DNA of 64,000 nt from Pseudofrankia inefficax (lineage in GTDB: Bacteria > Actinomycetota > Actinomycetes > Frankiales > Frankiaceae), in NCBI RefSeq assembly GCF_000166135.1, contig NC_014666.1:3348001-3412000 (forward strand), given 5' to 3'. The notes beneath the pieces are model-generated. The model had not been told where the DNA came from and ran no database searches. It saw nothing but the letters and a program-made list of their open reading frames with translations. Each line of letters opens with the position of its first letter. Positions within the stretch are counted from its first letter, which is position 1. This document shows positions 1-64,000 of the stretch, in pieces. The position numbers and the translations under genes are program-made.

Positions 1-589
1 CCGCGTGGCTGGTAGTGCAGCCGACGGCGCTCTCCATGACCAGGAAGCGGCCGATACTGGCCATGAGCAGCGCTACCACGCTCGGCGGAACTCCACCGAG
101 GTCGACCTGCTCATCCTCGACGAGCCTGGACAGCACGTCCCGCTCGGTCTCGTGGAACCGGGTGGAGTAGTTGGCGATCTCCGTACGTATGGCCTTGCGG
201 TGGTTGGCGAGGGCCATGAACTCCACGAGCAACGCTGTGCCGCGGCTGTCGCTCGCGAGCTCCCACATCGCGCGTAGCGGCTCCGGGGAGTTCACCGCGC
301 GCGACTGGCGCGCCAGGATCTGGTCGGCCCCGCGCCGGAACACCGCCAACAGCAGATTGTCCAGAGGGCCGAAGTAGTAGTACACGAGTCCGGGGTTGAT
401 CCCCGCGAGCGTGGCGACCCGACGGGTCGTCACGGCGGCATAGCCCTCCTCGAGCATGAGCTGCTCGGCCGCGTCGACCAGCATGGCCCGGGTCGCCGAG
501 TCTTCCGGGCCACGTCGGTGCGAGCCGGCGGGGGCGCCGTCCGGAGGGGACTCGGGACGGTTGCCGGCCTCCACGTTGTCGCTATTCAC
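1..589 (-). CDS. TetR-family regulator (3' end outside window)
   Basis: Reads leftward and runs off the window at base 1, leaving 196 codons. The GTG at 589 is chosen because an in-frame TAG lies a few codons upstream. After a Pro/Gly/Arg-rich N-terminal stretch of about 35 residues comes a typical TetR helix-turn-helix: residues AAVTTRRVATLAGINPGLVY, then YYFGPLDNLL. The ligand domain follows and contains the common phrase VEFMALANHRKAIRTEIANY. It should be a dimeric ligand-responsive repressor. The nearest rightward target is unclear because about 600 bases of apparently non-coding DNA follow. The family is secure; ligand and target are unknown. Confidence 0.85.
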   Translation of the reverse strand, partial: MNSDNVEAGNRPESPPDGAPAGSHRRGPEDSATRAMLVDAAEQLMLEEGYAAVTTRRVATLAGINPGLVYYYFGPLDNLLLAVFRRGADQILARQSRAVNSPEPLRAMWELASDSRGTALLVEFMALANHRKAIRTEIANYSTRFHETERDVLSRLVEDEQVDLGGVPPSVVALLMASIGRFLVMESAVGCTTSHA

Positions 590-1197
590 CGCCGCGCCCT
601 GGAGCTACGGGTCACCACAGTCTCGGCCATGTGCCCATCGTACCGCTGGTCAGCAAGGTGACAGCATTGCCTCCGGTCAGAGTGATTCGTCTACCGGTGG
701 CAGATCGCCGGTCTGGTCGCGACAAAGATGTCGGCGACGCGGGGCCTCGAATCCGATCGACCGCCCACGATCCCGCCGACTACGGGCATACGCCATCCAT
801 GACCGATACGTGGAACAAGACTCAAGGATACCCGGCGGCGATAGTCCTTGTCTGACAATGAGGCCTGCAGCTCTAAGGTGGCGCGGCCGAAAACGCCAAG
901 ACTGTGGAAACGCCTTTGCCTCGGTTGCTACACCGATGAACCGACCGTAGGCGCGACTGGCAATTAGCCGGGTCGAGGGCTCGCGCGGATCTCGCTGCAC
1001 AGCCTGATCGACACTCGCCCAGCAGGCGGTCTACTCCGAGGTGCGGCGGCGCGGTGGTTCGCGCCCGGATGGCGCGGGCGCGGTCTGTTACCGCGGTCGG
1101 TCTCGGGCGTTGTCGCCGGAATGGTTCTCGGCCGCTCCACCGGCTGCGGTCTCGCCTGGTGGAACCGCACCCGGTCGGGCCGTGCGAGGAGGGCCGG
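590..1197. other. Intergenic, no supported gene
   Basis: About 600 bases between the TetR gene start and the SDR stop. Reading frames here are short and arginine-rich, with no recognisable domain. Base composition is somewhat lower in GC around 640-950 than in the neighbouring genes. The TetR promoter must lie in its left part, but no convincing -35/-10 pair was found. Confidence 0.5.
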
Positions 1198-1941
1198 CTA
1201 CAGGACCGCTCCTCCATTCGCCGCGATGATCTGGCCGGTGACGTAACCCGCCGCCTCCGAGCACAGGAAGGCGGCCGTGGCACCGATGTCGTCGGGTGTG
1301 CCGATCCGGCCGGCAGGGATCATCCGGGAGATAGTCTCGGTCCTCGGGATGTTCCGGTCGCTCTGAGCGCCACGCATTAGCGGGGTGTCCACCGCAAAAG
1401 GCGGAATCGTGTTCGCCGTGATGCCGCGGCCAGCGTACTCGAGCGCGACGGCCTTGGTCAGGCCGATCACGCCAGCCTTCGCGGCCGAGTAATGCCCCTG
1501 CCGAGCGGTGCCGGTCTGCCCGGCCGCGGACGAGATCGTCACGATACGACCCCAGCCGGCCGCGACCATGTCGGGTACGACCGATTGGATGCAGTGGAAG
1601 GTACCGGTCAGGTTGACCGCGAGATACCTCTCCCACAGTTCGAGGCTGATCTCCTCGAACGCCACGAACCCGGAGATCCCGGCGCTGGTGACGAGAATAT
1701 CGACGGGCCCAAGCTCTGCGCGGACACGGTCCAGCGCGGCATCCACCGCCGCCCGATCCGAGACATCGGCCTCGGTGGACATCGCCTGGGCGCCCTCGGC
1801 CCGTAGGCGTTCTGCGACGTCTTTCGCGGCGGCACCGTCACGGTCGAGCACGGCTACCCGCCGTCCTGCTCGCGCCAGGTGGCCGCAGACGGCACTTCCT
1901 AGGCCCGACGCACCGCCGGTTACTAAGGCCACACGCGTCAT
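1198..1941 (-). CDS. SDR-family NAD(P)-dependent oxidoreductase (FabG-like)
   Basis: A 247-residue classical short-chain dehydrogenase. The Rossmann motif TGGASGLG is at residues 8-15, an NNAG-equivalent TSAG near 86-89, and the catalytic set is Ser137/138, Tyr151 and Lys155 (YSAAK). The C-terminal GGAVL ending fits FabG-type 3-oxoacyl or hydroxyacyl dehydrogenases. The ATG is preceded at about -12 by AGAAGGGA. It stands alone: nothing supported lies within 600 bases downstream, and about 1 kb of degraded DNA lies upstream. The substrate cannot be told; with this much CoA metabolism nearby, a 3-hydroxyacyl-CoA or an alcohol is plausible. Confidence 0.9.
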   Translation of the reverse strand: MTRVALVTGGASGLGSAVCGHLARAGRRVAVLDRDGAAAKDVAERLRAEGAQAMSTEADVSDRAAVDAALDRVRAELGPVDILVTSAGISGFVAFEEISLELWERYLAVNLTGTFHCIQSVVPDMVAAGWGRIVTISSAAGQTGTARQGHYSAAKAGVIGLTKAVALEYAGRGITANTIPPFAVDTPLMRGAQSDRNIPRTETISRMIPAGRIGTPDDIGATAAFLCSEAAGYVTGQIIAANGGAVL

Positions 1942-2203
1942 GTTGCTCTGGTCCCTTCTCAGTCACGTCCGGCCAGCCGACATACCCGCGTAGACCGCAG
2001 ACAGGCGATCCGGTGGCTGCTGTCGTCGCGCGGGGCCTGTGGTCCGTCGGACGCTCAAACGATCAATCGCCCTCCACGCCGTCAGGCGGATGGGCGCCAG
2101 CAGTGCCGCGATCGTGTCCGCGTTCCTCCGGATAACGCCGAGAATCAGCTGCCAGGAACGCTGCCGACGACCTCGTCAGGCGACTGGCCAATGTCGTTAG
2201 GCA

Positions 2204-2216
2204 GATGTCTAACATC
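2204..2216. promoter_or_regulatory. Inverted repeat upstream of the SDR gene, GATGT-CTA-ACATC
   Basis: A 5-bp perfect inverted repeat with a 3-base spacer, about 260 bases upstream of the SDR start. Nearly the same sequence occurs at 9505-9518 (GATGTTAAGACATC), and a relative at 41491-41503. This suggests a shared operator; no binding protein can be assigned. Confidence 0.35.
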
Positions 2217-2682
2217 AGGCTCGGGCTGCGGTCAAGCGGCGCGAGGTCTCGAGGTCGGCCGAGCACCGGCGGTGTCCATCAAGACGCGCGACCAGCCCAG
2301 ACACATACTCGGCCACCCGCCGCGGCGGCTCGGCCCGCCCGAACCGCGCCCCGACTCGACCACACAGGCCTTCCAGTGCCGCCGGCCACGCGTCCACCAC
2401 TACGGCGTCAATCATCCATATTGATCATCAACTGTGAGTTCGGCGACCCTGACCTGCGCGGTTAGACCGAGTTGGCGTAGGCGAACGGCGGCGAGCCGGC
2501 TAGTCCCGCCTGAAGGGCCGCGCTGGCGGCACTGCGGCGTCTGCCGCCGCGTTCCCCGGCGGCACCACGACCGGCTCCAGTTACACCGTCGGCGCCGAGA
2601 CCGCCGTCGGTCGAGGAACAGAACCCGCGGGCCTGCTCGCCTCGACGACCGACGCCCGCGGGAAGGTCACGGCCTACCGCGG

Positions 2683-2787
2683 AACGAGCGCTTCTACAAG
2701 ACGTTCCGCCCCGACCTGGAGAACCCGACCCGCGAGGACGCGGAGCTGGCGTTCCCGGTGCTGCAGGCGATGCCGATCCCCAGTCCC
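2683..2787 (+). pseudogene. Fragment of a mycofactocin-type SDR (C-terminal part)
   Basis: One frame encodes 35 residues containing NERFYKTFRPDLENPTRED followed by LQAMPIP. This matches the characteristic C-terminal stretch of mycofactocin-coupled SDRs, where a Met/Phe-rich start, RPDLENPTR and a (L/M)P(V/I)P sequence precede the final NAD-fold segment. Upstream the match is lost within a few codons by a frame change. Downstream the usual ILFLASDEARYVTG segment is absent. It is therefore a decayed remnant, not a gene. The family match is from memory of the motif, not a search. Confidence 0.5.
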
Positions 2788-2958
2788 GACACGACTGATC
2801 GCTCCGCTTCCCGGTCCGCGGAGAAGGTCCACGTGGATGCTCTTCCGTCCAGCGCACACAGCTCGTCGGCGGTGAGCCGGGTGATCCCCTGGAAGTCGGA
2901 CCGGGACACTCCGCCGGGTTCGTCGGGAATGTGACGGTCCAACCGATATGCCTGCGCC

Positions 2959-3642
2959 GTGTGTCACCGTGGCCGGGTGATCTATGCACGGAATGCCGGT
3001 GCGCGGTCGGTCGCCTCGGCCGTGTATGCCGCTGTCCTGGCCGTGGTGCTTACCGGTGCGGCGGCGTGCTCGCACGCCAGGCATCTCGTTCCCGCGGGGC
3101 CACGCCCGGCGGACATCGTGATCGACGCGGACGCCGCCCGGGTGCTGGAGTTTGGCTCCATCGGTGACTTCCACATGCTCGTCGGTGGGCAGGGCACTCC
3201 GGTCGACCCGGCGACCGCCCGGGTGGTCGGGCCGAAGTTCTCCGTCGACCTGGACGCGACGGCGGTAGTCACGTCCATCAACGATGCCGTGCTTTTCGAA
3301 AGCCTCGAAAACCAGCTCGCCCCGGACGACGTGAGCGGGCTGCTCCGTCATCCCCATCGGGTCACCGCCGGCTACGAGCTGCTGTTCGCCCACGTACCGG
3401 ATGGCGGCCGGCTGCCGGAGCCGCTGCGCGGCTATCCCACGATCGCCTCCGACCCGGGCTGGCAGGTCCTGGTGGGCGGTCAGCGCCGGCCGCTCACCGA
3501 AGCGAGTGACACCTTCTCGCTCCAGCCGGGGTCCATCGTGGTCGTGAGCGTTCCCGTCGGCCTGGACGCCTACCTGCTCGCCGCCAACGACGACTGGACC
3601 GAGATGATCAGCCTGCGTACCGGTCGCGTCGTCCCCGCCTGA
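2959..3642 (+). CDS. Putative lipoprotein, unknown function
   Basis: 227 residues from the GTG at 2959; a GTG at 2977 is an equally good start. The N-terminus has Arg residues, then a hydrophobic stretch (VASAVYAAVLAVVLTG) ending in the lipobox TGAAAC, so the mature protein should be lipid-anchored outside the membrane. The remainder is soluble, about 190 residues, rich in beta-prone Val/Gly/Asp segments, with no recognised catalytic motif. Codon use is normal for the genome. It is isolated between degraded stretches, so context says little. No function is assigned. Confidence 0.7.
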   Translation: MCHRGRVIYARNAGARSVASAVYAAVLAVVLTGAAACSHARHLVPAGPRPADIVIDADAARVLEFGSIGDFHMLVGGQGTPVDPATARVVGPKFSVDLDATAVVTSINDAVLFESLENQLAPDDVSGLLRHPHRVTAGYELLFAHVPDGGRLPEPLRGYPTIASDPGWQVLVGGQRRPLTEASDTFSLQPGSIVVVSVPVGLDAYLLAANDDWTEMISLRTGRVVPA

Positions 3643-4437
3643 CGGCTCCGGCCCCGAGGCCCGTGAGAAATCGCGACAGGGCCGCCGTCCGGACAAGACG
3701 GCCATGAACGGACCCACGGAACAGGGAAACGCCGTGACACATGGCTGTCGTCGCCGCGGCCATCAGCGGAGGCGGCAGCCAGCGCTCGTCGGCTCAGCTG
3801 GGTCTCCTGGGAGATCAGCTGGTCGCAACGTGCCGACCAATCATTGGCGCCGACTGAGCAGGGGAGCATGCCGCTCCCCGCAGGCGGCGAGGGCGCATCA
3901 CTCACCGCCGCCACCGTCCCCACCGCCGTCGCCACCGTCGGCGTCGGCCGCCGCACCGTCATCCGCCGCGACGGCCGCGTCCGGAGGTTCAGCGGGCGCC
4001 TTCGGCTCGGACTCAGGCTCGGGTTGAGGTTGGGGCTGCGGCTGGTTCGACCGCTGTGCCGATCAGGGCGACCCGGGCGGAGCCGCGGGCGGTGGCGAGA
4101 ACCCGGATCACGCGGTTCGGTCAGTGCCCGGCGGATGTCGCGGGCGAGGGCGAGTCGGGTCCCGGGATCGCGAGGGTCACGGCGACGCCGGCCCGTTCCG
4201 CGGTGTCGATGCAGGCCCGGAGTTCGCGGGCGAGAGGGGTCGGGACGTCGTCGCTCTCGGCGAACAGCCGGCGGATGCGGGCGGCCTCGACCGCGCGCGG
4301 CCCGGATCACCGGATCGGCTGGATCCGCTGAACGCCTGACGCCGTCAATGCCCATTTCAGCGCCCTCGCGGACCGGGCACAGCGCTTCACCAGTCCTGAC
4401 GAGCTGGCAGGTTGACGTCTGGTCTGCCGGTGGATCA
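3643..4437. other. No intact gene; holds a broken minus-strand gene
   Basis: About 800 bases between the lipoprotein stop and the MerR gene stop. The plus-strand frames are arginine-rich and composition-driven. The minus strand from about 4380 to 3898 shows gene-like codon use split between frames (separate entry). Nothing else supported. Confidence 0.5.
3898..4380 (-). pseudogene. Degraded gene, possibly sensor-kinase-like
   Basis: On the minus strand a stretch reads AVEAARIRRLFAESDD, then LARELRACIDTAERAGVAVT, then RVLATARGSARVALIGTA, in one frame broken by a single TGA at about 4120-4122. A frame change follows, and the text continues as an acidic tail (QPQPQPEPESEPKAPAEPPD, then an Asp/Gly-rich end) to a TGA at 3898. 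The middle part resembles the region before the ATPase domain of some actinobacterial sensor kinases; this family call is weak. At least one nonsense and two frame changes mean the gene is dead unless the sequence has errors. Confidence 0.4.
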
Positions 4438-5382
4438 TCAGCGGGCGAGTGGTCGCAGCAGCGCGAGGGCGGTGGTGAGGTCGGCGGGCCGTTCGATGGT
4501 GGGAGGCAGGTCCGGCCAGCCGGGGCCGGCGGCGGCGAGCAGGGGCTGGTGCCGGCCGAGCAGGCAGGCCTGGAGTTGATGGGGGTCGCCGGTCGCCTGC
4601 GTGTGTGACCAGATGAGGACGGCGGTGGGGCGGGTTCGGTGGATGGTGGCGGTGAGCGCCGTCGACGGGACTCTGGGGGCGAGCACGCGGCTGGTGGCGC
4701 CGTGTTCGGCCAGTGCGGCGGCGAGCGCTTCGAGGGGCAGGGTGTGCTGTTCCTCGGCGGCGCAGGCGAGCAACAGCCGAGGTTGCCGGGCGGGGTCGTC
4801 GGGCCGGGGTACCGCGGTGAGCGCTTCGGAGACGCAGCGGGAAAGCAGATGCTCGACCTCGATGAGCCGTCCGGTCGCGGCGTGGCGTTTCCCTAGGCCG
4901 ACCAGCACGGGGCATAGGAGATCGTTCCAGGTGTCGGCGACTCCGTGGTCTCGTATCGCTGTGGTGATGAGGCCGCTGATCGTCGCGGTGTCGAGCCGCA
5001 TCGCGGCTCGCGCGAGGCCGCGGGCGGCAGGGCCGGCGGCTGGGCCGACCGCGATCGTGTGGCCGCCGCCGTCGTGGCCGCCGCCGTTGCGGCTGCTGCC
5101 GTCGTGTCCGGCGCTGTCGTGTCCGGCGGTGGGTGGGGCGGCCGGGACGGGTGGGCGGGTGAGGACGGTGCGGGCCGCTTCGGCGGCGGGAAGGCCGCGG
5201 GCGGTGAGCTGGGCCATGAGGTCGAGCCGGGCGATGTCGGCCTCGGTGTAGCGGCGGTGTCGCCCGGGGGAGTGCTGGCTGGGTCCCAGGCCGTAGCGTT
5301 GATGCCAGGTTCGCAGGGTGGTGACGGCTATGCCGAGCCGGCGGGCGACGTCTCCCGCGCTGGCGCTGTCCGGCTCGTTCAC
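4438..5382 (-). CDS. MerR-family regulator with B12-binding-like C-terminus
   Basis: 314 residues. Residues 9-50 form a MerR winged helix (AGDVARRLGIAVTTLRTWHQ ... HRRYTEADI). A His/Gly/Asp-rich linker (GHD repeats) spans 88-108. Residues about 120-310 resemble the cobalamin-binding region of LitR/CarH light-response regulators. EVEH is at 175-178, and EEQHTLP at 210-216 corresponds to the axial-ligand His (H213). The Trp of the CarH Wx9EH motif is His167 here, and the Gly after the ligand His is Pro216. It lies 88 bases downstream of the polyprenyl synthase on the same strand, a pairing usual for carotenoid control. Whether it still binds B12 is uncertain. Confidence 0.8.
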   Translation of the reverse strand: MNEPDSASAGDVARRLGIAVTTLRTWHQRYGLGPSQHSPGRHRRYTEADIARLDLMAQLTARGLPAAEAARTVLTRPPVPAAPPTAGHDSAGHDGSSRNGGGHDGGGHTIAVGPAAGPAARGLARAAMRLDTATISGLITTAIRDHGVADTWNDLLCPVLVGLGKRHAATGRLIEVEHLLSRCVSEALTAVPRPDDPARQPRLLLACAAEEQHTLPLEALAAALAEHGATSRVLAPRVPSTALTATIHRTRPTAVLIWSHTQATGDPHQLQACLLGRHQPLLAAAGPGWPDLPPTIERPADLTTALALLRPLAR

Positions 5383-5470
5383 TGGCCTTGTCTACCGCGG
5401 ATGGGTGACAGAGCGGGGAATCGCCGCGGTGAGGCGAGGGTGACGGAGCCCGGCGGCGACCACCTGCGTG

Positions 5471-6589
5471 TCACGAGGATCGCTGGCTGGCCGCGGTGGC
5501 GAGGCGGCAGAGCGCCTCACGGGTCTGCGGGTCGAGTGGACCATCGTTGACCGCGGCGAATGCGTGGGCGACTCGTTCGGCGATCATCCGGTTGAGCTGG
5601 GTGACCGCGCCCGTCCGCGTGATCAGCGCGGCCAGGCGCGGCAGATCCTCCGGCGAGCGGCGAGCCAGCAGTGCGCGCAGTTCGGCGGCCTCAGTGCCGG
5701 TCGCGCTCGAGCGGGCGAGTTCGACGAGCACGGTCGATCTGCCGCGCAGGAGGTCCTCACCCACCGGTTTGCCGGTGACGTGCGGGTCGCCGTAGACGCC
5801 GAGCAGGTCGTCGCGCAGTTGGAATGCTTCGCCGACCGCCAGGCCGTAGCGGGTGTACACCCGCGCCAGCGTCCCGTCGCCGGTGGCGCCACCGAGCATG
5901 GCTCCATAGACGAGTGGCCTCACGACCGTGTAGCTGGCCGTCTTGAGCCGGGCGACGCGCAGGGCGTGCTCGACGGGTGACGGGTCGCGGGCGGCGTTGC
6001 CGAGCAGGTCCAGGAACTGCCCGGCGATCGCCTCCAGGCGCATCCGGTCATACCCCTCACGGGCGGTGAGCAGCGTCGCCGCCGGCAGCTCGGCGTTGCC
6101 GGCGAGCCGGTCGGCCCACACCATGCACAGGTCGCCGATGAGGATCGCGGCGTGGTGCCCGAACTCGTCCGGGTCTCCAGGCCAACCGAGGGCGACGTGG
6201 CGGGCGGCTACCGCTCGGTGCGCGGTCGGCAGGCCCCGCCGGGTGGCGGAGTCGTCCATGACGTCGTCGTGGACGAGCGCGCACGCGTGCAGCAGCTCCA
6301 GCGCGCCCAACGCGGGCAGCACCGGCGCCACCGGCCGGTCCGGTCCGGCGGCGCCGCGCCACCCCCAGAAGGCGAACACGGACCGCAGGCGCTTTCCGCC
6401 ACCGAGGACCATCTGCCGAGCCACGGCGACCAGCACCTCGAGGCTGGGATCCAGATCCGTCAACGACGCGGCCTCCGCGTCCAGGAACGCCGTCAGCAGG
6501 CGATGAACAGCGTCGGCGACGTCCACGGAAGGCGACGACAGAGCGTCCGCCACCCTCGCGGTGACCCCCGCGCCAGCGTGCTCTACCAC
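5471..6589 (-). CDS. Polyprenyl (geranylgeranyl/farnesyl-type) diphosphate synthase
   Basis: 372 residues, full length for the family. GGGKRLR at 63-69 binds the allylic or isopentenyl diphosphate. The first Asp-rich motif DDVMD is at 108-112 followed by RRG, and the second, DDLLG (QLRDDLLGVYGD), is at 260-264. It should condense isopentenyl diphosphate with an allylic primer to make C15-C20 or longer prenyl diphosphates in the cytoplasm. It heads a two-gene unit with the MerR gene. No phytoene synthase or other carotenoid gene is in the window, so the product's fate (carotenoid, quinone or other) is open. Chain length cannot be read reliably from sequence alone. Confidence 0.93.
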   Translation of the reverse strand: MVEHAGAGVTARVADALSSPSVDVADAVHRLLTAFLDAEAASLTDLDPSLEVLVAVARQMVLGGGKRLRSVFAFWGWRGAAGPDRPVAPVLPALGALELLHACALVHDDVMDDSATRRGLPTAHRAVAARHVALGWPGDPDEFGHHAAILIGDLCMVWADRLAGNAELPAATLLTAREGYDRMRLEAIAGQFLDLLGNAARDPSPVEHALRVARLKTASYTVVRPLVYGAMLGGATGDGTLARVYTRYGLAVGEAFQLRDDLLGVYGDPHVTGKPVGEDLLRGRSTVLVELARSSATGTEAAELRALLARRSPEDLPRLAALITRTGAVTQLNRMIAERVAHAFAAVNDGPLDPQTREALCRLATAASQRSS

Positions 6590-6666
6590 ACCGGCAGCGT
6601 ACCTCCGCGGTCAAGTTGCGTCGATTGGTGCGTCGAAATCTGGTCCCCGGGGCCGGGTCGCGGTCC

Positions 6667-6721
6667 TTGACGTCCACAGGCCGACCTGCCTAGAGTAAGC
6701 ATTCTGCATTATATTTACTCT
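6667..6721 (+). promoter_or_regulatory. Promoter with overlapping inverted repeat, upstream of the solute-binding gene
   Basis: TTGACG (6667-6672), an 18-base spacer and TAGAGT (6691-6696) make a good vegetative promoter for the gene starting at 6798. A perfect 7-bp inverted repeat, AGAGTAA (6692-6698) / TTACTCT (6715-6721), covers the -10 and the start region, as expected of a repressor site. A short direct repeat GCATT-CT-GCATT sits inside it. Confidence 0.55.
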
Positions 6722-6797
6722 CGGCGGTGCCAACCTGCCCCTGGCGCCAGGGGGTACGTGACGAAATAGCGGCCTGGTAGGGGAGAAGGAACAACCG

Positions 6798-8060
6798 GTG
6801 CTAGGAACTGGCAGTAGCGGTCGGCGATTACGGATCCAGGTCGGGCTGAGTCTTTTCGCTGCCGTCGCGGTCGCGCTGGCCGCCTGCGGCGGATCGTCGG
6901 GAACAGTCAGTGGTAGGGCCAGCTCCAGTAATTCGCCGACCGTCACCCTCAAGATTGGCGTACTGGCCGACATCACCGGGCCGCTCTCCACGATCGGTAA
7001 CGCCGCGCTCAACGGCATCAAGGCGGGTATCGAGGACGTAAAGTCGCAGGGTTACGACGTCCAATACACTCTTGCCGACACGAACTCGACGCCAGCGGGC
7101 GCTGTCATCGCCGCTCGGCGGCTGGTCGACCAGCAGCATGTCACCGCGGTTCTCACGGGTTCCGCGATGACCTTCGCCTCTGCTCCGTACCTGCAGCAGC
7201 ACCAGATTCCCGTGATCGGGCCGGCGCTGGACGGGCCCCACTGGATCGATGACACCAACATGTTCCCGACCTACGGCTATCTCAAGCCGACCCAGGTGGC
7301 CACGACCATCGGGAAGCTGCTGAAGCAGCAGGGCGTGTCGAACGTCGCGAGCGTGGGTTACTCGCTGAAGTCCGCCGCTCAGGCCGCCAGCGGCTATGCC
7401 GCGTCGGCGGAGGTGGCCGGTCTGCGGGTCGGCTATCTCAACACGACCGTGCCCGTGGGTAGCACCGATGTCGGGCCGCTTGTCCTTGCCATGAGGAACG
7501 CGAAGATCGACGGATTCGTGGGGCCGCTGGCCTCCGCGACCGCGATCGCGGTGCTGACCGGGCTGCGGCAGCAGGGCGTCGAGGTCAAGTTCGCCGCCGT
7601 GCAGTCTGGCTACGGCAACGACCTTCTCAAGGCAGGCCCCGCCACAGCGCGTAACGCGACTGGAGCGTATTTCCTGACGTCCTACCAGCCAGTCGAGATG
7701 AACACGCCGGCTACCCAGCGCTTCCAGCGTGCGCTGCGCGCGGTCGGCGCGCCGGCGGAGCCGTCGGCCGCGACCTACGACGGGTTCACCGCGGTCGAGC
7801 TCCTCGTCCGCGGCGCGAAGGCGACCAGCGGCACCGCGACATCGAGTGGTCTGATCAAGACGCTCGGTTCGATCACCGACTGGGATGGGGCCGGTCTGTT
7901 CGGCAGCGTGCGGGTCGACTTCGCTGATCGGACCAGGACCAGTTCCGTCGGCGTGAACGACTGCCTGTTCGTCAGCAGGTGGGACGGCACGGCCTTCCAG
8001 CCCGTCACGGGCGCGACACCGGTCTGCGGTGCGGCCGTTCCAGGGAGGACCGTGTCATGA
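6798..8060 (+). CDS. ABC transporter solute-binding lipoprotein (branched-chain amino acid/amide type)
   Basis: 420 residues. The signal peptide carries the lipobox LAAC near residue 33. The body has the periplasmic-binding-protein type 1 signature (VLADITGPLSTIGNAALNGI) and VAARRLVDQQHV-like features of LivK/HAAT substrate-binding proteins. It would capture a small amphiphilic solute outside the membrane for an ABC importer. No permease or ATPase gene is nearby, so partners must be encoded elsewhere. It is followed with a 4-base ATGA overlap by the DUF7064-like gene, implying a shared transcript. An operator-like repeat lies over its promoter. Confidence 0.9.
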   Translation: MLGTGSSGRRLRIQVGLSLFAAVAVALAACGGSSGTVSGRASSSNSPTVTLKIGVLADITGPLSTIGNAALNGIKAGIEDVKSQGYDVQYTLADTNSTPAGAVIAARRLVDQQHVTAVLTGSAMTFASAPYLQQHQIPVIGPALDGPHWIDDTNMFPTYGYLKPTQVATTIGKLLKQQGVSNVASVGYSLKSAAQAASGYAASAEVAGLRVGYLNTTVPVGSTDVGPLVLAMRNAKIDGFVGPLASATAIAVLTGLRQQGVEVKFAAVQSGYGNDLLKAGPATARNATGAYFLTSYQPVEMNTPATQRFQRALRAVGAPAEPSAATYDGFTAVELLVRGAKATSGTATSSGLIKTLGSITDWDGAGLFGSVRVDFADRTRTSSVGVNDCLFVSRWDGTAFQPVTGATPVCGAAVPGRTVS

Positions 8061-9085
8061 CCGACGCGGCGGCAGTGGAAGCCTCCGGCGGCGCGAACCC
8101 GCTGATCGACGAGGTGACCGCGCAGCGCCCGGCCTCGCCGACCTATCGCGAGGGCGCGTCGATGTGGGTGTGGGACGACCGCGGTCGCTTCGCCTTCCCG
8201 CGGATCGGGGTCGAGGCGGTCGGAGCCACCTGGGAGACGTCCTTCACCTCCGCGTTGTGCATGGCTTTTCCAGGCGGTCGCCTGCTGCTGGTCAACGACG
8301 ATTACCCCCCGCATCCGGCCGCCGACGACGTGGGCAGGCCGCGGATCTTCGGCGCGGGCCCGTTGCTGTTCGAATGCGTCGAGCCGTTCGCCCAGTGGCG
8401 CCTGCGTTTCGCTGGAAACGCGAAATCGACGGACGTGAGCCGGTTCCTCGATGGTGGGAAACACCGGCTCGGGCCCGGCGACGCCGTCGAGGTGCCGCTG
8501 GCCGTGGAGCTGACCGCGCGGTCCGTCGCCCCACCGTGGTTTCAGAACACCTACGAACCGTTGGGGCATCATGTCGCCGGAGAGCAGCGTTTCGAGCAGC
8601 TGTGCGCGGTCACGGGGACGGTCACGTTCGAGGGTGGCACGACCGAGTTCACGGGCGGTGCCCTGCGCATTCACCGGAAGGGCGGGAACCGCAACGGCTA
8701 CGGTGAGTTTCATGGCCACCTGTGGGCGTCGACGAGTTTCCCGAGCGGGCGCGCGTTCGGCCTGATTCACTACCGCCCCGGCCCGGATGGCGCGGTGAAA
8801 TACCACGAGGCCTGGGTCCGCGACGGCGGTGAACTGCTCCCGGCGCGCATTGTCGATACGCCCTGGCTGGCCGGTACCGTGCCCGCGGGAGAAGACGTGT
8901 CGTTCACCCTGCGGACGCGCCGCGGGGACATCCGGATCACGGCCCGGACCTTCGTCTCGTCCTTCCGGCCCCCTCGACCGATCGGTGACGGCACCACGTT
9001 CCCGCTGCTGCAGTCCGCGATCGCGAGTTTCCGCTGGGGCGACGAGGAGGCCTACGGGATGATCGAGCGCTCGGCGCGGCTCTAG
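8057..9085 (+). CDS. DUF7064/7065-like protein (lipocalin-type fold expected)
   Basis: 342 residues from the ATG at 8057, chosen because it overlaps the previous stop as ATGA. The text, for example PTYREGASMWVWDD, FPRIGVEAVG and GGNRNGYGEFHGHLWAS, resembles a family common in actinobacterial steroid/acyl-CoA catabolic clusters and distantly related to CrtC/AttH beta-barrel proteins. No signal peptide is evident, so it is likely cytoplasmic. Conserved Trp, His and Arg residues suggest a ligand-binding or enzymatic barrel, but the reaction is unknown. Co-expression with a solute-binding protein points to handling of the imported compound. The family name is from memory and should be checked. 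Confidence 0.7.
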   Translation: MTDAAAVEASGGANPLIDEVTAQRPASPTYREGASMWVWDDRGRFAFPRIGVEAVGATWETSFTSALCMAFPGGRLLLVNDDYPPHPAADDVGRPRIFGAGPLLFECVEPFAQWRLRFAGNAKSTDVSRFLDGGKHRLGPGDAVEVPLAVELTARSVAPPWFQNTYEPLGHHVAGEQRFEQLCAVTGTVTFEGGTTEFTGGALRIHRKGGNRNGYGEFHGHLWASTSFPSGRAFGLIHYRPGPDGAVKYHEAWVRDGGELLPARIVDTPWLAGTVPAGEDVSFTLRTRRGDIRITARTFVSSFRPPRPIGDGTTFPLLQSAIASFRWGDEEAYGMIERSARL

Positions 9086-9117
9086 CGCCGTGTCCGGCCA
9101 GGTCCGCCCGCTGGCTT

Positions 9118-9190
9118 GATCGCCGTTTCGGCCCTCGCCTGGTCACAAAATCGCCGCGGTCACGGCCATGCGAGGGCGAAAACGGCGATC
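9118..9190. repeat. Long inverted repeat, 21-bp arms with one 2-bp mismatch
   Basis: The left arm is GATCGCCGTTT + CG + GCCCTCGC (9118-9138). The right arm is GCGAGGGC + GA + AAACGGCGATC (9170-9190). The loop is 31 bases and contains two GGTCAC copies. It lies 32 bases after a stop codon, so it could act as a terminator, but its size and symmetry are more like an interspersed palindromic repeat. Confidence 0.7.
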
Positions 9191-9504
9191 TTGCTTGCCC
9201 CGGGACGAGGCGAACCCGGTCAGACGCGGCTCCGGCGCACCGCAGATCTTCGTGCGATGGATCGATCGGTGGCCGGCCGAGGCCAGGTCGGACGTCGGCA
9301 GGCGCCCAGGTCAGGGCGGCGTCATCGCGGGTACGGGTCGACAGGCGGCGGGACGATCGTCGGGGCACCCCTCGCGCGGTCCGGGCCGGGCGTCCGGCGA
9401 CCGGCGCGTCAGCTGCCACGCCCACGCCGCCGGTCTGCGTCGTGGTCGCACTCCTTGGGCGCGAGCGCTGGAGATCCGCTCGGTGGCGCTGACCCGGGAA
9501 GCAA

Positions 9505-9540
9505 GATGTTAAGACATCAAGCTTAACTAGTGGTTATGCT
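9505..9540 (+). promoter_or_regulatory. Operator and -10 for a leaderless operon start
   Basis: A perfect inverted repeat, GATGT-TAAG-ACATC, is at 9505-9518, followed by AAGCTTAA (9519-9526) and a -10-like TATGCT at 9535-9540. Transcription would start at about 9547, next to the GTG at 9548, so the first mRNA should be leaderless. No clear -35 is seen apart from TTAAGA inside the repeat. Confidence 0.45.
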
Positions 9541-9547
9541 GTGAGGC

Positions 9548-9712
9548 GTGAACGATGACGTCGGGGAGGTCGGGGAGTCCGCCACCCTGGTCTGCCGGGT
9601 CGAGGCCGCCGTGCCGAGCGCCATGGCGGTCCCCGGCGAGCATGTCTGCCGCATTCAGACGGAAGTCGGCGCCCATCGCGACCTTCCGTGGTCGGAGGTG
9701 CGATACCAGTGA
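9548..9712 (+). CDS. 54-residue ORF heading the acyl-CoA operon
   Basis: GTG start at 9548, only about 8 bases after a -10-like TATGCT, so probably translated without a leader. It ends with TGA at 9710-9712, overlapping the GTG of the next gene (GTGA), a typical coupling arrangement. The protein (begins MNDDVGEVGESATLVCRVEA) has two Cys and no recognised domain. It may be a small regulator or the remains of a longer protein, or it may serve mainly to deliver ribosomes to the next gene. Gene-like codon use and exact junctions support it; no function is proposed. Confidence 0.5.
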   Translation: MNDDVGEVGESATLVCRVEAAVPSAMAVPGEHVCRIQTEVGAHRDLPWSEVRYQ

Positions 9713-10941
9713 ACCCAGTGCAGGCCTTTGCGCAGGCCACTCCCCGGGCACTCGACGAGGAGACCATCGAGGCCGTCCGGCGTCGCGTCGGGATTCCCGT
9801 CCGGCGCTCCCGGCGCCCGCACAACGAGGTGTGCTCCAGCGACTCGTTCCGCCACTTCGCCCAGGGGTACGGCGACGACAACCCGCTGTACAGCGAGCCC
9901 GGGTATGCCGGCGGCTCGTCGTGGGGCTCGTCGATCGCTCCGCCGCTGTACCCGACCTCGGCCGGCATCCTGCGGCCGGTCGCGTGGTCGGCCGACGAGG
10001 AGGCGGAGATGGCGGGCGGCGACCCGCTGGCGGGGATAGGCCAGTACATGTGCGGCGAGCGCTGGGTCTTCGTCAGGCCGGTCCGGGCCGGCGACCTGCT
10101 GCTGCGCTCCCAGTGGCTCTTCTCGGCCGATCTGAAGACGAGCGTGTTCGGCGGCGGCACCGGAGCGCTGCTGTCCCATCGGATCGCCTGGGAGGACGAC
10201 GCGGGGTCGCCGTACGCGTTCCGGTTCCTGGACTTCTGGCACGCGGACCGCGACGGGACGCGCAAGACGGCGAAGAGCCGCCAGATCGAGCGGGCGCCCT
10301 TCAGCGACGAGGACATCGAGCGCATCGACGCCTGCTACGAGGCGGAGACGGTGCGCGGATCGACCCCGCGGCTCATCGACGAGGTGCAGGTCGGCGACGA
10401 GCTCGGCCCGATCGTGAAGGGCCCGCTCACGGTGACCGATGTGATCGGCTGGCACGTCGGGACCGGGATGGGCGACTACGGGGTCGGCCCGTTGCGGATC
10501 GGCTACCGCAACCGTCGGCGCGTCCCGAAGTTCTACCTGAGGAACGAGCTCGGTGTCTGGGATGCCGCCCAGCGCTGCCACTGGGACCAGGGCTGGGCGG
10601 AGCGCCTGGGGCATCCGGCGCCCTACGACTACGGGATCATGCGGACCACCTGGATGGTCCACCTCCTGACCAACTGGATGGGCGACGACGCCTGGATCTG
10701 GACGCTGACCAGCTCGGTGCGCAAGTTCAACTACCTCGGCGACGTCCATTTCGTCTCCGGCACCGTGCGCGAGGTCGACCGGGCGGCCCGCACGGTGACC
10801 ATCGACCTCGTCGGCGTGAACCAGCGCGGACAGACCACCTGTGACGGGCGGGCGGTCGTCATCCTCCCGCCTCCCGGCGGCGGATCGGCGGCACTGCCCG
10901 CGTTCCGACCGGAGGACGTGCCCGCGGCGACCGCGCCATGA
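9709..10941 (+). CDS. MaoC/FAS1-like double hot-dog acyl-CoA hydratase
   Basis: 410 residues from the GTG at 9709, coupled to the 54-aa ORF. The N-terminal half carries the MaoC_dehydrat_N-type stretch with FAQGYGDDNPLY (Asp/Asn of the hydratase-2 site) and then GSSIAPPLYPTSAG. The C-terminal half (residues about 220-400) has a second hot-dog domain, including TTWMVHLLTNWMGDDAWIW. Expected reaction: (R)-specific hydration of a 2-enoyl-CoA, or a dehydration of that kind, in the cytoplasm. Its place just before CaiB, thioesterase, thiolase and two acyl-CoA dehydrogenases supports a beta-oxidation-like role on an unusual acyl-CoA. Confidence 0.85.
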   Translation: MNPVQAFAQATPRALDEETIEAVRRRVGIPVRRSRRPHNEVCSSDSFRHFAQGYGDDNPLYSEPGYAGGSSWGSSIAPPLYPTSAGILRPVAWSADEEAEMAGGDPLAGIGQYMCGERWVFVRPVRAGDLLLRSQWLFSADLKTSVFGGGTGALLSHRIAWEDDAGSPYAFRFLDFWHADRDGTRKTAKSRQIERAPFSDEDIERIDACYEAETVRGSTPRLIDEVQVGDELGPIVKGPLTVTDVIGWHVGTGMGDYGVGPLRIGYRNRRRVPKFYLRNELGVWDAAQRCHWDQGWAERLGHPAPYDYGIMRTTWMVHLLTNWMGDDAWIWTLTSSVRKFNYLGDVHFVSGTVREVDRAARTVTIDLVGVNQRGQTTCDGRAVVILPPPGGGSAALPAFRPEDVPAATAP

Positions 10942-13250
10942 CCGGCGCGCAGGGGCCGGAGGCATCCTCGGCCGGTCCGGCGGGCTTCCTGGCGGGGCTC
11001 ACGATCCTCGAGCTCGGCGACGGCATCGCCGGCTCGGCCGCGACCAGTCTGTTAGCGGGTCTCGGCGCCGAGGTGACCACCGTGATCGATCCGGCCAGCC
11101 CGCACCGCCAGGCCCGGCCCAGGACCTCGACCAACGCGGGCCCGGTGAGTCTCCTGCCGGTGATCCTCGACCGCGGCAAGCGGATCGTCCGCGGGAACGA
11201 CCTCGACGTTGCCGGGATCAGGGCGCTGCTCGCTCGCGGCGGCGACAGCCGCGGGCCGTTCGACCTCGTCATCGTCGATCGCGTCGAGGGCGTGCGAGGC
11301 CCGCTGGCATCGCTGCGGGACATCCCGACGTACACGTCGTTCGTGGCGGGCGCCAACCGTGGCGCCTGGCTGTCGATCAGCGCGTTCGGCCTGTCCGGTG
11401 CGCGCCGTGACGACATCGCGACGGAGATCACGCTCGCGGCGGCCAGCGGCATGCTCGCGACCGTGCGGGACGCGAGCTGGGGCAACCCGCTCAAGCTGGC
11501 GGGCTACCAGTCGCTGCTCAACTGCGCCCAGGCGGCGGCGCTCGCGTCCTGCCACGCCGTCGACCTCGCCCGGGACGGCGAGCCGGCGCACCTCGACCTG
11601 TCGGCCGTGGAAGCCACCATCGCGATGGGGCCGACGCTCGAGATCGCGACGGTGCTGCTCAACACCGGTGGCCCCGCCGGGGCGAAGCGCTACGGCGCGC
11701 CCGCCAGCTTCTACCGCTGCCAGGACGGCCAGGTCCGTATCTCGGCCATGGAGGACCATCAGTGGCGCGGCGTGGTCGCCGCCATGGATTCACCCGACTG
11801 GGCCGAGCGCTTCGCCACGACCGCGGCGCGGATCGAGTACCCGGAGGAGATCGACCGGCGGATCGGCGAGTGGACCCGCACCCTCACCAAGACACGGGCC
11901 GAGACTCTGCTCCAGTCACACGGGGTGCCGGCGACGGCCATGTACTCGCCGGCCGAGACCCTGGAATCGCCCCAGCTTCGCCACCGGGGTTCCTTCGAGT
12001 CCGTGCGCCTTCCAGACGGGCAGGAGGCGACGGTCGTCGGTGCCCAGTACCGGCCGATCGAGGTGGAGCGGACGGGCGACGTCGCGGCCGAGGGGACTGG
12101 TCCTGTCACGGGGCGCCGCGGCCGGTCGCTACGCGGCCTGCACGTGGTCGAGGCGAGCCACGTGCTGGCGGCCCCGCTCGCCGGTGCCCTCCTGGGCGCG
12201 ATGGGCGCGCAGGTCACGAAGCTGGAGGATCTGCGGCGCCTGGACATGTACCGCCGGCGCGGGCCGTACATCGACCAGGTCGCGGGGGGCGAGCGTTCCG
12301 CCTACTTCGCGCTGGTCAACCATTCCAAGCGCAGCGTGGCCTTCGACCTCGAGGAGTCCCGCGAGCGCCTCGACGCCCTGCTGGCGGGCGCGGACGTGGT
12401 CATCGAGAACCTCGGGGGCAGGCGGGCCACCGCGCTCGGCCTGGCGGCGGGCGAGCTGGTGAAGCGTCGTCCGGACGTTCTGGCGGTCAGTTCGTCCGGC
12501 TTCGGCCAGGACGGGCCGTCCGCCTCCTACCGCGCCTATGCCTACAACCTGCAGGCGTCCTGCTGCCTCGGGTACCTGACCCGCAACGAGCAGGGCGAGC
12601 AGGCCGAGATCGATCTGCCCTGGGCCGATCTGGTCAGCGGGTTCGCGCTGGCCACGATCGTGGCGGCCTGGGCCGTCGGGCCGCGGGGCAACGACGGCGC
12701 GGGCGTCGACTTCGCGATGGCGGACCTCATCGTCGCCCACTTCAACGAGTTCGTCGCCGCGGCCAGTCTCAGCGCCGACAGCGACGCGCACGTCGACCGT
12801 GCCAACGAGATGTTCCCGTACGCGCCGAACGGGGTGTACGCGACCGAGGACGGCTGGATCGCGCTCTCCGTCGCGGACGACCAGCAGTTCGCCCAGCTCG
12901 TCAAGATCCTCGGCAGCGAACCGCTCGGCAGTCCGGAGTTCGCCGACGCACACGCCCGGTTCGAGCGGCGACGCGTCCTCGACGCCCTCCTGGCGGACGC
13001 GGCGGCCACCTGGAACGCCGGGACCCTCGCGCGCGACCTGCGCACGGTGGGAGTCGCCGCCGAGCAGGTCGTCGGCCCTCGGCAGCTTCCCGAATCGGAC
13101 GCGCTCGGGTCCAGGGATTTCTTCACGTCCGTCGAACACCCCGAGTGGGGCCGCCGGCGGCTGATCGGCATCCCGTGGCGCCCGTTCGGCCAGCCCGCGA
13201 TCGCGCTGGGCGCCCCGCCATGCCTCGCGGCCGAGGCACCGGAATGCTGA
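10938..13250 (+). CDS. Tandem CaiB/BaiF CoA-transferase fusion
   Basis: 770 residues, about twice a normal type III CoA-transferase. Two CaiB domains lie at about 15-375 and 397-765. The second begins RGLHVVEASHVLAAPLAGAL and has the catalytic Asp at D564 (PWADLVSGFALA). In the first domain the corresponding place (KLAGYQSLLNCAQ, residues 187-198) has no Asp, so it may be a non-catalytic partner domain. CaiB enzymes are intertwined dimers, and fusion could fix an asymmetric pair. It would move CoA between acids. The start overlaps the previous stop (ATGA), and its end overlaps the thioesterase start. Confidence 0.9.
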   Translation: MTGAQGPEASSAGPAGFLAGLTILELGDGIAGSAATSLLAGLGAEVTTVIDPASPHRQARPRTSTNAGPVSLLPVILDRGKRIVRGNDLDVAGIRALLARGGDSRGPFDLVIVDRVEGVRGPLASLRDIPTYTSFVAGANRGAWLSISAFGLSGARRDDIATEITLAAASGMLATVRDASWGNPLKLAGYQSLLNCAQAAALASCHAVDLARDGEPAHLDLSAVEATIAMGPTLEIATVLLNTGGPAGAKRYGAPASFYRCQDGQVRISAMEDHQWRGVVAAMDSPDWAERFATTAARIEYPEEIDRRIGEWTRTLTKTRAETLLQSHGVPATAMYSPAETLESPQLRHRGSFESVRLPDGQEATVVGAQYRPIEVERTGDVAAEGTGPVTGRRGRSLRGLHVVEASHVLAAPLAGALLGAMGAQVTKLEDLRRLDMYRRRGPYIDQVAGGERSAYFALVNHSKRSVAFDLEESRERLDALLAGADVVIENLGGRRATALGLAAGELVKRRPDVLAVSSSGFGQDGPSASYRAYAYNLQASCCLGYLTRNEQGEQAEIDLPWADLVSGFALATIVAAWAVGPRGNDGAGVDFAMADLIVAHFNEFVAAASLSADSDAHVDRANEMFPYAPNGVYATEDGWIALSVADDQQFAQLVKILGSEPLGSPEFADAHARFERRRVLDALLADAAATWNAGTLARDLRTVGVAAEQVVGPRQLPESDALGSRDFFTSVEHPEWGRRRLIGIPWRPFGQPAIALGAPPCLAAEAPEC

Positions 13251-14074
13251 GGGTCGATCTCGACGAGCTGCGAGCGGCGTTGACGCTGACGCAGGTCGGC
13301 GAGGACAGCTACCAGGCGGCGAACCTCCAACTGGGTGGCGCCATCGTGTTCGGCGGCCAGATTCTGGCGCAGTCCGCGGTAGCAGCCCTGATCGGCCAGG
13401 CGGGGAAGTCGGTCAAGACCATGCACACGGTGTTCGCTCGGCCGGGGGCGTCCGCCAAGCCCTTGGACGTCAGCATCGAGCGGGTCCAGGCGGGCCGAGC
13501 GTTCGCCAGCGGCACGGTGACCTTCAGCCAGGAGGACGCGGTATGCGCCCGGTCGATGGTGCTGCTGTCAGCTGACGAACCGGACCTGATCCGGCACGGT
13601 GACGAGTGCGCACCCGGCCCGCCACCGGCCCCGGGCGGCGACGAGGGCGGCGCCTGGCGGACGGTCGTCGCCGGTGGAGTGGATGTCCGCGACCCCGACC
13701 AGGTCGGGCCGCCGGATCTCGACGTGTGGTCGCGGTGGATCGGCGTTCCCGACGACCTCGGGACAAGCCAGGCACTCCTCGCGCTGTCGACCGAAGGCTT
13801 TCTGATCGGGACCGCGATGCGTCCGCACCAGGGGGTCGGGCAGTCACAGGCGCACCGGACCCTGTCGACCGGGGTGATCAGCCACACGATCACCTTTCAC
13901 CGGCCGTGCGACGCGGATGCCTGGGTGCTGCTGCGCCAGCACAGCCCGTTCGCGGGCGGCGGCCGGGCGTACGGGCGCGGCGACATCTTCACCGCGGGCG
14001 GCCAGCTCGTCGGGTCGTTCGCCCAGGACAGCATGATCCGCCCGATGCGACCGGCGCGCTCCGGGCGCCTCTGA
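13244..14074 (+). CDS. TesB-like acyl-CoA thioesterase
   Basis: 276 residues from the ATG at 13244, which overlaps the CaiB stop by seven bases. It shows a double hot-dog layout: the first half with LGGAIVFGGQILAQS and ARPGASAKPLDVSIERVQ, the second with LSTGVISHTITFHRPCDADAW and GDIFTAGGQLVGSFAQDSMI. These are hallmark phrases of TesB/acyl-CoA thioesterase II proteins. It would hydrolyse acyl-CoA to free acid and CoA, possibly to release a stalled intermediate. Fixed place between CaiB and thiolase in one operon. Substrate length is unknown. Confidence 0.88.
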   Translation: MLRVDLDELRAALTLTQVGEDSYQAANLQLGGAIVFGGQILAQSAVAALIGQAGKSVKTMHTVFARPGASAKPLDVSIERVQAGRAFASGTVTFSQEDAVCARSMVLLSADEPDLIRHGDECAPGPPPAPGGDEGGAWRTVVAGGVDVRDPDQVGPPDLDVWSRWIGVPDDLGTSQALLALSTEGFLIGTAMRPHQGVGQSQAHRTLSTGVISHTITFHRPCDADAWVLLRQHSPFAGGGRAYGRGDIFTAGGQLVGSFAQDSMIRPMRPARSGRL

Positions 14075-14116
14075 CAGATCTGCGCGGTCTCTTGCGGAAT
14101 CAAGTGAGGAGCTGAT

Positions 14117-15316
14117 GTGGCAGCGCGCCAAGCAGTGATCGTCTCGACCGCGCGAACCGCGATCGGGACGGCGTACAAGGGCTCTCTGGTGGATGTCGAC
14201 GCCCTTGAGCTGGGGACTCAGGCCGTCCGCGAGGCGGTGTCCCGCGCCGGGATCGAGCCGGGGGCCGTCGACGACGTCGTGCTGGGGGAGGGCCTCTACG
14301 GCGGTGGGGACATCGCCAGGTACGCGGCCATCGAGGCCGGTCTGACCAACGCCCCGGGTGTCGCGCAGAACCGGCACTGCGCGGCCAGCCTGGCGGCGGT
14401 GCAGATGGCGGCCGGGTCGATCCTCGCAGGCATGGACAAGGTCGTCGTCGCCGGCGGGACCAACTCGGCGTCGACCTCGCCACGGACCACCCGGCGCGTT
14501 CCCGGTACCGACGACTGGGAGGAGTGGAACTCACCGACCCACCAGCCGACTCCGTGGGCGCCGAACCGCGACATGTCGATCACCGTTGGCTGGAACGCGG
14601 CGCGCAGCGCGGGGATCTCCCGCGCAGACCTCGACGCCTGGGCGCTGCGTTCCCACCAGCGGGCCGTGGCCGGCATCGACGCGGGCAGCTTCGCCGACGA
14701 GATCTTCCCCGTCGAGGTGACCCGGCGCGACGGCACCACCTTCGCCTTCGCGACGGACGAGCATCCGCGCCGCGCCACCAGCGCCGAGAAGCTCGCCGCT
14801 CTCAAGCCGCTGCACCCGGAGATCGAGGGCTTCAGCATCACGGCGGGCAATGCGGCCGGCATCAACGACGGCGCGGCCGCGATGGTGATCGCCGACAGCG
14901 ACTACGCGAGCAAGACGGCCCTTGAGCCGCTCGCGGTCATTCGTGCCTGGGCCTCGGCCGGGGTCGAGCCGGCCGACACAGGGCTCGCGCCGACCGAAGC
15001 GATTCCCAAGGTGCTCGCCCGCGCGGGCCTGACGATCGACGACATCGCGCTCTGGGAGATCAACGAGGCCTTCGCCTCCGTACCCATCGCCGCGTGCCGG
15101 CTCCTGGGCATCGACGAGAACCTCGTCAACGTCCTGGGCAGCGGCTGCAGCCTCGGCCACCCGGTCGCGATGACCGGTGCCCGCCAGATCATCACGCTCG
15201 TCCACGAGCTGCGTCGGCGCGGCGGCGGGATCGCCGTGTCCGCGATGTGCGCGGGGGGTGGCATGGCGTCGGCCGTCGTGCTGGAGGTACCTCGTGAGAC
15301 CACGGAGCGCGGATGA
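14117..15316 (+). CDS. Thiolase (acetyl-CoA acetyltransferase family)
   Basis: 399 residues from GTG (VAARQAVIVS), with GAGGAGC just upstream. The nucleophile is Cys88 (NRHCAASLAAV). The C-terminus keeps NEAFASVP, GHP (CSLGHPVAMTGA) and the second Cys in CAGGG, so all thiolase catalytic residues are present. Expected reaction: thiolytic cleavage of a 3-oxoacyl-CoA to a shortened acyl-CoA plus acetyl- or propionyl-CoA. It begins 42 bases after the thioesterase and its stop overlaps the next start. This is the only Cys-containing thiolase of this operon; the other in the window is at 32567. Confidence 0.95.
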   Translation: MAARQAVIVSTARTAIGTAYKGSLVDVDALELGTQAVREAVSRAGIEPGAVDDVVLGEGLYGGGDIARYAAIEAGLTNAPGVAQNRHCAASLAAVQMAAGSILAGMDKVVVAGGTNSASTSPRTTRRVPGTDDWEEWNSPTHQPTPWAPNRDMSITVGWNAARSAGISRADLDAWALRSHQRAVAGIDAGSFADEIFPVEVTRRDGTTFAFATDEHPRRATSAEKLAALKPLHPEIEGFSITAGNAAGINDGAAAMVIADSDYASKTALEPLAVIRAWASAGVEPADTGLAPTEAIPKVLARAGLTIDDIALWEINEAFASVPIAACRLLGIDENLVNVLGSGCSLGHPVAMTGARQIITLVHELRRRGGGIAVSAMCAGGGMASAVVLEVPRETTERG

Positions 15317-16455
15317 TTCCGAGCCTGACAGCCGACCAGGAACTGTTCGTCGACACGACGCGGAAGTTCCTGCGGGACAGCCTTCCCGGTGAGGTTCGCC
15401 GGACGTTGCACCAGCGCCCGCAGGGGTACGAACCGGCCTACTGGAAGACCGGAGCCGAGCTCGGCTGGACGTCGCTGCTGGTCTCGGAGGACCACGGTGG
15501 CGGCAGCGTCAGCGGCGACGGCCTGCGGGATCTGGCCCTGGTCGCGCACGAGTTCGGCCGCCACGCGGCGCCGGGGCCGTTGCTGGCCGCGAACATCGCC
15601 GCGCTGGCCCTGTCGCGAGCCGGCGGCGAGGCCGCCCTCGAGGCGCTGGACCGGGCGGGCACCGGGGAGGCGCTCATCGTCTGGTGCCCGGGTGAACCGG
15701 CCCCCGGCGACGGGCTTGGCCAGGTGGCGGCGCGCGCGGTCGCGTCGGGGACCGACTGGGTGCTGTCCGGGGCGAAGGGGCCCGTCGAGCACGGCGCGCA
15801 GGCCGATCAGTACGTCGTCCCCGCCCGCACCGACGAAGGCCTGATCCAACTGCTGGTGCCCGCCGACTCCGCGGGTGTCTCCGTCCGGCCGTTGCGGACG
15901 GTGGACGTGTCCCGACGTTTCGCGCGGGTCGGGTTCGACGGTGTCCGCGTGCCGGCCAGCCACGTGCTCGCCGGCCCGGCGTCAGGCGCGGCCGAGGCGG
16001 AGCGGCTGCTTCACACGGCACTCGCGATCCAGACGGCGGAGACGGTCGGCGCGATGGACCGGGCGTTCGAGATGACGGTCGCCTGGGCCGCGGACAGGTA
16101 CTCGTTCGGCCGGCCGCTGGCCTCCTACCAGGCACTCAAACACCGGTTCGCCGACCTGAAGATGTGGCTGGAGGCGAGCCACGCGGTCGCCGACGCCGCC
16201 GTCGAGGCCGTGGGCGGCGGCGATCCCCGGGCCGGCGAGCTGGTCAGCGTCGCGAAGGCGTACATCGGGCAGTTCGGCCCCGAGCTCTGCCAGGACTGTG
16301 TGCAGCTGCACGGGGGAATCGGGCTGACCTTCGAGCACGACCTGCATCTGTACCTGCGCAGGGTCACCGTGAACAGCATGCTGCTCGGCACGGTCCGGGA
16401 ACATCGGCTGCGACTGGCGTCCCTGCTCGGCGGCGTGGGAGAGGCGACGGCATGA
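15313..16455 (+). CDS. Acyl-CoA dehydrogenase, beta-type subunit of a pair
   Basis: 380 residues, start overlapping the thiolase stop (ATGA). The ending VQLHGGIGLTFEHDLHLYLR and the short C-terminus are typical of one member of the paired FadE proteins that form alpha2beta2 heterotetramers in actinobacterial steroid side-chain and ring breakdown. The next gene, also an acyl-CoA dehydrogenase, overlaps by four bases, supporting co-assembly. Expected role: FAD-dependent 2,3-dehydrogenation of an acyl-CoA with a bulky group. The pairing is inference from adjacency and sequence style; homodimers cannot be excluded. Confidence 0.92.
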   Translation: MIPSLTADQELFVDTTRKFLRDSLPGEVRRTLHQRPQGYEPAYWKTGAELGWTSLLVSEDHGGGSVSGDGLRDLALVAHEFGRHAAPGPLLAANIAALALSRAGGEAALEALDRAGTGEALIVWCPGEPAPGDGLGQVAARAVASGTDWVLSGAKGPVEHGAQADQYVVPARTDEGLIQLLVPADSAGVSVRPLRTVDVSRRFARVGFDGVRVPASHVLAGPASGAAEAERLLHTALAIQTAETVGAMDRAFEMTVAWAADRYSFGRPLASYQALKHRFADLKMWLEASHAVADAAVEAVGGGDPRAGELVSVAKAYIGQFGPELCQDCVQLHGGIGLTFEHDLHLYLRRVTVNSMLLGTVREHRLRLASLLGGVGEATA

Positions 16456-17735
16456 GCGCGGACAGGACCGAGCCGGTCGAGGAGTTCCGGCTGCGCGCGC
16501 GGGACTGGCTGGCGCGGAACATGCCGCCGGCCGAGGCCGAGGGCTTCGCCGGACGTCGAGCGTCCCGCGGCGATGAGGAGCAGCTCGCGGAGGTCGCCGA
16601 GGAGCGACGCCTGCAGCGGCTGCTCTGGGACGGTGGGCTCGCGGGCATCTGTTTCCCGCGTGAGTACGGCGGCCTCGGGCTGACCCCCGCGCATGCCGCC
16701 GCGTTCAACGAGGAGATCGTCGGCTACCGCTACCCGCGCCGGCTCCAGGTGCCGACGACCACGCCGTGCGCCGCGGTCATCCTGGAGTTCGGTACCCACG
16801 AGCAGCGGCTCGCGCATCTCCCGGCGATCCTCAAGGGCGAGGAACTGTGGATGCAGTTCCTGTCCGAGCCCGGATCGGGGTCGGACGTCGCCGGGGCGCA
16901 GACGAGCGCGGTGCGCGACGGTGACGACTGGGTCCTCAACGGTTCGAAGATCTGGACCACGGGTGCCTGGTGGTCGGACTGGGGCCTGTGCCTGGCCCGC
17001 ACCAACTGGGATGTTCCGAAGCATCGCGGGCTCACGGTCTTCATGCTGCCGATCCACCAGGCCGGCATCGAGATCTCCCGCATCGAGATGCTCGACGGCA
17101 GTCAGGAGTTCTGCCAGGAGTTCCTGACCGACGTCCGGGTGCCGGACAGCGCCCGCGTCGGCGAGGTCGACCAGGGCTGGACCGTCGTGACGCGCTGGCT
17201 GTTCCACGAGCGCAGCTTCACGTCGTCGCCGCTGACGATCCGCCCGGTGCGGGGCGCCGAGATGGCGCAGGGCGAGTCCGGTGCCAGTCTTCATCAGCTG
17301 GCGCGGCGGGCTGGCCGGCTCGGCGAACCGGGCGTCGCGGAACTGCTCGGTGAGGGGCATGCCCTCCGGGTCGCGATGGCCGAGCTCGACCGGCGGCTGC
17401 AGGCGACCATCGCGGGTGGGACGGCGTCGGATCAGCTCGCCTCGGTCGGGCGCCTCATGCACGGGGTGGTCGAGCCCCGGCTCCTGACGATCGCCTTCGA
17501 GCTCGCCGGCCCGCGTGCCGTGGCGTGGGACGACGAGGAGGAGCTGTTCGGCAACCGGGGCACCGGTTATCTGTTGCGCCAGATCTACAGCATCGGTGGG
17601 GGCACGACCGAAATGGCAAGAAACGTGGTCAGCGAGCGAGTCCTCGGAATGCCCCGAGAGCGCACGCTTGACCGGGACGTGCCGTTCCGCGACGTACGGC
17701 ACTCGCCGTCTGCCCGCCAGCGGCCGGCCGGCTGA
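16452..17735 (+). CDS. Acyl-CoA dehydrogenase, alpha-type subunit of a pair
   Basis: 427 residues from the ATG at 16452 (MSADRTEPVEEFRLRARDWL). The mid-domain shows LSEPGSGSDVAGAQTSAVRD and LNGSKIWTTGAWWSDWGLC, the flavin/substrate region of FadE proteins. The C-terminus has IYSIGGGTTEMARNVVSERV, then LGMPRE. The catalytic base in the usual YEGT place is not obvious, as in heterotetrameric relatives where only one subunit carries it. It is the last gene of the 9548-17735 operon. It should work with the preceding FadE to dehydrogenate the pathway's acyl-CoA and pass electrons to ETF. Confidence 0.92.
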   Translation: MSADRTEPVEEFRLRARDWLARNMPPAEAEGFAGRRASRGDEEQLAEVAEERRLQRLLWDGGLAGICFPREYGGLGLTPAHAAAFNEEIVGYRYPRRLQVPTTTPCAAVILEFGTHEQRLAHLPAILKGEELWMQFLSEPGSGSDVAGAQTSAVRDGDDWVLNGSKIWTTGAWWSDWGLCLARTNWDVPKHRGLTVFMLPIHQAGIEISRIEMLDGSQEFCQEFLTDVRVPDSARVGEVDQGWTVVTRWLFHERSFTSSPLTIRPVRGAEMAQGESGASLHQLARRAGRLGEPGVAELLGEGHALRVAMAELDRRLQATIAGGTASDQLASVGRLMHGVVEPRLLTIAFELAGPRAVAWDDEEELFGNRGTGYLLRQIYSIGGGTTEMARNVVSERVLGMPRERTLDRDVPFRDVRHSPSARQRPAG

Positions 17736-17986
17736 GCCGGGCCGCGTCGGGTTTTGGCGCGGAAGCGCGTTGCGGAGGCGAGGTGTAACCCGGATCGCGA
17801 TATCCGCCTATATCGAGCGACATCGGCGTAAATTCTTGTCGTCGCCTTCCGTCCGTGACCAGATCTCATGGACTGTCTCTGAAATGCGCCGGGTACATTC
17901 AAAAGTATCCGTAGTCGCGGGACGGCTTCGCCGCAACGGGTTGATCGACATGGCTGCCCGAGACGCTCTCGCGGTGGAGGGGGCGC

Positions 17987-19591
17987 ATGTTTGGCGTGGC
18001 CGGAACGTCGAGACCGGATGGCTGCGACCTGGACACGGTCGCCGCCTCCCCTCGGCGACTGCGGATCGCGGTCTGCTGTGCCGTGCCCCTCGTCGCGCTG
18101 GTGACGCTGGCCGCTGGGCTGTCCGGCGGGCGTGCGCAGACGTACGTCATCGGGACGAGCCAGACTGTCGCGCTGACGTTCACCGCGACCGTCGCGGCCT
18201 GGTTCGGCAGCCGGGCGCACGGCGCGGGACGCCGATGGCGCCTGTGCCTCGCCACGGGAGCCCTCATCACGGCGGTGTACAGCGGCCTCGTCTTCTACCG
18301 CATTGCCGCAGGCGCCGACATCGCCGCCTCCGGGCTCTCCGCGGGCATCATGTCCATGGTGGCCTCCGTCTTCTTCGTGGGCGCCCTGGTGACTCTTCCG
18401 ACCGAGCGCTCGGATGCGATCTCCGCGCGGCTGTACGGCGTCGGTCGACCATCGCACCTGGTGCTGGTGCTCGACGGGCTGCTGATCTCGGGGTCCATCT
18501 TTCTGCTGCTCTGGTCGACGACGTTGCGGGCGGCGCTGTCCGCGCAGGGCTCGCACCGGGCTGAGGCCGCCAGCTCGATCCTGGAGACGGTCTGCGGTCT
18601 GGTCATGCTGTCGGTCGTGTTGATGATCGCCGAATTTCGACGCCCGGTTAACCACCGGGCACTGGCGTTGGCCTTCCTCGCCCTGATCGCGTATCAGGTC
18701 TCCGATGCCGCACTCATCTACCGCGCGCTCACCGGTGAGGTCGCCTACACGACGCTGGTTACCTTCACCACGATCACAGGATCGCTGCTGCTGGCTCTCG
18801 CGGTGTGCGTCCCGCCCGGCCCCAGCGCGGGTCGCGGGCGCTTCGGGCGGCGCGAGCGGGCCAGGATGTGGGCCCAGATCCTGCTGCCGTACGTGCCGTT
18901 GACCGCGGTGACGGTGTTGACGGCGGTGCGCGTCATCGAGCAGGACCCGTTCGGATTCATCGAGATAGGAGTCGGCGTCGGACTGGTGTTCCTCGTGACC
19001 GCTCGTCAGCTGGTCACGATCGTGCAGAACGTCCGGCTACTGACGGCTTTCGACGAGCGCGGGCGGCTGCTGCACCATCAGGCGAACCATGACGCACTGA
19101 CGGGCTTGGCCAACCGGAAACTCTTCCTTGAGCGACTCGCGGTCGCCGGCCAGCGACACGGCGAACGGATGGCGTTGCTGTTCTGCGATCTCGACGGATT
19201 CAAGCGGGTGAACGATGTCTACGGTCACAAGGCAGGCGACGCGGTTCTGCGGGTGACCTCGGCCCGGCTGCTCGGCTGCATCCGCGAGCAGGACCTCGCG
19301 GCCCGGCTCGGTGGGGACGAGTTCGCGGTGCTGCTCGATGGCGCCGGCCGTGAGGAGGCTGGCCAGGCGGCCGGGCGGATCGTGGGCGCCATGCGCCGTC
19401 CCGTCCATGTCGAGTCGAGGGACTATCTCATCGGGATCAGCGTAGGAGCGGCGGTCGTGGACCCTGCCGGGCCGACCGACGTCGAGGCCTTGGTCCACCG
19501 GGCGGATGCCGCGATGTACAGGGCGAAGCGCGCGGGCAAGAGCTGCTTCGCCATCGCCGGCGCGGACGTCGCCTGCGCGATCCCGTCCTGA
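17987..19591 (+). CDS. Membrane-bound GGDEF diguanylate cyclase
   Basis: 534 residues. Residues about 28-345 hold roughly ten hydrophobic segments, forming an integral membrane sensor. A short linker with HHQANHDALTGLANRKLF starts the GGDEF domain (about 363-525). The active-site GGDEF is intact at 442-446, and the inhibitory I-site RxxD (REQD, 433-436) stands five residues before it. It should make c-di-GMP in response to a membrane signal, with product feedback. No EAL domain. It begins 250 bases after the acyl-CoA operon and has no same-strand partner, so it is probably a separate unit. The sensed signal is unknown. Confidence 0.93.
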   Translation: MFGVAGTSRPDGCDLDTVAASPRRLRIAVCCAVPLVALVTLAAGLSGGRAQTYVIGTSQTVALTFTATVAAWFGSRAHGAGRRWRLCLATGALITAVYSGLVFYRIAAGADIAASGLSAGIMSMVASVFFVGALVTLPTERSDAISARLYGVGRPSHLVLVLDGLLISGSIFLLLWSTTLRAALSAQGSHRAEAASSILETVCGLVMLSVVLMIAEFRRPVNHRALALAFLALIAYQVSDAALIYRALTGEVAYTTLVTFTTITGSLLLALAVCVPPGPSAGRGRFGRRERARMWAQILLPYVPLTAVTVLTAVRVIEQDPFGFIEIGVGVGLVFLVTARQLVTIVQNVRLLTAFDERGRLLHHQANHDALTGLANRKLFLERLAVAGQRHGERMALLFCDLDGFKRVNDVYGHKAGDAVLRVTSARLLGCIREQDLAARLGGDEFAVLLDGAGREEAGQAAGRIVGAMRRPVHVESRDYLIGISVGAAVVDPAGPTDVEALVHRADAAMYRAKRAGKSCFAIAGADVACAIPS

Positions 19592-19671
19592 CCGGACCCC
19601 GCCGTGGCCTCACCGGTCTGGCCAGCACGCGGCGCCGTGCCGCATGCTGATCGTCGTCGGCGCCAACCATC

Positions 19672-19724
19672 TTGACCGATCTCGCGCGAGCATCGTAAAG
19701 TAAGTCTCACGCCTTATAACGATG
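19672..19724 (+). promoter_or_regulatory. Promoter with nested inverted repeats before the 97-aa gene
   Basis: TTGACC (19672-19677), an 18-base spacer and TAAAGT (19696-19701) followed by AAG. An outer inverted repeat CATCGT (19691-19696) / ACGATG (19719-19724) encloses an inner TAAG-N8-CTTA (19701-19716). Placement over the -10 and start region fits a repressor site. Confidence 0.5.
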
Positions 19725-19845
19725 ATTGGTGCGACCCGGCCGCGACGCGGCGTTCGTCGTCGTCGGGCCGCGGGTCTGACGGGCCGCAGGCCAGGCCCGC
19801 TCGCGGTCGGAGGCCCGGGCGGCTGTGGGAGGGATCGGGACAGGC

Positions 19846-20139
19846 ATGAAGGCAGGCAGTCGTCTCCGCGCGTCGAACTCGGCGTGCGAGGTCGTTGTGG
19901 TCAGGGCCCCGGCGAGGGCGGAGGGCCTCCTGTGCGCCGGCGTGGAGATGGTGTCCGACGGCGTCGTGCCCGCCGGAGCTCCGGTGAGCGCCGGCCCGCG
20001 CATCGAGCTGGGAAAACGGTACGTCGACAGGTCCGCGGCGCTTGAGGTGCTGTGCACGAAGCCGGGCTTCGGCCCCCTGGTCTTCGGCGGCGAGGAGCTG
20101 ACCTTGAAGTCGGCGAAGCCGCTCCCGGCGTCCGACTGA
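19846..20139 (+). CDS. Small conserved-looking protein, unknown function
   Basis: 97 residues from the ATG at 19846, with a GGGAGGGA-type ribosome site about 15-20 bases upstream. It starts MKAGSRLRASNSACEVVVVR and ends LELTLKSAKPLPASD-like (GEELTLKSAKPLPASD). I recall similar small proteins in actinobacterial acyl-CoA catabolic loci, with the same KAGSR start, two Cys (one in LLCAGVEM, one in LEVLCTKPGFG) and the KPLPASD end, but no reaction is known to me. The two or three Cys could bind a metal or form a rubredoxin-like fold. It has its own promoter and stands alone. Confidence 0.7.
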   Translation: MKAGSRLRASNSACEVVVVRAPARAEGLLCAGVEMVSDGVVPAGAPVSAGPRIELGKRYVDRSAALEVLCTKPGFGPLVFGGEELTLKSAKPLPASD

Positions 20140-20451
20140 CACGCAATTGAGCTTGTAAGCTTATTTTTTGCTCTGTCAGGCACTTCTGCCTGGACACATC
20201 GCTCGCTCGGCTCGAAGCCCGCCCGGCATTCGAAAGCCTTCATGCCGCTGGCTTCGGGCCGGCCGTCCGCGAGCGGATCGTCCGCGCGAACAGCGGCTTC
20301 ATGCCGCGTGGATTCTCCGCCTTCCCGCTGATGGGGATTCCCGCGGCTCACGCGTGGCGGCCGTCACGTCATCGCGAGCCGCGGGACATCGAGCGACCTC
20401 ACTCGACCGAGCCGCGTTTACGACTGTCGCGCTTAAATCGTAGCGTTCCCG
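20140..20451. other. Intergenic; small palindrome and possible gene remnant
   Basis: An inverted repeat, AGCTT-GT-AAGCT, lies at 20150-20161, followed by TTATTTTTT. One plus-strand frame from about 20170 to 20345 reads gene-like (DTSLARLEARPAFESLH, then ERIVRANSGFMPRGFSAFPL) but has no start and drifts into noise. It may be the tail of a lost gene; the LEARPAF phrase recalls glutathione-transferase C-termini, which is weak evidence. Confidence 0.35.
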
Positions 20452-21144
20452 TCACGCCGGGTGGAGGCCGTTGGGCGGTGCCTCGAGACCCGCGGTGAGG
20501 AAACGGACGAGGTCCTCGATCAGATCGGGCAGGGGACCGGGCAGCGAGCCTGCCTGCATGGCGCTCTGATACCTGGCCAGCGTGTGTACCGCGCTGGTCA
20601 TCATGACCACCCAGCGTTCCTGGATGATGTCGTCGGGATAGTCGGGGAGCAGGCGGCGGAGCATCGCGGTGAAGGTGAAAGTCGTGCCGCCGACCGACAG
20701 GCCCTCAAAACCCACGTAGCCGCCGCGCTCAATGACATACCGCGACAGAAAGGCCAGGTAGTAGTTGTCTCGCTCCAAGTGGCAGGCGAACGAGCGGACG
20801 AACGCCTTGACCAGGTCGTAGACCCGCGGTGGGCGCCCGCCGGCCATCAGCTCCGCCAGGAGCTCGGCCCGCATATGCTCGCTGGCCTGGGCGCGGTAGG
20901 CCGTGATCTCGCGGAGCAGGTTCTCCCGGTCCTGGAAGTGATACTGGACGGCGACGTTGTTCTTCTGGCCGGCCGCGACGCCGATGTCGCGTAGCGCCAC
21001 CGCCGAGATCCCGCGCTCGGCGAACAGCTGCTCCGCCGTCATCAAGATCCGCAGCCGGGTAGCGTCGCCCCGGGAGTTGGGCCGGTCACGACCAGTCGAT
21101 CTTGGCGATTGCTCTGTCGGTCGCCTGCCGGATGTCACCGCCAC
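20452..21144 (-). CDS. TetR-family regulator
   Basis: 230 residues if GTG 21144 is used. The DNA-binding domain is at about 27-75: LRILMTAEQLFAERGISAVA, then LRDIGVAAGQKNNVAVQYHF. The C-terminal ligand domain is about 150 residues. A -10-like TATAGA on the minus strand at 21152-21147 ends only three bases before the GTG at 21144. The GTG at 21138 may therefore be the real, leaderless start. Two GAGTACCG direct repeats (21153-21160, 21179-21186) flank the promoter and may be its own operator. It lies downstream of, and on the same strand as, the formaldehyde dehydrogenase pair, but with its own promoter. Confidence 0.88.
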   Translation of the reverse strand: MAVTSGRRPTEQSPRSTGRDRPNSRGDATRLRILMTAEQLFAERGISAVALRDIGVAAGQKNNVAVQYHFQDRENLLREITAYRAQASEHMRAELLAELMAGGRPPRVYDLVKAFVRSFACHLERDNYYLAFLSRYVIERGGYVGFEGLSVGGTTFTFTAMLRRLLPDYPDDIIQERWVVMMTSAVHTLARYQSAMQAGSLPGPLPDLIEDLVRFLTAGLEAPPNGLHPA

Positions 21145-21146
21145 GT

Positions 21147-21186
21147 TCTATAGAGTACCGATCGCCGATTGCGATGGTGAGTACCG
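21147..21186 (-). promoter_or_regulatory. TetR gene promoter with direct repeats
   Basis: On the minus strand, TATAGA (21152-21147) can serve as -10. The 8-base word GAGTACCG (plus strand) occurs at 21153-21160 and again at 21179-21186, a 26-base period. It is a candidate autoregulatory site. No good -35 is seen. Confidence 0.35.
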
Positions 21187-21387
21187 CCCCTCACATCGCG
21201 CGTCCCGAACCGTTCCGGATTCGCGGGCGCGAGAAATCTACAGTCCCCCGACGCCAGGCGTCGGGGAGATGGATTGTGGCGTGGCGGGCTCGGGTCCTGG
21301 AGAGTTAGGCAGCCGTCGCGACTGTGTTGCCGAGTTAGTGGCGGAGCGCCTCGTCGTGGGCCTCGCGGGCTGGTCCGCGGGACGAGC

Positions 21388-22029
21388 TCAGCGGCCCCGC
21401 GCAATCCAGGCCTGCAGGTGGGGTGCCTCGGCGTCGATCGTGGTGTCCGGGCCGTGGCCGGTATGCACGGCGGTGCCGGGTGGCAGGGTGAGAAGCTTCT
21501 TCTCGATCGACGTGATGATGGTCGGGAAGTCGGAGAAGGACCGGCCGGTGGCGCCGGGGCCACCGGCGAAGAGCGTGTCGCCGCTGAACAGCACGCCCAG
21601 CTCGGCGCTGTGGAAGCAGCAGGCGCCGGGCGCGTGGCCGGGGGTGTGCAGAACCCGCAGGCTGGTCCCGGCGACGTCGAGCTGCTGGCCGTCCCGCAGC
21701 GGCCCGTCCGGCCGGCGGTCGGGGTGCGTCAGCTCCCAGACCGGCAGGTCGTCGGGATGCAGCAGTACCGGCGCCTGGGTGGCGGCGGCCAGCCGTGGCG
21801 CGACCCGGACGTGATCGTCGTGGGCGTGCGTGGCCAGGATCGCGACCACCTCGCGGCCGCCGACCAGGTCGAGGATGGCCTGGACGTCGTGAGGGGCGTC
21901 GATGATGACGACCTCGTGGTCGTCACCGAGAACCCAGACGTTGTTGTCGACCTGGAAGGTCTCGCCGTCGAGGGAGAACGTGCCAGAGGTGACCGTGCAC
22001 TCGACGCGGGTGTGTGCGGGACGGCTCAC
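21388..22029 (-). CDS. MBL-fold hydrolase, partner of mycothiol formaldehyde dehydrogenase
   Basis: 213 residues from the GTG at 22029, which overlaps the dehydrogenase stop (GTGA). Metallo-beta-lactamase ligands are all present: HAHDDH at 68-73, His132 (TPGH), Asp151 (SGDTLF) and His192 (TGHGP). The glyoxalase II-like size and the fixed pairing with an MscR-type dehydrogenase match the mycobacterial neighbours Rv2259-Rv2260. By analogy it may hydrolyse S-formyl-mycothiol to formate and mycothiol, completing formaldehyde oxidation. The hydrolase role is inference from that conserved pairing. Confidence 0.88.
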
Positions 22030-23108
22030 AGGATGACCACGGATCGCAGGACGTCGCCCGCGTGCATCCTGCCGAAGGCGGCCTCGACGTCGTCGAGCGG
22101 GATCTGCTCGGAGACGAAGGCGTCGAGGTCGAGCCGCCCCTGCAGGTAGAGGTCGATGAGCAGCGGGAAGTCGCGGGACGGAAGGCAGTCGCCGTACCAG
22201 GACGACGTGAGCGCCCCGCCGCGGCCGAAGACGTCCAGCAGCGGCAGTTCCAGGGTCATCTCCGGGGTGGGGACGCCGACCAGGACGACGGTGCCGGCCA
22301 GGTCCCGGGCATAGAACGCCTGCCGGTAGGTCTCGGGACGCCCGACCGCGTCGATGACGACATCCGCGCCGAACCCGCCGGTGAGCTCCCGGATGGCCTC
22401 GACCGGATCGGTCTCCCCGGCGTTGACCGTGTGGGTGGCGCCGAGGCCTCGGGCCCACTCCAGCTTGCGGGGGTCGGTGTCGACCGCGATGATCCGCGCC
22501 GCGCCGGCGAGCCGGGCTCCGGCGACGGCGCCGTCCCCGACGCCGCCGCAGCCGATCACCGCCACGGAGTCGCCGCGGCCCACGTGCCCGGTGTTCACCG
22601 CGGCCCCGATGCCGGCCATCACGCCGCAGCCGAGCAGGCCGGCCACCGCGGGGCGCGCGGCCGGGTCGACCTTGGTGCACTGGCCCGCGTGCACCAGCGT
22701 CTTGTCGGCGAACGCGCCGATGCCCAGCGCGGGCGTCAGCGGGGTTCCGTCGGCCAGGGTCATCGCCTGGGCGGCGTTGTGGGTGTTGAAGCAGTACCAG
22801 GGCCGGCCGCGCAGACAGGCCCGGCAGGCACCGCACACAGCTCGCCAGTTCAGCACCACGAAGTCGCCGGGCGCCACGTCGGTGACGCCGGATCCGACCG
22901 ACTCCACGACGCCGGCCGCCTCGTGCCCGAGCAGGAACGGGAAGTCGTCGGAGATGCCGCCCTCGCGGTAGTGGAGGTCCGTGTGGCAGACCCCGCAGGC
23001 CCGCACGCTGACCACCGCCTCACCCGGCCCCGGGTCCGGCACCAGCACGGACGTCACCTCGACGGGCGCGCCCTTTCCGCGCGCGACCACTCCGCGGACC
23101 TCCTGCAC
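22026..23108 (-). CDS. mscR: S-(hydroxymethyl)mycothiol dehydrogenase (zinc alcohol dehydrogenase)
   Basis: 360 residues from the GTG at 23108, chosen for the strong AGGAGG six bases upstream. Catalytic zinc ligands: Cys41 (ACGVCHTD), His62-Glu63 (GHE) and a later Cys (GLLGCGVM). Structural zinc: Cys92, 95, 98 and 106 ([15 protein letters not shown]). The NAD fold has VIGCGGVG. The sequence resembles mycothiol-dependent formaldehyde dehydrogenase/nitrosothiol reductase rather than plain alcohol dehydrogenase, and the coupled MBL hydrolase supports this. Role: NAD-linked oxidation of the formaldehyde-mycothiol adduct, probably clearing formaldehyde from demethylation or a one-carbon leaving group. 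Other alcohol substrates remain possible. Confidence 0.85.
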
Positions 23109-23368
23109 GTCTGTCCTCCTTCGGCTTCCCTCGACGATGGGCGCCACCGGCCGGCGCCTCAAGGCGCCGATTAAGGCGATGTCCGCAATAGTTGTCCAGC
23201 GACACCGCGCTGTCCACCCCGGCGCCCAGGTCGGTCCGCATCCCCTCGGGTGGGCCGCCGTCGGCATCCCGCGGTCGGTCGAGGCCTGCGCCGGGGCCTA
23301 CGGCCCTCCTGCCAGGCCTGATACCGCAGGAGGAAGTCAGTGGTCGCCGCCGCGTCCGATCTTGAGGG

Positions 23369-23390
23369 CCAGCGAGGTCGACCTCGCTGG
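23369..23390. repeat. Perfect 22-bp palindrome
   Basis: The half-site CCAGCGAGGTC is followed directly by its exact complement GACCTCGCTGG, with no spacer. The centre is GTCGAC. It lies about 260 bases upstream of the mscR start and 530 bases upstream of the amidohydrolase. It may be a dimer operator. Confidence 0.6.
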
Positions 23391-23754
23391 GCGGCGGGCC
23401 CCTGGGGCCTGCCTGCCCCACCGGGCCCCGGTAGCCGTCGCTTTTTGAGGCAAGATACTGAATACTGGTGACCTGGCGCTCGGATGGGCGAGGGGATGCC
23501 GCTCGGGCCTCGATGCCGAGGGGGTGGCTGTGCCGGCGTCGGTCGGTGGCGGCGGCCTGGGCCTTCCGGCATCTGATCGCCGTGCCGGGCCTGGCGCTGC
23601 CGGTCGGCGGCAGAGGTGGCTGGATAGTTAAGACATACGGATTAGTATGACCGTGGCTGGCCTGCCGACGACTCGTCGCAGATCGGTCGAAGGGCGGCTC
23701 ATCCGGTCATGATCGAGTGGTCGACTGATCCATTTGGTGGATCTCAACGAATAA

Positions 23755-23801
23755 TGCATCTAGCTCAAATATAGTAAGAGATGCAGGTCAGAGTGTTGAC
23801 A
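23755..23801 (+). promoter_or_regulatory. Control region of the amidohydrolase gene
   Basis: A perfect 7-bp inverted repeat TGCATCT (23755-23761) / AGATGCA (23779-23785) brackets TATAGT-AAGA (23770-23779), a -10-like word with the same AAG extension seen at other promoters here. A consensus -35, TTGACA, lies at 23796-23801, but only weak -10 words follow it (TACGAA at 17 bases). Which promoter is used cannot be decided. Confidence 0.4.
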
Positions 23802-23914
23802 GAATAGTCGATTTATGATACGAATGACTTATTGTGTAGAGGCTTGGGTGTGCCTCGGTTGGCGGTTTCGGAGATCACCCATTACCCGCACGTGGCAGGC
23901 AGGACGGAGACCCG

Positions 23915-25249
23915 ATGGACTACAACGACTACATCCTGGTCAGCGTGGATGATCACATCGTTGAGCCGGCTGACATGTGGGATGGCAGGCTGCCGAAGAA
24001 GTACCAGGACAAGGCGCCGAAGTTCACGAACCGTGCCGACGGCGCGGCGATCTGGATGTACGAGGGTCACGAGGTCGAGACCTGGGCCGTGAACGCGGTC
24101 GTCGGCCGGCCGCAGCACGAGTGGGGCTTCGAGCCGCAGTCGCTCGACGAGATGCGTCCCGGTTGTTACGACGTTCACGCGCGCGTCAAGGACATGAGCG
24201 CGAACGGCGAGTGGGCGGCGATGAACTTCTCGACGTTCGTCCAGTTCCCGGGCACCCTGTTCGCCGTCTTCGCGCACCGCGACCCCGAGCAGGCGACGGA
24301 GATGATCCGGGCCTACAACGACTGGCACATCGAGAGCTGGTGCGCGGCCTACCCCGACCGCTTCATCCCGCTCGCGCTGACGCCGGTGCACGACCCGGAC
24401 GCGATGGTCAAGGAGATCAAGCGGGTGGCGGACCTGGGCTGCCACACGGTCTCCTTCATGGGTGACCCGTATCCGTTCCCGTCGCTGTTCACCGATCACT
24501 GGGACAAGGTGTGGTCGGTCTGCCAGGACCTGGGCACCGTCGTCTCCATGCATCTGGGCGCCGGCGCGAGCGTGCACAACATGGTCGGCGAGGTCGAGGA
24601 CGCGCCCCCGCTGCCCGCGCCCGACCCGCCCCGTCGTGGCCTCGGCAACGTGAGCATCTCGGTCGAGCGGGGCATGCCGGGCGCGGTCGCGGCCGACCTG
24701 CTCAACTCGCACCTGTTCGAGCGTTTCCCCCGGTTGAGGATCGCGCTGTCCGAAGGCGGGATCGGCTGGATTCCGTACTTCCTGGAGCAGGCCGACCACC
24801 GGTACACACACCACGGACCGTGGACCGGAATGTCGTTTGGTGGCCGGCTGCCGAGCGAGATCTTCAAGGAGCACGTGTTCGGTTGCTTCATCGAGGACCG
24901 GGCGGGGATGGAGGCGCGCTCCCTGCTGAACATCGACATGATCGGGTGGGAGAGCGACTACCCGCACTCCGACGGCATCTGGCCGGATGCTCCCGAGCGG
25001 CTGGTGCCGGTGTTCGCGGGTGTGCCCGACGACGTCGTCAACAAGGTGACCTACCAGAACGCCTGCAAGTTCTTCCAGTTCGACCCGTTCACGCGGCGCA
25101 GGCCCGAGCAGTGCACCGTGGGGGCCCTACGGGCCGAGGTCGCCGACTGGGACGTGACGATCCAGTCCGGGTTCACCCACCGGCAGTCCGACGCGCTGGT
25201 GGCCAAGTACATGCACAACCGGATCTCGTCGATGGCGACCGCCGAGTAA
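23915..25249 (+). CDS. Amidohydrolase-2 family metal-dependent hydrolase/decarboxylase
   Basis: 444 residues, a TIM-barrel of the ACMSD/gamma-resorcylate decarboxylase type. The metal motif reads Asp12-x-His14 (SVDDHIVEP) in place of HxH. A mid-barrel His is in SMHLGAG, and the catalytic Asp348 is in ESDYPHSD. These enzymes hydrolyse C-C or C-N bonds or remove carboxyl groups from cyclic acids. It is closely similar in text to the protein at 44277 (shared VGRP or AGRP, RPGCYDVH.R, IRHFQYDPF-like end). It is followed by a thiolase-like gene and an LLM oxidoreductase. The substrate is unknown. Confidence 0.92.
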   Translation: MDYNDYILVSVDDHIVEPADMWDGRLPKKYQDKAPKFTNRADGAAIWMYEGHEVETWAVNAVVGRPQHEWGFEPQSLDEMRPGCYDVHARVKDMSANGEWAAMNFSTFVQFPGTLFAVFAHRDPEQATEMIRAYNDWHIESWCAAYPDRFIPLALTPVHDPDAMVKEIKRVADLGCHTVSFMGDPYPFPSLFTDHWDKVWSVCQDLGTVVSMHLGAGASVHNMVGEVEDAPPLPAPDPPRRGLGNVSISVERGMPGAVAADLLNSHLFERFPRLRIALSEGGIGWIPYFLEQADHRYTHHGPWTGMSFGGRLPSEIFKEHVFGCFIEDRAGMEARSLLNIDMIGWESDYPHSDGIWPDAPERLVPVFAGVPDDVVNKVTYQNACKFFQFDPFTRRRPEQCTVGALRAEVADWDVTIQSGFTHRQSDALVAKYMHNRISSMATAE

Positions 25250-25406
25250 CCACCGGCGCTCATGGCCGGCCGGGGCGCAGGTCCCCGCCGCCGACTCGTT
25301 CCGGGTTGGCGGCGGGCACCTCGGTCTGTCGAGGACCGACGCCGGCGCGGGCTCCAGTGAGACGGGCTTCGAAGCGGTTCGGGACCGAAGGGCGGCACGC
25401 GGAACG

Positions 25407-26648
25407 ATGAGTGGGGACAAGGGCTTCCGGAACGACAAAGGCTTCCGGAACGACAAAGGCTTCCGGAACAAGGTGGCGATCGTCGGCGCGGCGACCGTGA
25501 AGTCCGTCCGTCACGCGGACAGCCCGGTGGGAAGCCTGGCTGTCCAGACCGCGGACCTGGCGATCAAGGACGCCGGGCTCACCCGTGGCGACATCGACGG
25601 CGTCGCCTGCGGCGTGAGCCTGCCGTCGTACGCGACCAAGGACAGGGTCACCAAACCGGGGTTCGACTTCGTCGACAGCGAGTTCCTCATCGAGCAGATG
25701 GATCTGGACCCCGTGTGGTCCCTGGACGACGGCTCGTTCCCCCCGGCGCTCGCGCACGCCGTGTTCGCTGTGGCCTCGGGGGCCGCGTCCTGCGTGCTGG
25801 TGAACCGGACGCTGCACAACCCGGTCGGTCGCTACAACACGATGCTGTCGCAGCAGGCCAGAGGCTGGGACCAGTTCACGGCTCCGTACGGATTCGTGGC
25901 CCCGTCGTCCGGTATCGCGATGCCGTTCATGGAGTACCAGCAGCGCTATGGCGCCACCCGCGAGCACATGGCGACCCTCGTCCTGCAGCAGCGCAAGAAC
26001 GTCCAGCGCATTCCGGACGCCTACTGGCACGGCCGCGAGCTGACCTTTGACGACTACATGTCCAGCCGCATGATCAGCGAGCCGATGTGCCTGTACGACA
26101 ACGACATCCCGGTCGACGGCGGCGGATCGTTCGTGGTGACGACGGCCGAGCGGGCGCGGGACCTGCCGCACAAGCCGGTCTACGTCACCTCCTGGGCGAA
26201 GATCCGCAATCCACCGACGTTCCTGCCGGGGACGCTGGGGCCGCTGGACGACTTCTACGACCGCGGGTTCGACCTGGCGGGCCGGCTGTGGGCCAACAGC
26301 GGCTGGCGAGCGTCGGACGTCGACGTCGTCCAGCTCTATGACGGGTTCACGCCGTTGGTGTGGTTCTGGCTGGAGGTCATGGGTTTCTGCCCGCAGGGGC
26401 AGGCGTGGAGCTTCATCCAGGACGGCCGGATCGACGCGGACGGGCCCTTCCCGCTCAACTCCGGCGGCGGCAACCAGGGCTGGGGCCGGGTCCACGGCGT
26501 ACCGCACGTGCTGGAGTGCTACCTGCAGCTGTCCGGCCGCGCGGGTGAGCGTCAGTCGGCCCGGGCCGAGACCGCGCTGTCGACGTACGCGACGCCCGCG
26601 CACGCGATCGGCGAGGCGTTGCTGTACAGCGCGGATCCCACCTCGTAG
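25407..26648 (+). CDS. Thiolase-like (lipid-transfer/Ltp2-type) protein with repeated N-terminus
   Basis: 413 residues from the ATG at 25407. Codons 4-21 are three copies of Asp-Lys-Gly-Phe-Arg-Asn from an 18-bp tandem repeat; the family core begins at VAIVGAATV, so GTG 25473 is an alternative start. The thiolase fold is evident, but the nucleophile region reads DDGSFPPALAHAVFAVASG with no Cys, and the GHP motif is replaced by GWGRVHG. The VQLYDGF Tyr is kept. This matches Ltp2-like retro-aldolases rather than thiolases. A close paralogue is at 55634. No DUF35 partner is adjacent. Confidence 0.88.
   Translation: MSGDKGFRNDKGFRNDKGFRNKVAIVGAATVKSVRHADSPVGSLAVQTADLAIKDAGLTRGDIDGVACGVSLPSYATKDRVTKPGFDFVDSEFLIEQMDLDPVWSLDDGSFPPALAHAVFAVASGAASCVLVNRTLHNPVGRYNTMLSQQARGWDQFTAPYGFVAPSSGIAMPFMEYQQRYGATREHMATLVLQQRKNVQRIPDAYWHGRELTFDDYMSSRMISEPMCLYDNDIPVDGGGSFVVTTAERARDLPHKPVYVTSWAKIRNPPTFLPGTLGPLDDFYDRGFDLAGRLWANSGWRASDVDVVQLYDGFTPLVWFWLEVMGFCPQGQAWSFIQDGRIDADGPFPLNSGGGNQGWGRVHGVPHVLECYLQLSGRAGERQSARAETALSTYATPAHAIGEALLYSADPTS
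25416..25469 (+). repeat. Three perfect 18-bp tandem repeats inside a coding region
   Basis: Units at 25416-25433, 25434-25451 and 25452-25469. The unit is GACAARGGCTTCCGGAAC; only the first differs, by G for A. Each encodes DKGFRN in frame, so copy-number change would not break the gene. Confidence 0.95.
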
Positions 26649-26694
26649 CGGCCTCTGTCGCTTCTGCCCGCGGGTGAGAAGGAGTCGGACACGG

Positions 26695-26760
26695 ATGACG
26701 GCCACCATTGCCGGCGGTCGCGGGGCGCCCGCCGGAGTCCGGACGAGGTGCTCGCGTTGA
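26695..26760 (+). CDS. 21-residue ORF coupled to the LLM gene
   Basis: ATG at 26695 with GAGAAGGAG about 10 bases upstream, a good ribosome site. It ends at TGA 26758-26760, which overlaps a TTG (26757) in frame with the LLM protein. It may be a leader peptide that loads ribosomes for the LLM gene, whose own GTG has no clear ribosome site. Too short to be sure. Confidence 0.3.
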   Translation: MTATIAGGRGAPAGVRTRCSR

Positions 26761-27776
26761 GGCTGCGGTTGGGGATTGGTCTTCCGCATTCCCGCGGCCT
26801 GCCAGCCGCGGTCGCGGCGGCGGTGGCCGCCGATCAGCTGGGCTACCACAGCGTCTGGGTGCCGGAGGCGTACGGCTCTGACGCGGTGACGGTGCTGGCC
26901 TACCTCGCGGCGCGGACCTCGACGATCGGCCTGGCGTCCGCCGTCCTGCAGATGCCGGCCCGGACGCCCGCGAACACGGCGATGACCGCGATGACGCTGG
27001 ACGAGCTCTCGGGCGGCCGGGCGATCCTCGGCCTGGGCGTCTCCGGCCCACGCGTCGTCGAGGGCTGGCATGGCGTGCCCTACCGCAAGCCGCTCGCGAT
27101 GACGCGTGAGTACGTCGAGATCGTCCGGCGGGCGATCCGGCGCACGGAACCGCTGACCTTCGACGGCGACCTGTTCCGGATCCCCGCCGACGAGCGATCC
27201 GAGCCGTTGATGTCGGCGATGCGCCCGCATCGACCCGAGGTACCGATCTATCTGGCCGCCAACGGGCCCCGCAACATCGGGCTCGCCGCCGAGATCGCGG
27301 ACGGCTGGCTGCCGACGCTGTACGCGCCGGAGTACGACGAGACGGTGGCGCCGGCGGTCGAGTCCGGCCTGGCCCGGCGAGATCCGGCCCGGTCCGCGCT
27401 GATGGTCGCCTGCGGGGTGCCGACGTTCATCGGTCCCGATGTCCAGCGTTGCCGCGATCTCGCCCGGCCCTACCTCGCGCTCTACATCGGCGGCATGGGC
27501 TCCCGCGAGCAGAACTTCTACAAGGACGTCGTCACCCGGTACGGCTACGGCGAGGCGGCCGCGCGGATTCAGGACCTCTACCTGTCGGGACGGGCCGTGG
27601 ACGCCGCCGCCGCGGTGCCTGACGACCTCGTCGACGTGCTCGCGCTGGTCGGACCAGCGGAGACCATCCGTGAGCGGCTGGCGATCTGGGACAGGTCCAG
27701 GGTGGACGTGCTGATCATCCGCAGCGTCGACGTGCGGGTGCTGGAGACGGTCCGGGAGCTGGCCGAACAGCTGTGA
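26748..27776 (+). CDS. LLM-class F420-dependent oxidoreductase
   Basis: 342 residues from GTG 26748 (TTG 26757 also possible). It is a luciferase-like TIM barrel: GIGLPHSRGLPAAVAAAVAA, LGYHSVWVPEAYGSDAVTVL, ARTSTIGLASAVLQMPARTP and the LSGGRAILGLGVSGP phrase are typical of F420-linked reductases such as those in actinobacterial catabolic clusters. Likely role: F420H2- or FMN-dependent reduction or oxidation of a CoA-bound or free intermediate. Same strand and 99 bases after the thiolase-like gene, so probably one operon with it and the amidohydrolase. Cofactor and substrate are inference. Confidence 0.88.
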   Translation: MLALRLRLGIGLPHSRGLPAAVAAAVAADQLGYHSVWVPEAYGSDAVTVLAYLAARTSTIGLASAVLQMPARTPANTAMTAMTLDELSGGRAILGLGVSGPRVVEGWHGVPYRKPLAMTREYVEIVRRAIRRTEPLTFDGDLFRIPADERSEPLMSAMRPHRPEVPIYLAANGPRNIGLAAEIADGWLPTLYAPEYDETVAPAVESGLARRDPARSALMVACGVPTFIGPDVQRCRDLARPYLALYIGGMGSREQNFYKDVVTRYGYGEAAARIQDLYLSGRAVDAAAAVPDDLVDVLALVGPAETIRERLAIWDRSRVDVLIIRSVDVRVLETVRELAEQL

Positions 27777-27786
27777 CGGCGGGCGG

Positions 27787-27832
27787 GCCGAGTGACCGGT
27801 GGTCCCGCCAGAGCCGTTCTGGCTGACTCGGC
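27787..27832. terminator. Bidirectional hairpin between convergent genes
   Basis: An outer repeat GCCGAGT (27787-27793) / ACTCGGC (27826-27832) encloses an inner hairpin GCCAGA-gccgt-TCTGGC (27807-27823). It lies 10 bases after the LLM stop and before the convergent SDR. No U-run, as is common in actinobacteria. Confidence 0.4.
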
Positions 27833-27925
27833 AGGTGACGGAATCGCACCGGTCGCCCGGCCCGCGTGGCAGTGCTTCCTCCCCGGCGAGCGTGTGGCGG
27901 CCGTGGGGGAGCGAGGGTCGCGGTC

Positions 27926-28711
27926 CTAGCTGATGTACCGCGACCCGCCGTCGAGCATGATCGTCGCGCCCGTCACGAACTTCATGTCGTCGCCGACCAG
28001 AGCGGCGATGGCCGCGCCGATGTCGTCCTCGGTGTCGCCGATCCGGCGCAGCGGGATGGCGGCGATGGCCTGGTCCATGACGGCGCGGTTGGCCTCGACC
28101 ATCTCGCGGAGCCGGTCGGTGAGCGCGGACGGCAGGACGACGTTGACCCGGATGTTGTCGGGTCCCCATTCGGTGGCGGCGGCCCTGGTCAGCCCGCGGA
28201 TGGCCTCCTTGGTGATGCTGTAGGACGCGAATCCCGACATGCCCGCGATGGCCGTGGTGGAGCCGAAGTTGACGATCGAGCCGCCGCCGCGGGCCTTGAG
28301 ATGCGGGTAGCAGGCCTGCATGCAGTGCAGCGTGCCGAGCAGGCCGCTGCGGAAGGGGATCGCGAGGTTCTCCTCGGTGACGTCCAGCACGGACTCGTTG
28401 AAGTCGAGCGTCACCTGCGCCTGAGCGTTGTTGACGAGGATGTCGATGCCACCGAACGCGTCGACGGCGGTGCTGACGGCCTTGTCGACGTCGGCGCGGG
28501 TGCCGACATCGCCGGGCACGATCTCGATCTCGGCCCCGGCGGCGCGCAACTCGTCGCCTAAGACGTCGAGCTTCGAGGGTGTACGCCCGGTGACGACCAG
28601 CTTGACGCCGCGCCGGGCGAGGACCCGGGCGATCGACAGGCCGACTCCCTGTCCGGCGCCGGTGACGATCGCGACCTTTCCCGTCAGGCTGCTGGGCGCC
28701 GCGTCGGTCAT
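27926..28711 (-). CDS. SDR-family oxidoreductase
   Basis: 261 residues. TGAGQGVG at 17-24 binds NAD(P). The usual NNAG loop reads NNAQAQ. The catalytic region is NFGSTTAIAGMSGFASYSIT then KEAIRG, giving Ser, Tyr and Lys. The phrase MQACYPHLKARGGGSIVNFG and the KEAIRGLT block are shared with the SDRs at 28930 and 50611, so the three form a subfamily. It is divergently transcribed from the 28930 SDR across about 220 bases. Probably acts on a hydroxyl or keto group of a CoA-bound cyclic substrate; not provable here. Confidence 0.92.
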   Translation of the reverse strand: MTDAAPSSLTGKVAIVTGAGQGVGLSIARVLARRGVKLVVTGRTPSKLDVLGDELRAAGAEIEIVPGDVGTRADVDKAVSTAVDAFGGIDILVNNAQAQVTLDFNESVLDVTEENLAIPFRSGLLGTLHCMQACYPHLKARGGGSIVNFGSTTAIAGMSGFASYSITKEAIRGLTRAAATEWGPDNIRVNVVLPSALTDRLREMVEANRAVMDQAIAAIPLRRIGDTEDDIGAAIAALVGDDMKFVTGATIMLDGGSRYIS

Positions 28712-28740
28712 GAGTGCCTCCGTCTGATGTGTGACCCGGG

Positions 28741-28771
28741 TCTAGACTAGATAAGTCGTAAGCATTAGCTT
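28741..28771. promoter_or_regulatory. AT-rich divergent promoter region between two SDR genes
   Basis: Contains CTAG-A-CTAG (28742-28750) and GTAAGCATTAGCTT (28758-28771), an AAGC-N4-GCTT repeat similar to the operator-like repeat at 42547-42562. It serves SDR genes starting at 28711 (minus) and 28930 (plus). Confidence 0.4.
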
Positions 28772-28929
28772 TTCACGTGAGGTGGCTTGGATGCAGCCAA
28801 TTCGGTGGCGGATTCCTCAAGATTGTCGCTTCCTGGGTTGAGCTGATCGGCTCAGATCATGGATGAGCCGGGTGGCGTGCCGCAGGCCGCGCCCGGTCGG
28901 TGTCGGTGGAAGGCAGGAGGCGGGCGACC

Positions 28930-29628
28930 ATGCCGGACCAGGTAGCGATCGTCACTGGAGGAGCCGGGGACGTCGGGCGGGGTGTCTGTCGGGCGCTGTC
29001 GGCCGCCGGTGTCGCGGTGGCGGCGCTTGATCTCGACGTCTCGAAGGCGGACGGGGCTGAGCTGGCCCTGGAGTGCGACGTGACGGATCACCACGCGTGC
29101 GCCCAGGCGGTCGACGCGGTCGCCAGCAAGCTGGGTGGCGTGAGCACCCTGGTGAACATGGCGCAGGCGATGCTCGCGGGCACGCCCTTACTGGACCTCT
29201 CCGCGCGGGACATGCGGACCGAGTTCGAGTCAGGGCCCAACGCGACGCTGCGGATGATGCAGCTGTGCTATCCGCACCTGAAGGCTCGCGGCGGCGGCGC
29301 GATCATCAACTTCGCCTCGGGGGCGGGCACCTACGGCCTGCCGGGCCTGGGGGCCTACGCGGCGGCCAAGGAGGCGATCCGGGGCCTGACCAAGGTGGCG
29401 GCCATGGAATGGGGCCGCGACAACATCCGGGTCAACGCGATCTGCCCGGTGGCCACCAGCGATCACTCGGCGGACTGGGTCTCCCAGGCCGTCGCGGTCA
29501 GCCCGATGGGCCGGGTCGGGGATCCCGAGACCGACATCGGCGCGGTCGTGGTGTTCCTCGCCGGCCCCGGTGCCTTCATCAACGGGCGCACGCTTCAGGT
29601 GGACGGCGGGTCCGGCGCCTGGCGCTGA
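28930..29628 (+). CDS. SDR-family oxidoreductase with altered NNAG loop
   Basis: 232 residues from the ATG at 28930, picked for the GGCAGGAGG ribosome site upstream and because its paralogue at 50611 then has exactly the same length. TGGAGDVG binds the nucleotide. The NNAG loop reads VNMAQA, which is unusual. The catalytic area is NFASGAGTYGLPGLGAYAAA then KEA. Shared phrases with the 50611 protein include FESGP..(T/S)LRMMQLC and CPVATSD. Cytoplasmic NAD(P)-dependent dehydrogenase or reductase; substrate unknown. The altered loop may change cofactor or proton relay geometry. Confidence 0.92.
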   Translation: MPDQVAIVTGGAGDVGRGVCRALSAAGVAVAALDLDVSKADGAELALECDVTDHHACAQAVDAVASKLGGVSTLVNMAQAMLAGTPLLDLSARDMRTEFESGPNATLRMMQLCYPHLKARGGGAIINFASGAGTYGLPGLGAYAAAKEAIRGLTKVAAMEWGRDNIRVNAICPVATSDHSADWVSQAVAVSPMGRVGDPETDIGAVVVFLAGPGAFINGRTLQVDGGSGAWR

Positions 29629-29695
29629 TGCTGCGATTCCCGGAGACCACCAGGTCGACCGGAGGGCGAGCGCGGCCGGCGAGTGCCTTCACCGC

Positions 29696-30598
29696 TCAGC
29701 GCAGGTACTCGCCGCCGAACACGTCGAGGAACCCGAGGGTCGCCTCGGCGGAGCCGCGCGGCGTGGAGACGAACAGCGAGGTGACGCCGATCCTCTCCAG
29801 CTCCGCGATCGCCGCGTGATGGCGGTCGGCCTCGACGCCCGGGTCCGTCCCGAGGCTCGGGTCCGGATACATCCAGGCGATCTCGACCGGGCCGCGGCCC
29901 TGGGTGGCGGCCCGGTCCTGGACCTCGGTGATCAGCCGGGCGAGCATGGCGGCACCCGCGATCCCGGCGGTGCGGGCCGTCGTGCTCAGCTCCGGGCCAC
30001 CGGGCATCGGCATCCAGCCCTGCGCGTGGTCGGCGGCCCGCAGGCGGCTGCGCCGCGCGTTCCCGCCGATCCAGATCGGGATCGGGTTCTGGGTGGGCCG
30101 CGGCCGCGCTATCACGTCGCGCGCGTCGAAATGCCGGCCGTGGAAGCTGAACGGCTCGCCCCGCCAGTGCAGCGGCAGGACCGCGAGCAGCTCGTCGAAC
30201 AGTGCGTTGCGCTCGTCGAAGTCGACACCGAGCGCGTAGAACTCCGACTTCTGGTAGCCGGCGCCCAGGCCGAGCACGAAACGGCCGCCGGACAGCCTGT
30301 CCACGGTGGCCGCCGCCTTGGCCAGGAGGAACGGATTCCGGTAGGGACCGACAGAAAGGTGCGTGAGCAGCAGCAAGCGGGTGGTGGCCGCCGCCGCGAA
30401 CCCGAGCGCCACGAACGGGTCCAGCGTCTGGTGGCCGCCACCCGCGAGCCACCGGGCCCCGGGAATCGGGTGCTCCGTGAACGACATGCCGTCGAAGCCC
30501 GCCCGCTCGGCCGCTCGGGCGACCTCGTCCACCGCGCCGGACTCCAACAGGTCGCCGTCGAGGCCGGCGGTCTCCGGATACGCGAAGAAGAACCTCAT
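29696..30598 (-). CDS. LLM-class oxidoreductase (TIGR03619-like)
   Basis: 300 residues. The start overlaps the CaiB stop (ATGA), so it is the last gene of the unit TetR-CaiB-LLM. Luciferase-like phrases: AAERAGFDGMSFTEHPIPGA, LTHLSVGPYRNPFLLAKAAA, LSGGRFVLGLGAGYQKSEFY and NPIPIWIGGNARRSR. It is likely F420-dependent. With a racemase-like CaiB and the divergent beta-oxidation genes it may reduce or oxidise a ring or side-chain intermediate. Substrate unknown; the family is firm. Confidence 0.88.
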   Translation of the reverse strand: MRFFFAYPETAGLDGDLLESGAVDEVARAAERAGFDGMSFTEHPIPGARWLAGGGHQTLDPFVALGFAAAATTRLLLLTHLSVGPYRNPFLLAKAAATVDRLSGGRFVLGLGAGYQKSEFYALGVDFDERNALFDELLAVLPLHWRGEPFSFHGRHFDARDVIARPRPTQNPIPIWIGGNARRSRLRAADHAQGWMPMPGGPELSTTARTAGIAGAAMLARLITEVQDRAATQGRGPVEIAWMYPDPSLGTDPGVEADRHHAAIAELERIGVTSLFVSTPRGSAEATLGFLDVFGGEYLR

Positions 30599-31803
30599 CC
30601 CGCCCCTCCCGAGTCGGTCGTGATCAGTGGATCTGGTTGCGCGCGGCGTTCGCCCGCGTCCGTCGTCACCACCCCGTCCGCGCCGAGAGCCGGCGCGGGA
30701 AGGCGCGCCGGATCGGTCGGGGTCCGGGAGAGCTGGAAGGGCAGGGCCAGCGCGTCGTAGGTCGGTCCGCCCGGAAGGTGCGCCAGTGTGGCGACGGATC
30801 CCCGCTCACGGACGAGCGGCGAGGCGAGCGCCTCGTCCAGGCCGGCGACCACCGTCAGGCAGCAGTCGTGGGCGGCGGCGAAGTCCGCCCACTCGGCCTT
30901 CGAACGTCCCTCGACAATCGCCAGCATCTCGCTGTGGGTGGCTGAACCGGGACCGTCATACCGATGATCGAGCAGATCGGGACGCCCGACCCCATGACAC
31001 CAGGAGGCCCAGAACTTCTCCTCCAGCGCGCCGAGCGCGATCCAGCCGTCTCGGCACCGATAGACCTGGTAGCAGACCGCGCCGCCGCTCCACACCCCCG
31101 CGCCGCGAGGCGTCGCGGTTCCCGTCGCGAGGACCCCCGCCACCGTCATCGCCGCGAACGACAGCGCGCTGTGGGCGATCGAGACGTCGACATACTGGCC
31201 CCGCCCGGACCGGGCCCGCTCCTGCAGGGCGGCGAGAATCGCGACGGCGCCGAAGAGCCCCGAGGCGGAGTCGGCCACCTGCAGGGGCGGATGGTCGGGC
31301 CGCTCGCCCGGTCCGCCGGTGAACGACAGCAGGCCCATCGCCGCGAGGTAGTTCAGGTCGTGGCCAGCCGCCTGGGACAGCGGGCCGTGCTGTCCCCACC
31401 CGGAGATCGAGCAGACGACGATGCCCGGGTTCACCTCGGCCAGAGCCGTATAGCCGATGCCCAGTCGGTCGATCACGCCAGGCCGAAACGACTCGACGAC
31501 CACGTCCGACTCCGCCACGAGCTGCAGGAATGTCCCGTGGTCGGCGGCCGACTTGAGGTCGAGCACGATCGAACGCTTGTTGCGGTTGAGCCCGCGGAAA
31601 CTCGCCGACGACGTGGTCGGCTCCGCGTCGGGAAAATGCGGCGCTCGACCGCGTGCGTAGTCCCCGCCGGGAGGCGCCTCGACCTTGAGGACGTCGGCAC
31701 CCAGGTCGGCGAGCACCAGCGTGCACAGCCCGCCGGGCAGCAGCCTGGTCAGGTCGAGGACGCGGATGCCGGACAGGGCCGAATCACTGCTCATGGCGTC
31801 CAT
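30595..31803 (-). CDS. CaiB/BaiF protein, alpha-methylacyl-CoA racemase type
   Basis: 402 residues from the ATG at 31803 (an internal ATG at 31794 is also possible). It begins IRVLDLTRLLPGGLCTLVLA. It has the racemase signature GHDLNYLA with His148-Asp149, and Asp178 (VADSASGLF). The 30-residue distance from His148 to Asp178 equals that of the catalytic His126/Asp156 pair in the M. tuberculosis methylacyl-CoA racemase. It therefore probably inverts the C2 centre of a 2-methyl-branched acyl-CoA so that the dehydrogenase can act, rather than transferring CoA. The divergent beta-oxidation operon fits this. Confidence 0.88.
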   Translation of the reverse strand: MDAMSSDSALSGIRVLDLTRLLPGGLCTLVLADLGADVLKVEAPPGGDYARGRAPHFPDAEPTTSSASFRGLNRNKRSIVLDLKSAADHGTFLQLVAESDVVVESFRPGVIDRLGIGYTALAEVNPGIVVCSISGWGQHGPLSQAAGHDLNYLAAMGLLSFTGGPGERPDHPPLQVADSASGLFGAVAILAALQERARSGRGQYVDVSIAHSALSFAAMTVAGVLATGTATPRGAGVWSGGAVCYQVYRCRDGWIALGALEEKFWASWCHGVGRPDLLDHRYDGPGSATHSEMLAIVEGRSKAEWADFAAAHDCCLTVVAGLDEALASPLVRERGSVATLAHLPGGPTYDALALPFQLSRTPTDPARLPAPALGADGVVTTDAGERRAQPDPLITTDSGGAG

Positions 31804-31839
31804 CCGTTTCGGTGAGGCCGGCGCCGAGGTGGCGGCCGC

Positions 31840-32433
31840 CTACGAGCCGCGCGGGTCCCGCGGCCGGAGCCCGTCGAGGAGCAGGTCGACGTAGCGGTCC
31901 GCGATCTGCTCCGGCGGCAGCGGGCCGTCCGGCCGCAGCCACCGGGCGGCGGAGTTGAACGTGCCGAGAATGCCGCGCACATCGACGCCGTCGACGGGCC
32001 GCCACAAGCCGCGGGCGGCCCCTTCGTCGAGCACGTCGCGCCAGATCTGCTCGAACTCGTCGCGGGCGGCGATGACCTCTTTGCGGTGCTCGTCGGAGAG
32101 GAAACGCGCTTCGTGGATGGCGACCGACCAGCCGTCGCCGTGGGTCAGGTGATGGCGCAGCAGCGCCCGCGCCAGCGCGCGGAGCTTGGCGTCGGGCGGG
32201 CCGTCGTCGGCCACGACCGGCTCGGTGATCTCCGTCGCCTGCCGCAGCAGCGTCATGCTGATCTCGAACAGCAGGAGTTCCTTGCTGCCGATGTGGTGAT
32301 ACAGACCGCCGCGTTTGAGGCCCACCGCGTCCGAGATCTCCTGGATGCCGACGCCGTGGTAGCCCTTCTCGACGAAGAGCCTGGTCACCTCGTCGAGGAT
32401 CCGCTGCCTGAGCGCGGCTCCGCTACGCGGCAC
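31840..32433 (-). CDS. TetR-family regulator of the divergent beta-oxidation genes
   Basis: 197 residues. The helix-turn-helix spans about 9-55: ILDEVTRLFVEKGYHGVGIQ, then EISDAVGLKRGGLYHHIGSK. The FadR/KstR2-like ligand domain follows (HHLTHGDGWSVAIHEARFLS). The gene is first of the leftward unit (TetR, racemase, LLM) and is divergent from the thiolase-led operon. A palindromic region lies in the 133-base gap. It most likely represses both units and is released by an acyl-CoA; ligand and sites are inference. Confidence 0.9.
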   Translation of the reverse strand: MPRSGAALRQRILDEVTRLFVEKGYHGVGIQEISDAVGLKRGGLYHHIGSKELLLFEISMTLLRQATEITEPVVADDGPPDAKLRALARALLRHHLTHGDGWSVAIHEARFLSDEHRKEVIAARDEFEQIWRDVLDEGAARGLWRPVDGVDVRGILGTFNSAARWLRPDGPLPPEQIADRYVDLLLDGLRPRDPRGS

Positions 32434-32494
32434 GTCGGCCTCCTCTCACGTTCCGGACTGTTCCGGCCTCTGGCGCCCCGGGCGCCGCTGAGCT

Positions 32495-32528
32495 ACCGTA
32501 CCGCACCATACCGACCGATCGGTACGGT
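32495..32528. promoter_or_regulatory. TetR operator candidate in the divergent gap
   Basis: Perfect 8-bp inverted repeat ACCGTACC (32495-32502) / GGTACGGT (32521-32528). Inside it TACCG-N6-CGGTA (32509-32524) and the core CCGATCGG (32515-32522) add further symmetry, in the style of TetR sites. It lies between the TetR start (32433) and the thiolase start (32567). Confidence 0.55.
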
Positions 32529-32566
32529 TCAGCGGCAGACTGGGTTAAGCGGCAGAGTGGAGGAAC

Positions 32567-33715
32567 GTGGTGCGCGACGCGGTCATCGTCGAGGCGGTAC
32601 GCAGCCCCCACGGCAAGCGCAACGGCACGCTCGCCGGAGTTCACCCGGTCGACCTGATGGCCGATGTGCTGTCCGCGCTGCTCACGCGGACGGGCCTGGA
32701 GCCCGAGATGGTCGACGACGTGGTCCTCGGCTGCGTGACGCAGCTCGGGGACCAGTCGAGCAATATCGCCCGGTTCGCGGTGCTGGCCGCGGGCTGGCCG
32801 GAGCGGATTCCCGGCGTCACGGTCAACCGCGCGTGCGGGTCGAGCCAGCAGGCGCTCGACTACGCCGCCTGCGCCGTGCTGGCGGGCCAGGCGGAGATCG
32901 TCGTGGCCGGCGGTGTCGAGACGATGAGCCGGGTCCCGCTGGGCGCGGCCCGCGAGATGGGCATGCCCTACGGCCCTCGCGTGCTCGAACGCTACGACGA
33001 CTTCTCGTTCAACCAGGGCATCAGCGCGGAGATGATCGCGCAGCGGTGGGGATTCGACCGCCGGCAGCTCGACGAGTATTCGGTCGCCTCCCACGAGAAG
33101 GCCGCCGCTGCCACCGACGCCGGTGCCTTCACCGGCCAGATCGTCTCGATCGACGTCGGCGGTTCGCGGTTCGGCGTCGACGAAGGCATCCGGCGCAACA
33201 CCTCCGTCGACGCCATGGCCAGTCTCAAGCCGTCCTTCAGCGCGGACGGCCGCATCCACGCGGGCAACTCCTCGCAGATCTCCGACGGCGCCGCGGCCCT
33301 GCTGGTGATGACCTCCGAGCGGGCGAAGGAACTCGGCCTGACCCCGATCGCGCGCTACCGCCATGGCGTCGCCGTCGGCGCCGACCCGACGCTGATGCTC
33401 ACCGGGCCCATCCCCGCCACCCAGCGGCTGCTCCAGCGCGCCGGGATCGCGCTGTCCGAGGTCGGCGTCTACGAGGTCAACGAGGCGTTCGCGCCGGTGC
33501 CGCTGGCCTGGCTGCACGACCTCGACGCCGATCCGAAGCGGCTCAACCCGCTGGGCGGCGCGATCGCGCTGGGCCATCCGCTGGGCGCGTCCGGGGCGAG
33601 CCTGATGACGCGGATGGTCCACCACATGCGTGAGCACGGCATCCGCTACGGCCTGCAGACCATGTGCGAGGGCGGCGGCACCGCCAACGCGACGCTCGTC
33701 GAGCTGGTCGGATGA
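32567..33715 (+). CDS. Thiolase (acetyl-CoA acyltransferase)
   Basis: 382 residues from the GTG at 32567, with GTGGAGGAAC upstream. The nucleophile is Cys90 (NRACGSSQQAL). The C-terminus carries NEAFAPVP, IALGHPLGASGA and CEGGG, so it is a complete, active-type thiolase. It would cleave 3-oxoacyl-CoA in the last beta-oxidation step. It is the first gene of a five-gene rightward operon (thiolase, acyl-CoA dehydrogenase, 3-hydroxyacyl-CoA dehydrogenase, enoyl-CoA hydratase, LLM) that holds every step of one beta-oxidation round. Probably under the divergent TetR. Confidence 0.95.
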   Translation: MVRDAVIVEAVRSPHGKRNGTLAGVHPVDLMADVLSALLTRTGLEPEMVDDVVLGCVTQLGDQSSNIARFAVLAAGWPERIPGVTVNRACGSSQQALDYAACAVLAGQAEIVVAGGVETMSRVPLGAAREMGMPYGPRVLERYDDFSFNQGISAEMIAQRWGFDRRQLDEYSVASHEKAAAATDAGAFTGQIVSIDVGGSRFGVDEGIRRNTSVDAMASLKPSFSADGRIHAGNSSQISDGAAALLVMTSERAKELGLTPIARYRHGVAVGADPTLMLTGPIPATQRLLQRAGIALSEVGVYEVNEAFAPVPLAWLHDLDADPKRLNPLGGAIALGHPLGASGASLMTRMVHHMREHGIRYGLQTMCEGGGTANATLVELVG

Positions 33716-33746
33716 ACCGGCGCGGCGCCACGACGGGAGGACCCCG

Positions 33747-34898
33747 GTGAACCGGACGATCTTTCGGCCCGAGCACGAGGCGTTCCGGGAGATGGTCCGG
33801 GCCTTCGTCGCGAAGGACGTCGTGCCGGTCTACCCGGAGTGGGAGGCGGCCGGCGTCCCGCCGAAGGAGGTGTTCCGCCGGCTGGGCGAGCTCGGGATCA
33901 TGGGCATGAACATGCCCGAGGAGTGGGGTGGCGGCGGCCAGGGGGACTACGTCTACAACGTGGTGCTCCAGGAGGAGACCGCGCGGGCCGGGGTGACGAT
34001 CGGTCCCCTGCGGACCCATCTCGACGTGATCCTTCCCTACTTCCGCCGGTACTGCGACGCGGCGCAGCGGGACCGCTGGTTCCCGGGGATCTCGTCCGGT
34101 GAGCTGATGACGGCGATCGCGCTGACCGAGCCGGACACCGGATCGGACCTCGCCGCGGTGCGCACCGCCGCGAGGCGCGAGGGCGACCACTATGTGCTGA
34201 ACGGCGCGAAGACCTACATCACCGGGGGATCGCTCGCCGACCTCGTCATCGTGCTGTGCAGAACGTCGACCGACCCGGCCAACCGGCGCGACGGCCTCAC
34301 GCTGCTCGTGGTCGAGGACGGCATGCCGGGGTTCGTGAAGGGCCGCAAGCTCGAGAAGATCGGGCTCAAGGCCCAGGACACCGTGGAACTGTCGTTCACC
34401 GACGTCGTGGTGCCGGTGGCCAACCGGCTCGGCGAGGCGGACCAGGCGTTCGGCTATCTCGGCGCCAACCTCCCGCAGGAGCGGCTCGCCATCGCGGTCG
34501 GCTCCGTCGCGCAGGCCAGGGCGGCGCTCGACCTGACGGTCGAGTACGTGATGAGCCGGCACATCTTCGGCCGGCCGGTCAGCGGCTTCCAGAACACGAA
34601 GTTCGAGCTGGCGGCCATGTCGACGGAGATCGAGGCCGGCCAGGCGTTCCTCGACCGCGGGATCGAACAGCTCGTCGCGGGCTCCCTCTCGCCCGCCGAC
34701 GCCGCGCGGGTGAAGCTCTTCTGCACCGAACTGCAGGGCCGCGTGGTCGACCGCTGCCTCCAGCTGTTCGGCGGGTTCGGCTACATCACCGAGTCGCCCA
34801 TCGCCCGGCTGTACGCGGACGCGCGGGTGACGCGGATCTACGGCGGTACCAGCGAGGTCATGAAATCCATCATCAGCAAATCCCTCGGTCTCTCCTGA
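33747..34898 (+). CDS. Acyl-CoA dehydrogenase, long/branched-chain type
   Basis: 383 residues from the GTG at 33747, with GGGAGG upstream. FAD/substrate region ALTEPDTGSDLAAVRT and LNGAKTYITGG. The usual YEGT catalytic Glu is replaced (IYGGTSEVMK). Glu245 in NLPQERLAIA matches the relocated catalytic Glu of long-chain and isovaleryl-type dehydrogenases, so the enzyme should be active. It introduces the 2,3-double bond in acyl-CoA and passes electrons to ETF. Its location next to a racemase-type CaiB fits a branched or cyclic acyl-CoA. Confidence 0.94.
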   Translation: MNRTIFRPEHEAFREMVRAFVAKDVVPVYPEWEAAGVPPKEVFRRLGELGIMGMNMPEEWGGGGQGDYVYNVVLQEETARAGVTIGPLRTHLDVILPYFRRYCDAAQRDRWFPGISSGELMTAIALTEPDTGSDLAAVRTAARREGDHYVLNGAKTYITGGSLADLVIVLCRTSTDPANRRDGLTLLVVEDGMPGFVKGRKLEKIGLKAQDTVELSFTDVVVPVANRLGEADQAFGYLGANLPQERLAIAVGSVAQARAALDLTVEYVMSRHIFGRPVSGFQNTKFELAAMSTEIEAGQAFLDRGIEQLVAGSLSPADAARVKLFCTELQGRVVDRCLQLFGGFGYITESPIARLYADARVTRIYGGTSEVMKSIISKSLGLS

Positions 34899-34925
34899 CA
34901 CGAGCCGGCAGAAAAGCGAGCAGGT

Positions 34926-35693
34926 ATGCGGATCGACGGCCTTTCGGCTCTGGTGACCGGCGGGGCCTCGGGCCTCGGGCTGGCCACGGCGAAACACCTG
35001 CTGGAGCGGGGCGCCTTCGTGACCCTCGTCGACCTGCCGACGAGTGATGGCGAGGCGGTGGCGAAGGATCTCGGCGCACGAGCGCGGTTCGCGCCGGCGG
35101 ACGTCACCGCCGAGGAGGAGATCTCGGCGGCGATCGCGCTCGCGCAGGAGCCAGGGCCGCTTCGAGCACTGGTCCACTGCGCAGGGCGTGGCGGCGACCG
35201 CACCCGCATCCTCGACAAGGAGCACCGGCCCGGGGCGCTGGAGAGTTTCGAGCAGGTGATCAGGGTGAACCTGGTCGGAACCTACAACGTGCTGCGCCTG
35301 GCGGCCGCGGCCATGAGCCACAACGAGGTCGTCGACGGTGACCGCGGCGCCTGCGTCCTGACCGCGTCGGTCGCCGCGTTCGACGGGCAGATCGGCCAGA
35401 CGTCGTACACGGCGTCGAAGGCCGCGGTCCACGGACTGACGCTCGTCGCGGCGCGTGACCTGGCGAGCTGGCAGATCCGGGTCAACACCATCGCGCCCGG
35501 CACCTTTGACACGCCGATGCTGGCCCGGCTGCGTGACGACATCCGCGACGGCCTCGCCGCGTCGGTCCCGCATCCCAAGCGGCTCGGGCTGCCGGCCGAC
35601 TACGCCCACCTGGCGGTGAGCCTGCTCGAGAACTCCTACCTCAACGGCGAGACCGTGCGTCTCGACGGAGCGATCCGGATGGCGCCCCGGTGA
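34926..35693 (+). CDS. 3-hydroxyacyl-CoA dehydrogenase, SDR type II (HSD10-like)
   Basis: 255 residues. It starts MRIDGLSALVTGGASGLGLA (nucleotide motif 11-18). The catalytic block is ASVAAFDGQIGQTSYTASKA, and the later phrase RVNTIAPGTFDTPMLA, with LLENSYLNGETVRLDGAIRM near the end, is typical of HSD17B10-like dehydrogenases. Reaction: NAD-dependent oxidation of (S)-3-hydroxyacyl-CoA to 3-oxoacyl-CoA, between the enoyl-CoA hydratase and the thiolase of the same operon. Its stop overlaps the next start (GTGA). A broken copy of a gene with the same start (MRIDG..ALVTG) lies at 37516. Confidence 0.93.
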   Translation: MRIDGLSALVTGGASGLGLATAKHLLERGAFVTLVDLPTSDGEAVAKDLGARARFAPADVTAEEEISAAIALAQEPGPLRALVHCAGRGGDRTRILDKEHRPGALESFEQVIRVNLVGTYNVLRLAAAAMSHNEVVDGDRGACVLTASVAAFDGQIGQTSYTASKAAVHGLTLVAARDLASWQIRVNTIAPGTFDTPMLARLRDDIRDGLAASVPHPKRLGLPADYAHLAVSLLENSYLNGETVRLDGAIRMAPR

Positions 35694-36466
35694 CCGTGCC
35701 AGCCGAACCCGAGGTCCGGGTCGAGCGCGCCGACCGGGTGCTGGTCATGACGATCAACCGGCCGGCCCAGAAGAACGCGATGACGCGGGCCGCCGGCGAG
35801 ATCATCGCGGCCGCGCTCGACGAGCTGGACACGGACTCCTCGCTGTCGGTCGGCATCCTCACCGGCGCCGGCGGCACGTTCTGCGCCGGGATGGACCTCA
35901 AACGCTTCGCGGCCGGGGAGCTTCCGGCGGTGCCGGGCCGCGGGTTCGGCGGACTGACCGAACGCCCACCGGTGAAGCCGCTGATCGCGGCGGTGGAGGG
36001 CCACGCGGTGGCCGGCGGCTTCGAGCTGGTACTCGCCTGCGACCTCGTGGTCGCGGCGCGAGGCGCGCGCTTCGGGCTGCCGGAGGTCAAGCGCGGACTC
36101 GTTGCCCGTGGTGGCGGCCTCTTCCGGCTGCCCCGGCGCGTTCCGAAGGCACTGGCGGCCGAGCTCATCTTCACCGGCGACGTCCTCACGGCCGAACGAG
36201 CGGCCGCTCTCGGCCTGGTCAACCGGCTCGTCGACGACACGCGGGCCCTCCCGGAGGCCCTCGCGTTCGCCCGCCAGGTGGCGGCAGGCGCCCCGCTCGC
36301 CCTCGCCGCCTCCAAGCGGATCCTCGCCGAGTCGGCCGACTGGCCCGAGGGGGAGGCGTTCGCGCGGCAGGCGTCGATCACGGACCCGGTGTTCGCGTCC
36401 GAGGACGCCCGTGAGGGAGCGCTGGCCTTCGCCGAGAAGAGGGCCCCGGTGTGGCGGGGCCGTTGA
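35690..36466 (+). CDS. Enoyl-CoA hydratase (crotonase family)
   Basis: 258 residues from the GTG at 35690, overlapping the preceding stop. Crotonase fold: TINRPAQKNAMT, the oxyanion region GGTFCAGMDLKRFA and GHAVAGGFELVLACDLVVAA. Both acid positions appear present: one Glu in GGFELVLA and one in GLPEVKRGLVARGGGL, so hydratase activity is likely. It hydrates 2-enoyl-CoA to 3-hydroxyacyl-CoA within the beta-oxidation operon. It could also act on a ring double bond. Confidence 0.93.
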   Translation: MTVPAEPEVRVERADRVLVMTINRPAQKNAMTRAAGEIIAAALDELDTDSSLSVGILTGAGGTFCAGMDLKRFAAGELPAVPGRGFGGLTERPPVKPLIAAVEGHAVAGGFELVLACDLVVAARGARFGLPEVKRGLVARGGGLFRLPRRVPKALAAELIFTGDVLTAERAAALGLVNRLVDDTRALPEALAFARQVAAGAPLALAASKRILAESADWPEGEAFARQASITDPVFASEDAREGALAFAEKRAPVWRGR

Positions 36467-36523
36467 CGGCCCGGCGGCGGGAGCATTCGGCAGCGGCGGG
36501 GGCGTAGAGAAGGCAGGTCACCC

Positions 36524-37519
36524 ATGTACGCACTGAGGTTCGACATGCGCGCGCCCGCGGGCTTCACGCCGGCGCCGGCGCTGTACCGCGCCGCGCTGGA
36601 GATGGCCGAATGGGCCGACAGCCACGGCGGCTTGGCCATCACTATCTGTGAGCACCATGCCTCGCCTGACGGCTACCTGCCCGCGCCGCTCCTGATGGCT
36701 GCCGCGGTGGCCGCGCGGACGAAGCGCATCCCGATCCGGGTGGGCGCCGTCATCGCCTCGCTGCGCCAACCGGTGCAGCTCGCGGAGGAGATGGCTGTCC
36801 TCGACATTCTGAGCGAGAGACGGGCCTCGTTCGTGTTGGCGCTCGGGTACCGGCAGGTCGAGTTCGACCTCTACGGCATCCCGTTCGCCGAGCGGGTCCG
36901 CCGGTTCGAGGCAGCCATCGAGACCATCCAGGCCGCGTTCCGGGGAGACGCGCTACCCGGGCTCGATCCGTCCGTGCGTGTGACGCCGGCCCCCGAGACC
37001 CCGGGAGGCCCGCTCGTCACCCTGGGCGGTAGTACCCCGGCGGCGGTCCGACGCGCGGCGCGTTACGGGCTGGGCATGATCACCGAGAAGCCGGGGCTGG
37101 AGGACGCCTACCGCGCCGCCTGCGCGGAGCGCGGCATCGAGCCCGGTCCGTTCTTCGAGGCGCCGCGGCACGCCGTGACGGTCGCCTTCGTCGACCGGGA
37201 CCCGGACGCGGCGTGGGAACGTCTGGGCCCGCACCTGCTGCACGACGCCCAGACCTACGCCCGGTGGAACGCCGACGCCGGCAAGACCGGCCTCGACGCG
37301 ATCATCGCGGCGGACGACGCCGACGGTCTCCGGAAGGCGGGGCATCCGTATCGCGTCTTCACCCCCGACGAGGCGGTCGAGCACATCCGAACGGTGGGCC
37401 CCCTCTCGCTGGCGCCGCTGTGCGGGGGAGCGCCGCCGGAGCTCGGCTGGTCGACGCTGCACGCGATCGTCGAGGACGTCGTGCCCCGAGTGCGAGCAGA
37501 GGCGACGGAGCCGGCATGA
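36524..37519 (+). CDS. LLM-class flavin/F420-dependent oxidoreductase
   Basis: 331 residues from the ATG at 36524 (GAGAAGGCAGG upstream). The luciferase-like text includes ICEHHASPDGYLPAPLLMAA, VIASLRQPVQLAEEMAVLDI and LSERRASFVLALGYRQVEFD, close in style to the protein at 62836 (TEHHFFDDGYLPQC). It is last intact gene of the rightward operon and its stop overlaps the start of a truncated SDR (ATGA). Role unknown; probably redox on a pathway intermediate, with FMN or F420. Confidence 0.88.
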   Translation: MYALRFDMRAPAGFTPAPALYRAALEMAEWADSHGGLAITICEHHASPDGYLPAPLLMAAAVAARTKRIPIRVGAVIASLRQPVQLAEEMAVLDILSERRASFVLALGYRQVEFDLYGIPFAERVRRFEAAIETIQAAFRGDALPGLDPSVRVTPAPETPGGPLVTLGGSTPAAVRRAARYGLGMITEKPGLEDAYRAACAERGIEPGPFFEAPRHAVTVAFVDRDPDAAWERLGPHLLHDAQTYARWNADAGKTGLDAIIAADDADGLRKAGHPYRVFTPDEAVEHIRTVGPLSLAPLCGGAPPELGWSTLHAIVEDVVPRVRAEATEPA

Positions 37520-37605
37520 GAATCGACGGTGTGGCCGCGCTGGTGACCGGCGCGGCCTCGGCGGCCGAGCGGTCAGCTTCCGACGACTCCGGTGAACGGG
37601 CCTGA
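37516..37605 (+). pseudogene. Truncated SDR gene, N-terminal piece only
   Basis: Starts with an ATGA overlap on the LLM stop, exactly like a real operon gene. It reads MRIDGVAALVTGAASAAERS and stops after 29 codons. The first 15 residues copy the start of the 3-hydroxyacyl-CoA dehydrogenase at 34926 (MRIDGLSALVTGGAS), then the Rossmann motif breaks off. The last 33 bases overlap the convergent MFS gene, marking the deletion or rearrangement joint. Confidence 0.75.
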
Positions 37606-39165
37606 CTCGGCTGTCTCCCGCGGCGGCGACGCGTGCTCCGCTGGCGCTGGCGTGCCCCTGCTGGTCCGCAGCGGAACCTCCTTGAGGAAGAGCGCGAGGA
37701 GCAGCGCGACCACACCCATCGGGACGACGGCCCAGAAGACGGGGTGCAGGGCGTCGTCGAAGGCATGGACGAAGTGCTCGTAGACCGACGGCGACGTCGC
37801 CCTGAGCCGTCCGAGCTGGGCCGGGGTCACATGCGCCGCGTCGATGCCCCGCGGGCTGTCGCCACCGCCGAGCGTCGCGCCGAGGCGGTGGGCGAAGATC
37901 CCGCCGAAGATGGCGACGCCGACGGCCCCGCCCATGGAACGGAAGAAGGCCATGCTGGCGGTCGCGGCCCCGATGTCGCCGTGGGGGACGGAGTTCTGGA
38001 CCGTGAGGACGTACACCACGGTGGCGAGGCCGACTCCGGCCCCGAACAGCACCATGCCGATCGCGGTATGCCAGTAGGGCGCGTCGAGGCGGGTGCCGAA
38101 GAGCGCGACCGCGCCTGAGCCCGCGATGAGCAGCACGGCGCCGACGATGGGGTAGGAGCGGTAGCGGCCCGTGCGGGCCACCCGACGTCCAGCCCAGATC
38201 GTGCACACCAGCATGGTGGTCACGATGGGCGCCGTCTCGAATCCGGACAGCGTGGGCGATATCCGCTGCACGGTCTGCAGGAACAGCGGGATGAACGTGA
38301 TCAGGCCGAGCATCGCCATCGTGATCGCCGCGGTGCCCAGAATGGAGATGTCGAAGACGCTGCTGCGGAACAGGCGCAGCGGAAGCACCGGCTCGGGCAC
38401 TCGCGTCTCGACCGCCACGAAGGCGGCCGCGAGCACGACCGTCGCCGCCATGAGGCCGGCGACCACCGGTGAGGTCCAGGCGTACTGGCTGCCACCCCAG
38501 GTGAGCAGGAGGATGAGCGAGGCCGCCGCCGCGCCCAGCAGCGCGGTTCCCGCCCAGTCGACGCGTTGTCGTCTCCGCGGGGTGGAGGCCGGCAGGACGA
38601 GGGCGATGACGATGACGGTGAAGACGCCAACCGGCAGATTGATGTAGAAGACCCAGCGCCAGCTGAGCCGGTCGGTGAACAGACCGCCTACCAAGGGGCC
38701 GAGCACCGAGGCGAGCGCGTAGACGGACCCCATCAGCCCGCTGTAACGGCCCCGTTCCGCGGGCGGGATGATGTCGGCGACGATGGCCTGCGGGCCGACC
38801 GCGAGCCCACCCGCACCCAATCCCTGCAGGGCACGGAAAAGGATGAGTTCGGGCATGTTCTGGGCGGCGCCGCACAGCAGCGAGCCGACGATGAAAATCC
38901 CGATGGCCGCGTGGAACAGCGTCTTGCGGCCGTAGAGATCACCTAATTTCCCGTAGAGCGGCGCCGAAACCGTCGAGGCCAGAAGATAGGCGGTCACGAT
39001 CCAGGACAGGTGGTTCAGCCCGCCCACGTCGCCGACGATCGTCGGGAGCGCGGTCGTGACGACGGTCTGGTCGAGTGAGGCCAGCAGAACGCTCAGCATC
39101 AGCCCAACGAAGATCAACCGAAGCTGGCGCGGGCTCACCGAGATCTGGCTGGGCGCGGTGGACAC
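37573..39165 (-). CDS. MFS drug-type exporter, DHA2 family (14 TM)
   Basis: 530 residues, with about fourteen hydrophobic segments. Signature motifs: LDQTVVTTALPTI (residues 31-43), motif A GKLGDLYGRK (72-81), and a motif-C-like LASVLGPLVGGLFTDRLSW followed by RWVFYINLPVG. These define EmrB/QacA-type proton-linked exporters. Last gene of a leftward unit (SDR, solute-binding protein, MFS) with 12 bases to the preceding gene. It may export a toxic intermediate or the substrate itself. Its 3' end overlaps the truncated SDR. Confidence 0.94.
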   Translation of the reverse strand: MSTAPSQISVSPRQLRLIFVGLMLSVLLASLDQTVVTTALPTIVGDVGGLNHLSWIVTAYLLASTVSAPLYGKLGDLYGRKTLFHAAIGIFIVGSLLCGAAQNMPELILFRALQGLGAGGLAVGPQAIVADIIPPAERGRYSGLMGSVYALASVLGPLVGGLFTDRLSWRWVFYINLPVGVFTVIVIALVLPASTPRRRQRVDWAGTALLGAAAASLILLLTWGGSQYAWTSPVVAGLMAATVVLAAAFVAVETRVPEPVLPLRLFRSSVFDISILGTAAITMAMLGLITFIPLFLQTVQRISPTLSGFETAPIVTTMLVCTIWAGRRVARTGRYRSYPIVGAVLLIAGSGAVALFGTRLDAPYWHTAIGMVLFGAGVGLATVVYVLTVQNSVPHGDIGAATASMAFFRSMGGAVGVAIFGGIFAHRLGATLGGGDSPRGIDAAHVTPAQLGRLRATSPSVYEHFVHAFDDALHPVFWAVVPMGVVALLLALFLKEVPLRTSRGTPAPAEHASPPRETAESGPFTGVVGS

Positions 39166-39177
39166 AGGTCTCAGCTC

Positions 39178-40416
39178 TCAGTTCAGGCGACGGCCGCAGA
39201 CCAGGCTCGGCTTCAGCGGTACGAAGCTGCGGCCGTCGTCGGCCGTGCGCACGAAGTCGAAGCAGGTGTTGAGCTGGCCGAGGTTCGTCGTGAAGTCGAC
39301 CGGGCCGGGCAGCAGCCCACCGCCGTCGTAGTCATGCACGGCGCGCAGGTTCTGGATGAACGCGGCGCGGGTCGGACAGGTCCCCGCCAGCTGGAGGCCG
39401 CGGATGAACATGTCCGCCGCCAGCCAGCCGTTGACCGCGCTCTGCTGGGCCGGCGGTTGGATCTGCGGCGAGTAACGGTTCATGGCGGCGAGGAAGGTCC
39501 GGTGCGCCGGGGTGTCCAGCTCGAACGGTACGAAGTCCACGAAGGTCGTCATCCCGGCGAGCAGCGGGCCCAGTCGGGCGAGCAGGATCGGGTCGTAGCT
39601 GCCGGGCGCGAGGACGACCTTCAGCGGAACATCGGCGGCCCGCAGCGCCGGAAGCAGCTTCGCCAGGATGTCCGGGGTCACGCCGCCGGTGATGGTGTCG
39701 ACGTGGGCGTTCTTGATCTGCCCGACGAGCCGGGTGAAGTCGGTGATGGTGGGGGTCACCTGCGCGCGCAGGACGACCGTGACGCCGGCGGACTGGAGGC
39801 TGTCGGACATCTGCCTGCTGAAGATCGGAGCGGTCTCGCTGTACGCGGTGTCGACGAGCGCGGCGCGGGTCCCACCCTCGCGGTGGACGAAGTCGCCCCA
39901 GGTGCTGACCGACGGGCCGTCCGCCAGGTAGTAGGACGTGGCGAACATGTTCCGGTGCTGGCCCCAGGAGGGGTCGGCGCCCACGCCGGTGACCGGGATA
40001 CCCGCGGTCGCCAGATAGTCGGCCGATCCGGCGCCGTCGACGGCGCCCTCCATGACACCGAACACCTTCTGTTGCTCGACGAGCCGGTGAGCCGCGGCGC
40101 CGTTGAGGTTGGGGTCGGAATCGTCGTCCTCGTAGGAATACGTGATTTGCCTGCCGTTCACGCCGCCCGTGTCGTTGGCCATTTCGAGGCGAGCATCGAC
40201 ACCCGCGCGGAAGGCCGGGAACGAGGTCGCGAAGGCTCCCGTCTCCGTCAGTAACAGACCGGCGTGGATCTGCCTGCCGGATATGCCGATGGTGGTGCAG
40301 GCGCCGGCGGAGGATGCCCCTGGATGACCACACGCGGTGAGTGGGCCCAGGAGAATTCCGATCGCCGCGGCCGAACTGGCGGTGCGCGCTAATCGATGTC
40401 TTGCGGTGCTGGTCAT
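39178..40416 (-). CDS. ABC transporter solute-binding lipoprotein (LivK-type)
   Basis: 412 residues. The N-terminal signal ends in lipobox LTAC (LLGPLTACG). The body matches periplasmic-binding type 1 proteins: LLLTETGAFATSFPAFRAGV, ANDTGGVNGRQITYSYEDDD. Role: extracellular capture of a solute. It sits between an SDR and an MFS exporter in a leftward operon; no ABC permease or ATPase is in the window, as for the other solute-binding gene at 6798. It shares only family-level similarity with that protein. Confidence 0.9.
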   Translation of the reverse strand: MTSTARHRLARTASSAAAIGILLGPLTACGHPGASSAGACTTIGISGRQIHAGLLLTETGAFATSFPAFRAGVDARLEMANDTGGVNGRQITYSYEDDDSDPNLNGAAAHRLVEQQKVFGVMEGAVDGAGSADYLATAGIPVTGVGADPSWGQHRNMFATSYYLADGPSVSTWGDFVHREGGTRAALVDTAYSETAPIFSRQMSDSLQSAGVTVVLRAQVTPTITDFTRLVGQIKNAHVDTITGGVTPDILAKLLPALRAADVPLKVVLAPGSYDPILLARLGPLLAGMTTFVDFVPFELDTPAHRTFLAAMNRYSPQIQPPAQQSAVNGWLAADMFIRGLQLAGTCPTRAAFIQNLRAVHDYDGGGLLPGPVDFTTNLGQLNTCFDFVRTADDGRSFVPLKPSLVCGRRLN

Positions 40417-40443
40417 CGGTTCCAGTCCTGGTCAGGTGTGGTA

Positions 40444-41256
40444 CTAGCTGCTGGTGGACTCCGGCTGCTCCCACGCGAACTGGACAGAATGGGCGAACAT
40501 GCCGCCGTCGACCCGGATCTCCTGGCCCTGCAGATAGCGGGCGTCGTCGCTGAACAGATAGGCGACGAGGGAGCCGATCGAGTCGGCGTCGCCGAACTCG
40601 GGAGTCAGCACGTTGGCGCGGATGATCTTCTTGAAGTCCTCGCCCATTCTGGTGACGCGGTGGTGCATGATCAGGCCGGGCAGGATCGTGTTGGCCCGGA
40701 TTCCCTGCTTGCCGAACTGGGTGGCCACCGTCCGCATCAGCTGGCCGACGCTGGCCTTGGTGATGCCGTAGGCCGTCTTGTTCGTGTCGGCATGCGTCGC
40801 GGCGGCCGAGGACGTCCCGACGATGGAGCCGCCACCTGTCTCGATCATCGCGGGAATCGCGTGCTTGCAGCACAACCAGGTGCCGACGACGTTGACCTGG
40901 AAGGCCTCCTCCAGGTCGGCGCGGGACAGCTCGGTCAGCAGGCCGTCCCGGGCGACGAGGTGGGTGGCCGCCGCGTTGGCGTGCAGGCCGTCCAGGCGCC
41001 CGAAGGCGTCGAGCGCCGCGCGCACCATGCCCTCGACCTGCGCCTCGTCACTGATGTCCACCTCGACGGCGATCGCTCGCTGGCCGGCCTGGGTGAGCTC
41101 CTCGGCCAGTGCGGACGGCTTCGCCTGGGGGATGTCCGCCACGACGACCGCGGCGCCCTCGCGCGCCAGCAACCGGCAGGTGCCGGTCCCGATGCCGCCC
41201 GCGCCGCCGGTGACGATCGCGACCTTCCCCTCTAACTTCCCCATCGACCTCTCCAT
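40444..41256 (-). CDS. SDR-family oxidoreductase
   Basis: 270 residues from the ATG at 41256; the ATG at 41244 (MGKLEGKVAIVTGGAGGIGT) is an alternative. NAD(P) motif TGGAGGIG; the NNAG place reads ANAAAT; catalytic block VGTSSAAATHADTNKTAYGI then TKAS. It is the first gene of the leftward SDR / solute-binding protein / MFS unit, transcribed from a region with two TAACTTGT repeats. Substrate unknown. It is not part of the 28930/50611 subfamily. Confidence 0.92.
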   Translation of the reverse strand: MERSMGKLEGKVAIVTGGAGGIGTGTCRLLAREGAAVVVADIPQAKPSALAEELTQAGQRAIAVEVDISDEAQVEGMVRAALDAFGRLDGLHANAAATHLVARDGLLTELSRADLEEAFQVNVVGTWLCCKHAIPAMIETGGGSIVGTSSAAATHADTNKTAYGITKASVGQLMRTVATQFGKQGIRANTILPGLIMHHRVTRMGEDFKKIIRANVLTPEFGDADSIGSLVAYLFSDDARYLQGQEIRVDGGMFAHSVQFAWEQPESTSS

Positions 41257-41590
41257 CGTCCGTCGCCCGCCGTCCGTCGCCCGCTTCGGTCCGTGTGACG
41301 AGCGACGCTAGCGCCACGGTCATAACTTGTACATGATGACTTAACTTGTGGGGCGCCAGTGGGGCCTGCTGGTGGGGGGTGCGCGGCCAACCGGGGTGGC
41401 GGCCTGCTGCTCGCTGGCAAGCACGGTAAGGCGGCCGCGGCCAGACGAGGCCCGACTGCCGGTGAGGTTCCGCCGACTGAACTCAAGTCTATGTCCTTAA
41501 CATGTGCGGGTGCGCGTGCCAGACTGCCGCCCGGGGCGGTGGTCGCGGCTGCCCGTCGTGTCCGTCGAGAGAGACGTCGAGGAGGGCCTG
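41257..41590. other. Divergent control region between SDR and crotonase genes
   Basis: 334 bases with no gene. It contains direct repeats TAACTTGT at 41323-41330 and 41342-41349 (19-base period) near the leftward SDR start, and ATGT-N5-ACAT at 41491-41503 toward the rightward crotonase. Both are operator candidates. Confidence 0.5.
41323..41349. promoter_or_regulatory. Direct repeats TAACTTGT, 19-base period
   Basis: Two exact 8-base copies, about 67 bases upstream of the leftward SDR start, in an AT-rich pocket. A period near two helical turns fits side-by-side protein dimers. Confidence 0.4.
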
Positions 41591-42508
41591 ATGCCAGGGG
41601 ACTTCATCAGCTACGAAACGCTCGAGGAAGGCCGCGTCGCGCGGATCATGCTCAACCGGCCCGAGGCTCGCAACGCCCAGAACCGCGGGCTGCTCGTCGA
41701 GCTGCACGAGGCGTTCCTGCGGGCCGAGGCCGACGACGAGGTCCGGGTGGTGATCCTCGGCGGCGTCGGGAAGATGTTCTCCTCCGGCCACGACATGGGT
41801 TCGCCGGTCGCCCGTCAGGAGCGTGCGCCGGGCCCGGGGCAGCACCCGACCCGGCGGATCAACGGTGGAACCCGCAAGGGCGCGGAGTCGCTGATGCTCC
41901 AGGAGTGGCACTACTTCTTCGAGAACACCCGCCGCTGGCGCAATCTTCGTAAGATCACGATCGCGCAGGTGCATGGCACGGTGTACGCGGCCGGGCTCAT
42001 GCTGATGTGGGCGTGCGACCTGATCGTCGCGGCCGAGGGCACCGAGTTCGCCGACGTGGTCGGTACCCGCCTGGGCATGTGCGGCGTCGAGTACTTCGCC
42101 CACCCGTGGGAGTTCGGCCCGCGCCGGGCCAAGGAGCTGCTGCTCACCGGCGACTCGCTGTCCGTCGACGAGGCGCACCAGATCGGCATGGTCAGCAAGG
42201 TGTTCCCGGCCGACGAGCTCGGCGGGCGCACGCTGGCCTACGCGCGTCGCATCGCCGAGCGGCCGACCGTCACGTCGCTGCTGATCAAGGAGTCCGTCAA
42301 CCAGTCCGTGGACAACATGGGCTTCTACAACGCGCTCAACGCCTGCTTCACCCTGCACGAGCTGAACCACTCCCACTGGGCCTGGGTCACGGAGGGGGAG
42401 TGGGCGGTCGGCACGCCCGAGCACGGCGTCCCGGCCTGGAAGGACGCGCCGCCCGTGCGTCCGCGGGAGAAGAACGCCTCCGGGGGCGAGCCGCCCCGGG
42501 CCGTCTGA
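41591..42508 (+). CDS. Enoyl-CoA hydratase/isomerase-like crotonase
   Basis: 305 residues from the ATG at 41591, with GAGGAGGG upstream. Crotonase fold with MLNRPEARNAQN, the oxyanion part KMFSSGHDMGSP and VHGTVYAAGLMLMWACDLIV. The first catalytic Glu place reads AAGLML, so the usual hydratase pair is not complete; a Glu occurs in GMCGVEYFAHPWE. It may be an isomerase, C-C hydrolase or a hydratase with changed chemistry. A 40-residue insertion near 85-115 (Pro/Gly-rich) is notable. First of a rightward group ending at 50548, though a separate promoter follows it. Confidence 0.88.
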   Translation: MPGDFISYETLEEGRVARIMLNRPEARNAQNRGLLVELHEAFLRAEADDEVRVVILGGVGKMFSSGHDMGSPVARQERAPGPGQHPTRRINGGTRKGAESLMLQEWHYFFENTRRWRNLRKITIAQVHGTVYAAGLMLMWACDLIVAAEGTEFADVVGTRLGMCGVEYFAHPWEFGPRRAKELLLTGDSLSVDEAHQIGMVSKVFPADELGGRTLAYARRIAERPTVTSLLIKESVNQSVDNMGFYNALNACFTLHELNHSHWAWVTEGEWAVGTPEHGVPAWKDAPPVRPREKNASGGEPPRAV

Positions 42509-42518
42509 AGATCGTTTC

Positions 42519-42562
42519 TTGACACCTAAAGGCGGGAAGCTTAATCTAAGCTAACAAGCTTA
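42519..42562 (+). promoter_or_regulatory. Strong promoter overlapped by TAAGCT/AGCTTA repeats
   Basis: TTGACA (42519-42524), a 17-base spacer, TAATCT (42542-42547). Three half-sites cover the -10 and start: AGCTTA 42538-42543, TAAGCT 42547-42552, AGCTTA 42557-42562; the last two make a perfect inverted repeat with a 4-base spacer. Drives the epimerase gene at 42623. Confidence 0.65.
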
Positions 42563-42622
42563 CTTTAGAACGGGCGGCTCCCCCTGATTGACGTGGGGCG
42601 CGCGACTCACAGGAGGTCTACC

Positions 42623-43561
42623 GTGACCGTGCTCATCACAGGTGGTGGGCTGGTGGGCTGTCAGATAGCCCGGTTGGAGCAGGAGGCCGGACGCGCGCCC
42701 GTCATTTTCGACTTCTCGCCTCGGACCGAGGCTCTCGGGGAATTCGTCGATCTTGAGCGGTGCACTGTCGTGCGCGGTGACGTGACGAATCCGCTCGAGC
42801 TCGTGGCCACCGTGACGGGCTATGGCATTACCCGGATCATTCACACCGCCGCGTTCGGTGGACTGACCGCCGGCAGCAATACCGCTCCGCTCGCGAGCAC
42901 GCTGGTCAACACGATGGGAACCGCGTATGTCCTCGAGGTCGCGCGAGTCCTCGGGCTGGAACGGGTCGTGCTGTGCAGCTCGTCCACCCTCTATATGAGC
43001 ATGGAGGGCGGCGCGGACGAGGGCCGGTACGGCCTCGAGGAGGCCTATCCGCGCCCCAACAATGTGTACGCCGCGAACAAGCAGGCCGCGGAGGACCTCG
43101 GCAGGGCGTACCGGAAGACCTACGGCCTCGATGTCGTGGCCGTCCGGTTCGCGGCCGTCTTCGGGCCCTGGGGGCCGGGCGGCGGCGGTGGGGCCACGAC
43201 GGCGATGGAGCGCTGGCTGCGTTCGTCGATGGCGGGTGAGCCGGCCGAGGTGAACATCTCCGGGGCCGACTGGATCTACTCGAAGGACGCCGCGCAGGGG
43301 ACCTTCAAGGCCTGCTGGGCCGAGGGGCTCGAAGCCGAGCTGTTCAATCTCGGCATGGGCCAGCCGTACAGCGCCCGGGAGATCGCCGACGGGATCAACG
43401 CGGTCATCCCCGGTGAGTGCGCCAAGGAGTCGGCCAGGGCCATCGACCCGCGGCGGCCCGCGATGAACATCGAGCGTGCGCGCCAGCAGCTCGGCTACGA
43501 GGTCGAGTACCCCATGGCGGCCGCGGTCCGCGACTACCACGAGTGGATCACCCGGCGATAG
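42623..43561 (+). CDS. NAD-dependent epimerase/dehydratase (extended SDR)
   Basis: 312 residues from the GTG at 42623, fixed by AGGAGG eight bases upstream. The extended-SDR nucleotide motif is TGGGLVGCQIA; the catalytic Ser-Ser-Ser and YxxxK are LCSSSTLYMS and YAANKQAAEDLG. Similar enzymes epimerise or dehydrate nucleotide sugars, but in catabolic clusters relatives oxidise hydroxy groups or reduce ketones. It has its own strong promoter and is followed 46 bases later by a SnoaL-like gene. Function beyond family is open. Confidence 0.9.
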   Translation: MTVLITGGGLVGCQIARLEQEAGRAPVIFDFSPRTEALGEFVDLERCTVVRGDVTNPLELVATVTGYGITRIIHTAAFGGLTAGSNTAPLASTLVNTMGTAYVLEVARVLGLERVVLCSSSTLYMSMEGGADEGRYGLEEAYPRPNNVYAANKQAAEDLGRAYRKTYGLDVVAVRFAAVFGPWGPGGGGGATTAMERWLRSSMAGEPAEVNISGADWIYSKDAAQGTFKACWAEGLEAELFNLGMGQPYSAREIADGINAVIPGECAKESARAIDPRRPAMNIERARQQLGYEVEYPMAAAVRDYHEWITRR

Positions 43562-43607
43562 GTGCCGCGGGCGGCCCTGACAGCGAATCCCTCCCTGGAG
43601 TGTGGAC

Positions 43608-44171
43608 ATGAGCGAGACCAGTGACCTCGCCGCGAAACTGACCGCGTTAGCCGCCACCGTCGCAGATCTGACGGCCCGGGTTCGGGAACTGGAGGACGAT
43701 CGGGCGATCCGTGATCTCCTGGCCCACTACGGCTATACCGCCGACACCTGCAAGGACGAGGAATTCGTCGAGCTGTACACCGAGGACGGCCGTATCAAGG
43801 TCGCGGCCAGCGCGAAGGCCCGCGCCGCGTTCGGCTCCGGGGAATGGGTCCTCTACGAGACCAAGGACGGGGTCCGGGACTTCATCACCCACCCGAAGGG
43901 CCACCACAGCCCCGCGCTCTACGGCAAGTCCATGCATCTGCAGGGCAACAACCTGGTGACCGAGATCCAGGGCGACGAGGCGGTGGCCAGGGGCTACCAG
44001 GTCGCCATCGTCGCCGACGACCAGGGCACCCGTGTTCTGAGCGCCGGCAACAACCAGTGGCAGCTGCGCAAGGTCGACGGCCGCTGGCTCATCAGGGAAC
44101 GGCGCGGCGCCTATCTGGGTGACGACCATTTCACCAGCAACCTCGACGCGCCGGCCGACGGCGACAGCTAG
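43608..44171 (+). CDS. SnoaL-like (NTF2-fold) protein
   Basis: 187 residues from the ATG at 43608 (GGAG about 10 upstream). Residues 1-35 form a short coiled-coil-like helix (ETSDLAAKLTALAATVADLT). The NTF2-fold SnoaL_4 part follows: IRDLLAHYGYTADTCKDEEF, VELYTEDG. Such small cone-shaped proteins act as hydratases, isomerases or cyclases. A second SnoaL-like gene is at 51439, also near an amidohydrolase. Probable role: isomerisation or hydration of a ring intermediate; not proven. Confidence 0.85.
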   Translation: MSETSDLAAKLTALAATVADLTARVRELEDDRAIRDLLAHYGYTADTCKDEEFVELYTEDGRIKVAASAKARAAFGSGEWVLYETKDGVRDFITHPKGHHSPALYGKSMHLQGNNLVTEIQGDEAVARGYQVAIVADDQGTRVLSAGNNQWQLRKVDGRWLIRERRGAYLGDDHFTSNLDAPADGDS

Positions 44172-44276
44172 TCCGCGACCGGAACGCTGTTCTCCTGCCC
44201 CGGCGCCGCGAGTCGGCGGAACTGGAAGTAATCCCTCGAAACGGGCGGGGGCGACGATGAACGGACGGGAGCGCCC

Positions 44277-45545
44277 ATGAACCTCGACGACCTTATCCTG
44301 GTGAGTGTTGACGATCATGTCATCGAGCCGCCCAATCTGTTCGAGGGCCGTCTGTCCGCGAAGTACCAGGACAAAGCGCCACGCCTGATCGAGCGCGCCG
44401 ACGGGGCGATGGCGTGGGTGTACGAGGGGATCGAGATCCCCAACGTCGCGCTGAACGCGGTCGCGGGGCGTCCCCGTGAGGAGCTCGGCTTCGAGCCGGC
44501 GAGCCTGGCCCAGCTGCGGCCCGGCTGCTACGACGTGCACTCCCGGGTCAGGGACATGGACGCGAACGGCGTGCTGGGCTCGATGTCCTTCCCGTCCTTC
44601 GTCCGGTTCTGCGGGCAGCTGTTCATGAACACGCCGGACCGCGAGCAGGCCGCGGCGATGGTCCGGGCGTACAACGACTGGCACATCGACGACTGGGCCG
44701 GCTCGTATCCGGGGCGCTTCATCCCGCTGGCGCTGCCGATGCTGTGGGACGCCGAGGCGACGGCGGCCGAGGTCCGCCGGGTGGCGGCGAAGGGGTGCCA
44801 CGCCCTCACGTTCTCCTCGAACCCCTTCGCGCTGGGTCTGCCGAGCATCCACACCGACTACTGGGACCCGGTCTGGAAGGCGTGCGTCGAGACCGGAACG
44901 GTGGTCTGCATGCACCTCGGCTCGTCGTCGCAGTCGCCCACGACGTCGCCGGACGCGCCGATCGAGGTGCTCTACTCGCTGTCGCCGATCAACCTGTTCG
45001 AGGCGGCCGCGGACGTGCTGTGGAGCCCGATGTTCCGGAAGTTCCCCGAGCTGCGGGTCGCCCTGTCGGAGGGGGGTACCGGCTGGGTGCCGTACTTCCT
45101 GGAGCGGGTCGACTACATCTACAACCACACCCGCCCCTGGACGAAGACCGACCTCGGCGGCCGGCTGCCCTCGGAGATCTTCAACGAGCACGTGATCTCG
45201 TGCTTCATCGACGACGCGGTCGGGATCGAGACCCGGGCGCACCTGAACATCGACAACGTCATGTGGGAGTGCGACTACCCCCATTCCGACACGACCTGGC
45301 CGCACTCGCCCGAGCTGGTGGACAAGCGGCTGGCCGGCGTGCCCGACGCGGACATCAACAAGATCACCCATCTGAACGCGATCCGCCATTTCCAGTACGA
45401 CCCCTTCGCGCACATCCCGCGGGAGCTCGCGACGGTCGGCGCCCTGCGCAGGCGCGCCGAGGGCTGGGACATCAGCCCGAAGCCCGCCGCGCAGCGGGCC
45501 GCCGAGTCGGCGGGCACCTGGCGGTCGCTGCTCAGCCGCGGGTGA
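44277..45545 (+). CDS. Amidohydrolase-2 family protein
   Basis: 422 residues. Metal motif Asp12-x-His14 (SVDDHVIEP), a mid-barrel His in CMHLGSS, catalytic Asp333 in CDYPHSD. Very close in plan to the protein at 23915: the same VDDH.(I/V)EP start, KYQDKAP, RPGCYDVH and GGRLPSEIF.EHV. Both likely act on the same substrate class, by hydrolytic C-C cleavage or decarboxylation. Here it is followed by CaiB, DUF35, thiolase-like, acyl-CoA dehydrogenase and SDR genes with tight junctions, so they form one operon. Confidence 0.92.
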   Translation: MNLDDLILVSVDDHVIEPPNLFEGRLSAKYQDKAPRLIERADGAMAWVYEGIEIPNVALNAVAGRPREELGFEPASLAQLRPGCYDVHSRVRDMDANGVLGSMSFPSFVRFCGQLFMNTPDREQAAAMVRAYNDWHIDDWAGSYPGRFIPLALPMLWDAEATAAEVRRVAAKGCHALTFSSNPFALGLPSIHTDYWDPVWKACVETGTVVCMHLGSSSQSPTTSPDAPIEVLYSLSPINLFEAAADVLWSPMFRKFPELRVALSEGGTGWVPYFLERVDYIYNHTRPWTKTDLGGRLPSEIFNEHVISCFIDDAVGIETRAHLNIDNVMWECDYPHSDTTWPHSPELVDKRLAGVPDADINKITHLNAIRHFQYDPFAHIPRELATVGALRRRAEGWDISPKPAAQRAAESAGTWRSLLSRG

Positions 45546-45580
45546 CGAGAAGGAGCGAGGGAGCAGCGAGGGAGTTCGGT

Positions 45581-46786
45581 ATGGCGGGTGTGCTGGACGG
45601 CGTGCGCGTCGTGGAAGTGTCGATGTGGGCAATGGTTCCCGCCGCGGGCGCGGTGCTCGCCGAGTGGGGCGCCGACGTCGTCAAGATCGAGAGCCCGGAC
45701 GGCGACCCGGTGCGCGCCCTGGTGACGGCGGGAATCACGCCCGACGGGCCTCGCTACACCTGGGAGATGTGGAACCGGGGAAAGCGCGCCATGGCGCTCG
45801 ACCTGCGGCATCCCGACGCCCAGCGCATCGTCCACCAGCTGGTGGCCGAAGCGGACGTCTTCCTGACCAGCATCCTGCCGGCACAGCGGTCCGGACTCGG
45901 CATCGACGTCGCGTCGATCCGCGCCGCCAACCCGGCGATCATCTACGCCGCCGGTACGGGCCAGGGCTCACGTGGCCCGGACGCCGACAAGGGCGGCTAC
46001 GACGGGATCACCTTCTGGGCCCGCAGCGGAGCCGCGGCCGCGACGACGACGCCCGGGACGGACCCGGTGACCCTGCCGGCGGGCGCGTTCGGTGACGCGA
46101 CCAGCGGGCTCGTGCTGGCCGGCGGCGTCGCGGCGGCGCTGGCGAAGAAGGCCCGCACGGGCGAGGGCTCCATCGTCGAGGGCTCGCTGCTCGCGACCGC
46201 GATGTGGGCGATGCAGATGTCGATCACCGGGGCGGCGGCGGCCGGTCTGGACGAGATGCCGCGGACGTCACGGAACCGTCCCTTCAACGTGCTGGTCAAC
46301 TCGTATCCCACCGCGGACGGCCGCTGGGTCTCCCTGTGCATGCTGCAGGCCGACCGTTTCTGGCCCGGTTTCTGCGCCGCGATCGGCCGGGACGACCTGG
46401 CAGCCGACCCGCGGTTCGCCGACGCCAAGGCCCGGGCGGCGAACGCCGAGGCCTGCGTGGCGGAGCTGGACGCGACGTTCCTGGCCGAGCCGCTCGCGGT
46501 GTGGCGCGACCGGCTGGCGACGCAGGACGGCCAGTGGGACGTGCTGAACACCGTCTCCGAGGTGCTCCGGGACCCGCAGGTCCAGGCGAACCAGTTCGTG
46601 CACCGGGTGCGCTACGACGGCGGGCACGAGCTGTCCATCGTCGGCTCCCCGGTGCAGTTCGACGGGACCCCGCCGACGCTGCGCCCGGCGCCCGAGTTCG
46701 GGGCCGACACCGACGCGGTCCTGGAGTCGCTCGGGTGGGACACCGACGCCATTCTCGAAGCGAAGATCAAAGGGGCGGTCGTGTGA
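45581..46786 (+). CDS. CaiB/BaiF CoA-transferase
   Basis: 401 residues from the ATG at 45581 (GCGAGGGAG upstream). It starts GVRVVEVSMWAMVPAAGAVL. The catalytic Asp172 (GAFGDATSGLVLAGG) matches Asp169 of formyl-CoA transferase. The racemase GHD motif is absent (GGYDGITFW), so CoA transfer is more likely than racemisation. It is closely related to the protein at 54324 (same WAMVP/YGMVP opening and GDP(V/I)R block). It would activate an acid using another acyl-CoA as donor. Overlaps the DUF35 gene by four bases. Confidence 0.92.
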   Translation: MAGVLDGVRVVEVSMWAMVPAAGAVLAEWGADVVKIESPDGDPVRALVTAGITPDGPRYTWEMWNRGKRAMALDLRHPDAQRIVHQLVAEADVFLTSILPAQRSGLGIDVASIRAANPAIIYAAGTGQGSRGPDADKGGYDGITFWARSGAAAATTTPGTDPVTLPAGAFGDATSGLVLAGGVAAALAKKARTGEGSIVEGSLLATAMWAMQMSITGAAAAGLDEMPRTSRNRPFNVLVNSYPTADGRWVSLCMLQADRFWPGFCAAIGRDDLAADPRFADAKARAANAEACVAELDATFLAEPLAVWRDRLATQDGQWDVLNTVSEVLRDPQVQANQFVHRVRYDGGHELSIVGSPVQFDGTPPTLRPAPEFGADTDAVLESLGWDTDAILEAKIKGAVV

Positions 46787-47205
46787 GCGAGGAATCCCGG
46801 CCCGTTCCCGAGCCCGACGAGGTCTCGCGTTTCTACTGGGAGGGCGCGAGCGCCGGCCGGCTGCTGTTACAGCGGTGCGCGGGGTGCGCGCGGTTCCAGT
46901 TCCCGCCGGACATCGTCTGCGTGCACTGCCAGTGCGAGGACCTGGCGCCGACGGCGGTCAGCGGACGTGGCTCGCTGTATTCCTACACGGTCGTCGAACG
47001 AGGCTTTCACCAGCGTTTCGTCGACCACCTGCCTTACGTCGTCGGCCTCGTCGAGCTTGCGGAACAGGCCGGTCTGCGGATTCTCACCAACGTCGTCGGC
47101 GCGGACCTCGCGAAGCTGGCGGTGGGCATGCCGGTCGAGGTGACGTTCGAGCGGCGGGGCGACGTGGCGTTGCCGCAGTTCCGTCCCGCCGGGGAGGGCG
47201 GATGA
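46783..47205 (+). CDS. DUF35 OB-fold/zinc-ribbon protein, aldolase partner
   Basis: 140 residues from the GTG at 46783 (GTGA overlap with CaiB). An N-terminal helix is followed by a rubredoxin-like zinc ribbon, Cys32-x2-Cys35 and Cys46-x2-Cys49, then an OB fold (GRGSLYSYTVVERGFHQRFV). Such proteins bind and position acyl-CoA for thiolase-like partners; the best known case is the DUF35 part of ChsH2 with the aldolase Ltp2 in steroid side-chain breakdown. The following gene, overlapping by four bases, is just such a Cys-less thiolase-like protein. Confidence 0.92.
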   Translation: MSEESRPVPEPDEVSRFYWEGASAGRLLLQRCAGCARFQFPPDIVCVHCQCEDLAPTAVSGRGSLYSYTVVERGFHQRFVDHLPYVVGLVELAEQAGLRILTNVVGADLAKLAVGMPVEVTFERRGDVALPQFRPAGEGG

Positions 47206-48362
47206 GCGCGCTGTCCCGCGACGTCGCCATCGTCGGCGTCGGGTACTCGCCGCTGAGCCGGGACGGCGTGCCTCTTCCCCGCCGGCTCGCCCATGCGGCG
47301 GTCAGCGAGGCGCTCGCGGACGCCGGGCTCACCGGAGCGGCCGTCGACGGCATCTTCGAGTACAAGTTCGGGCCGGAGTCGCCCGGAGCCCAGGATGTCG
47401 CCCGGATGATCGGCGCGCCGAACCTCACGGCGTTCGCCGACATCATGCCGACGAATCCGTCCGGCCTGGCCGGTCCGCTCGCCGGCGTGATGGCCGTGGC
47501 GTCGGGTGTGTGCGAGACGGTGCTGGCGTTCCGCTGCCTCACCCGGGCCGCCGGCCACACCGGTGGCGTCCGCACCGGCCCGGACCGGATCGGGGGCGCC
47601 GACCAGTTCCTCACGCCGTACGGCTATCTCGGCGGCATTCTGATGAACATGGCGCTGGTCAAGCAGCGCTGGATGGCGCAGTACGGCCGCGGCGAGGAGG
47701 ATTTCGGCCGTATCGCGGTCAACGCCCGCCGCTGGTCGGCGCTCAACCCCCGCGCCGTGCTGCGTGACCCGATCTCGATGGACGACTACCTCGGGTCGCG
47801 GATGATCGCCGACCCGCTGCGGCTGCTCGACTGCGACTACCCGGTCAACGGGGCCGTCGCGACCGTCATCACCACCGCGGAGCGAGCCCGTGACCTGCGC
47901 CAACGGCCGGTGCTGATCGACTCGATGGCGTACGGCACCGGCCCCGAGGTGGACTGGATCTTCGGCGCGGACTACCTCTACGGCGGGACCATTCCGTGTG
48001 CGCGCCGCCTCTGGGAACGTTCCGCGTTCTGTCCGGCCGACATCGACGTGGCGCAGATCTACGACGGCTTCACCTCCGTCACGCTGCACTGGCTGGAGGC
48101 GCTCGGCTTCTGCGGTCTCGGTGAGTCCGGCGACTGGCTCGGGAACGGCGACCGGATCGGGCCCGGTGGCGAGCTGCCGATGAACACCGCGGGCGGGCAG
48201 CTGGCCGAGGGCCGGCTGCACGGCGTCAGCTTCCTGAACGAGGCGGTGCTTCAGCTGCGGGGGCAGTGCGACGCCCGGCAGGTGCCCGACGCCCGCGTCG
48301 CCCTCGTCGCCTCCGGCCTCTATCCGCAATGCGGCGCCATGGTGCTGACGGCCGAGTCGTGA
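47202..48362 (+). CDS. Thiolase-like Ltp2-type protein (retro-aldolase candidate)
   Basis: 386 residues from the ATG at 47202. Thiolase fold, but the nucleophile site reads TNPSGLAGPLAGVMAVASG with no Cys, and the GHP motif is replaced by EGRLHG. Tyr287 in QIYDGF is kept, as in Ltp2 aldolases, which use Tyr residues. With the coupled DUF35 protein it likely cleaves a beta-hydroxy acyl-CoA into a ketone or aldehyde plus a short acyl-CoA. It is more distant from the 25407 and 55634 proteins than those are from each other. A synthase direction or a pure lipid-transfer role cannot be ruled out. Confidence 0.9.
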   Translation: MSALSRDVAIVGVGYSPLSRDGVPLPRRLAHAAVSEALADAGLTGAAVDGIFEYKFGPESPGAQDVARMIGAPNLTAFADIMPTNPSGLAGPLAGVMAVASGVCETVLAFRCLTRAAGHTGGVRTGPDRIGGADQFLTPYGYLGGILMNMALVKQRWMAQYGRGEEDFGRIAVNARRWSALNPRAVLRDPISMDDYLGSRMIADPLRLLDCDYPVNGAVATVITTAERARDLRQRPVLIDSMAYGTGPEVDWIFGADYLYGGTIPCARRLWERSAFCPADIDVAQIYDGFTSVTLHWLEALGFCGLGESGDWLGNGDRIGPGGELPMNTAGGQLAEGRLHGVSFLNEAVLQLRGQCDARQVPDARVALVASGLYPQCGAMVLTAES

Positions 48363-48417
48363 GGAATCGCCGCACCGTCCGACGCCGTGCTGCCCAACAC
48401 CGTCAGAGGAGACGTTC

Positions 48418-49716
48418 GTGAGCTGGGAATTCGAGACCGACGCCGAGTTTCAGGCAAAGCTCGACTGGATCGAGACCTTCGTCCGCGAGGAGGTCGAGCC
48501 GCTGGATGTGCTCCACCCGCGTGACGTCTACAAACGGCCGATGGACCCCGACGTCGCCAAGGTCGTGCGCTCGCTGCAGCAGCGGGTCCGTGACCAGGAC
48601 CTGTGGGCCTGCCACCTCGGCCCCGACCTCGGCGGCCAGGGCTACGGGCAGCTGAAGCTCGCCCTGATGAACGAGATCCTCGGCCGGTCGCACTGGGCTG
48701 CGCTGGTCTTCGGGACGCAGGCGCCCGACACCGGGAACGCCGAGGTGCTCGCGCACTACGGCACCGCGGAGCAGAAGGAACGGTACCTGCGGCCGCTGCT
48801 GGACGGCGAGATCGTCTCCTGCTATTCGATGACCGAGCCGCAGGGTGGCTCGGACCCGGGCCAGTTCACCTGCGGCGCGGTGCGGGACGGCGACGACTGG
48901 GTCATCAACGGCTGGAAGTTCTTCTCCTCGCACGCGCGGTGGGCGGAGTTCCTGGTCGTCATGGTCCGCACCGATCCCGAGGCCAGCGTCCACAACGCCT
49001 TCTCGATGTTCCTGGTGCCGAGCGCGACGCCGGGTGTCCGGATCGAGCGGAACATCGGGCTGTACGGCGAGACCGAGGACGAGGGCGGTCACTCGCTCGT
49101 CCACTACGACAACGTGCGGGTGCCGGCGGAGAACCTCCTCGGCGAGCCGGGCCAGGGTTTCGCGGTGGCGCAGACCCGGCTGGGCGGCGGCCGGGTGCAT
49201 CACGCCATGCGGGCGGTCGGCGTGTGCCAGCGGGCGCTGGACATGATGTGCGAGCGGGTCCTCAGCCGCACGACCCGCGGCAGCCTGCTCGCCGACAAGC
49301 AGTACGTCCAGGGGTACGTCGCCGACTCGTGGGCGGAGCTCGCGCAGTTCCGGCTGCTGGTCCTGCGGACCGCCTGGAAGATCGACCGCTACAACGACTA
49401 CTCCCGGGTCCGGGAGGACATCGCGGCCGTCAAGATCCTGGCGCCGAGGCTGATCCAGGACATCGTCGGCCGGGCGATCCAGGTCCACGGGGCGCTGGGC
49501 ATCACCACCGAGCTGGATCTCGTCAGGATGTTCCTGATCCAGTTCGTCACCGGCTTCTCGGACGGCCCCTCGGAGATCCACAAGGCCACCCTGAGCCGCC
49601 GGGTGCTCAAGCAGTACAAGCCGGCGCCTGGCCTGTGGCCGACCCAGCACATCCCGACCCGGCGGGCCGAGGCGGCGGCTCACTTCGCGGAGCGGCTCAA
49701 GGAAGTCGACGGCTGA
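48418..49716 (+). CDS. Acyl-CoA dehydrogenase (ACAD11-like group)
   Basis: 432 residues from the GTG at 48418, with AGAGGAGA upstream. Flavin-region text MTEPQGGSDPGQFTCGAVRD and INGWKFFSSHARWAEFLVV; C-terminal FSDGPSEIHKATLSRRVLKQ. The DGPSEIHK ending is typical of the ACAD11/FadE group handling hydroxylated or cyclic acyl-CoAs. It lies downstream of the DUF35/aldolase pair and upstream of an SDR, suggesting that dehydrogenation precedes hydration and retro-aldol cleavage. No hydratase is adjacent, so a MaoC from elsewhere would be needed. Confidence 0.93.
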   Translation: MSWEFETDAEFQAKLDWIETFVREEVEPLDVLHPRDVYKRPMDPDVAKVVRSLQQRVRDQDLWACHLGPDLGGQGYGQLKLALMNEILGRSHWAALVFGTQAPDTGNAEVLAHYGTAEQKERYLRPLLDGEIVSCYSMTEPQGGSDPGQFTCGAVRDGDDWVINGWKFFSSHARWAEFLVVMVRTDPEASVHNAFSMFLVPSATPGVRIERNIGLYGETEDEGGHSLVHYDNVRVPAENLLGEPGQGFAVAQTRLGGGRVHHAMRAVGVCQRALDMMCERVLSRTTRGSLLADKQYVQGYVADSWAELAQFRLLVLRTAWKIDRYNDYSRVREDIAAVKILAPRLIQDIVGRAIQVHGALGITTELDLVRMFLIQFVTGFSDGPSEIHKATLSRRVLKQYKPAPGLWPTQHIPTRRAEAAAHFAERLKEVDG

Positions 49717-49744
49717 GACCGGGCGTGGGCGAGAACGGGTCAAC

Positions 49745-50548
49745 GTGCGCAGCCGCCTCGACCTGACCGGCCGGCCCACCCTGGTGGTCGGCGGTGGCGG
49801 AGCCGGGATCGGTTCCGCCGTCGCGGCCGCCGCGGCCGGCGCCGGCGCACCCGTCGCGGTGATCACGCACAACGCCGACCACGCCGAGGCGCTGCTCCGG
49901 CTGGTCAGGGCCGCTGGGGTCGCCGTCGCGGCGGCGGTGGCCGACGTCCTGGACGAGGGATCGCTGGTCGCCGCCATCGCCCGGCTCCAGGACGAGCTGG
50001 GCCCGATCAGGAACCTGGTCAACGTCGTGGGCGGCGCGGCGGGCGAGTACCACCGGCCCAGCGCGCAGCCGATCGACTCCTTCGACCGGGTGATGGAGCG
50101 CAACCTGCGGTACGTGCCGGTCTCCTGCCGGGAGGTCGGCGCGGCGCTGCTGGCCGCGGGGGAGACCGGCAGCATCGTCAACATCTCGTCCGGGGCCGCC
50201 CGCGGCGCCCCGCTGCTCGGCGCCTACGCGGCGGCGAAGGCCGGCCTGGAGGCGCTGACCCGGTCGATGGCGCTCGCCTGGGGCCCGCACGGCATCCGCG
50301 TCAACGCCGTCTCGCCCGGGACGACCCGTACCGGCGACCAGGAACGTGGCGAGGTCGCTCCTGGGATTCCGCTGCGCCGGCGTGGCGAGGCGAGCGAGGT
50401 CGCGGCCGCGGTGCTGTTTCTGCTCTCGGACCTTTCCAGCTACACCACTGGCCACATCCTCCCGGTGGACGGCGGCGCCGCGCTGGGTCATCCGGGCGGC
50501 GAGCAGCTGTCCGCCTTCGCCGGCCGCGACCGCCCCGCCGGACGGTAA
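49745..50548 (+). CDS. SDR-family oxidoreductase
   Basis: 267 residues from the GTG at 49745. The nucleotide motif is changed to VVGGGGAGIG (no TG). The NNAG place reads VNVVGG. The active block is NISSGAARGAPLLGAYAAAK, giving Ser, Tyr and Lys. It ends with ILPVDGG. Last gene of the 44277-50548 operon, followed by a perfect 14-bp hairpin. Likely oxidises a hydroxy intermediate or reduces a ketone released by the aldolase; substrate not identifiable. Confidence 0.92.
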   Translation: MRSRLDLTGRPTLVVGGGGAGIGSAVAAAAAGAGAPVAVITHNADHAEALLRLVRAAGVAVAAAVADVLDEGSLVAAIARLQDELGPIRNLVNVVGGAAGEYHRPSAQPIDSFDRVMERNLRYVPVSCREVGAALLAAGETGSIVNISSGAARGAPLLGAYAAAKAGLEALTRSMALAWGPHGIRVNAVSPGTTRTGDQERGEVAPGIPLRRRGEASEVAAAVLFLLSDLSSYTTGHILPVDGGAALGHPGGEQLSAFAGRDRPAGR

Positions 50549-50557
50549 CGGCGCCGG

Positions 50558-50597
50558 TTCTCGGCGCGCCCCCACCGTTTTCAGGGCGCGCCGAGAA
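50558..50597. terminator. Bidirectional terminator hairpin, 14-bp perfect stem
   Basis: Stem TTCTCGGCGCGCCC (50558-50571) / GGGCGCGCCGAGAA (50584-50597), 12-base loop with TTTT. It lies exactly between two convergent SDR genes (stops at 50548 and 50611), so it can end both transcripts. No U-run. Confidence 0.85.
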
Positions 50598-50610
50598 GAA
50601 GCGCGAAGCC

Positions 50611-51309
50611 TTAGCGGTACATTCCGGCACCGCCGTCGATGAACAGTGTGCGGCCGGTGATGAACGAACCGCTGGGCCCGGCGAGGAAGACGACCGTCCC
50701 GCCGACGTCGGTCTCCGGGTCGCCCAGCCGGCCGAGCGGGATCCGGTCGATCACGGTCGGCGGCCAGCGGTTCGGGTCACTCGTGGCGACCGGGCACAGC
50801 ACGTTGACCCGGATGTTGTCCGGCCCCCACTCGACGGAGGCGTGCTTGGTGATGCCGCGGATGGCCTCCTTGGCGCCGGCGTACACGCCCTCGCCGCGCA
50901 CACCGCCCTGGGTCCCGGACGCGGACGCGCAGTTGATGACCGCGCCGCCGCCGCGCGCCTTCATGTACGGGTGGCACAGCTGCATCATCCGCAGCGACGC
51001 CATCGGGCCCGACTCGAAGACCAGGCGCATCTCGGCGTCGGAGACCTCCAGCAGCGGCATCTTGTTCCAGCCCTGGGCGAGGTTGACCAGCGTGCTCACA
51101 CCGCCGAAGTCGCGGACGACCTCCTCGACCGCGGCGGCGCAGGCGGCCGGGTCCATGACGTCGCAGCGCAGGGCGCGTTCCACCCCGTCCGCGCGGGACG
51201 GGTCGAGGTCGAGCGCGACCACCGTCGCCCCGGCCTTCGTGAGAGCCCGGCAGACTCCGCGCCCGAGGTCGCCTGCCCCACCCGTGACGATCGCGACGTC
51301 CGTGTCCAT
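50611..51309 (-). CDS. SDR-family oxidoreductase, paralogue of the 28930 protein
   Basis: 232 residues from the ATG at 51309; an upstream in-frame ATG at 51369 would add 20 residues but the paralogue's length argues for 51309. TGGAGDLG binds the nucleotide. The NNAG loop reads VNLAQG, again altered. Active block NCASASGTQGGVRGEGVYAG then AKEA. Shares FESGP, LRMMQLC, ARGGGA, CPVATSD and the length with the 28930 SDR. Divergent from the SnoaL-like gene at 51439. Probably the same reaction on a related substrate. Confidence 0.92.
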   Translation of the reverse strand: MDTDVAIVTGGAGDLGRGVCRALTKAGATVVALDLDPSRADGVERALRCDVMDPAACAAAVEEVVRDFGGVSTLVNLAQGWNKMPLLEVSDAEMRLVFESGPMASLRMMQLCHPYMKARGGGAVINCASASGTQGGVRGEGVYAGAKEAIRGITKHASVEWGPDNIRVNVLCPVATSDPNRWPPTVIDRIPLGRLGDPETDVGGTVVFLAGPSGSFITGRTLFIDGGAGMYR

Positions 51310-51438
51310 CTCCTGCGGCGCTCCTTCGTTCGACGGCGCGGCCACCGCGGTTTCCGTGCGGTAAGCCACGGCCTGGAAACCTCACAATTTAATGCAAATA
51401 GCTTATACTTCTGAGACGGTCGAAGGAAGTGGGGAAGC

Positions 51439-51981
51439 ATGAACGCGATCGAGCAGCTGCTGGCCCGGGACCAGATCCGCCAGCTCGCGGAGCGCTACGC
51501 CCTCGCGGTCGACGGCAAGGACCTGGACTCCCTTGCCGCGCTCTTCGCCGACGACGTGAGCAACGGCCGCTACGGCCCGGGCCGCGCCGGAGTGCGGACC
51601 TTCTACGACAACCGCCTGCGGCTGTTCCACTGCTCGATGCACCTGGTCGGCAATCACGTGATCGATTTCGACGACGACGAGCACGCCCACGGCGTCGTGT
51701 ACTGCCGGGCGCACCACCACGTCACCGAGCCCGAGCACTGGTTCGACCTGGCACTCGCGTACTGGGACACCTACGAGCGGTCCGGCGACGGCTGGGTGTT
51801 CCGCCGGCGGCGGGTGAAGTCGTGGTACCGGCAGGAGTTCGGGCATCCGGAGCACGGCACCGGGCGGGTGCTCGCCGCCGAGGGGCAGGCCGGCCCGATG
51901 CGGGGGAGCAGGATGCCGGAGGGCTGGCCCACCTTCGACGACTACTGGGCCCGGCCCCCGGCGCCGCTGCCCGGCGAGTGA
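51439..51981 (+). CDS. SnoaL-like (NTF2-fold) protein
   Basis: 180 residues from the ATG at 51439 (GGAAGTGGGGA upstream). NTF2-fold text: LLARDQIRQLAERYALAVDG, SLAALFADDVSN, GNHVIDFDDDEHAHGVVYCR, HHHVTEPEHWFDLALAYWDT. A His cluster (AHHHVTEPEHW) is notable and may bind a metal or act in acid-base chemistry. A -10-like TATACT lies at 51404-51409. Stands alone on the plus strand between two leftward units. Possible isomerase, dehydratase or cyclase. Confidence 0.87.
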   Translation: MNAIEQLLARDQIRQLAERYALAVDGKDLDSLAALFADDVSNGRYGPGRAGVRTFYDNRLRLFHCSMHLVGNHVIDFDDDEHAHGVVYCRAHHHVTEPEHWFDLALAYWDTYERSGDGWVFRRRRVKSWYRQEFGHPEHGTGRVLAAEGQAGPMRGSRMPEGWPTFDDYWARPPAPLPGE

Positions 51982-51999
51982 GCGGCCCGCCGGCGCGGG

Positions 52000-52803
52000 T
52001 CACGTGCCGCGGACGAGCCCGAACGTCCCGCCGTCCGCGTAGGACGGAAGGTGCGCGAGCACCCCGCCGTCGGCGACCACGTCCGCGCCGGTCAGGAACG
52101 AGGCCGCGGGGGACGCCAGGAAGGCGACCAGATTGGCCGCGTCCGCGGGCAGCCCGACCCGGGGGACGAGCTGGTGGCGCAGCTTGTTCCGCCTCGCCTG
52201 CTCCGACATCGACGGGTACGGGATCGTGCCCAGGGTGACCGCGTTGCACCGCACGCCCGCCCGGCCGTACTGGGTCGCGAGGACGCGGGTGAGGCCGAGC
52301 AGCGCCGCCTTCGCGACCGGGTAGGCGCTCAGGTCGGGATCACCGGCGTGGGCGTGGATCGAGGCGACGTTGATGATCGAGCCACCGCCGCGCGCCACCA
52401 GGTGCGGGAGGCACCGCCGGGCGCAGAGCAGCGCGCCGCGCACGATCACGTCCTGCAGGGCGTCCCAGGTCGCGAGCGGCACGTCGAGAACCTGGGCGTC
52501 CGTCGCGATCAGCCGTGACGGCGCGGCGTTGTTGACGAGCACGTCGAGGCCGCCGAAGCGGTCGACGACCTGGTCGACGGCCTGGCCGACGGACTCCTCG
52601 GAGGCGACGTCGACCCGGACGGCGAGGCTGTCGAACCCCGCCGCGGCGAGTCTGCCGGCGTGCTCCCGCGCCCGGTCGACGTCGAGGTCGGCGACCGCGA
52701 CCCTGGCCCCCTGCTCGGCCATGGTCGTGGTCATGGCCGAGCCGAGGTGCCCGGCGCCGCCCGTCACGACCGCGACGAGCCCGGCCAGTGGCTGGGACGT
52801 CAC
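52000..52803 (-). CDS. SDR-family oxidoreductase
   Basis: 267 residues. TGGAGHLG near 15-22; full NNAA loop (LVNNAAPS); active block NVASIHAHAGDPDLSAYPVA then KAALLG. It is downstream of the amidohydrolase gene on the same strand with one base between the genes, so they are co-transcribed. An insertion of SMSEQARRNKLRHQ after the PG-equivalent loop forms the substrate lid. Substrate unknown; likely feeds or receives the amidohydrolase product. Confidence 0.92.
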   Translation of the reverse strand: MTSQPLAGLVAVVTGGAGHLGSAMTTTMAEQGARVAVADLDVDRAREHAGRLAAAGFDSLAVRVDVASEESVGQAVDQVVDRFGGLDVLVNNAAPSRLIATDAQVLDVPLATWDALQDVIVRGALLCARRCLPHLVARGGGSIINVASIHAHAGDPDLSAYPVAKAALLGLTRVLATQYGRAGVRCNAVTLGTIPYPSMSEQARRNKLRHQLVPRVGLPADAANLVAFLASPAASFLTGADVVADGGVLAHLPSYADGGTFGLVRGT

Positions 52804-52804
52804 G

Positions 52805-54112
52805 TCAGATCACGACGAGCGGCTTGTGCACGTCGCCCCGTGGGAACAGGTCGCCGTCCGGCGGCGTGAGCAGAAGGTCGAGCGAGGGGCCGAAGCGGTC
52901 GGCGAGCGCCCGCAGGCGGTCGTGGTCGAAACCCCAGCGCGCGATCGCGTTGCCGCCCAGCAGCAGCCTCGCCTCGTCGGCGGGAACGCCCGCCGCGCCG
53001 AGGGTGGCGCGCAGGTACTCCGTCGTCCCGCCGGCGGCGAAGGTGCCCTCGTGGTGGGGATAGTCCATCCCCAGGCACATCGCGTCGAGCCCGATCTGGT
53101 GGCGCGCCTCGACCTCGGCCCGGGAGAAGATCGACGAACCGAGCCAGCACTGGCGCCGGAAGTACTCCGACGGCTCGCGGCGGACCACGTCGCGCACGGC
53201 CCGGCGCTGGTAGCTGCCCTGGTAGGAGTAGTCCATCGAGGCGAGGGCCGTGATGACCCAGGCCGAGCCCTGCTCGGTGAAGGCCACCCGCAGCCCCGGG
53301 TGCCGCTCCAGGATCCCGCTCCAGACGAGGTGGGTGAGCACCTCGTGGCAGCGGAAGACCATCTCCTTCGAGCACAGCGGCAGGGCGACGACGGGGTCGG
53401 GGATGCCCTGGTAGGCCGTGCGCGGTAACGAGGACGAGATCGCCACGTGCGAGTTCAGTGGCATCTCGAGCTCCTCGAGGAGGCTCCAGATCGGCTCGTG
53501 GCGCTCGTGGAAGATCGGCTGGTCCGCGCTGAACGTGGGCAGCAGCACCCCCCTGAGCCCCGACTCCCTCGCCCAGCGGATCTCGGCCAGCGCGGCCTCG
53601 ACGTCGTCGAACGACACGACCGCCATGCCGAGGAAGCGGTCAGGGGCGGCGGAGCAGAAGTCGACCAGCCAGCGGTTGTGGGCCCGGTTGCCCGCGTCGA
53701 TCTCCTCCCTCGTCCGGGCCGGCCACCGCGGTGCCTGCCGGCTGGCGCCCTGGCGCATGGTCTGGGACGGCGGGCCGAACGCCTCGAACGGCATCCCGAA
53801 GTCCGGGAACAGCACCTCGGCCACGATGCCCTCGCGCTCCAGCTCGGCCAGCCGGCGGACCGGGTCGGAGCAGCCCTCCAGCCGCCCCGGCTCGAAGACG
53901 TCGCGCACCCACTGCTCGACGACGTCGGGGTCCAGGCGGCCCCGCAGGTGCGCGGGATCCATCGGGGGTACGCCGTTGTCGTCGTAGAAGTCGCAGAAGG
54001 CGTCGAAGCGCTCGTGCAGCGCGGCGGTCAGGTACGGCCGGTACTGGCGCATCTTCGGCATGGCGTGGCCGTCGGACGAGACGACCAACGCACGCTCACT
54101 CGTGGTCACCAT
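52805..54112 (-). CDS. Amidohydrolase-2 family protein
   Basis: 435 residues. Metal motif Asp14-x-His16 (SSDGHAMPK); mid-barrel His in LNSHVAISS; catalytic Asp in GMDYPHHEGTF. It differs from the 23915/44277 pair (longer N-terminal part, no KYQDKAP block) and is nearer to the 58601 type by its DYPH(H/F)EGTF end. First gene of a leftward pair with the SDR. The upstream AT-rich gap carries ATTAA-N6-TTAAT. Expected hydrolysis or decarboxylation of a cyclic acid. Confidence 0.92.
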   Translation of the reverse strand: MVTTSERALVVSSDGHAMPKMRQYRPYLTAALHERFDAFCDFYDDNGVPPMDPAHLRGRLDPDVVEQWVRDVFEPGRLEGCSDPVRRLAELEREGIVAEVLFPDFGMPFEAFGPPSQTMRQGASRQAPRWPARTREEIDAGNRAHNRWLVDFCSAAPDRFLGMAVVSFDDVEAALAEIRWARESGLRGVLLPTFSADQPIFHERHEPIWSLLEELEMPLNSHVAISSSLPRTAYQGIPDPVVALPLCSKEMVFRCHEVLTHLVWSGILERHPGLRVAFTEQGSAWVITALASMDYSYQGSYQRRAVRDVVRREPSEYFRRQCWLGSSIFSRAEVEARHQIGLDAMCLGMDYPHHEGTFAAGGTTEYLRATLGAAGVPADEARLLLGGNAIARWGFDHDRLRALADRFGPSLDLLLTPPDGDLFPRGDVHKPLVVI

Positions 54113-54323
54113 GAGTCACCCGCTTGATCGGAGACCGGTAATTAAGCCACTTTAATCAAGTTGCCTGGAGAGTGTCGAGCCTCGCTCCGCGATCACGGGC
54201 CGCTGCTGGGGCTGGCGAACGGGTCCGCTCGACACAAGAACTTGCGGACGTTGACTTAATTTGCAAGTATTGCCCGCATCGCCGCGTCGTCCCGACGCGC
54301 GTCGGTAGGGAGGGCCCGGGACA
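54113..54323. promoter_or_regulatory. Divergent promoter region, amidohydrolase / CaiB
   Basis: About 210 bases between divergent genes. ATTAA (54141-54145) / TTAAT (54152-54156) inverted repeat beside the leftward gene; CTTGC (54241-54245) / GCAAG (54262-54266) and TTGACTTAATTTGCAAGTAT (54251-54270) beside the rightward gene. AT-rich pockets mark the promoters, but no clear -35/-10 pair can be fixed. Confidence 0.4.
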
Positions 54324-55544
54324 GTGCCGTTGATCCTTGAAGGAATCCGTGTTCTCGAAGTCGCGGAGTACGGCATGGTGCCGTCCGCGGGCGCCGTGCT
54401 CGGTGAGTGGGGCGCGGACGTCATCAAGATCGAGCATGCGCACCGGGGCGACCCGATCCGGGGCCTGTCGACCGCCGGCGTGGCGCCCGGTACCAACGGC
54501 TTCACCCCGATGCACGAGCCCGTCAACCGCAACAAGCGGTCCGTGGGTGTCGACATCGGCGTGCCCGAGGGCCGGGAGATCATCCTGGACCTCGCGCGGC
54601 AGGCGGACGTGTTCCTGACGAGCTTCCTGCCCTCGGCCCGAAGGAAGCTTGGCCTCGAGGTCGAGGACCTCCGGGCCGTGAACCCAAAGATCATTTACGG
54701 TCGGGGCAGCGCCCACGGCCAGCTCGGCGACGAGGCCGAGGCGGGTGGCTTCGACGGCCTGACCTACTGGCTGCGGTGCGGCATCGCCATGGGCACCATC
54801 CCGACCGGCTGCACGGACCTGACGATGCAGCCCGGGCCGGGCTTCGGCGACGTCCAGACCGGCATGACCCTCGCGGGCGGCATCGCCGGGGCGCTCTTTC
54901 ACCGGGAGCGGACGGGGGAGGCTCTGGAGGTCGACACCTCGCTGCTGGCCCAGGGGTGCTGGGCGATGATGGGCTCCGTCGTGGCGGTCAACCTGGCCGG
55001 CCTCGACGAGATGCCGCGCGACCACCGTGACCGCAAGAACGCGCCGAACCCGCTGATGAACACCTACCGGACGAGCGACAACCGCTGGTTCATCCTCGGG
55101 ATGCTGCAGCCGGACCGCTACTGGGCCGATCTCTGCCGGGCCATCGGCCACGAGGAGCTGATCGAGGACCCGCGGTTCGCCGACATCACGGTCCGCACCC
55201 AGCACAAGGACGCGTGCATCGAGACCCTGGACAAGATCTTCGGCTCGGCTCCGCTCGCCCATTGGGAGGAGCGGCTCGCGACACAGGGCGGCCCCTGGTC
55301 CTCGGCCCAGCGGGTCGGCGACCTGGGGCGGGACAAGCAGGCCTGGGCCAACGGCTACTTCCAGACCGTCGACTACGGCGACGGCCGGTCGATCACGCTC
55401 GGATCCGCGCCGGTGCAGTTCAACAAGGAGGCGGGAGTCCTCAGCCGCGCGCCCGAGCACGGCGAGAGCACCGAGGAGGTGCTGCTGGAACTCGGGCACA
55501 GCTGGGAGGACATCAGCCGCTTCCGGGAGGTCGGCGCCATCTGA
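54324..55544 (+). CDS. CaiB/BaiF CoA-transferase
   Basis: 406 residues from the GTG at 54324. Opening GIRVLEVAEYGMVPSAGAVL; catalytic Asp176 (GPGFGDVQTGMTLAGG). The GHD racemase motif is absent (GGFDGLTYW), so it is a CoA-transferase. Closely related to the protein at 45581. Single rightward gene ended by a strong hairpin, convergent with a thiolase-like gene. It would load CoA onto the pathway acid. Donor and acceptor unknown. Confidence 0.92.
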   Translation: MPLILEGIRVLEVAEYGMVPSAGAVLGEWGADVIKIEHAHRGDPIRGLSTAGVAPGTNGFTPMHEPVNRNKRSVGVDIGVPEGREIILDLARQADVFLTSFLPSARRKLGLEVEDLRAVNPKIIYGRGSAHGQLGDEAEAGGFDGLTYWLRCGIAMGTIPTGCTDLTMQPGPGFGDVQTGMTLAGGIAGALFHRERTGEALEVDTSLLAQGCWAMMGSVVAVNLAGLDEMPRDHRDRKNAPNPLMNTYRTSDNRWFILGMLQPDRYWADLCRAIGHEELIEDPRFADITVRTQHKDACIETLDKIFGSAPLAHWEERLATQGGPWSSAQRVGDLGRDKQAWANGYFQTVDYGDGRSITLGSAPVQFNKEAGVLSRAPEHGESTEEVLLELGHSWEDISRFREVGAI

Positions 55545-55567
55545 CCGAGGCGCCGGGCCGGCAACGC

Positions 55568-55605
55568 GAAGAGGTGGCACCCCGTCCGCGGGATGCCACC
55601 TCTTC
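55568..55605. terminator. Bidirectional terminator hairpin, 12-bp perfect stem
   Basis: GAAGAGGTGGCA (55568-55579) / TGCCACCTCTTC (55594-55605), loop of 14 bases that can pair further (CCC/GGG). It lies between convergent stops at 55544 and 55634. Confidence 0.85.
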
Positions 55606-55633
55606 TGCGTCAGCCAGCGGGTGTGAGGCGCCG

Positions 55634-56845
55634 CTACGCCGTCGGGTCGACGCTGTAGAGCAGCGCCGTGCCGATCGTGTGCGCCGGGTCGCCATACGTG
55701 GAGAGTCCGGTCTCGGTCCGCGCGAGCTGGCGCTCGCCCGCCCGTCGGGCCAGTTGGAGGTAGCACTCGAGGACCTGGGGCACGCCGTGCAGCCGTCCCC
55801 AGCCCGAGTTGCCGCCGCCGGAGTTGAGCGGGAACGGGCCGTCCGCGGCGATGCGGCCGTCCTGGACGAAGCTCCACGCCTCGCCCTGCGGGCAGAAACC
55901 GAGCACCTCCAGCCAGTACCAGGTCTCCATCGCGAACCCGTCGTACAGCTGGACGACGTCGACGTCCCGCGGGCTCCAGCCGCTGTTCGCCCACAGCCGC
56001 CGGGCGAGGTCGAAGCCGGGCTCGTAGTAGTCGTCGAGCGCGCCGAGCGTTCCGGGGACCATCCAGGCGCTTGGCCGCTGGCCTCGGATTCTTGCCCAGG
56101 ACGTGATGTAGACCGGCTTGTGGGGGAGATCCCTGGCCCGTTCCTCGGTCGTCACGATGAAGGAGGCGCCGCCGTCGACCGGGATGTCGTTGTCGAACAG
56201 GCAGAGCGGTTCGCTGATCATCCGGCTGGCCATGTACTCGTCGAAGGTCAGCTCACGGCCGAACCAGTAGGCCTCGGGGATCCGGAGCGCGTTCTTGCGG
56301 TTCTGGAGCACCTGGGTGGCCATGTGCTCGCGGCGCGCGCCGTACCGTCGCTGGTATTCGAGGTAGGACATCGCCATTCCCGAGATCCAGCCGACGAAGC
56401 CGTAGGGGGCGGTCCACTGCTGGCGGCCGGTGGCCGCCGTTCCGGCGAAGTTGTGGTAACGGCCCGCGGGATTGTGCACGGTGCGGTTCACCAGGACGGT
56501 GCTCGCGGCCCCGGCGGCGACCGCCTGGACGGCGCGGGCGAGCGCCGGCGGGAAGGAGCCGTCGTCGCGGGACCAGACCGGCTCCAGTCCCATGGTCTCG
56601 GTCAGGAAGTCGCTGTTGACGAAGTCGTAGCCGGGCCGCAGCACGCGGGCGGCCCCGTCGGCCGGCAGGCTGGTGCCGCAGGAGATGCCGTCGATGTCGC
56701 TTCTGGTCAGGCCGGCGTCGGCGATGGCGGCGTCCGACATGCCGACGGCCATGCTCCCGATCGGGACGTCCGAGTGCCGGACGCTCCTGCTCACCCCGAC
56801 GCCGACGATCGCGACCGCGTGGCGTCCCGCACTGTCAGCTGCCAT
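55634..56845 (-). CDS. Thiolase-like (lipid-transfer/Ltp2-type) protein
   Basis: 403 residues from the ATG at 56845 (CGAGGAGA upstream); in-frame starts further upstream are possible. Text: VAIVGVGVSRSVRHSD, then DDGSFPPALARAVQAVAAGA at the nucleophile site with no Cys; GWGRLHG replaces GHP; QLYDGF is kept. Strong similarity to the 25407 protein throughout (RSVRHSD/KSVRHAD, HMAT.VLQ.RKN, SSRMISEPL/M). Likely an aldolase-type enzyme needing a DUF35 partner from elsewhere (for example that at 46783). Confidence 0.88.
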   Translation of the reverse strand: MAADSAGRHAVAIVGVGVSRSVRHSDVPIGSMAVGMSDAAIADAGLTRSDIDGISCGTSLPADGAARVLRPGYDFVNSDFLTETMGLEPVWSRDDGSFPPALARAVQAVAAGAASTVLVNRTVHNPAGRYHNFAGTAATGRQQWTAPYGFVGWISGMAMSYLEYQRRYGARREHMATQVLQNRKNALRIPEAYWFGRELTFDEYMASRMISEPLCLFDNDIPVDGGASFIVTTEERARDLPHKPVYITSWARIRGQRPSAWMVPGTLGALDDYYEPGFDLARRLWANSGWSPRDVDVVQLYDGFAMETWYWLEVLGFCPQGEAWSFVQDGRIAADGPFPLNSGGGNSGWGRLHGVPQVLECYLQLARRAGERQLARTETGLSTYGDPAHTIGTALLYSVDPTA

Positions 56846-57133
56846 CTCTGCGTCTCCTCGCATCATGCGTCCGCGACGACCGCGCGCGGCATCCGTCGCC
56901 GGCCTGGGTGAGCGGGACGTCGAACCGGCCACCGAGCTTTTCTCGACCGGCGGCCGCCCCGCGCTCGTGGTCATCGTCTCGGCGAACGGATCGGGCCGCG
57001 CTGGTCTGCCTCAGTGCCGCCCTGCCGGCGGAACGGGTATGGGCCCCGGGGCAGGCGGCGGCGGCCGGCCGGCGGGTGGCACGCACCACAGTTCCGCCAC
57101 CCTAGCATGTAGTTAAGGTCTGTCGATTACACA

Positions 57134-57271
57134 ATGACGGAGATCGTCGGGTACGTCCCCCCGGGCGAACGGCGGGTTGACGACCTTGCTGTCCCCGCCT
57201 CACCAGGCGCCGTTGAGGATCGGACCCGGTGGTGGGACGAGGTGGCCCGGGTGTGCAAGCGGGTCCGGTGA
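57134..57271 (+). CDS. Possible 45-residue ORF, unknown
   Basis: ATG to TGA with normal codon use: starts MTEIVGYVPPGERRVDDLAV, ends WWDEVARVCKRVR. No ribosome site is evident, no domain is recognised, and it lies upstream of a promoter. It could be a small protein or the remnant of a larger gene. Confidence 0.3.
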   Translation: MTEIVGYVPPGERRVDDLAVPASPGAVEDRTRWWDEVARVCKRVR

Positions 57272-57306
57272 GGGGCGTGGTGTGCGGTGCGCGCCGTTTG
57301 TTCACC

Positions 57307-57351
57307 TTGACTCCCACATGCGGCGGCTCCTAGAATAAGCTCGCCGACTTA
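57307..57351 (+). promoter_or_regulatory. Promoter with TAAG-N8-CTTA repeat, upstream of amidohydrolase operon
   Basis: TTGACT (57307-57312), an 18-base spacer and TAGAAT (57331-57336) followed by AAG. The inverted repeat TAAG (57336-57339) / CTTA (57348-57351) lies over the start region. Same layout as at 6667 and 19672. It drives the six-gene operon 57428-63819. Confidence 0.6.
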
Positions 57352-57427
57352 GACATGGCCCCTCCGGTTGGCCACGTTGTGGGCGACGCCCGCGAACCTC
57401 CACACCACAATCATGATGGGGAGATCA

Positions 57428-58573
57428 ATGACCACGACCTCTACGGTGGCGCCCGCGGCCCAAGGCGTGCCTGAGCAGACTGGTCTCTTCGACGCCGACG
57501 GCCATGTGATGGAGGACGTCCCGGCCATCGTCTCCAAGCTCCCCGACAAATGGCGGGCCCCCCGTGAGCGGCTGCTGAAGAACGACCTCTCGCGCCTGCA
57601 CGGCATGTCCATCTTCCCGCCGCTGGGCTACCTGTCGACCATCCCGACGCCCGGTCGGTCCGCGCTCGGCAGGGGGCCCAAGGAGACGGGGATCGACCCG
57701 GCCTCCTGGGAGTTCTTCCTGGGCGAGGTGGGGATCGAGCGCACGGTGCTCTATCCGACACTGGGCCTGACGGTGGGCCGGCTGCGTGACGCGGAGTACG
57801 CCGTGGCGATCACGAGGGCGTACAACGACTGGATGGCGGAGACGTACATCCAGCACCCGTCCGGCAAGTTCCAGGCCGCCGCGCTCCTGCCGCTACAGAA
57901 GCCCGACGAGGCCGTCAGGGAACTGCGGCGGGTGGTCGAGGACCTGGGTTTCCGCGCCGCCGTGCTGCCCGCTCACGGCCTGCACAACCACCTCGGCAGC
58001 GAGATGTTCTTCCCGGTCTACGAGGCGGCGCAGGACCTCGACGTCGGCCTTTCCGTGCACGGCGGCATTCACGACGGCTTCGGCTTCGACGACTTCAACG
58101 TCTTCGCGGCCGTCCACGCGCTGGGCTTCCCGTTCGGTCTGCTGATCTCGCTCGGCGGCATGCTGTTCAACAATGTCTTCGAGCGTTTCCCGGGGCTGCG
58201 CGTGGCCTTCCTCGAGGGTGGCGCGGCGTGGATTCTCATGGCCGCCGAGCGTTTCTCCGAGTCGTTCGGTGCCACCCCGTCGCTGAACAGCGAGGCGTTG
58301 CACCTGCCCGAGGGCACCTCGGTGCGTGACTACCTCAGCGAGCTCATGAAGTCCGACCGCATCGTGATCGGCTGCGAGGGCGGCGAGCACCACCTGGTGA
58401 CCGCGATGGAGTACTTCGGCACCGCGCCGTTCATGTACTCCTCGGACTTCCCGCACGAGGTCAACGTGAAGTCCTGCCTGCACGAGCTCGAAGAACTCGA
58501 CGAGCTCCCGGTCGACGCCGCGTCCCGGGCGCTGCTGAGAGGCGGTACGGCTCGCAAGTTCTACAAGCTGTGA
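57428..58573 (+). CDS. Amidohydrolase-2 family protein
   Basis: 381 residues from the ATG at 57428 (GGGGAGA upstream). Metal motif Asp24-x-His26 (FDADGHVMED); mid-barrel His in VHGGIHDG; catalytic Asp in SSDFPHEVN. A distinct branch from the other four, shorter and with FPHEV for YPH. First gene of the last operon, followed 27 bases later by another amidohydrolase, so two related steps or two substrates are handled. Hydrolase or decarboxylase; substrate unknown. Confidence 0.92.
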   Translation: MTTTSTVAPAAQGVPEQTGLFDADGHVMEDVPAIVSKLPDKWRAPRERLLKNDLSRLHGMSIFPPLGYLSTIPTPGRSALGRGPKETGIDPASWEFFLGEVGIERTVLYPTLGLTVGRLRDAEYAVAITRAYNDWMAETYIQHPSGKFQAAALLPLQKPDEAVRELRRVVEDLGFRAAVLPAHGLHNHLGSEMFFPVYEAAQDLDVGLSVHGGIHDGFGFDDFNVFAAVHALGFPFGLLISLGGMLFNNVFERFPGLRVAFLEGGAAWILMAAERFSESFGATPSLNSEALHLPEGTSVRDYLSELMKSDRIVIGCEGGEHHLVTAMEYFGTAPFMYSSDFPHEVNVKSCLHELEELDELPVDAASRALLRGGTARKFYKL

Positions 58574-58600
58574 CCCTCGGATGGCATTGGGAGTAGCGCC

Positions 58601-59923
58601 ATGTCTGTGACGACGTCCGAACAGCCCGCCACCCAGAGCCCGACGACGCCCCTGATCGTCGTGTCGGCCGACACGCACATCGGCCCTCGGCTCGAACAGG
58701 AGCTGCGCCCGTACTGCCCGGCGCCGCTGCTCGACGAGTTCGACGAGTTCGCCGGCGCGCTGGCCCGCAAGCGGGAGGCGTCGAACAACCAGCTCGGCTT
58801 CGGCGGCATGACGCGTGGCGCGGACTGGAAGGTGAGCCGCCGCAACCTCGAGACCGAGGGCCACTTCAACATCGAGGCGCGGCTGCGGGACCTCGACGAC
58901 GACGGCGTCGCGGGCCAGGTCATCTTCCACGACAGCCAGAACGGCCAGCCGCTCCCGTTCGACCGCTCGTCGGTGTTCAACCGGGACGACATCGACTTCG
59001 ACCGGCTGAAGGTCGGCCAGCACATCTACAACCAGTGGCTGGCCGACCAGGTCCGCGTGCAGCCCGAGCGCCACGTCGGGCTGGCCTACGTCCCGATGTG
59101 GGACATCGACGCCGCCGTCAAGGAACTGCGGTGGGCGTCGTCGGTCGGCCTGCGCGGGGTCAACTTCCCGTATCCGCGGCCGTGGATGAAGTCGTACAAC
59201 TTCCCCGACTGGGAGCCGTTCTTCAGCGCGTGCGAGGAACTCGGCATGTCGCTGTGCCACCACGGCGGCGGCGCGCCGACGGCCACCGGCGGCCCGGGCA
59301 TGATGTCGATCGTCAAGCTCGAGGTCTCCAACATGAGCCGGATCTCGCCGCTGTCCCACCTCGTCTTCGGCGGCGTGTTCGAGCGTCACCCGAACCTGCG
59401 CCTCGTCCTGACCGAGTCGGTCGGGCCGTGGTGGCCGGCGGTGATGAAGGAGCTCGACAGCGTCTACATCCACGACGTCGCCGAGTACCCGGACATGAAG
59501 GACCGGGTGAAGAAGCTGCCGAGCGAGTACGCCGCGCGGCAGGTCTTCGTCGGCGCCAGCTTCCTGGCCCGTTTCGAGGTCGAGGACGCGATGGCGAACG
59601 GCTACCTCGGCAACATCATCTGGGGCTCGGACTACCCGCACTTCGAGGGGACGTTCCAGCACGGGATCGTCTCGCCCGAGGGCGACACCGCGACGCGTTC
59701 CGCGATGCGGTTCACCTTCGCCGGCCTCCCGGAACACGAGGTGGCCCAGTGCCTGGGTGAGAACGCCGTCCGCGCCTATGGCCTCGACGGTGCGGCACTG
59801 CGCAAGGTCGCCGCCCGGATCGACGCCCCGACCTACGCGAAGCTCAGCGTGCCGCTGTCCACGCTGCCGGACGAGCACGACCGGGGGCATCACGCCTACC
59901 GGACCTACGGGTTCTGGGCCTGA
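58601..59923 (+). CDS. Amidohydrolase-2 family protein
   Basis: 440 residues. Metal motif Asp24-x-His26 (SADTHIGPR); mid-barrel HHGGG (LCHHGGGAP); catalytic Asp in GSDYPHFEGTF. The ending (RTYGFWA) and the GTFQHGIVSPEGDTATRSAM phrase are distinctive. Second gene of the operon from 57428. Two amidohydrolases side by side may form a hetero-oligomer or act in sequence; the sequence cannot tell. Confidence 0.92.
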   Translation: MSVTTSEQPATQSPTTPLIVVSADTHIGPRLEQELRPYCPAPLLDEFDEFAGALARKREASNNQLGFGGMTRGADWKVSRRNLETEGHFNIEARLRDLDDDGVAGQVIFHDSQNGQPLPFDRSSVFNRDDIDFDRLKVGQHIYNQWLADQVRVQPERHVGLAYVPMWDIDAAVKELRWASSVGLRGVNFPYPRPWMKSYNFPDWEPFFSACEELGMSLCHHGGGAPTATGGPGMMSIVKLEVSNMSRISPLSHLVFGGVFERHPNLRLVLTESVGPWWPAVMKELDSVYIHDVAEYPDMKDRVKKLPSEYAARQVFVGASFLARFEVEDAMANGYLGNIIWGSDYPHFEGTFQHGIVSPEGDTATRSAMRFTFAGLPEHEVAQCLGENAVRAYGLDGAALRKVAARIDAPTYAKLSVPLSTLPDEHDRGHHAYRTYGFWA

Positions 59924-59977
59924 GGTGACGCCGTCCCCGCACGTTGGACGCGAGATCTTAGGGACGGGCCGGCGACG

Positions 59978-60862
59978 ATGACGACACCGGGACGGCGGCC
60001 GTCGGTCGGTGTCCATCCGACGGCCACCGACCTGTCGATGCCCGTGCTGGAGCTGGCCCGCGCGACCGAGGCGCGCGGGCTGGAGTCGATCTACTTCCCC
60101 GAGCACACCCATGTGCCGCTGGACAGCCTCGACATCACCGCCAACTGGCGGATGTCGGAGCGTTACCAGCGCTCGCTCGACCCGTTCGTCTGCTCGTCCT
60201 TCGTGGCGGCGACGACCTCACTCGAGGTGGGCTCGGCGATCTCCCTGGTCGCCCAGCACGACGCGATCGCGTTGGCGAAGGAGATCGCCACGATCGACCA
60301 CCTCTGCGGCGGCCGGGTCGTGGTGGGTGTCGGGTTCGGCTACAACCGGCAGGAGGCGGCCAACCACGGGGTGTCGTTCGGCGACCGGGCCGCGGTGGTG
60401 GAGGAGACCGTGCGGCTCATGCGGTCGCTGTGGACCGAGGACGAGGCGTCGTTCGACGGCCGTTTCCGGCGCCTCACCCCGTCGTGGTCGTGGCCGAAGC
60501 CCGTCCGGCCCGGCGGACCGCCGGTTCTGCTCGGCGGCCGTGCCACGGAACGGACCTTCGAACGCGTCGCGAGCTGGGCCGACGGCTGGATTCCGATGGG
60601 CCAGACGCCGGCCCGCGATCCAGGGCTCGGCCCCCACCTCGACGGCCTGCGTGGCGCCTGGGACAAGGCGGGCCGCGCGGCCGAGCCGCAGGTGCTGTGT
60701 TTCTTCCCCCCCGGGTCGGCCGACGAGATGACCCGGGAGCTGGAGCTCGGCGCGCGGCTGGGCATCCAGCGGATGCAGGTGCTGCTGGAGGACCGCACCA
60801 CCGACGAGGTGCTGCCCGTGCTGGATGACCTGGCGACGGCGGTCGGACGTCTCGGCTCGTGA
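59978..60862 (+). CDS. LLM-class F420-dependent oxidoreductase (TIGR03619-like)
   Basis: 294 residues. Luciferase-like text: VHPTATDLSMPVLELARATE, GLESIYFPEHTHVPLDSLDI, HDAIALAKEIATIDHLCGGR, VVVGVGFGYNRQE, and PVLLGGRATERTFERVASWA. Likely F420H2-dependent reductase or F420-dependent dehydrogenase. Third gene of the last operon; resembles the 29696 protein in family but not in detail. Substrate unknown. Confidence 0.88.
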   Translation: MTTPGRRPSVGVHPTATDLSMPVLELARATEARGLESIYFPEHTHVPLDSLDITANWRMSERYQRSLDPFVCSSFVAATTSLEVGSAISLVAQHDAIALAKEIATIDHLCGGRVVVGVGFGYNRQEAANHGVSFGDRAAVVEETVRLMRSLWTEDEASFDGRFRRLTPSWSWPKPVRPGGPPVLLGGRATERTFERVASWADGWIPMGQTPARDPGLGPHLDGLRGAWDKAGRAAEPQVLCFFPPGSADEMTRELELGARLGIQRMQVLLEDRTTDEVLPVLDDLATAVGRLGS

Positions 60863-60913
60863 GGCTCGAACAGGTGGCGGCGACCGGCCGCCGGAACGGA
60901 TGGAGGCGGCCAG

Positions 60914-61912
60914 GTGCCGGTAGTTCCGATTGACGAGCAGGACCTTCAGCGGCGCGCGTCGGCCGCGGTCGCCGCCGCGGTGCCGGGCGGCGTGCTCGGC
61001 CCGCTCACCCGGCTGCAGGGCGGGACGTCGAGCATCACCTACTGGGCGGAGCTCTCGGTCGGATCCGCGCCGGCCTCGAAGGTCGTGGCCAAGGTGGCGC
61101 CGGCGGGCCTCGCCCCGACGAAGAACCGCGACGTCCTGCGCCAGGCGCGGCTGCAGCAGGCCCTGCGGGACACGGGCGTGCCGTGCCCCGCGGTGGTCGC
61201 CGAGCACGAGGGCACCCCACCGGAGATCCCGCCGTTCTACGTCATGAGCTTCGAGGACGGCGACTGCGTCGAGCCGAACTCGCTGCCCGAGGACGAGTCG
61301 TTGCCGCCCGGCGAGGTCCGCGCCCGCGAGCTGGACGCCGCCCGGGTCCTCGGCCTGCTGCACGCGCTCGACCCGGTCGCGGTGGGCCTGGGCGACGAGC
61401 CGACGGTCACGCCGGAACAGGAGCTGACCCGGTGGACCAGTTCCCTGGCCGCGTGCGACGAGGACTTCCGCCCGGGCTACGAGGAGGTGCGTGACCGGCT
61501 GGAGGCGGCGATCCCGGCCCGGAGCGAGTCCAGCCTGATCCACGGCGACTTCCGGCTCGGGAACACGCTGTCGAAGGGCACCGGGGTCGTGTCCGTCATC
61601 GACTGGGAGATCTGGGCCCGCTCGGACCCCAGGGTCGACCTGGCCTGGTTCCTGATGATGTGCAACCCGGACCCCGAGCTCGGGCGCCGGACCAGCGCCG
61701 GCATGCCGAGCGACAAGGAGCTGCTCGACGTCTACCAGGAGTCACGCGGCGCCACGGTCGAGCACATGCACTGGTTCGACGCCCTCGTCCGCTACAAGCA
61801 GGCGGCGATCTCGGCGCTGATCAACCGTAACGCCCGCCGGCGCGGCGCCCCGCCGCCGTTCACCGGAACCCCCGCCCTCCTGCGGTCGGCGAGCAAGCTG
61901 CTGAGCGGGTGA
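60914..61912 (+). CDS. APH-family phosphotransferase (aminoglycoside kinase-like)
   Basis: 332 residues from the GTG at 60914. Kinase-like fold: glycine-rich GGTSSITYWAEL, Brenner motif HGDFRLGN (His210, Asp212, Asn217) and the metal-binding Asp230 in VIDWEIW, followed by DPRVDLAWFLM. Catalytic residues are complete, so it should phosphorylate a small molecule with ATP. Such kinases are often linked to acyl-CoA dehydrogenases of the ACAD10/11 type, where 4-hydroxyacyl-CoAs are phosphorylated and then eliminated; that role is plausible here. Its stop overlaps the SDR start. Confidence 0.9.
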   Translation: MPVVPIDEQDLQRRASAAVAAAVPGGVLGPLTRLQGGTSSITYWAELSVGSAPASKVVAKVAPAGLAPTKNRDVLRQARLQQALRDTGVPCPAVVAEHEGTPPEIPPFYVMSFEDGDCVEPNSLPEDESLPPGEVRARELDAARVLGLLHALDPVAVGLGDEPTVTPEQELTRWTSSLAACDEDFRPGYEEVRDRLEAAIPARSESSLIHGDFRLGNTLSKGTGVVSVIDWEIWARSDPRVDLAWFLMMCNPDPELGRRTSAGMPSDKELLDVYQESRGATVEHMHWFDALVRYKQAAISALINRNARRRGAPPPFTGTPALLRSASKLLSG

Positions 61913-62793
61913 CGGGCATGGACCTTCGTGGCAAGGTCGCGATCGTGACCGGCGCGAGTCGCGGCGTCGGGGCGGCACTCGCCGTGGCGCTCGCGCGGGA
62001 GGGCTGCTCGGTGGTCTGCGCGGCGCGATCGACGGCCGGAGCGCCGCAACGGACCCCGGGGACGCTCGACGACACGGTCGACCGGGCGAACGAGGCCGGG
62101 CGCGGCGCGGGCGCGGTGGCGGTCGCGGTGCCGACGAACCTGGCGGTCCAGGACGAGGTCGTCGCCATGGTCGCGACCACCGTCGAACGGTTCGGCGGCG
62201 TGGACATCCTGGTCAACAACGCTGCCATCACCTTCGCCGGTGACCTGAACCAGCCGCTGAACCGGCACGACCTGACCATGGAGATCAACTATCGGGCGCC
62301 GTACCTCGCGATCCGGGAGGCCCGGGTGTCGATGGCGGCGCGCGGCGGCGGCTCGATCATCAACGTCTCCTCGTTCGCGGCGCTCCAGCCGCTGCCGAAC
62401 ATGCTCGCCTACGGCACGTCGAAGATCGCCCTTGAGCACCTGACGATGGACGCGGCGCGCGAGCTCTACCCGCAGGGCATCGCGGTCAACTGCTTCCGGA
62501 TCGACGTGCCGGTGGCCTCGGAGGGGTTCGTCGCGAACACCCCGGGCGCGGACCGGACCGGCTGGAAGGGCTCGGACGTGCCGGTCGAGGGCATGCTGTG
62601 GATGTTGCGGCAGCCGGTCGCCTACACGGGCCGGCGGGAGAGCATGTACCACCTGGGTCTGCGCGAGGGCCTCATGGGCATGGACGGCTATCAGCTGCCC
62701 AGCGGGACGGTGCCCCGGACGGAGCTGTTCGACGGGCTGTGGGAGTCCTCGGCGCCCCCGGTCGTGCGCGAGCCGGCCCAGGCGCACGGGTGA
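61909..62793 (+). CDS. SDR-family oxidoreductase
   Basis: 294 residues from the GTG at 61909 (GTGA overlap); the ATG at 61918 is an alternative. TGASRGVG near 14-21; full NNAA loop; active block NVSSFAALQPLPNMLAYGTS then K. The C-terminal part is longer than usual and has LGLREGLMGMDGYQLPSG, resembling SDRs of the hydroxysteroid-like type in mycobacteria. Co-transcribed with the kinase. Substrate unknown. Confidence 0.92.
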   Translation: MTGMDLRGKVAIVTGASRGVGAALAVALAREGCSVVCAARSTAGAPQRTPGTLDDTVDRANEAGRGAGAVAVAVPTNLAVQDEVVAMVATTVERFGGVDILVNNAAITFAGDLNQPLNRHDLTMEINYRAPYLAIREARVSMAARGGGSIINVSSFAALQPLPNMLAYGTSKIALEHLTMDAARELYPQGIAVNCFRIDVPVASEGFVANTPGADRTGWKGSDVPVEGMLWMLRQPVAYTGRRESMYHLGLREGLMGMDGYQLPSGTVPRTELFDGLWESSAPPVVREPAQAHG

Positions 62794-62835
62794 CGGCTCG
62801 ACGTCTCCGCTGACCTGCTGATCGGGAGGAATCGC

Positions 62836-63819
62836 GTGCGGCTGGGCCTGTACGTCGACATGAGGAACCCGCCGCGCTGGGAGCGGTCGTGGGACCGGCA
62901 CTACGGCCGGTGGCTGGAGCGGCTGGAGGAGGCCGAGCGTCTCGGCGCGCCGTCGGTCTGGTTGACCGAGCATCACTTCTTCGATGACGGCTACCTGCCG
63001 CAGTGCTGGATCTACGCGGCGGCGATCGCGGCCCGCACCTCGCGGCTGCGGATCGGCTCGGCGGTGTCGTTGCTGCCGTTGCACAGCCCGCTGGAGTTCG
63101 CCGAGCAGATCGCGCTGGCGGACGTCATCAGCGGTGGCCGGATCGAGCCGGGCTTCGGCGTCGGCTACCGCAAGCCCGAGTACGTCGCGTTCGGCGGCGA
63201 CTTCAAGCGGCGCTACCTGGAGTTCGAGGACCGGATCGGCGCGCTGCGGGCGCTGTGGGGCGAGGTCCCCGGCGCCGAGCGGACCGTCACCCCGGCGCCG
63301 ATCCAGCGCCCGGTGCCGATGTGGGGCGGGTTCGGCGGCCCGCGCGGGGCCGGGCTCGCCGGCCGTCTCGGCCTCGGGCTGCAGTCGCTGGACCGGGCGC
63401 TGCTGGAGCCGTACCTGGCCGGGCTTCGCGCGGGTGGGCATGACGAGTCGTCCGCGCGGATGGGCCACACCGTGCAGTTCTTCCTGTCGGACGACCCGGA
63501 GAAGGCCTGGTCGCGGATCAGCGACCACGTGTCCTATCGCTGGCTGTCGTACAACCGCTACATGTACGAGGGCACCCGGCGGGAGGCGGCCCCGCCCGCC
63601 TACTTCGACCCGGACAGCATCCGGGACGAGGTGCTGATCGGGACGCCCGACCAGGTCGCCGCCGCGATCCGGGCCCGGGTCGCCGGGCTGCCGGTGACCG
63701 ACGTCTTCTTCTGGGCCGACTTCCCCGGCCTGCCCGACGAGCTCATCGACCGCCACATCGAGCTCAGCCTCACCGAACTCGCGCCGCGTCTGGCCGCCGA
63801 CGACGGCTCGTCTGCCTGA
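62836..63819 (+). CDS. LLM-class flavin/F420-dependent oxidoreductase
   Basis: 327 residues from the GTG at 62836 (GGGAGGA upstream). Text: LTEHHFFDDGYLPQCWIYAA, IAARTSRLRIGSAVSLLPLH, VISGGRIEPGFGVGYRKPEY. The HH(F)..DGYLP phrase is shared with the 36524 protein, so these two form a subfamily distinct from the other three LLM proteins. Last gene of the final operon, followed by a perfect 18-bp hairpin. Likely FMN- or F420-dependent redox step. Confidence 0.88.
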   Translation: MRLGLYVDMRNPPRWERSWDRHYGRWLERLEEAERLGAPSVWLTEHHFFDDGYLPQCWIYAAAIAARTSRLRIGSAVSLLPLHSPLEFAEQIALADVISGGRIEPGFGVGYRKPEYVAFGGDFKRRYLEFEDRIGALRALWGEVPGAERTVTPAPIQRPVPMWGGFGGPRGAGLAGRLGLGLQSLDRALLEPYLAGLRAGGHDESSARMGHTVQFFLSDDPEKAWSRISDHVSYRWLSYNRYMYEGTRREAAPPAYFDPDSIRDEVLIGTPDQVAAAIRARVAGLPVTDVFFWADFPGLPDELIDRHIELSLTELAPRLAADDGSSA

Positions 63820-63844
63820 CGCCCGGATAAGCCAGGCGGCCCCG

Positions 63845-63890
63845 CGCCAGCCGGTGGTGCGTGAGCTGCCCGACGCACCACCGGCTGGCG
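63845..63890. terminator. Terminator hairpin, 18-bp perfect stem
   Basis: CGCCAGCCGGTGGTGCGT (63845-63862) / ACGCACCACCGGCTGGCG (63873-63890), 10-base loop. It lies between convergent stops at 63819 and 63908. Very stable; no U-run. Serves both directions. Confidence 0.88.
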
Positions 63891-63907
63891 AGAAGGCCGG
63901 TATTCCG

Positions 63908-64000
63908 CTACCGCGGTTCGCTGTGGGTGGTGACGGCCTCGACGGTCGGAAGGCGGCTGTCGTCGGCCGAGGTCGGGACCAGCCGCCGGATGGCCTCCGG
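63908..64000 (-). CDS. C-terminal end of a gene entering from the right
   Basis: 30 codons on the minus strand ending in TAG at 63908: begins PEAIRRLVPTSADDSRLPTV and ends EAVTTHSEPR. Codon use is normal, and the hairpin just beyond its stop marks it as a real gene end. Too short for a family call. Confidence 0.6.
   Translation of the reverse strand, partial: PEAIRRLVPTSADDSRLPTVEAVTTHSEPR

Follow-up and report, generated by a model that had tools for sequence, protein, structure and literature searches.

Two active sites of DUF35-dependent thiolase-fold aldolases have been worked out in the literature that we found, those of Ltp2 and Sal. Ltp2, known from Thermomonospora curvata (TcLtp2) and Mycobacterium and belonging to the igr operon, acts in steroid side-chain cleavage together with the DUF35 part of ChsH2 (6ok1), which in that system is fused to a MaoC hydratase. 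Its base is Tyr294, its acid Tyr344, and its oxyanion residue His296, whereas the bile-acid aldolase Sal of Comamonas testosteroni (CtSal; 9myr), which has the same fold and a DUF35 partner, Shy, uses Tyr302 as the base and Cys304 as the acid and carries Gln352 at the Tyr344 position (PMC12329534). DUF35/thiolase-like cleavage is also known beyond steroids, as the pair IpfD/IpfE of the ibuprofen degradation pathway in Rhizorhabdus wittichii MPO218 yields propionyl-CoA from a substrate made by a ring dioxygenase (PMC9195938).

Here we describe a related gene pair in a 64,000-nucleotide stretch of the Pseudofrankia inefficax genome (NC_014666.1, positions 3,348,001 to 3,412,000), hereafter called the window. 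"Arg-type" denotes the group of thiolase-fold proteins delimited below. The features are as follows.

23915–25249: DitZ-like TIM barrel just upstream of Ltp-B, at a distance of 277 bp
25407–26648, + strand: second Arg-type gene (Ltp-B), without adjacent DUF35 (alignment)
26748–27776: Rv3520c-type LLM gene, 20 kb from the pair
41504–42508, + strand: enoyl-CoA hydratase/crotonase, start codon uncertain, first in the run of + genes (PRK08290)
44277–45545, + strand: PF04909 TIM-barrel protein, DitZ/PtmU3-like, proposed acyl-CoA hydroxylase (PDB matches)
45623–46786, + strand: family III (CaiB/BaiF) CoA-transferase, probable substrate activation (Pfam CoA_transf_3, 299 bits)
46783–47205, + strand: DUF35 protein, zinc ribbon and OB fold, 140 aa, GTG start
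47202–48362, + strand: Arg-type, Cys-less thiolase-fold protein, 386 aa, proposed retro-aldolase subunit (ATG at 47202, stop at 48360–48362)
48060–48068, + strand: Y287-D288-G289 codons, base Tyr kept and Gly at TcLtp2 His296/CtSal Cys304 (alignments)
48213–48215, + strand: R338 codon, Arg aligned to the TcLtp2 general acid Tyr344 (CtSal Gln352), invariant in 52 Arg-type proteins
48418–49716, + strand: ACAD10/11-type acyl-CoA dehydrogenase (PDB matches)
49745–50548, + strand: SDR oxidoreductase, end of the putative operon, 28 bp after the dehydrogenase
52805–54112, − strand: TIM-barrel gene near Ltp-C
55634–56974, − strand: third Arg-type gene (Ltp-C), without adjacent DUF35 (alignment)
57368–59923, + strand: TIM-barrel gene near Ltp-C

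The gene pair and its active site

The DUF35 protein contains zf-ChsH2 (42 bits) and OB_ChsH2_C (72 bits), both above the Pfam cut-off, and its closest PDB match is ChsH2(DUF35) (6ok1_B, 84 bits). The zinc ribbon that the sequence-only reading had called intact (C32, C35, C46, and C49) is invariant in 14 aligned sequences, the window protein and those of 13 ortholog loci. The DUF35 gene overlaps the upstream CoA-transferase gene by 4 bp (gap table), and the four-base overlap previously noticed with the thiolase-like gene is the ATGA at 47202–47205. With overlapping genes, both Pfam domains, and the 6ok1_B match, the two subunits of a general DUF35-dependent thiolase-fold complex are encoded together. 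The pair is not a chance arrangement, since orthologs from a collection scan retain both genes (72–98% and 53–96%). Carriers of the ortholog pair include Mycolicibacterium strains, for example M. vaccae and M. tusciae.

The Ltp2–ChsH2(DUF35) complex of T. curvata is the best sequence and fold match of the pair: the thiolase-like protein matches the Ltp2 of 6ok1 with 183 bits, and the top fold match of its AF2 model (pLDDT 89) is again 6ok1 (Z 50.7). The PhlC acylase and the BbsB thiolase are also among the matches. On the curated Ltp2 model PRK07855, the protein scores 287 bits against a cut-off of 469, while two true Ltp2 genes elsewhere in the genome exceed it; the pair is thus distinct from the Ltp2 enzymes of its own genome.

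The cysteines of the thiolase-like protein are residues 104, 112, 211, 266, 277, 304, 356, and 377. Because the first is residue 104, there is no nucleophile under any loop alignment; N85 occupies the nucleophile column. The proposed absence of this cysteine therefore holds, and an alignment search for one in register found none. None of the 52 Arg-type relatives has a cysteine in register with the N-terminal-half nucleophile of degradative and biosynthetic thiolases either, and the window protein has YDGF and GRLHG in place of the GHP and HDCF motifs with their catalytic histidines. The protein is not a true thiolase, having no Cys nucleophile, and C377 (in QCGA) is ruled out as a thiolase-type second cysteine, as it is not conserved in the Arg-type clade. 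With no cysteine in register and none invariant anywhere in the clade, covalent thiolysis is excluded.

As the earlier reading stated, the tyrosine of QIYDGF is retained: Y287 aligns with the base Tyr294 of TcLtp2 and with Tyr302 of Sal. The replacement of GHP by GRLHG was also borne out by alignment, and it places R338 in register with the catalytic acid Tyr344 of TcLtp2 and with Gln352 of Sal. G289 stands where TcLtp2 has the oxyanion His296 and Sal the acid Cys304, so that the YDC(Y/F) acid of the Sal type is absent. The suggested likeness to Ltp2 thus stands for the fold, the missing cysteine, the DUF35 partner, and the base, but not for the acid and the oxyanion histidine, and five class-specific residues differ. 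Ltp2 chemistry is not simply transferable, because Tyr344 is replaced by Arg and both His296 and the Cys304 of Sal by Gly.

The Arg-type clade

Among 182 homologs, 52 have both the Gly and the Arg, one has the Gly without the Arg, none has the Arg without the Gly, and 129 have neither. The 52 form one clade (SH-aLRT 97) even with the Gly and Arg columns masked. D212, P214, G289, W297, and R338 are present in 100% of 25 Arg-type representatives and in 0% of 47 Tyr-type ones, and this five-residue signature recurs in 4/4 plasmid homologs outside the set in which it was found, one of them from a betaproteobacterium. The window protein carries all five residues and belongs to the clade. The base tyrosine is kept in 52/52 Arg-type proteins, although the query peptides of the collection scan contained VAQIY, which biases that motif and not the Gly/Arg coupling. 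Judged by sequence, the Arg-type proteins are a branch of their own, widespread but without a name to date, in which an arginine replaces the usual catalytic tyrosine.

DUF35 is adjacent in 41 of the 43 Arg-type loci with adequate flanks and is fused into one chain with the thiolase-fold part in 14/52 Arg-type proteins; such fusions also occur as RefSeq-annotated CDSs. In this clade DUF35 is thus either free or fused to the thiolase-fold subunit, in contrast to the MaoC-fused DUF35 of the Ltp2 system, and these natural fusions argue for the predicted complex of the window pair. One actinomycete genome holds 12 Arg-type copies. IpfD, by comparison, is Tyr-type (YDAF ... GFYLQG), and the published translation of IpfE is without the four zinc cysteines that the DUF35 protein of the window has (PMC9195938).

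When eight Arg-type proteins were compared with the curated NCBIfam models, no model scored above its cut-off, and a literature search gave nothing usable on Arg-type proteins, on DitZ, or on the ring A-cleaving enzyme of platensimycin biosynthesis. The mycobacterial 'lipid-transfer' families PRK06059 and PRK07937 were rejected as the home of the clade on account of their different motifs (YDLS...E with the Cys kept, and YVPF...P).

Conserved neighbours

The protein encoded at 44277–45545 matches DitZ (8uyr) with 359 bits and PtmU3 (6omp) with 144 bits, and the metal-ligand motifs are kept in the alignment, inspected by eye. PtmU3 is a nonheme diiron monooxygenase that hydroxylates diterpenoid-CoA in platensimycin/platencin biosynthesis; around the window protein, no terpene synthase genes were seen. 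The genome has 73 copies of PF04909 proteins, and decarboxylases and hydrolases belong to this family, but it appears less likely that the neighbour is a plain hydrolase, or a decarboxylase of the ACMSD type, because DitZ and PtmU3 score far higher. Each ortholog locus examined has a homolog of this TIM barrel at 68–73% (98–99% in Frankia sp. AgB1.9), and a DitZ-like TIM barrel lies beside a Massilia Arg-type gene and near the Rhodococcus YL-1 homolog. In counts that pool related loci, and are therefore descriptive only and not phylogenetically independent, a TIM barrel lies within 2 kb in 16/43 Arg-type versus 4/65 Tyr-type loci, and a ChsH-type MaoC within 500 bp in 0/43 versus 18/65. The association is partial, as DUF35-fused Arg-types are often without a nearby TIM barrel. 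For Ltp-C, the distance is 642 bp.

No ksh/hsa/igr-type genes were seen around the pair, and no ChsH-type MaoC lies within 7 kb, unlike in the Ltp2 operon with its ChsH1/ChsH2. The claim that no other sterol genes are present holds to this extent, with the qualification of the single Rv3520c-type LLM gene; this family takes its name from a cholesterol-cluster protein. The location outside steroid loci also stands but is not new as such, given IpfD/IpfE (PMC9195938). An ibuprofen-type pathway was rejected, since no ring dioxygenase was seen near the pair and IpfD is Tyr-type. A promoter/terminator scan gave nothing above chance.

Downstream, the acyl-CoA dehydrogenase matches ACAD11 and a related putative ACAD with about 252 bits, against 151 bits for ordinary ACADs, and has homologs of about 60% beside an APH kinase in five ortholog loci. 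ACAD10/11 and LvaA/LvaC pair a 4-hydroxyacyl-CoA kinase with a phosphate-eliminating ACAD (PMC11342911, PMC12440821). The two domains of ACAD11 are the best or near-best matches for this dehydrogenase and for the adjacent APH kinases of the orthologs, whereas the nearest APH gene in the window is 11 kb away. This neighbour points to γ-hydroxyacyl-CoA chemistry, a loose fit with the retro-aldolase proposed below.

Proposed reaction and alternatives

Because the pair belongs to a separate branch in which the catalytic tyrosine is exchanged for arginine, it probably cleaves C–C bonds of some non-steroid compound. We assign a probability of roughly 0.5 to a retro-aldolase for a β-hydroxyacyl-CoA, in which two thiolase-fold subunits would be flanked by two DUF35 subunits (α-β-β-α). 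Tyr287 would deprotonate the β-hydroxyl, the Cα–Cβ bond would break to give an aldehyde or ketone and acetyl- or propionyl-CoA, and Arg338, in the place of Tyr344 and with room left by Gly289, may stabilise and help to protonate the thioester enolate. In this operon and its orthologs, the DitZ/PtmU3-like oxygenase, with the CoA ester as its substrate, would be a more probable source of the hydroxyl than a MaoC hydratase; this would fit a branched or ring-containing acid beyond ordinary β-oxidation. Gene structure, fold family, residue identities, the clade, the fusions, and the conserved neighbourhood are shown directly; that this pair forms a complex, the reaction, the part played by Arg338, and the order of the steps are inferred.

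The hydroxyl may have another origin. The crotonase (PRK08290, 387 bits, above cut-off) is in the same gene run and could supply it, or an ACAD10/11-type module could do so, the ACAD11-like protein being encoded immediately downstream of the pair; the TIM barrel, from a varied family that is abundant in this genome, would then serve as a hydrolase, a decarboxylase, or in an upstream hydroxylation. We regard this as possible but doubtful, as the crotonase is not conserved with the pair (one partial 44% match, in locus L045, outside the near-identical AgB1.9 locus), while the TIM barrel is kept in all orthologs at at least 68% and matches DitZ and PtmU3 best by far. A reaction other than retro-aldol is also possible, because the acids Tyr344 and Cys304 are both missing and Arg is a poor general acid. 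The same fold and DUF35 complex might perform CoA-dependent retro-Claisen cleavage, decarboxylation, or DUF35-linked acyl transfer, with Arg338 binding a carboxylate or oxyanion. The invariant Arg and the additional invariant D212 in the conserved core are compatible with anion binding, and the related PhlC and BbsB use DUF35-type partners. PhlC-type and BbsB-type enzymes, however, are cysteine thiolases, whereas the Arg-type clade has no conserved Cys and an invariant aldolase base, and we consider such chemistry rather unlikely.

Loss of the thiolase cysteine and of both aldolase acids could instead mean that the protein has no catalytic activity and plays a structural part in an acyl-CoA complex of several enzymes. 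This is improbable: Y287, R338, D212, and G289 are invariant across clade members 34–45% identical to the window protein, and an exact five-residue signature is rare in pseudo-enzymes. Least credible is an ordinary Ltp2-type aldolase acting on 17-hydroxy-pregnene-carboxyl-CoA by a Tyr/Tyr mechanism. Ltp2 is the nearest characterised relative in sequence and fold, but the model cut-off, passed by two other genes of the genome, the absent Tyr344 and His296, and the separate clade led us to reject Ltp2 proper, and neither an adjoining ChsH1/ChsH2-type MaoC nor igr-like neighbours accompany the pair.

On the retro-aldolase reading, we tentatively suggest, while holding it open to considerable doubt, that the Arg-type proteins may be a third catalytic class of thiolase-fold aldolase, with a Tyr base and an Arg oxyanion holder or acid. 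Some would follow a diiron TIM-barrel hydroxylase of acyl-CoAs in an O2-dependent two-step module, hydroxylation and then retro-aldol cleavage, by which branched or cyclic acids that are inaccessible to β-oxidation would lose short acyl-CoA units. If true, such a class, which is strictly delimited, counts twelve copies in one actinomycete genome, and has DUF35 fusions and a recurring CoA-hydroxylase-like neighbour, would explain many genes at present annotated as 'lipid-transfer protein', 'acetyl-CoA acetyltransferase', or 'OB-fold domain-containing protein', and would offer a route to catabolic pathways so far unrecognised and to new C–C-cleaving biocatalysts.

The gene pair and its active site

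46783-47205 (+), DUF35 protein of 140 aa, Pfam zf-ChsH2 and OB_ChsH2_C
47202-48362 (+), thiolase-like protein of 386 aa, Pfam Thiolase_C_1

The most economical reading of this pair is a retro-aldolase for a beta-hydroxyacyl-CoA. The gene overlap noticed in the sequence-only reading is confirmed by an ATGA common to the end of the DUF35 gene and the start of its neighbor, and a family III CoA-transferase gene on the 5' side overlaps the DUF35 gene by 4 bp. The zinc ribbon described there is also intact, as cysteines 32, 35, 46, and 49 are invariant in the alignment of the window protein with 13 ortholog loci. The thiolase-like protein, claimed to lack the nucleophile, indeed has no Cys anywhere before residue 104, which is its first; therefore, the absence does not depend on how a poorly aligned loop is placed.

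In the steroid side-chain aldolase TcLtp2, the catalytic base is Tyr294 and the acid is Tyr344, with His296 contributing to the oxyanion hole, while the bile-acid aldolase CtSal uses Tyr302 as the base and Cys304 as the acid, with Gln352 at the position equivalent to Tyr344 (PMC12329534). In our alignment the window protein shares the base with both enzymes (Y287), but has R338 in place of Tyr344 or Gln352 and G289 in place of His296 or Cys304. The base is therefore retained, and both known acids are missing. Relatives with this Gly and Arg are referred to as Arg-type, and the comparison group as Tyr-type.

Beyond a Cys-less Ltp2-like fold with a base Tyr, we infer every step. Tyr287 would act as the base, Arg338 at the Tyr344 site would stabilize the enolate, and Gly289 would give room for Arg338; in the ortholog group, the beta-hydroxyl could plausibly be supplied by a TIM-barrel oxygenase. 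A serious rival is that Arg338 binds an anion in a different reaction. Cleavage by a DUF35-linked, Cys-less thiolase-fold system outside steroids is already known from ibuprofen degradation by IpfDE (PMC9195938). Unlike the Arg-type window protein, IpfD is Tyr-type, and no description of the Arg-type class was found in the accessible open literature.

Resemblance to Ltp2 and the Arg-type class

Among solved structures, the thiolase-like protein is closest in sequence to TcLtp2 (6ok1_A) and its partner to the ChsH2 DUF35 (6ok1_B). An AlphaFold2 model of the thiolase-like protein (pLDDT 89.3, pTM 0.92) has 6ok1 as its top match (Foldseek E 8e-37; VIA Z 50.7 with an rmsd of 2.3 across 372 residues). 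In NCBIfam, the protein scores highest against PRK07855, which is named 'lipid-transfer protein' and which we take to represent Ltp2. Its 287 bits are well below the 469-bit cut-off, which two other genes of the 8.8 Mb genome pass. None of at least eight Arg-type proteins scanned (three from the window and several paralogs) reached a curated NCBIfam cut-off.

Of 182 aligned homologs, 52 carry both the Gly (296/304 site) and the Arg (344 site), 129 carry neither, one has the Gly alone, and none has the Arg alone. In a tree of 84 representatives with both site columns masked, 25 Arg-type rows and one Gly/Gly protein form a single branch (SH-aLRT 97). D212, P214, G289, W297, and R338 are present in 25/25 Arg-type and 0/47 Tyr-type representatives, and also in four plasmid homologs (Massilia, two Rhodococcus, and Mycobacterium intracellulare) examined after the signature was defined, a small out-of-sample test. 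No invariant Cys was found in the clade alignment. Of the 23 relatives encoded in the window genome, 12 are Arg-type.

Flanks of 4 kb or more on both sides are available for 43 Arg-type genes, and 41 of these have a DUF35 gene no more than 500 bp away. Both domains share a single open frame, DUF35 first, in 14/52 Arg-types; four such fusions are paralogs within the window genome, and RefSeq annotates fusions as single proteins of 537-551 residues in two Rhodococcus plasmids. The fusions and the adjacency are the best, albeit indirect, support that the pair may work as a complex.

Orthologs and neighboring genes

44277-45545 (+), PF04909 TIM-barrel protein, proposed acyl-CoA hydroxylase
25407-26648 (+), second Arg-type thiolase-fold gene of the window
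55634-56974 (-), third Arg-type thiolase-fold gene of the window
52805-54112 (-), PF04909 TIM-barrel protein, matching PtmU3 better than DitZ
57368-58573 (+), PF04909 TIM-barrel protein, further copy
58601-59923 (+), PF04909 TIM-barrel protein, further copy

A collection scan gave orthologs of 72-98% identity in Frankia, Pseudofrankia, Mycobacterium, Mycolicibacterium, Nocardia, Amycolatopsis, and two MAGs, after which identities fall sharply, the next match being 41%. DUF35 and a homolog of the 44277-45545 gene are kept in 13/13 ortholog loci, two of which run into a contig end; leaving out the near-identical AgB1.9 locus, the homolog is 68-73% identical in 12. In several loci from mycobacteria and Nocardia, the pair has a conserved neighbor encoding a double GntR/FCD regulator, with both GntR domains on one chain (5217-6812 in ortholog locus L045); it is a candidate pathway sensor, thus a handle on the substrate.

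The 44277-45545 protein scores 359 bits against DitZ (8uyr) and 144 against PtmU3 (6omp), with decarboxylases and hydrolases far lower, and its metal-binding motifs match up in an alignment judged by eye. PtmU3 is a nonheme diiron monooxygenase that hydroxylates a diterpenoid-CoA. This step is reported to prepare ring-A cleavage. The second and third window Arg-type genes have no adjoining DUF35, but PF04909 TIM-barrel genes lie next door, 0.3-0.7 kb away. A DitZ-like gene adjoins the Massilia Arg-type gene, and another, split over two reading frames, is near a 58% homolog on the Rhodococcus sp. YL-1 plasmid (L247, 13896-15041); the latter has no listed gene and is either broken or a sequencing error.

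The association is backed by neighbor counts: a TIM-barrel gene lies within 2 kb of 16/43 Arg-type vs 4/65 Tyr-type genes, and a ChsH-type MaoC within 500 bp of 0/43 vs 18/65, although, because the loci are related to one another and PF04909 is abundant in the window genome (73 copies), these counts favor an association but fall short of proving that the reaction is shared. Near DUF35-fused Arg-types the TIM barrel is often absent.

The downstream dehydrogenase at 48418-49716 (+) is ACAD11-like (252 bits vs 151 for ordinary ACADs), and APH kinases near orthologs (such as 5225-6358 in ortholog locus L042) resemble the ACAD11 kinase domain. Such kinase and dehydrogenase pairing processes 4-hydroxyacyl-CoAs (PMC11342911). 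By analogy, these genes hint at LvaA/LvaC-like 4-hydroxyacyl-CoA processing and suggest that hydroxylated acyl-CoAs may pass through the pathway. Adjoining the second Arg-type gene, 26748-27776 (+) encodes an LLM F420-dependent oxidoreductase above the TIGR03559 (Rv3520c-type) cut-off. An S-(hydroxymethyl)mycothiol dehydrogenase at 22026-23267 (-) (TIGR03451, 685 bits) suggests formaldehyde detoxification within this catabolic region. With 73 PF04909 and 23 Ltp-like thiolase-fold genes, this one 8.8 Mb genome holds a large set of uncharacterized acyl-CoA catabolic clusters.
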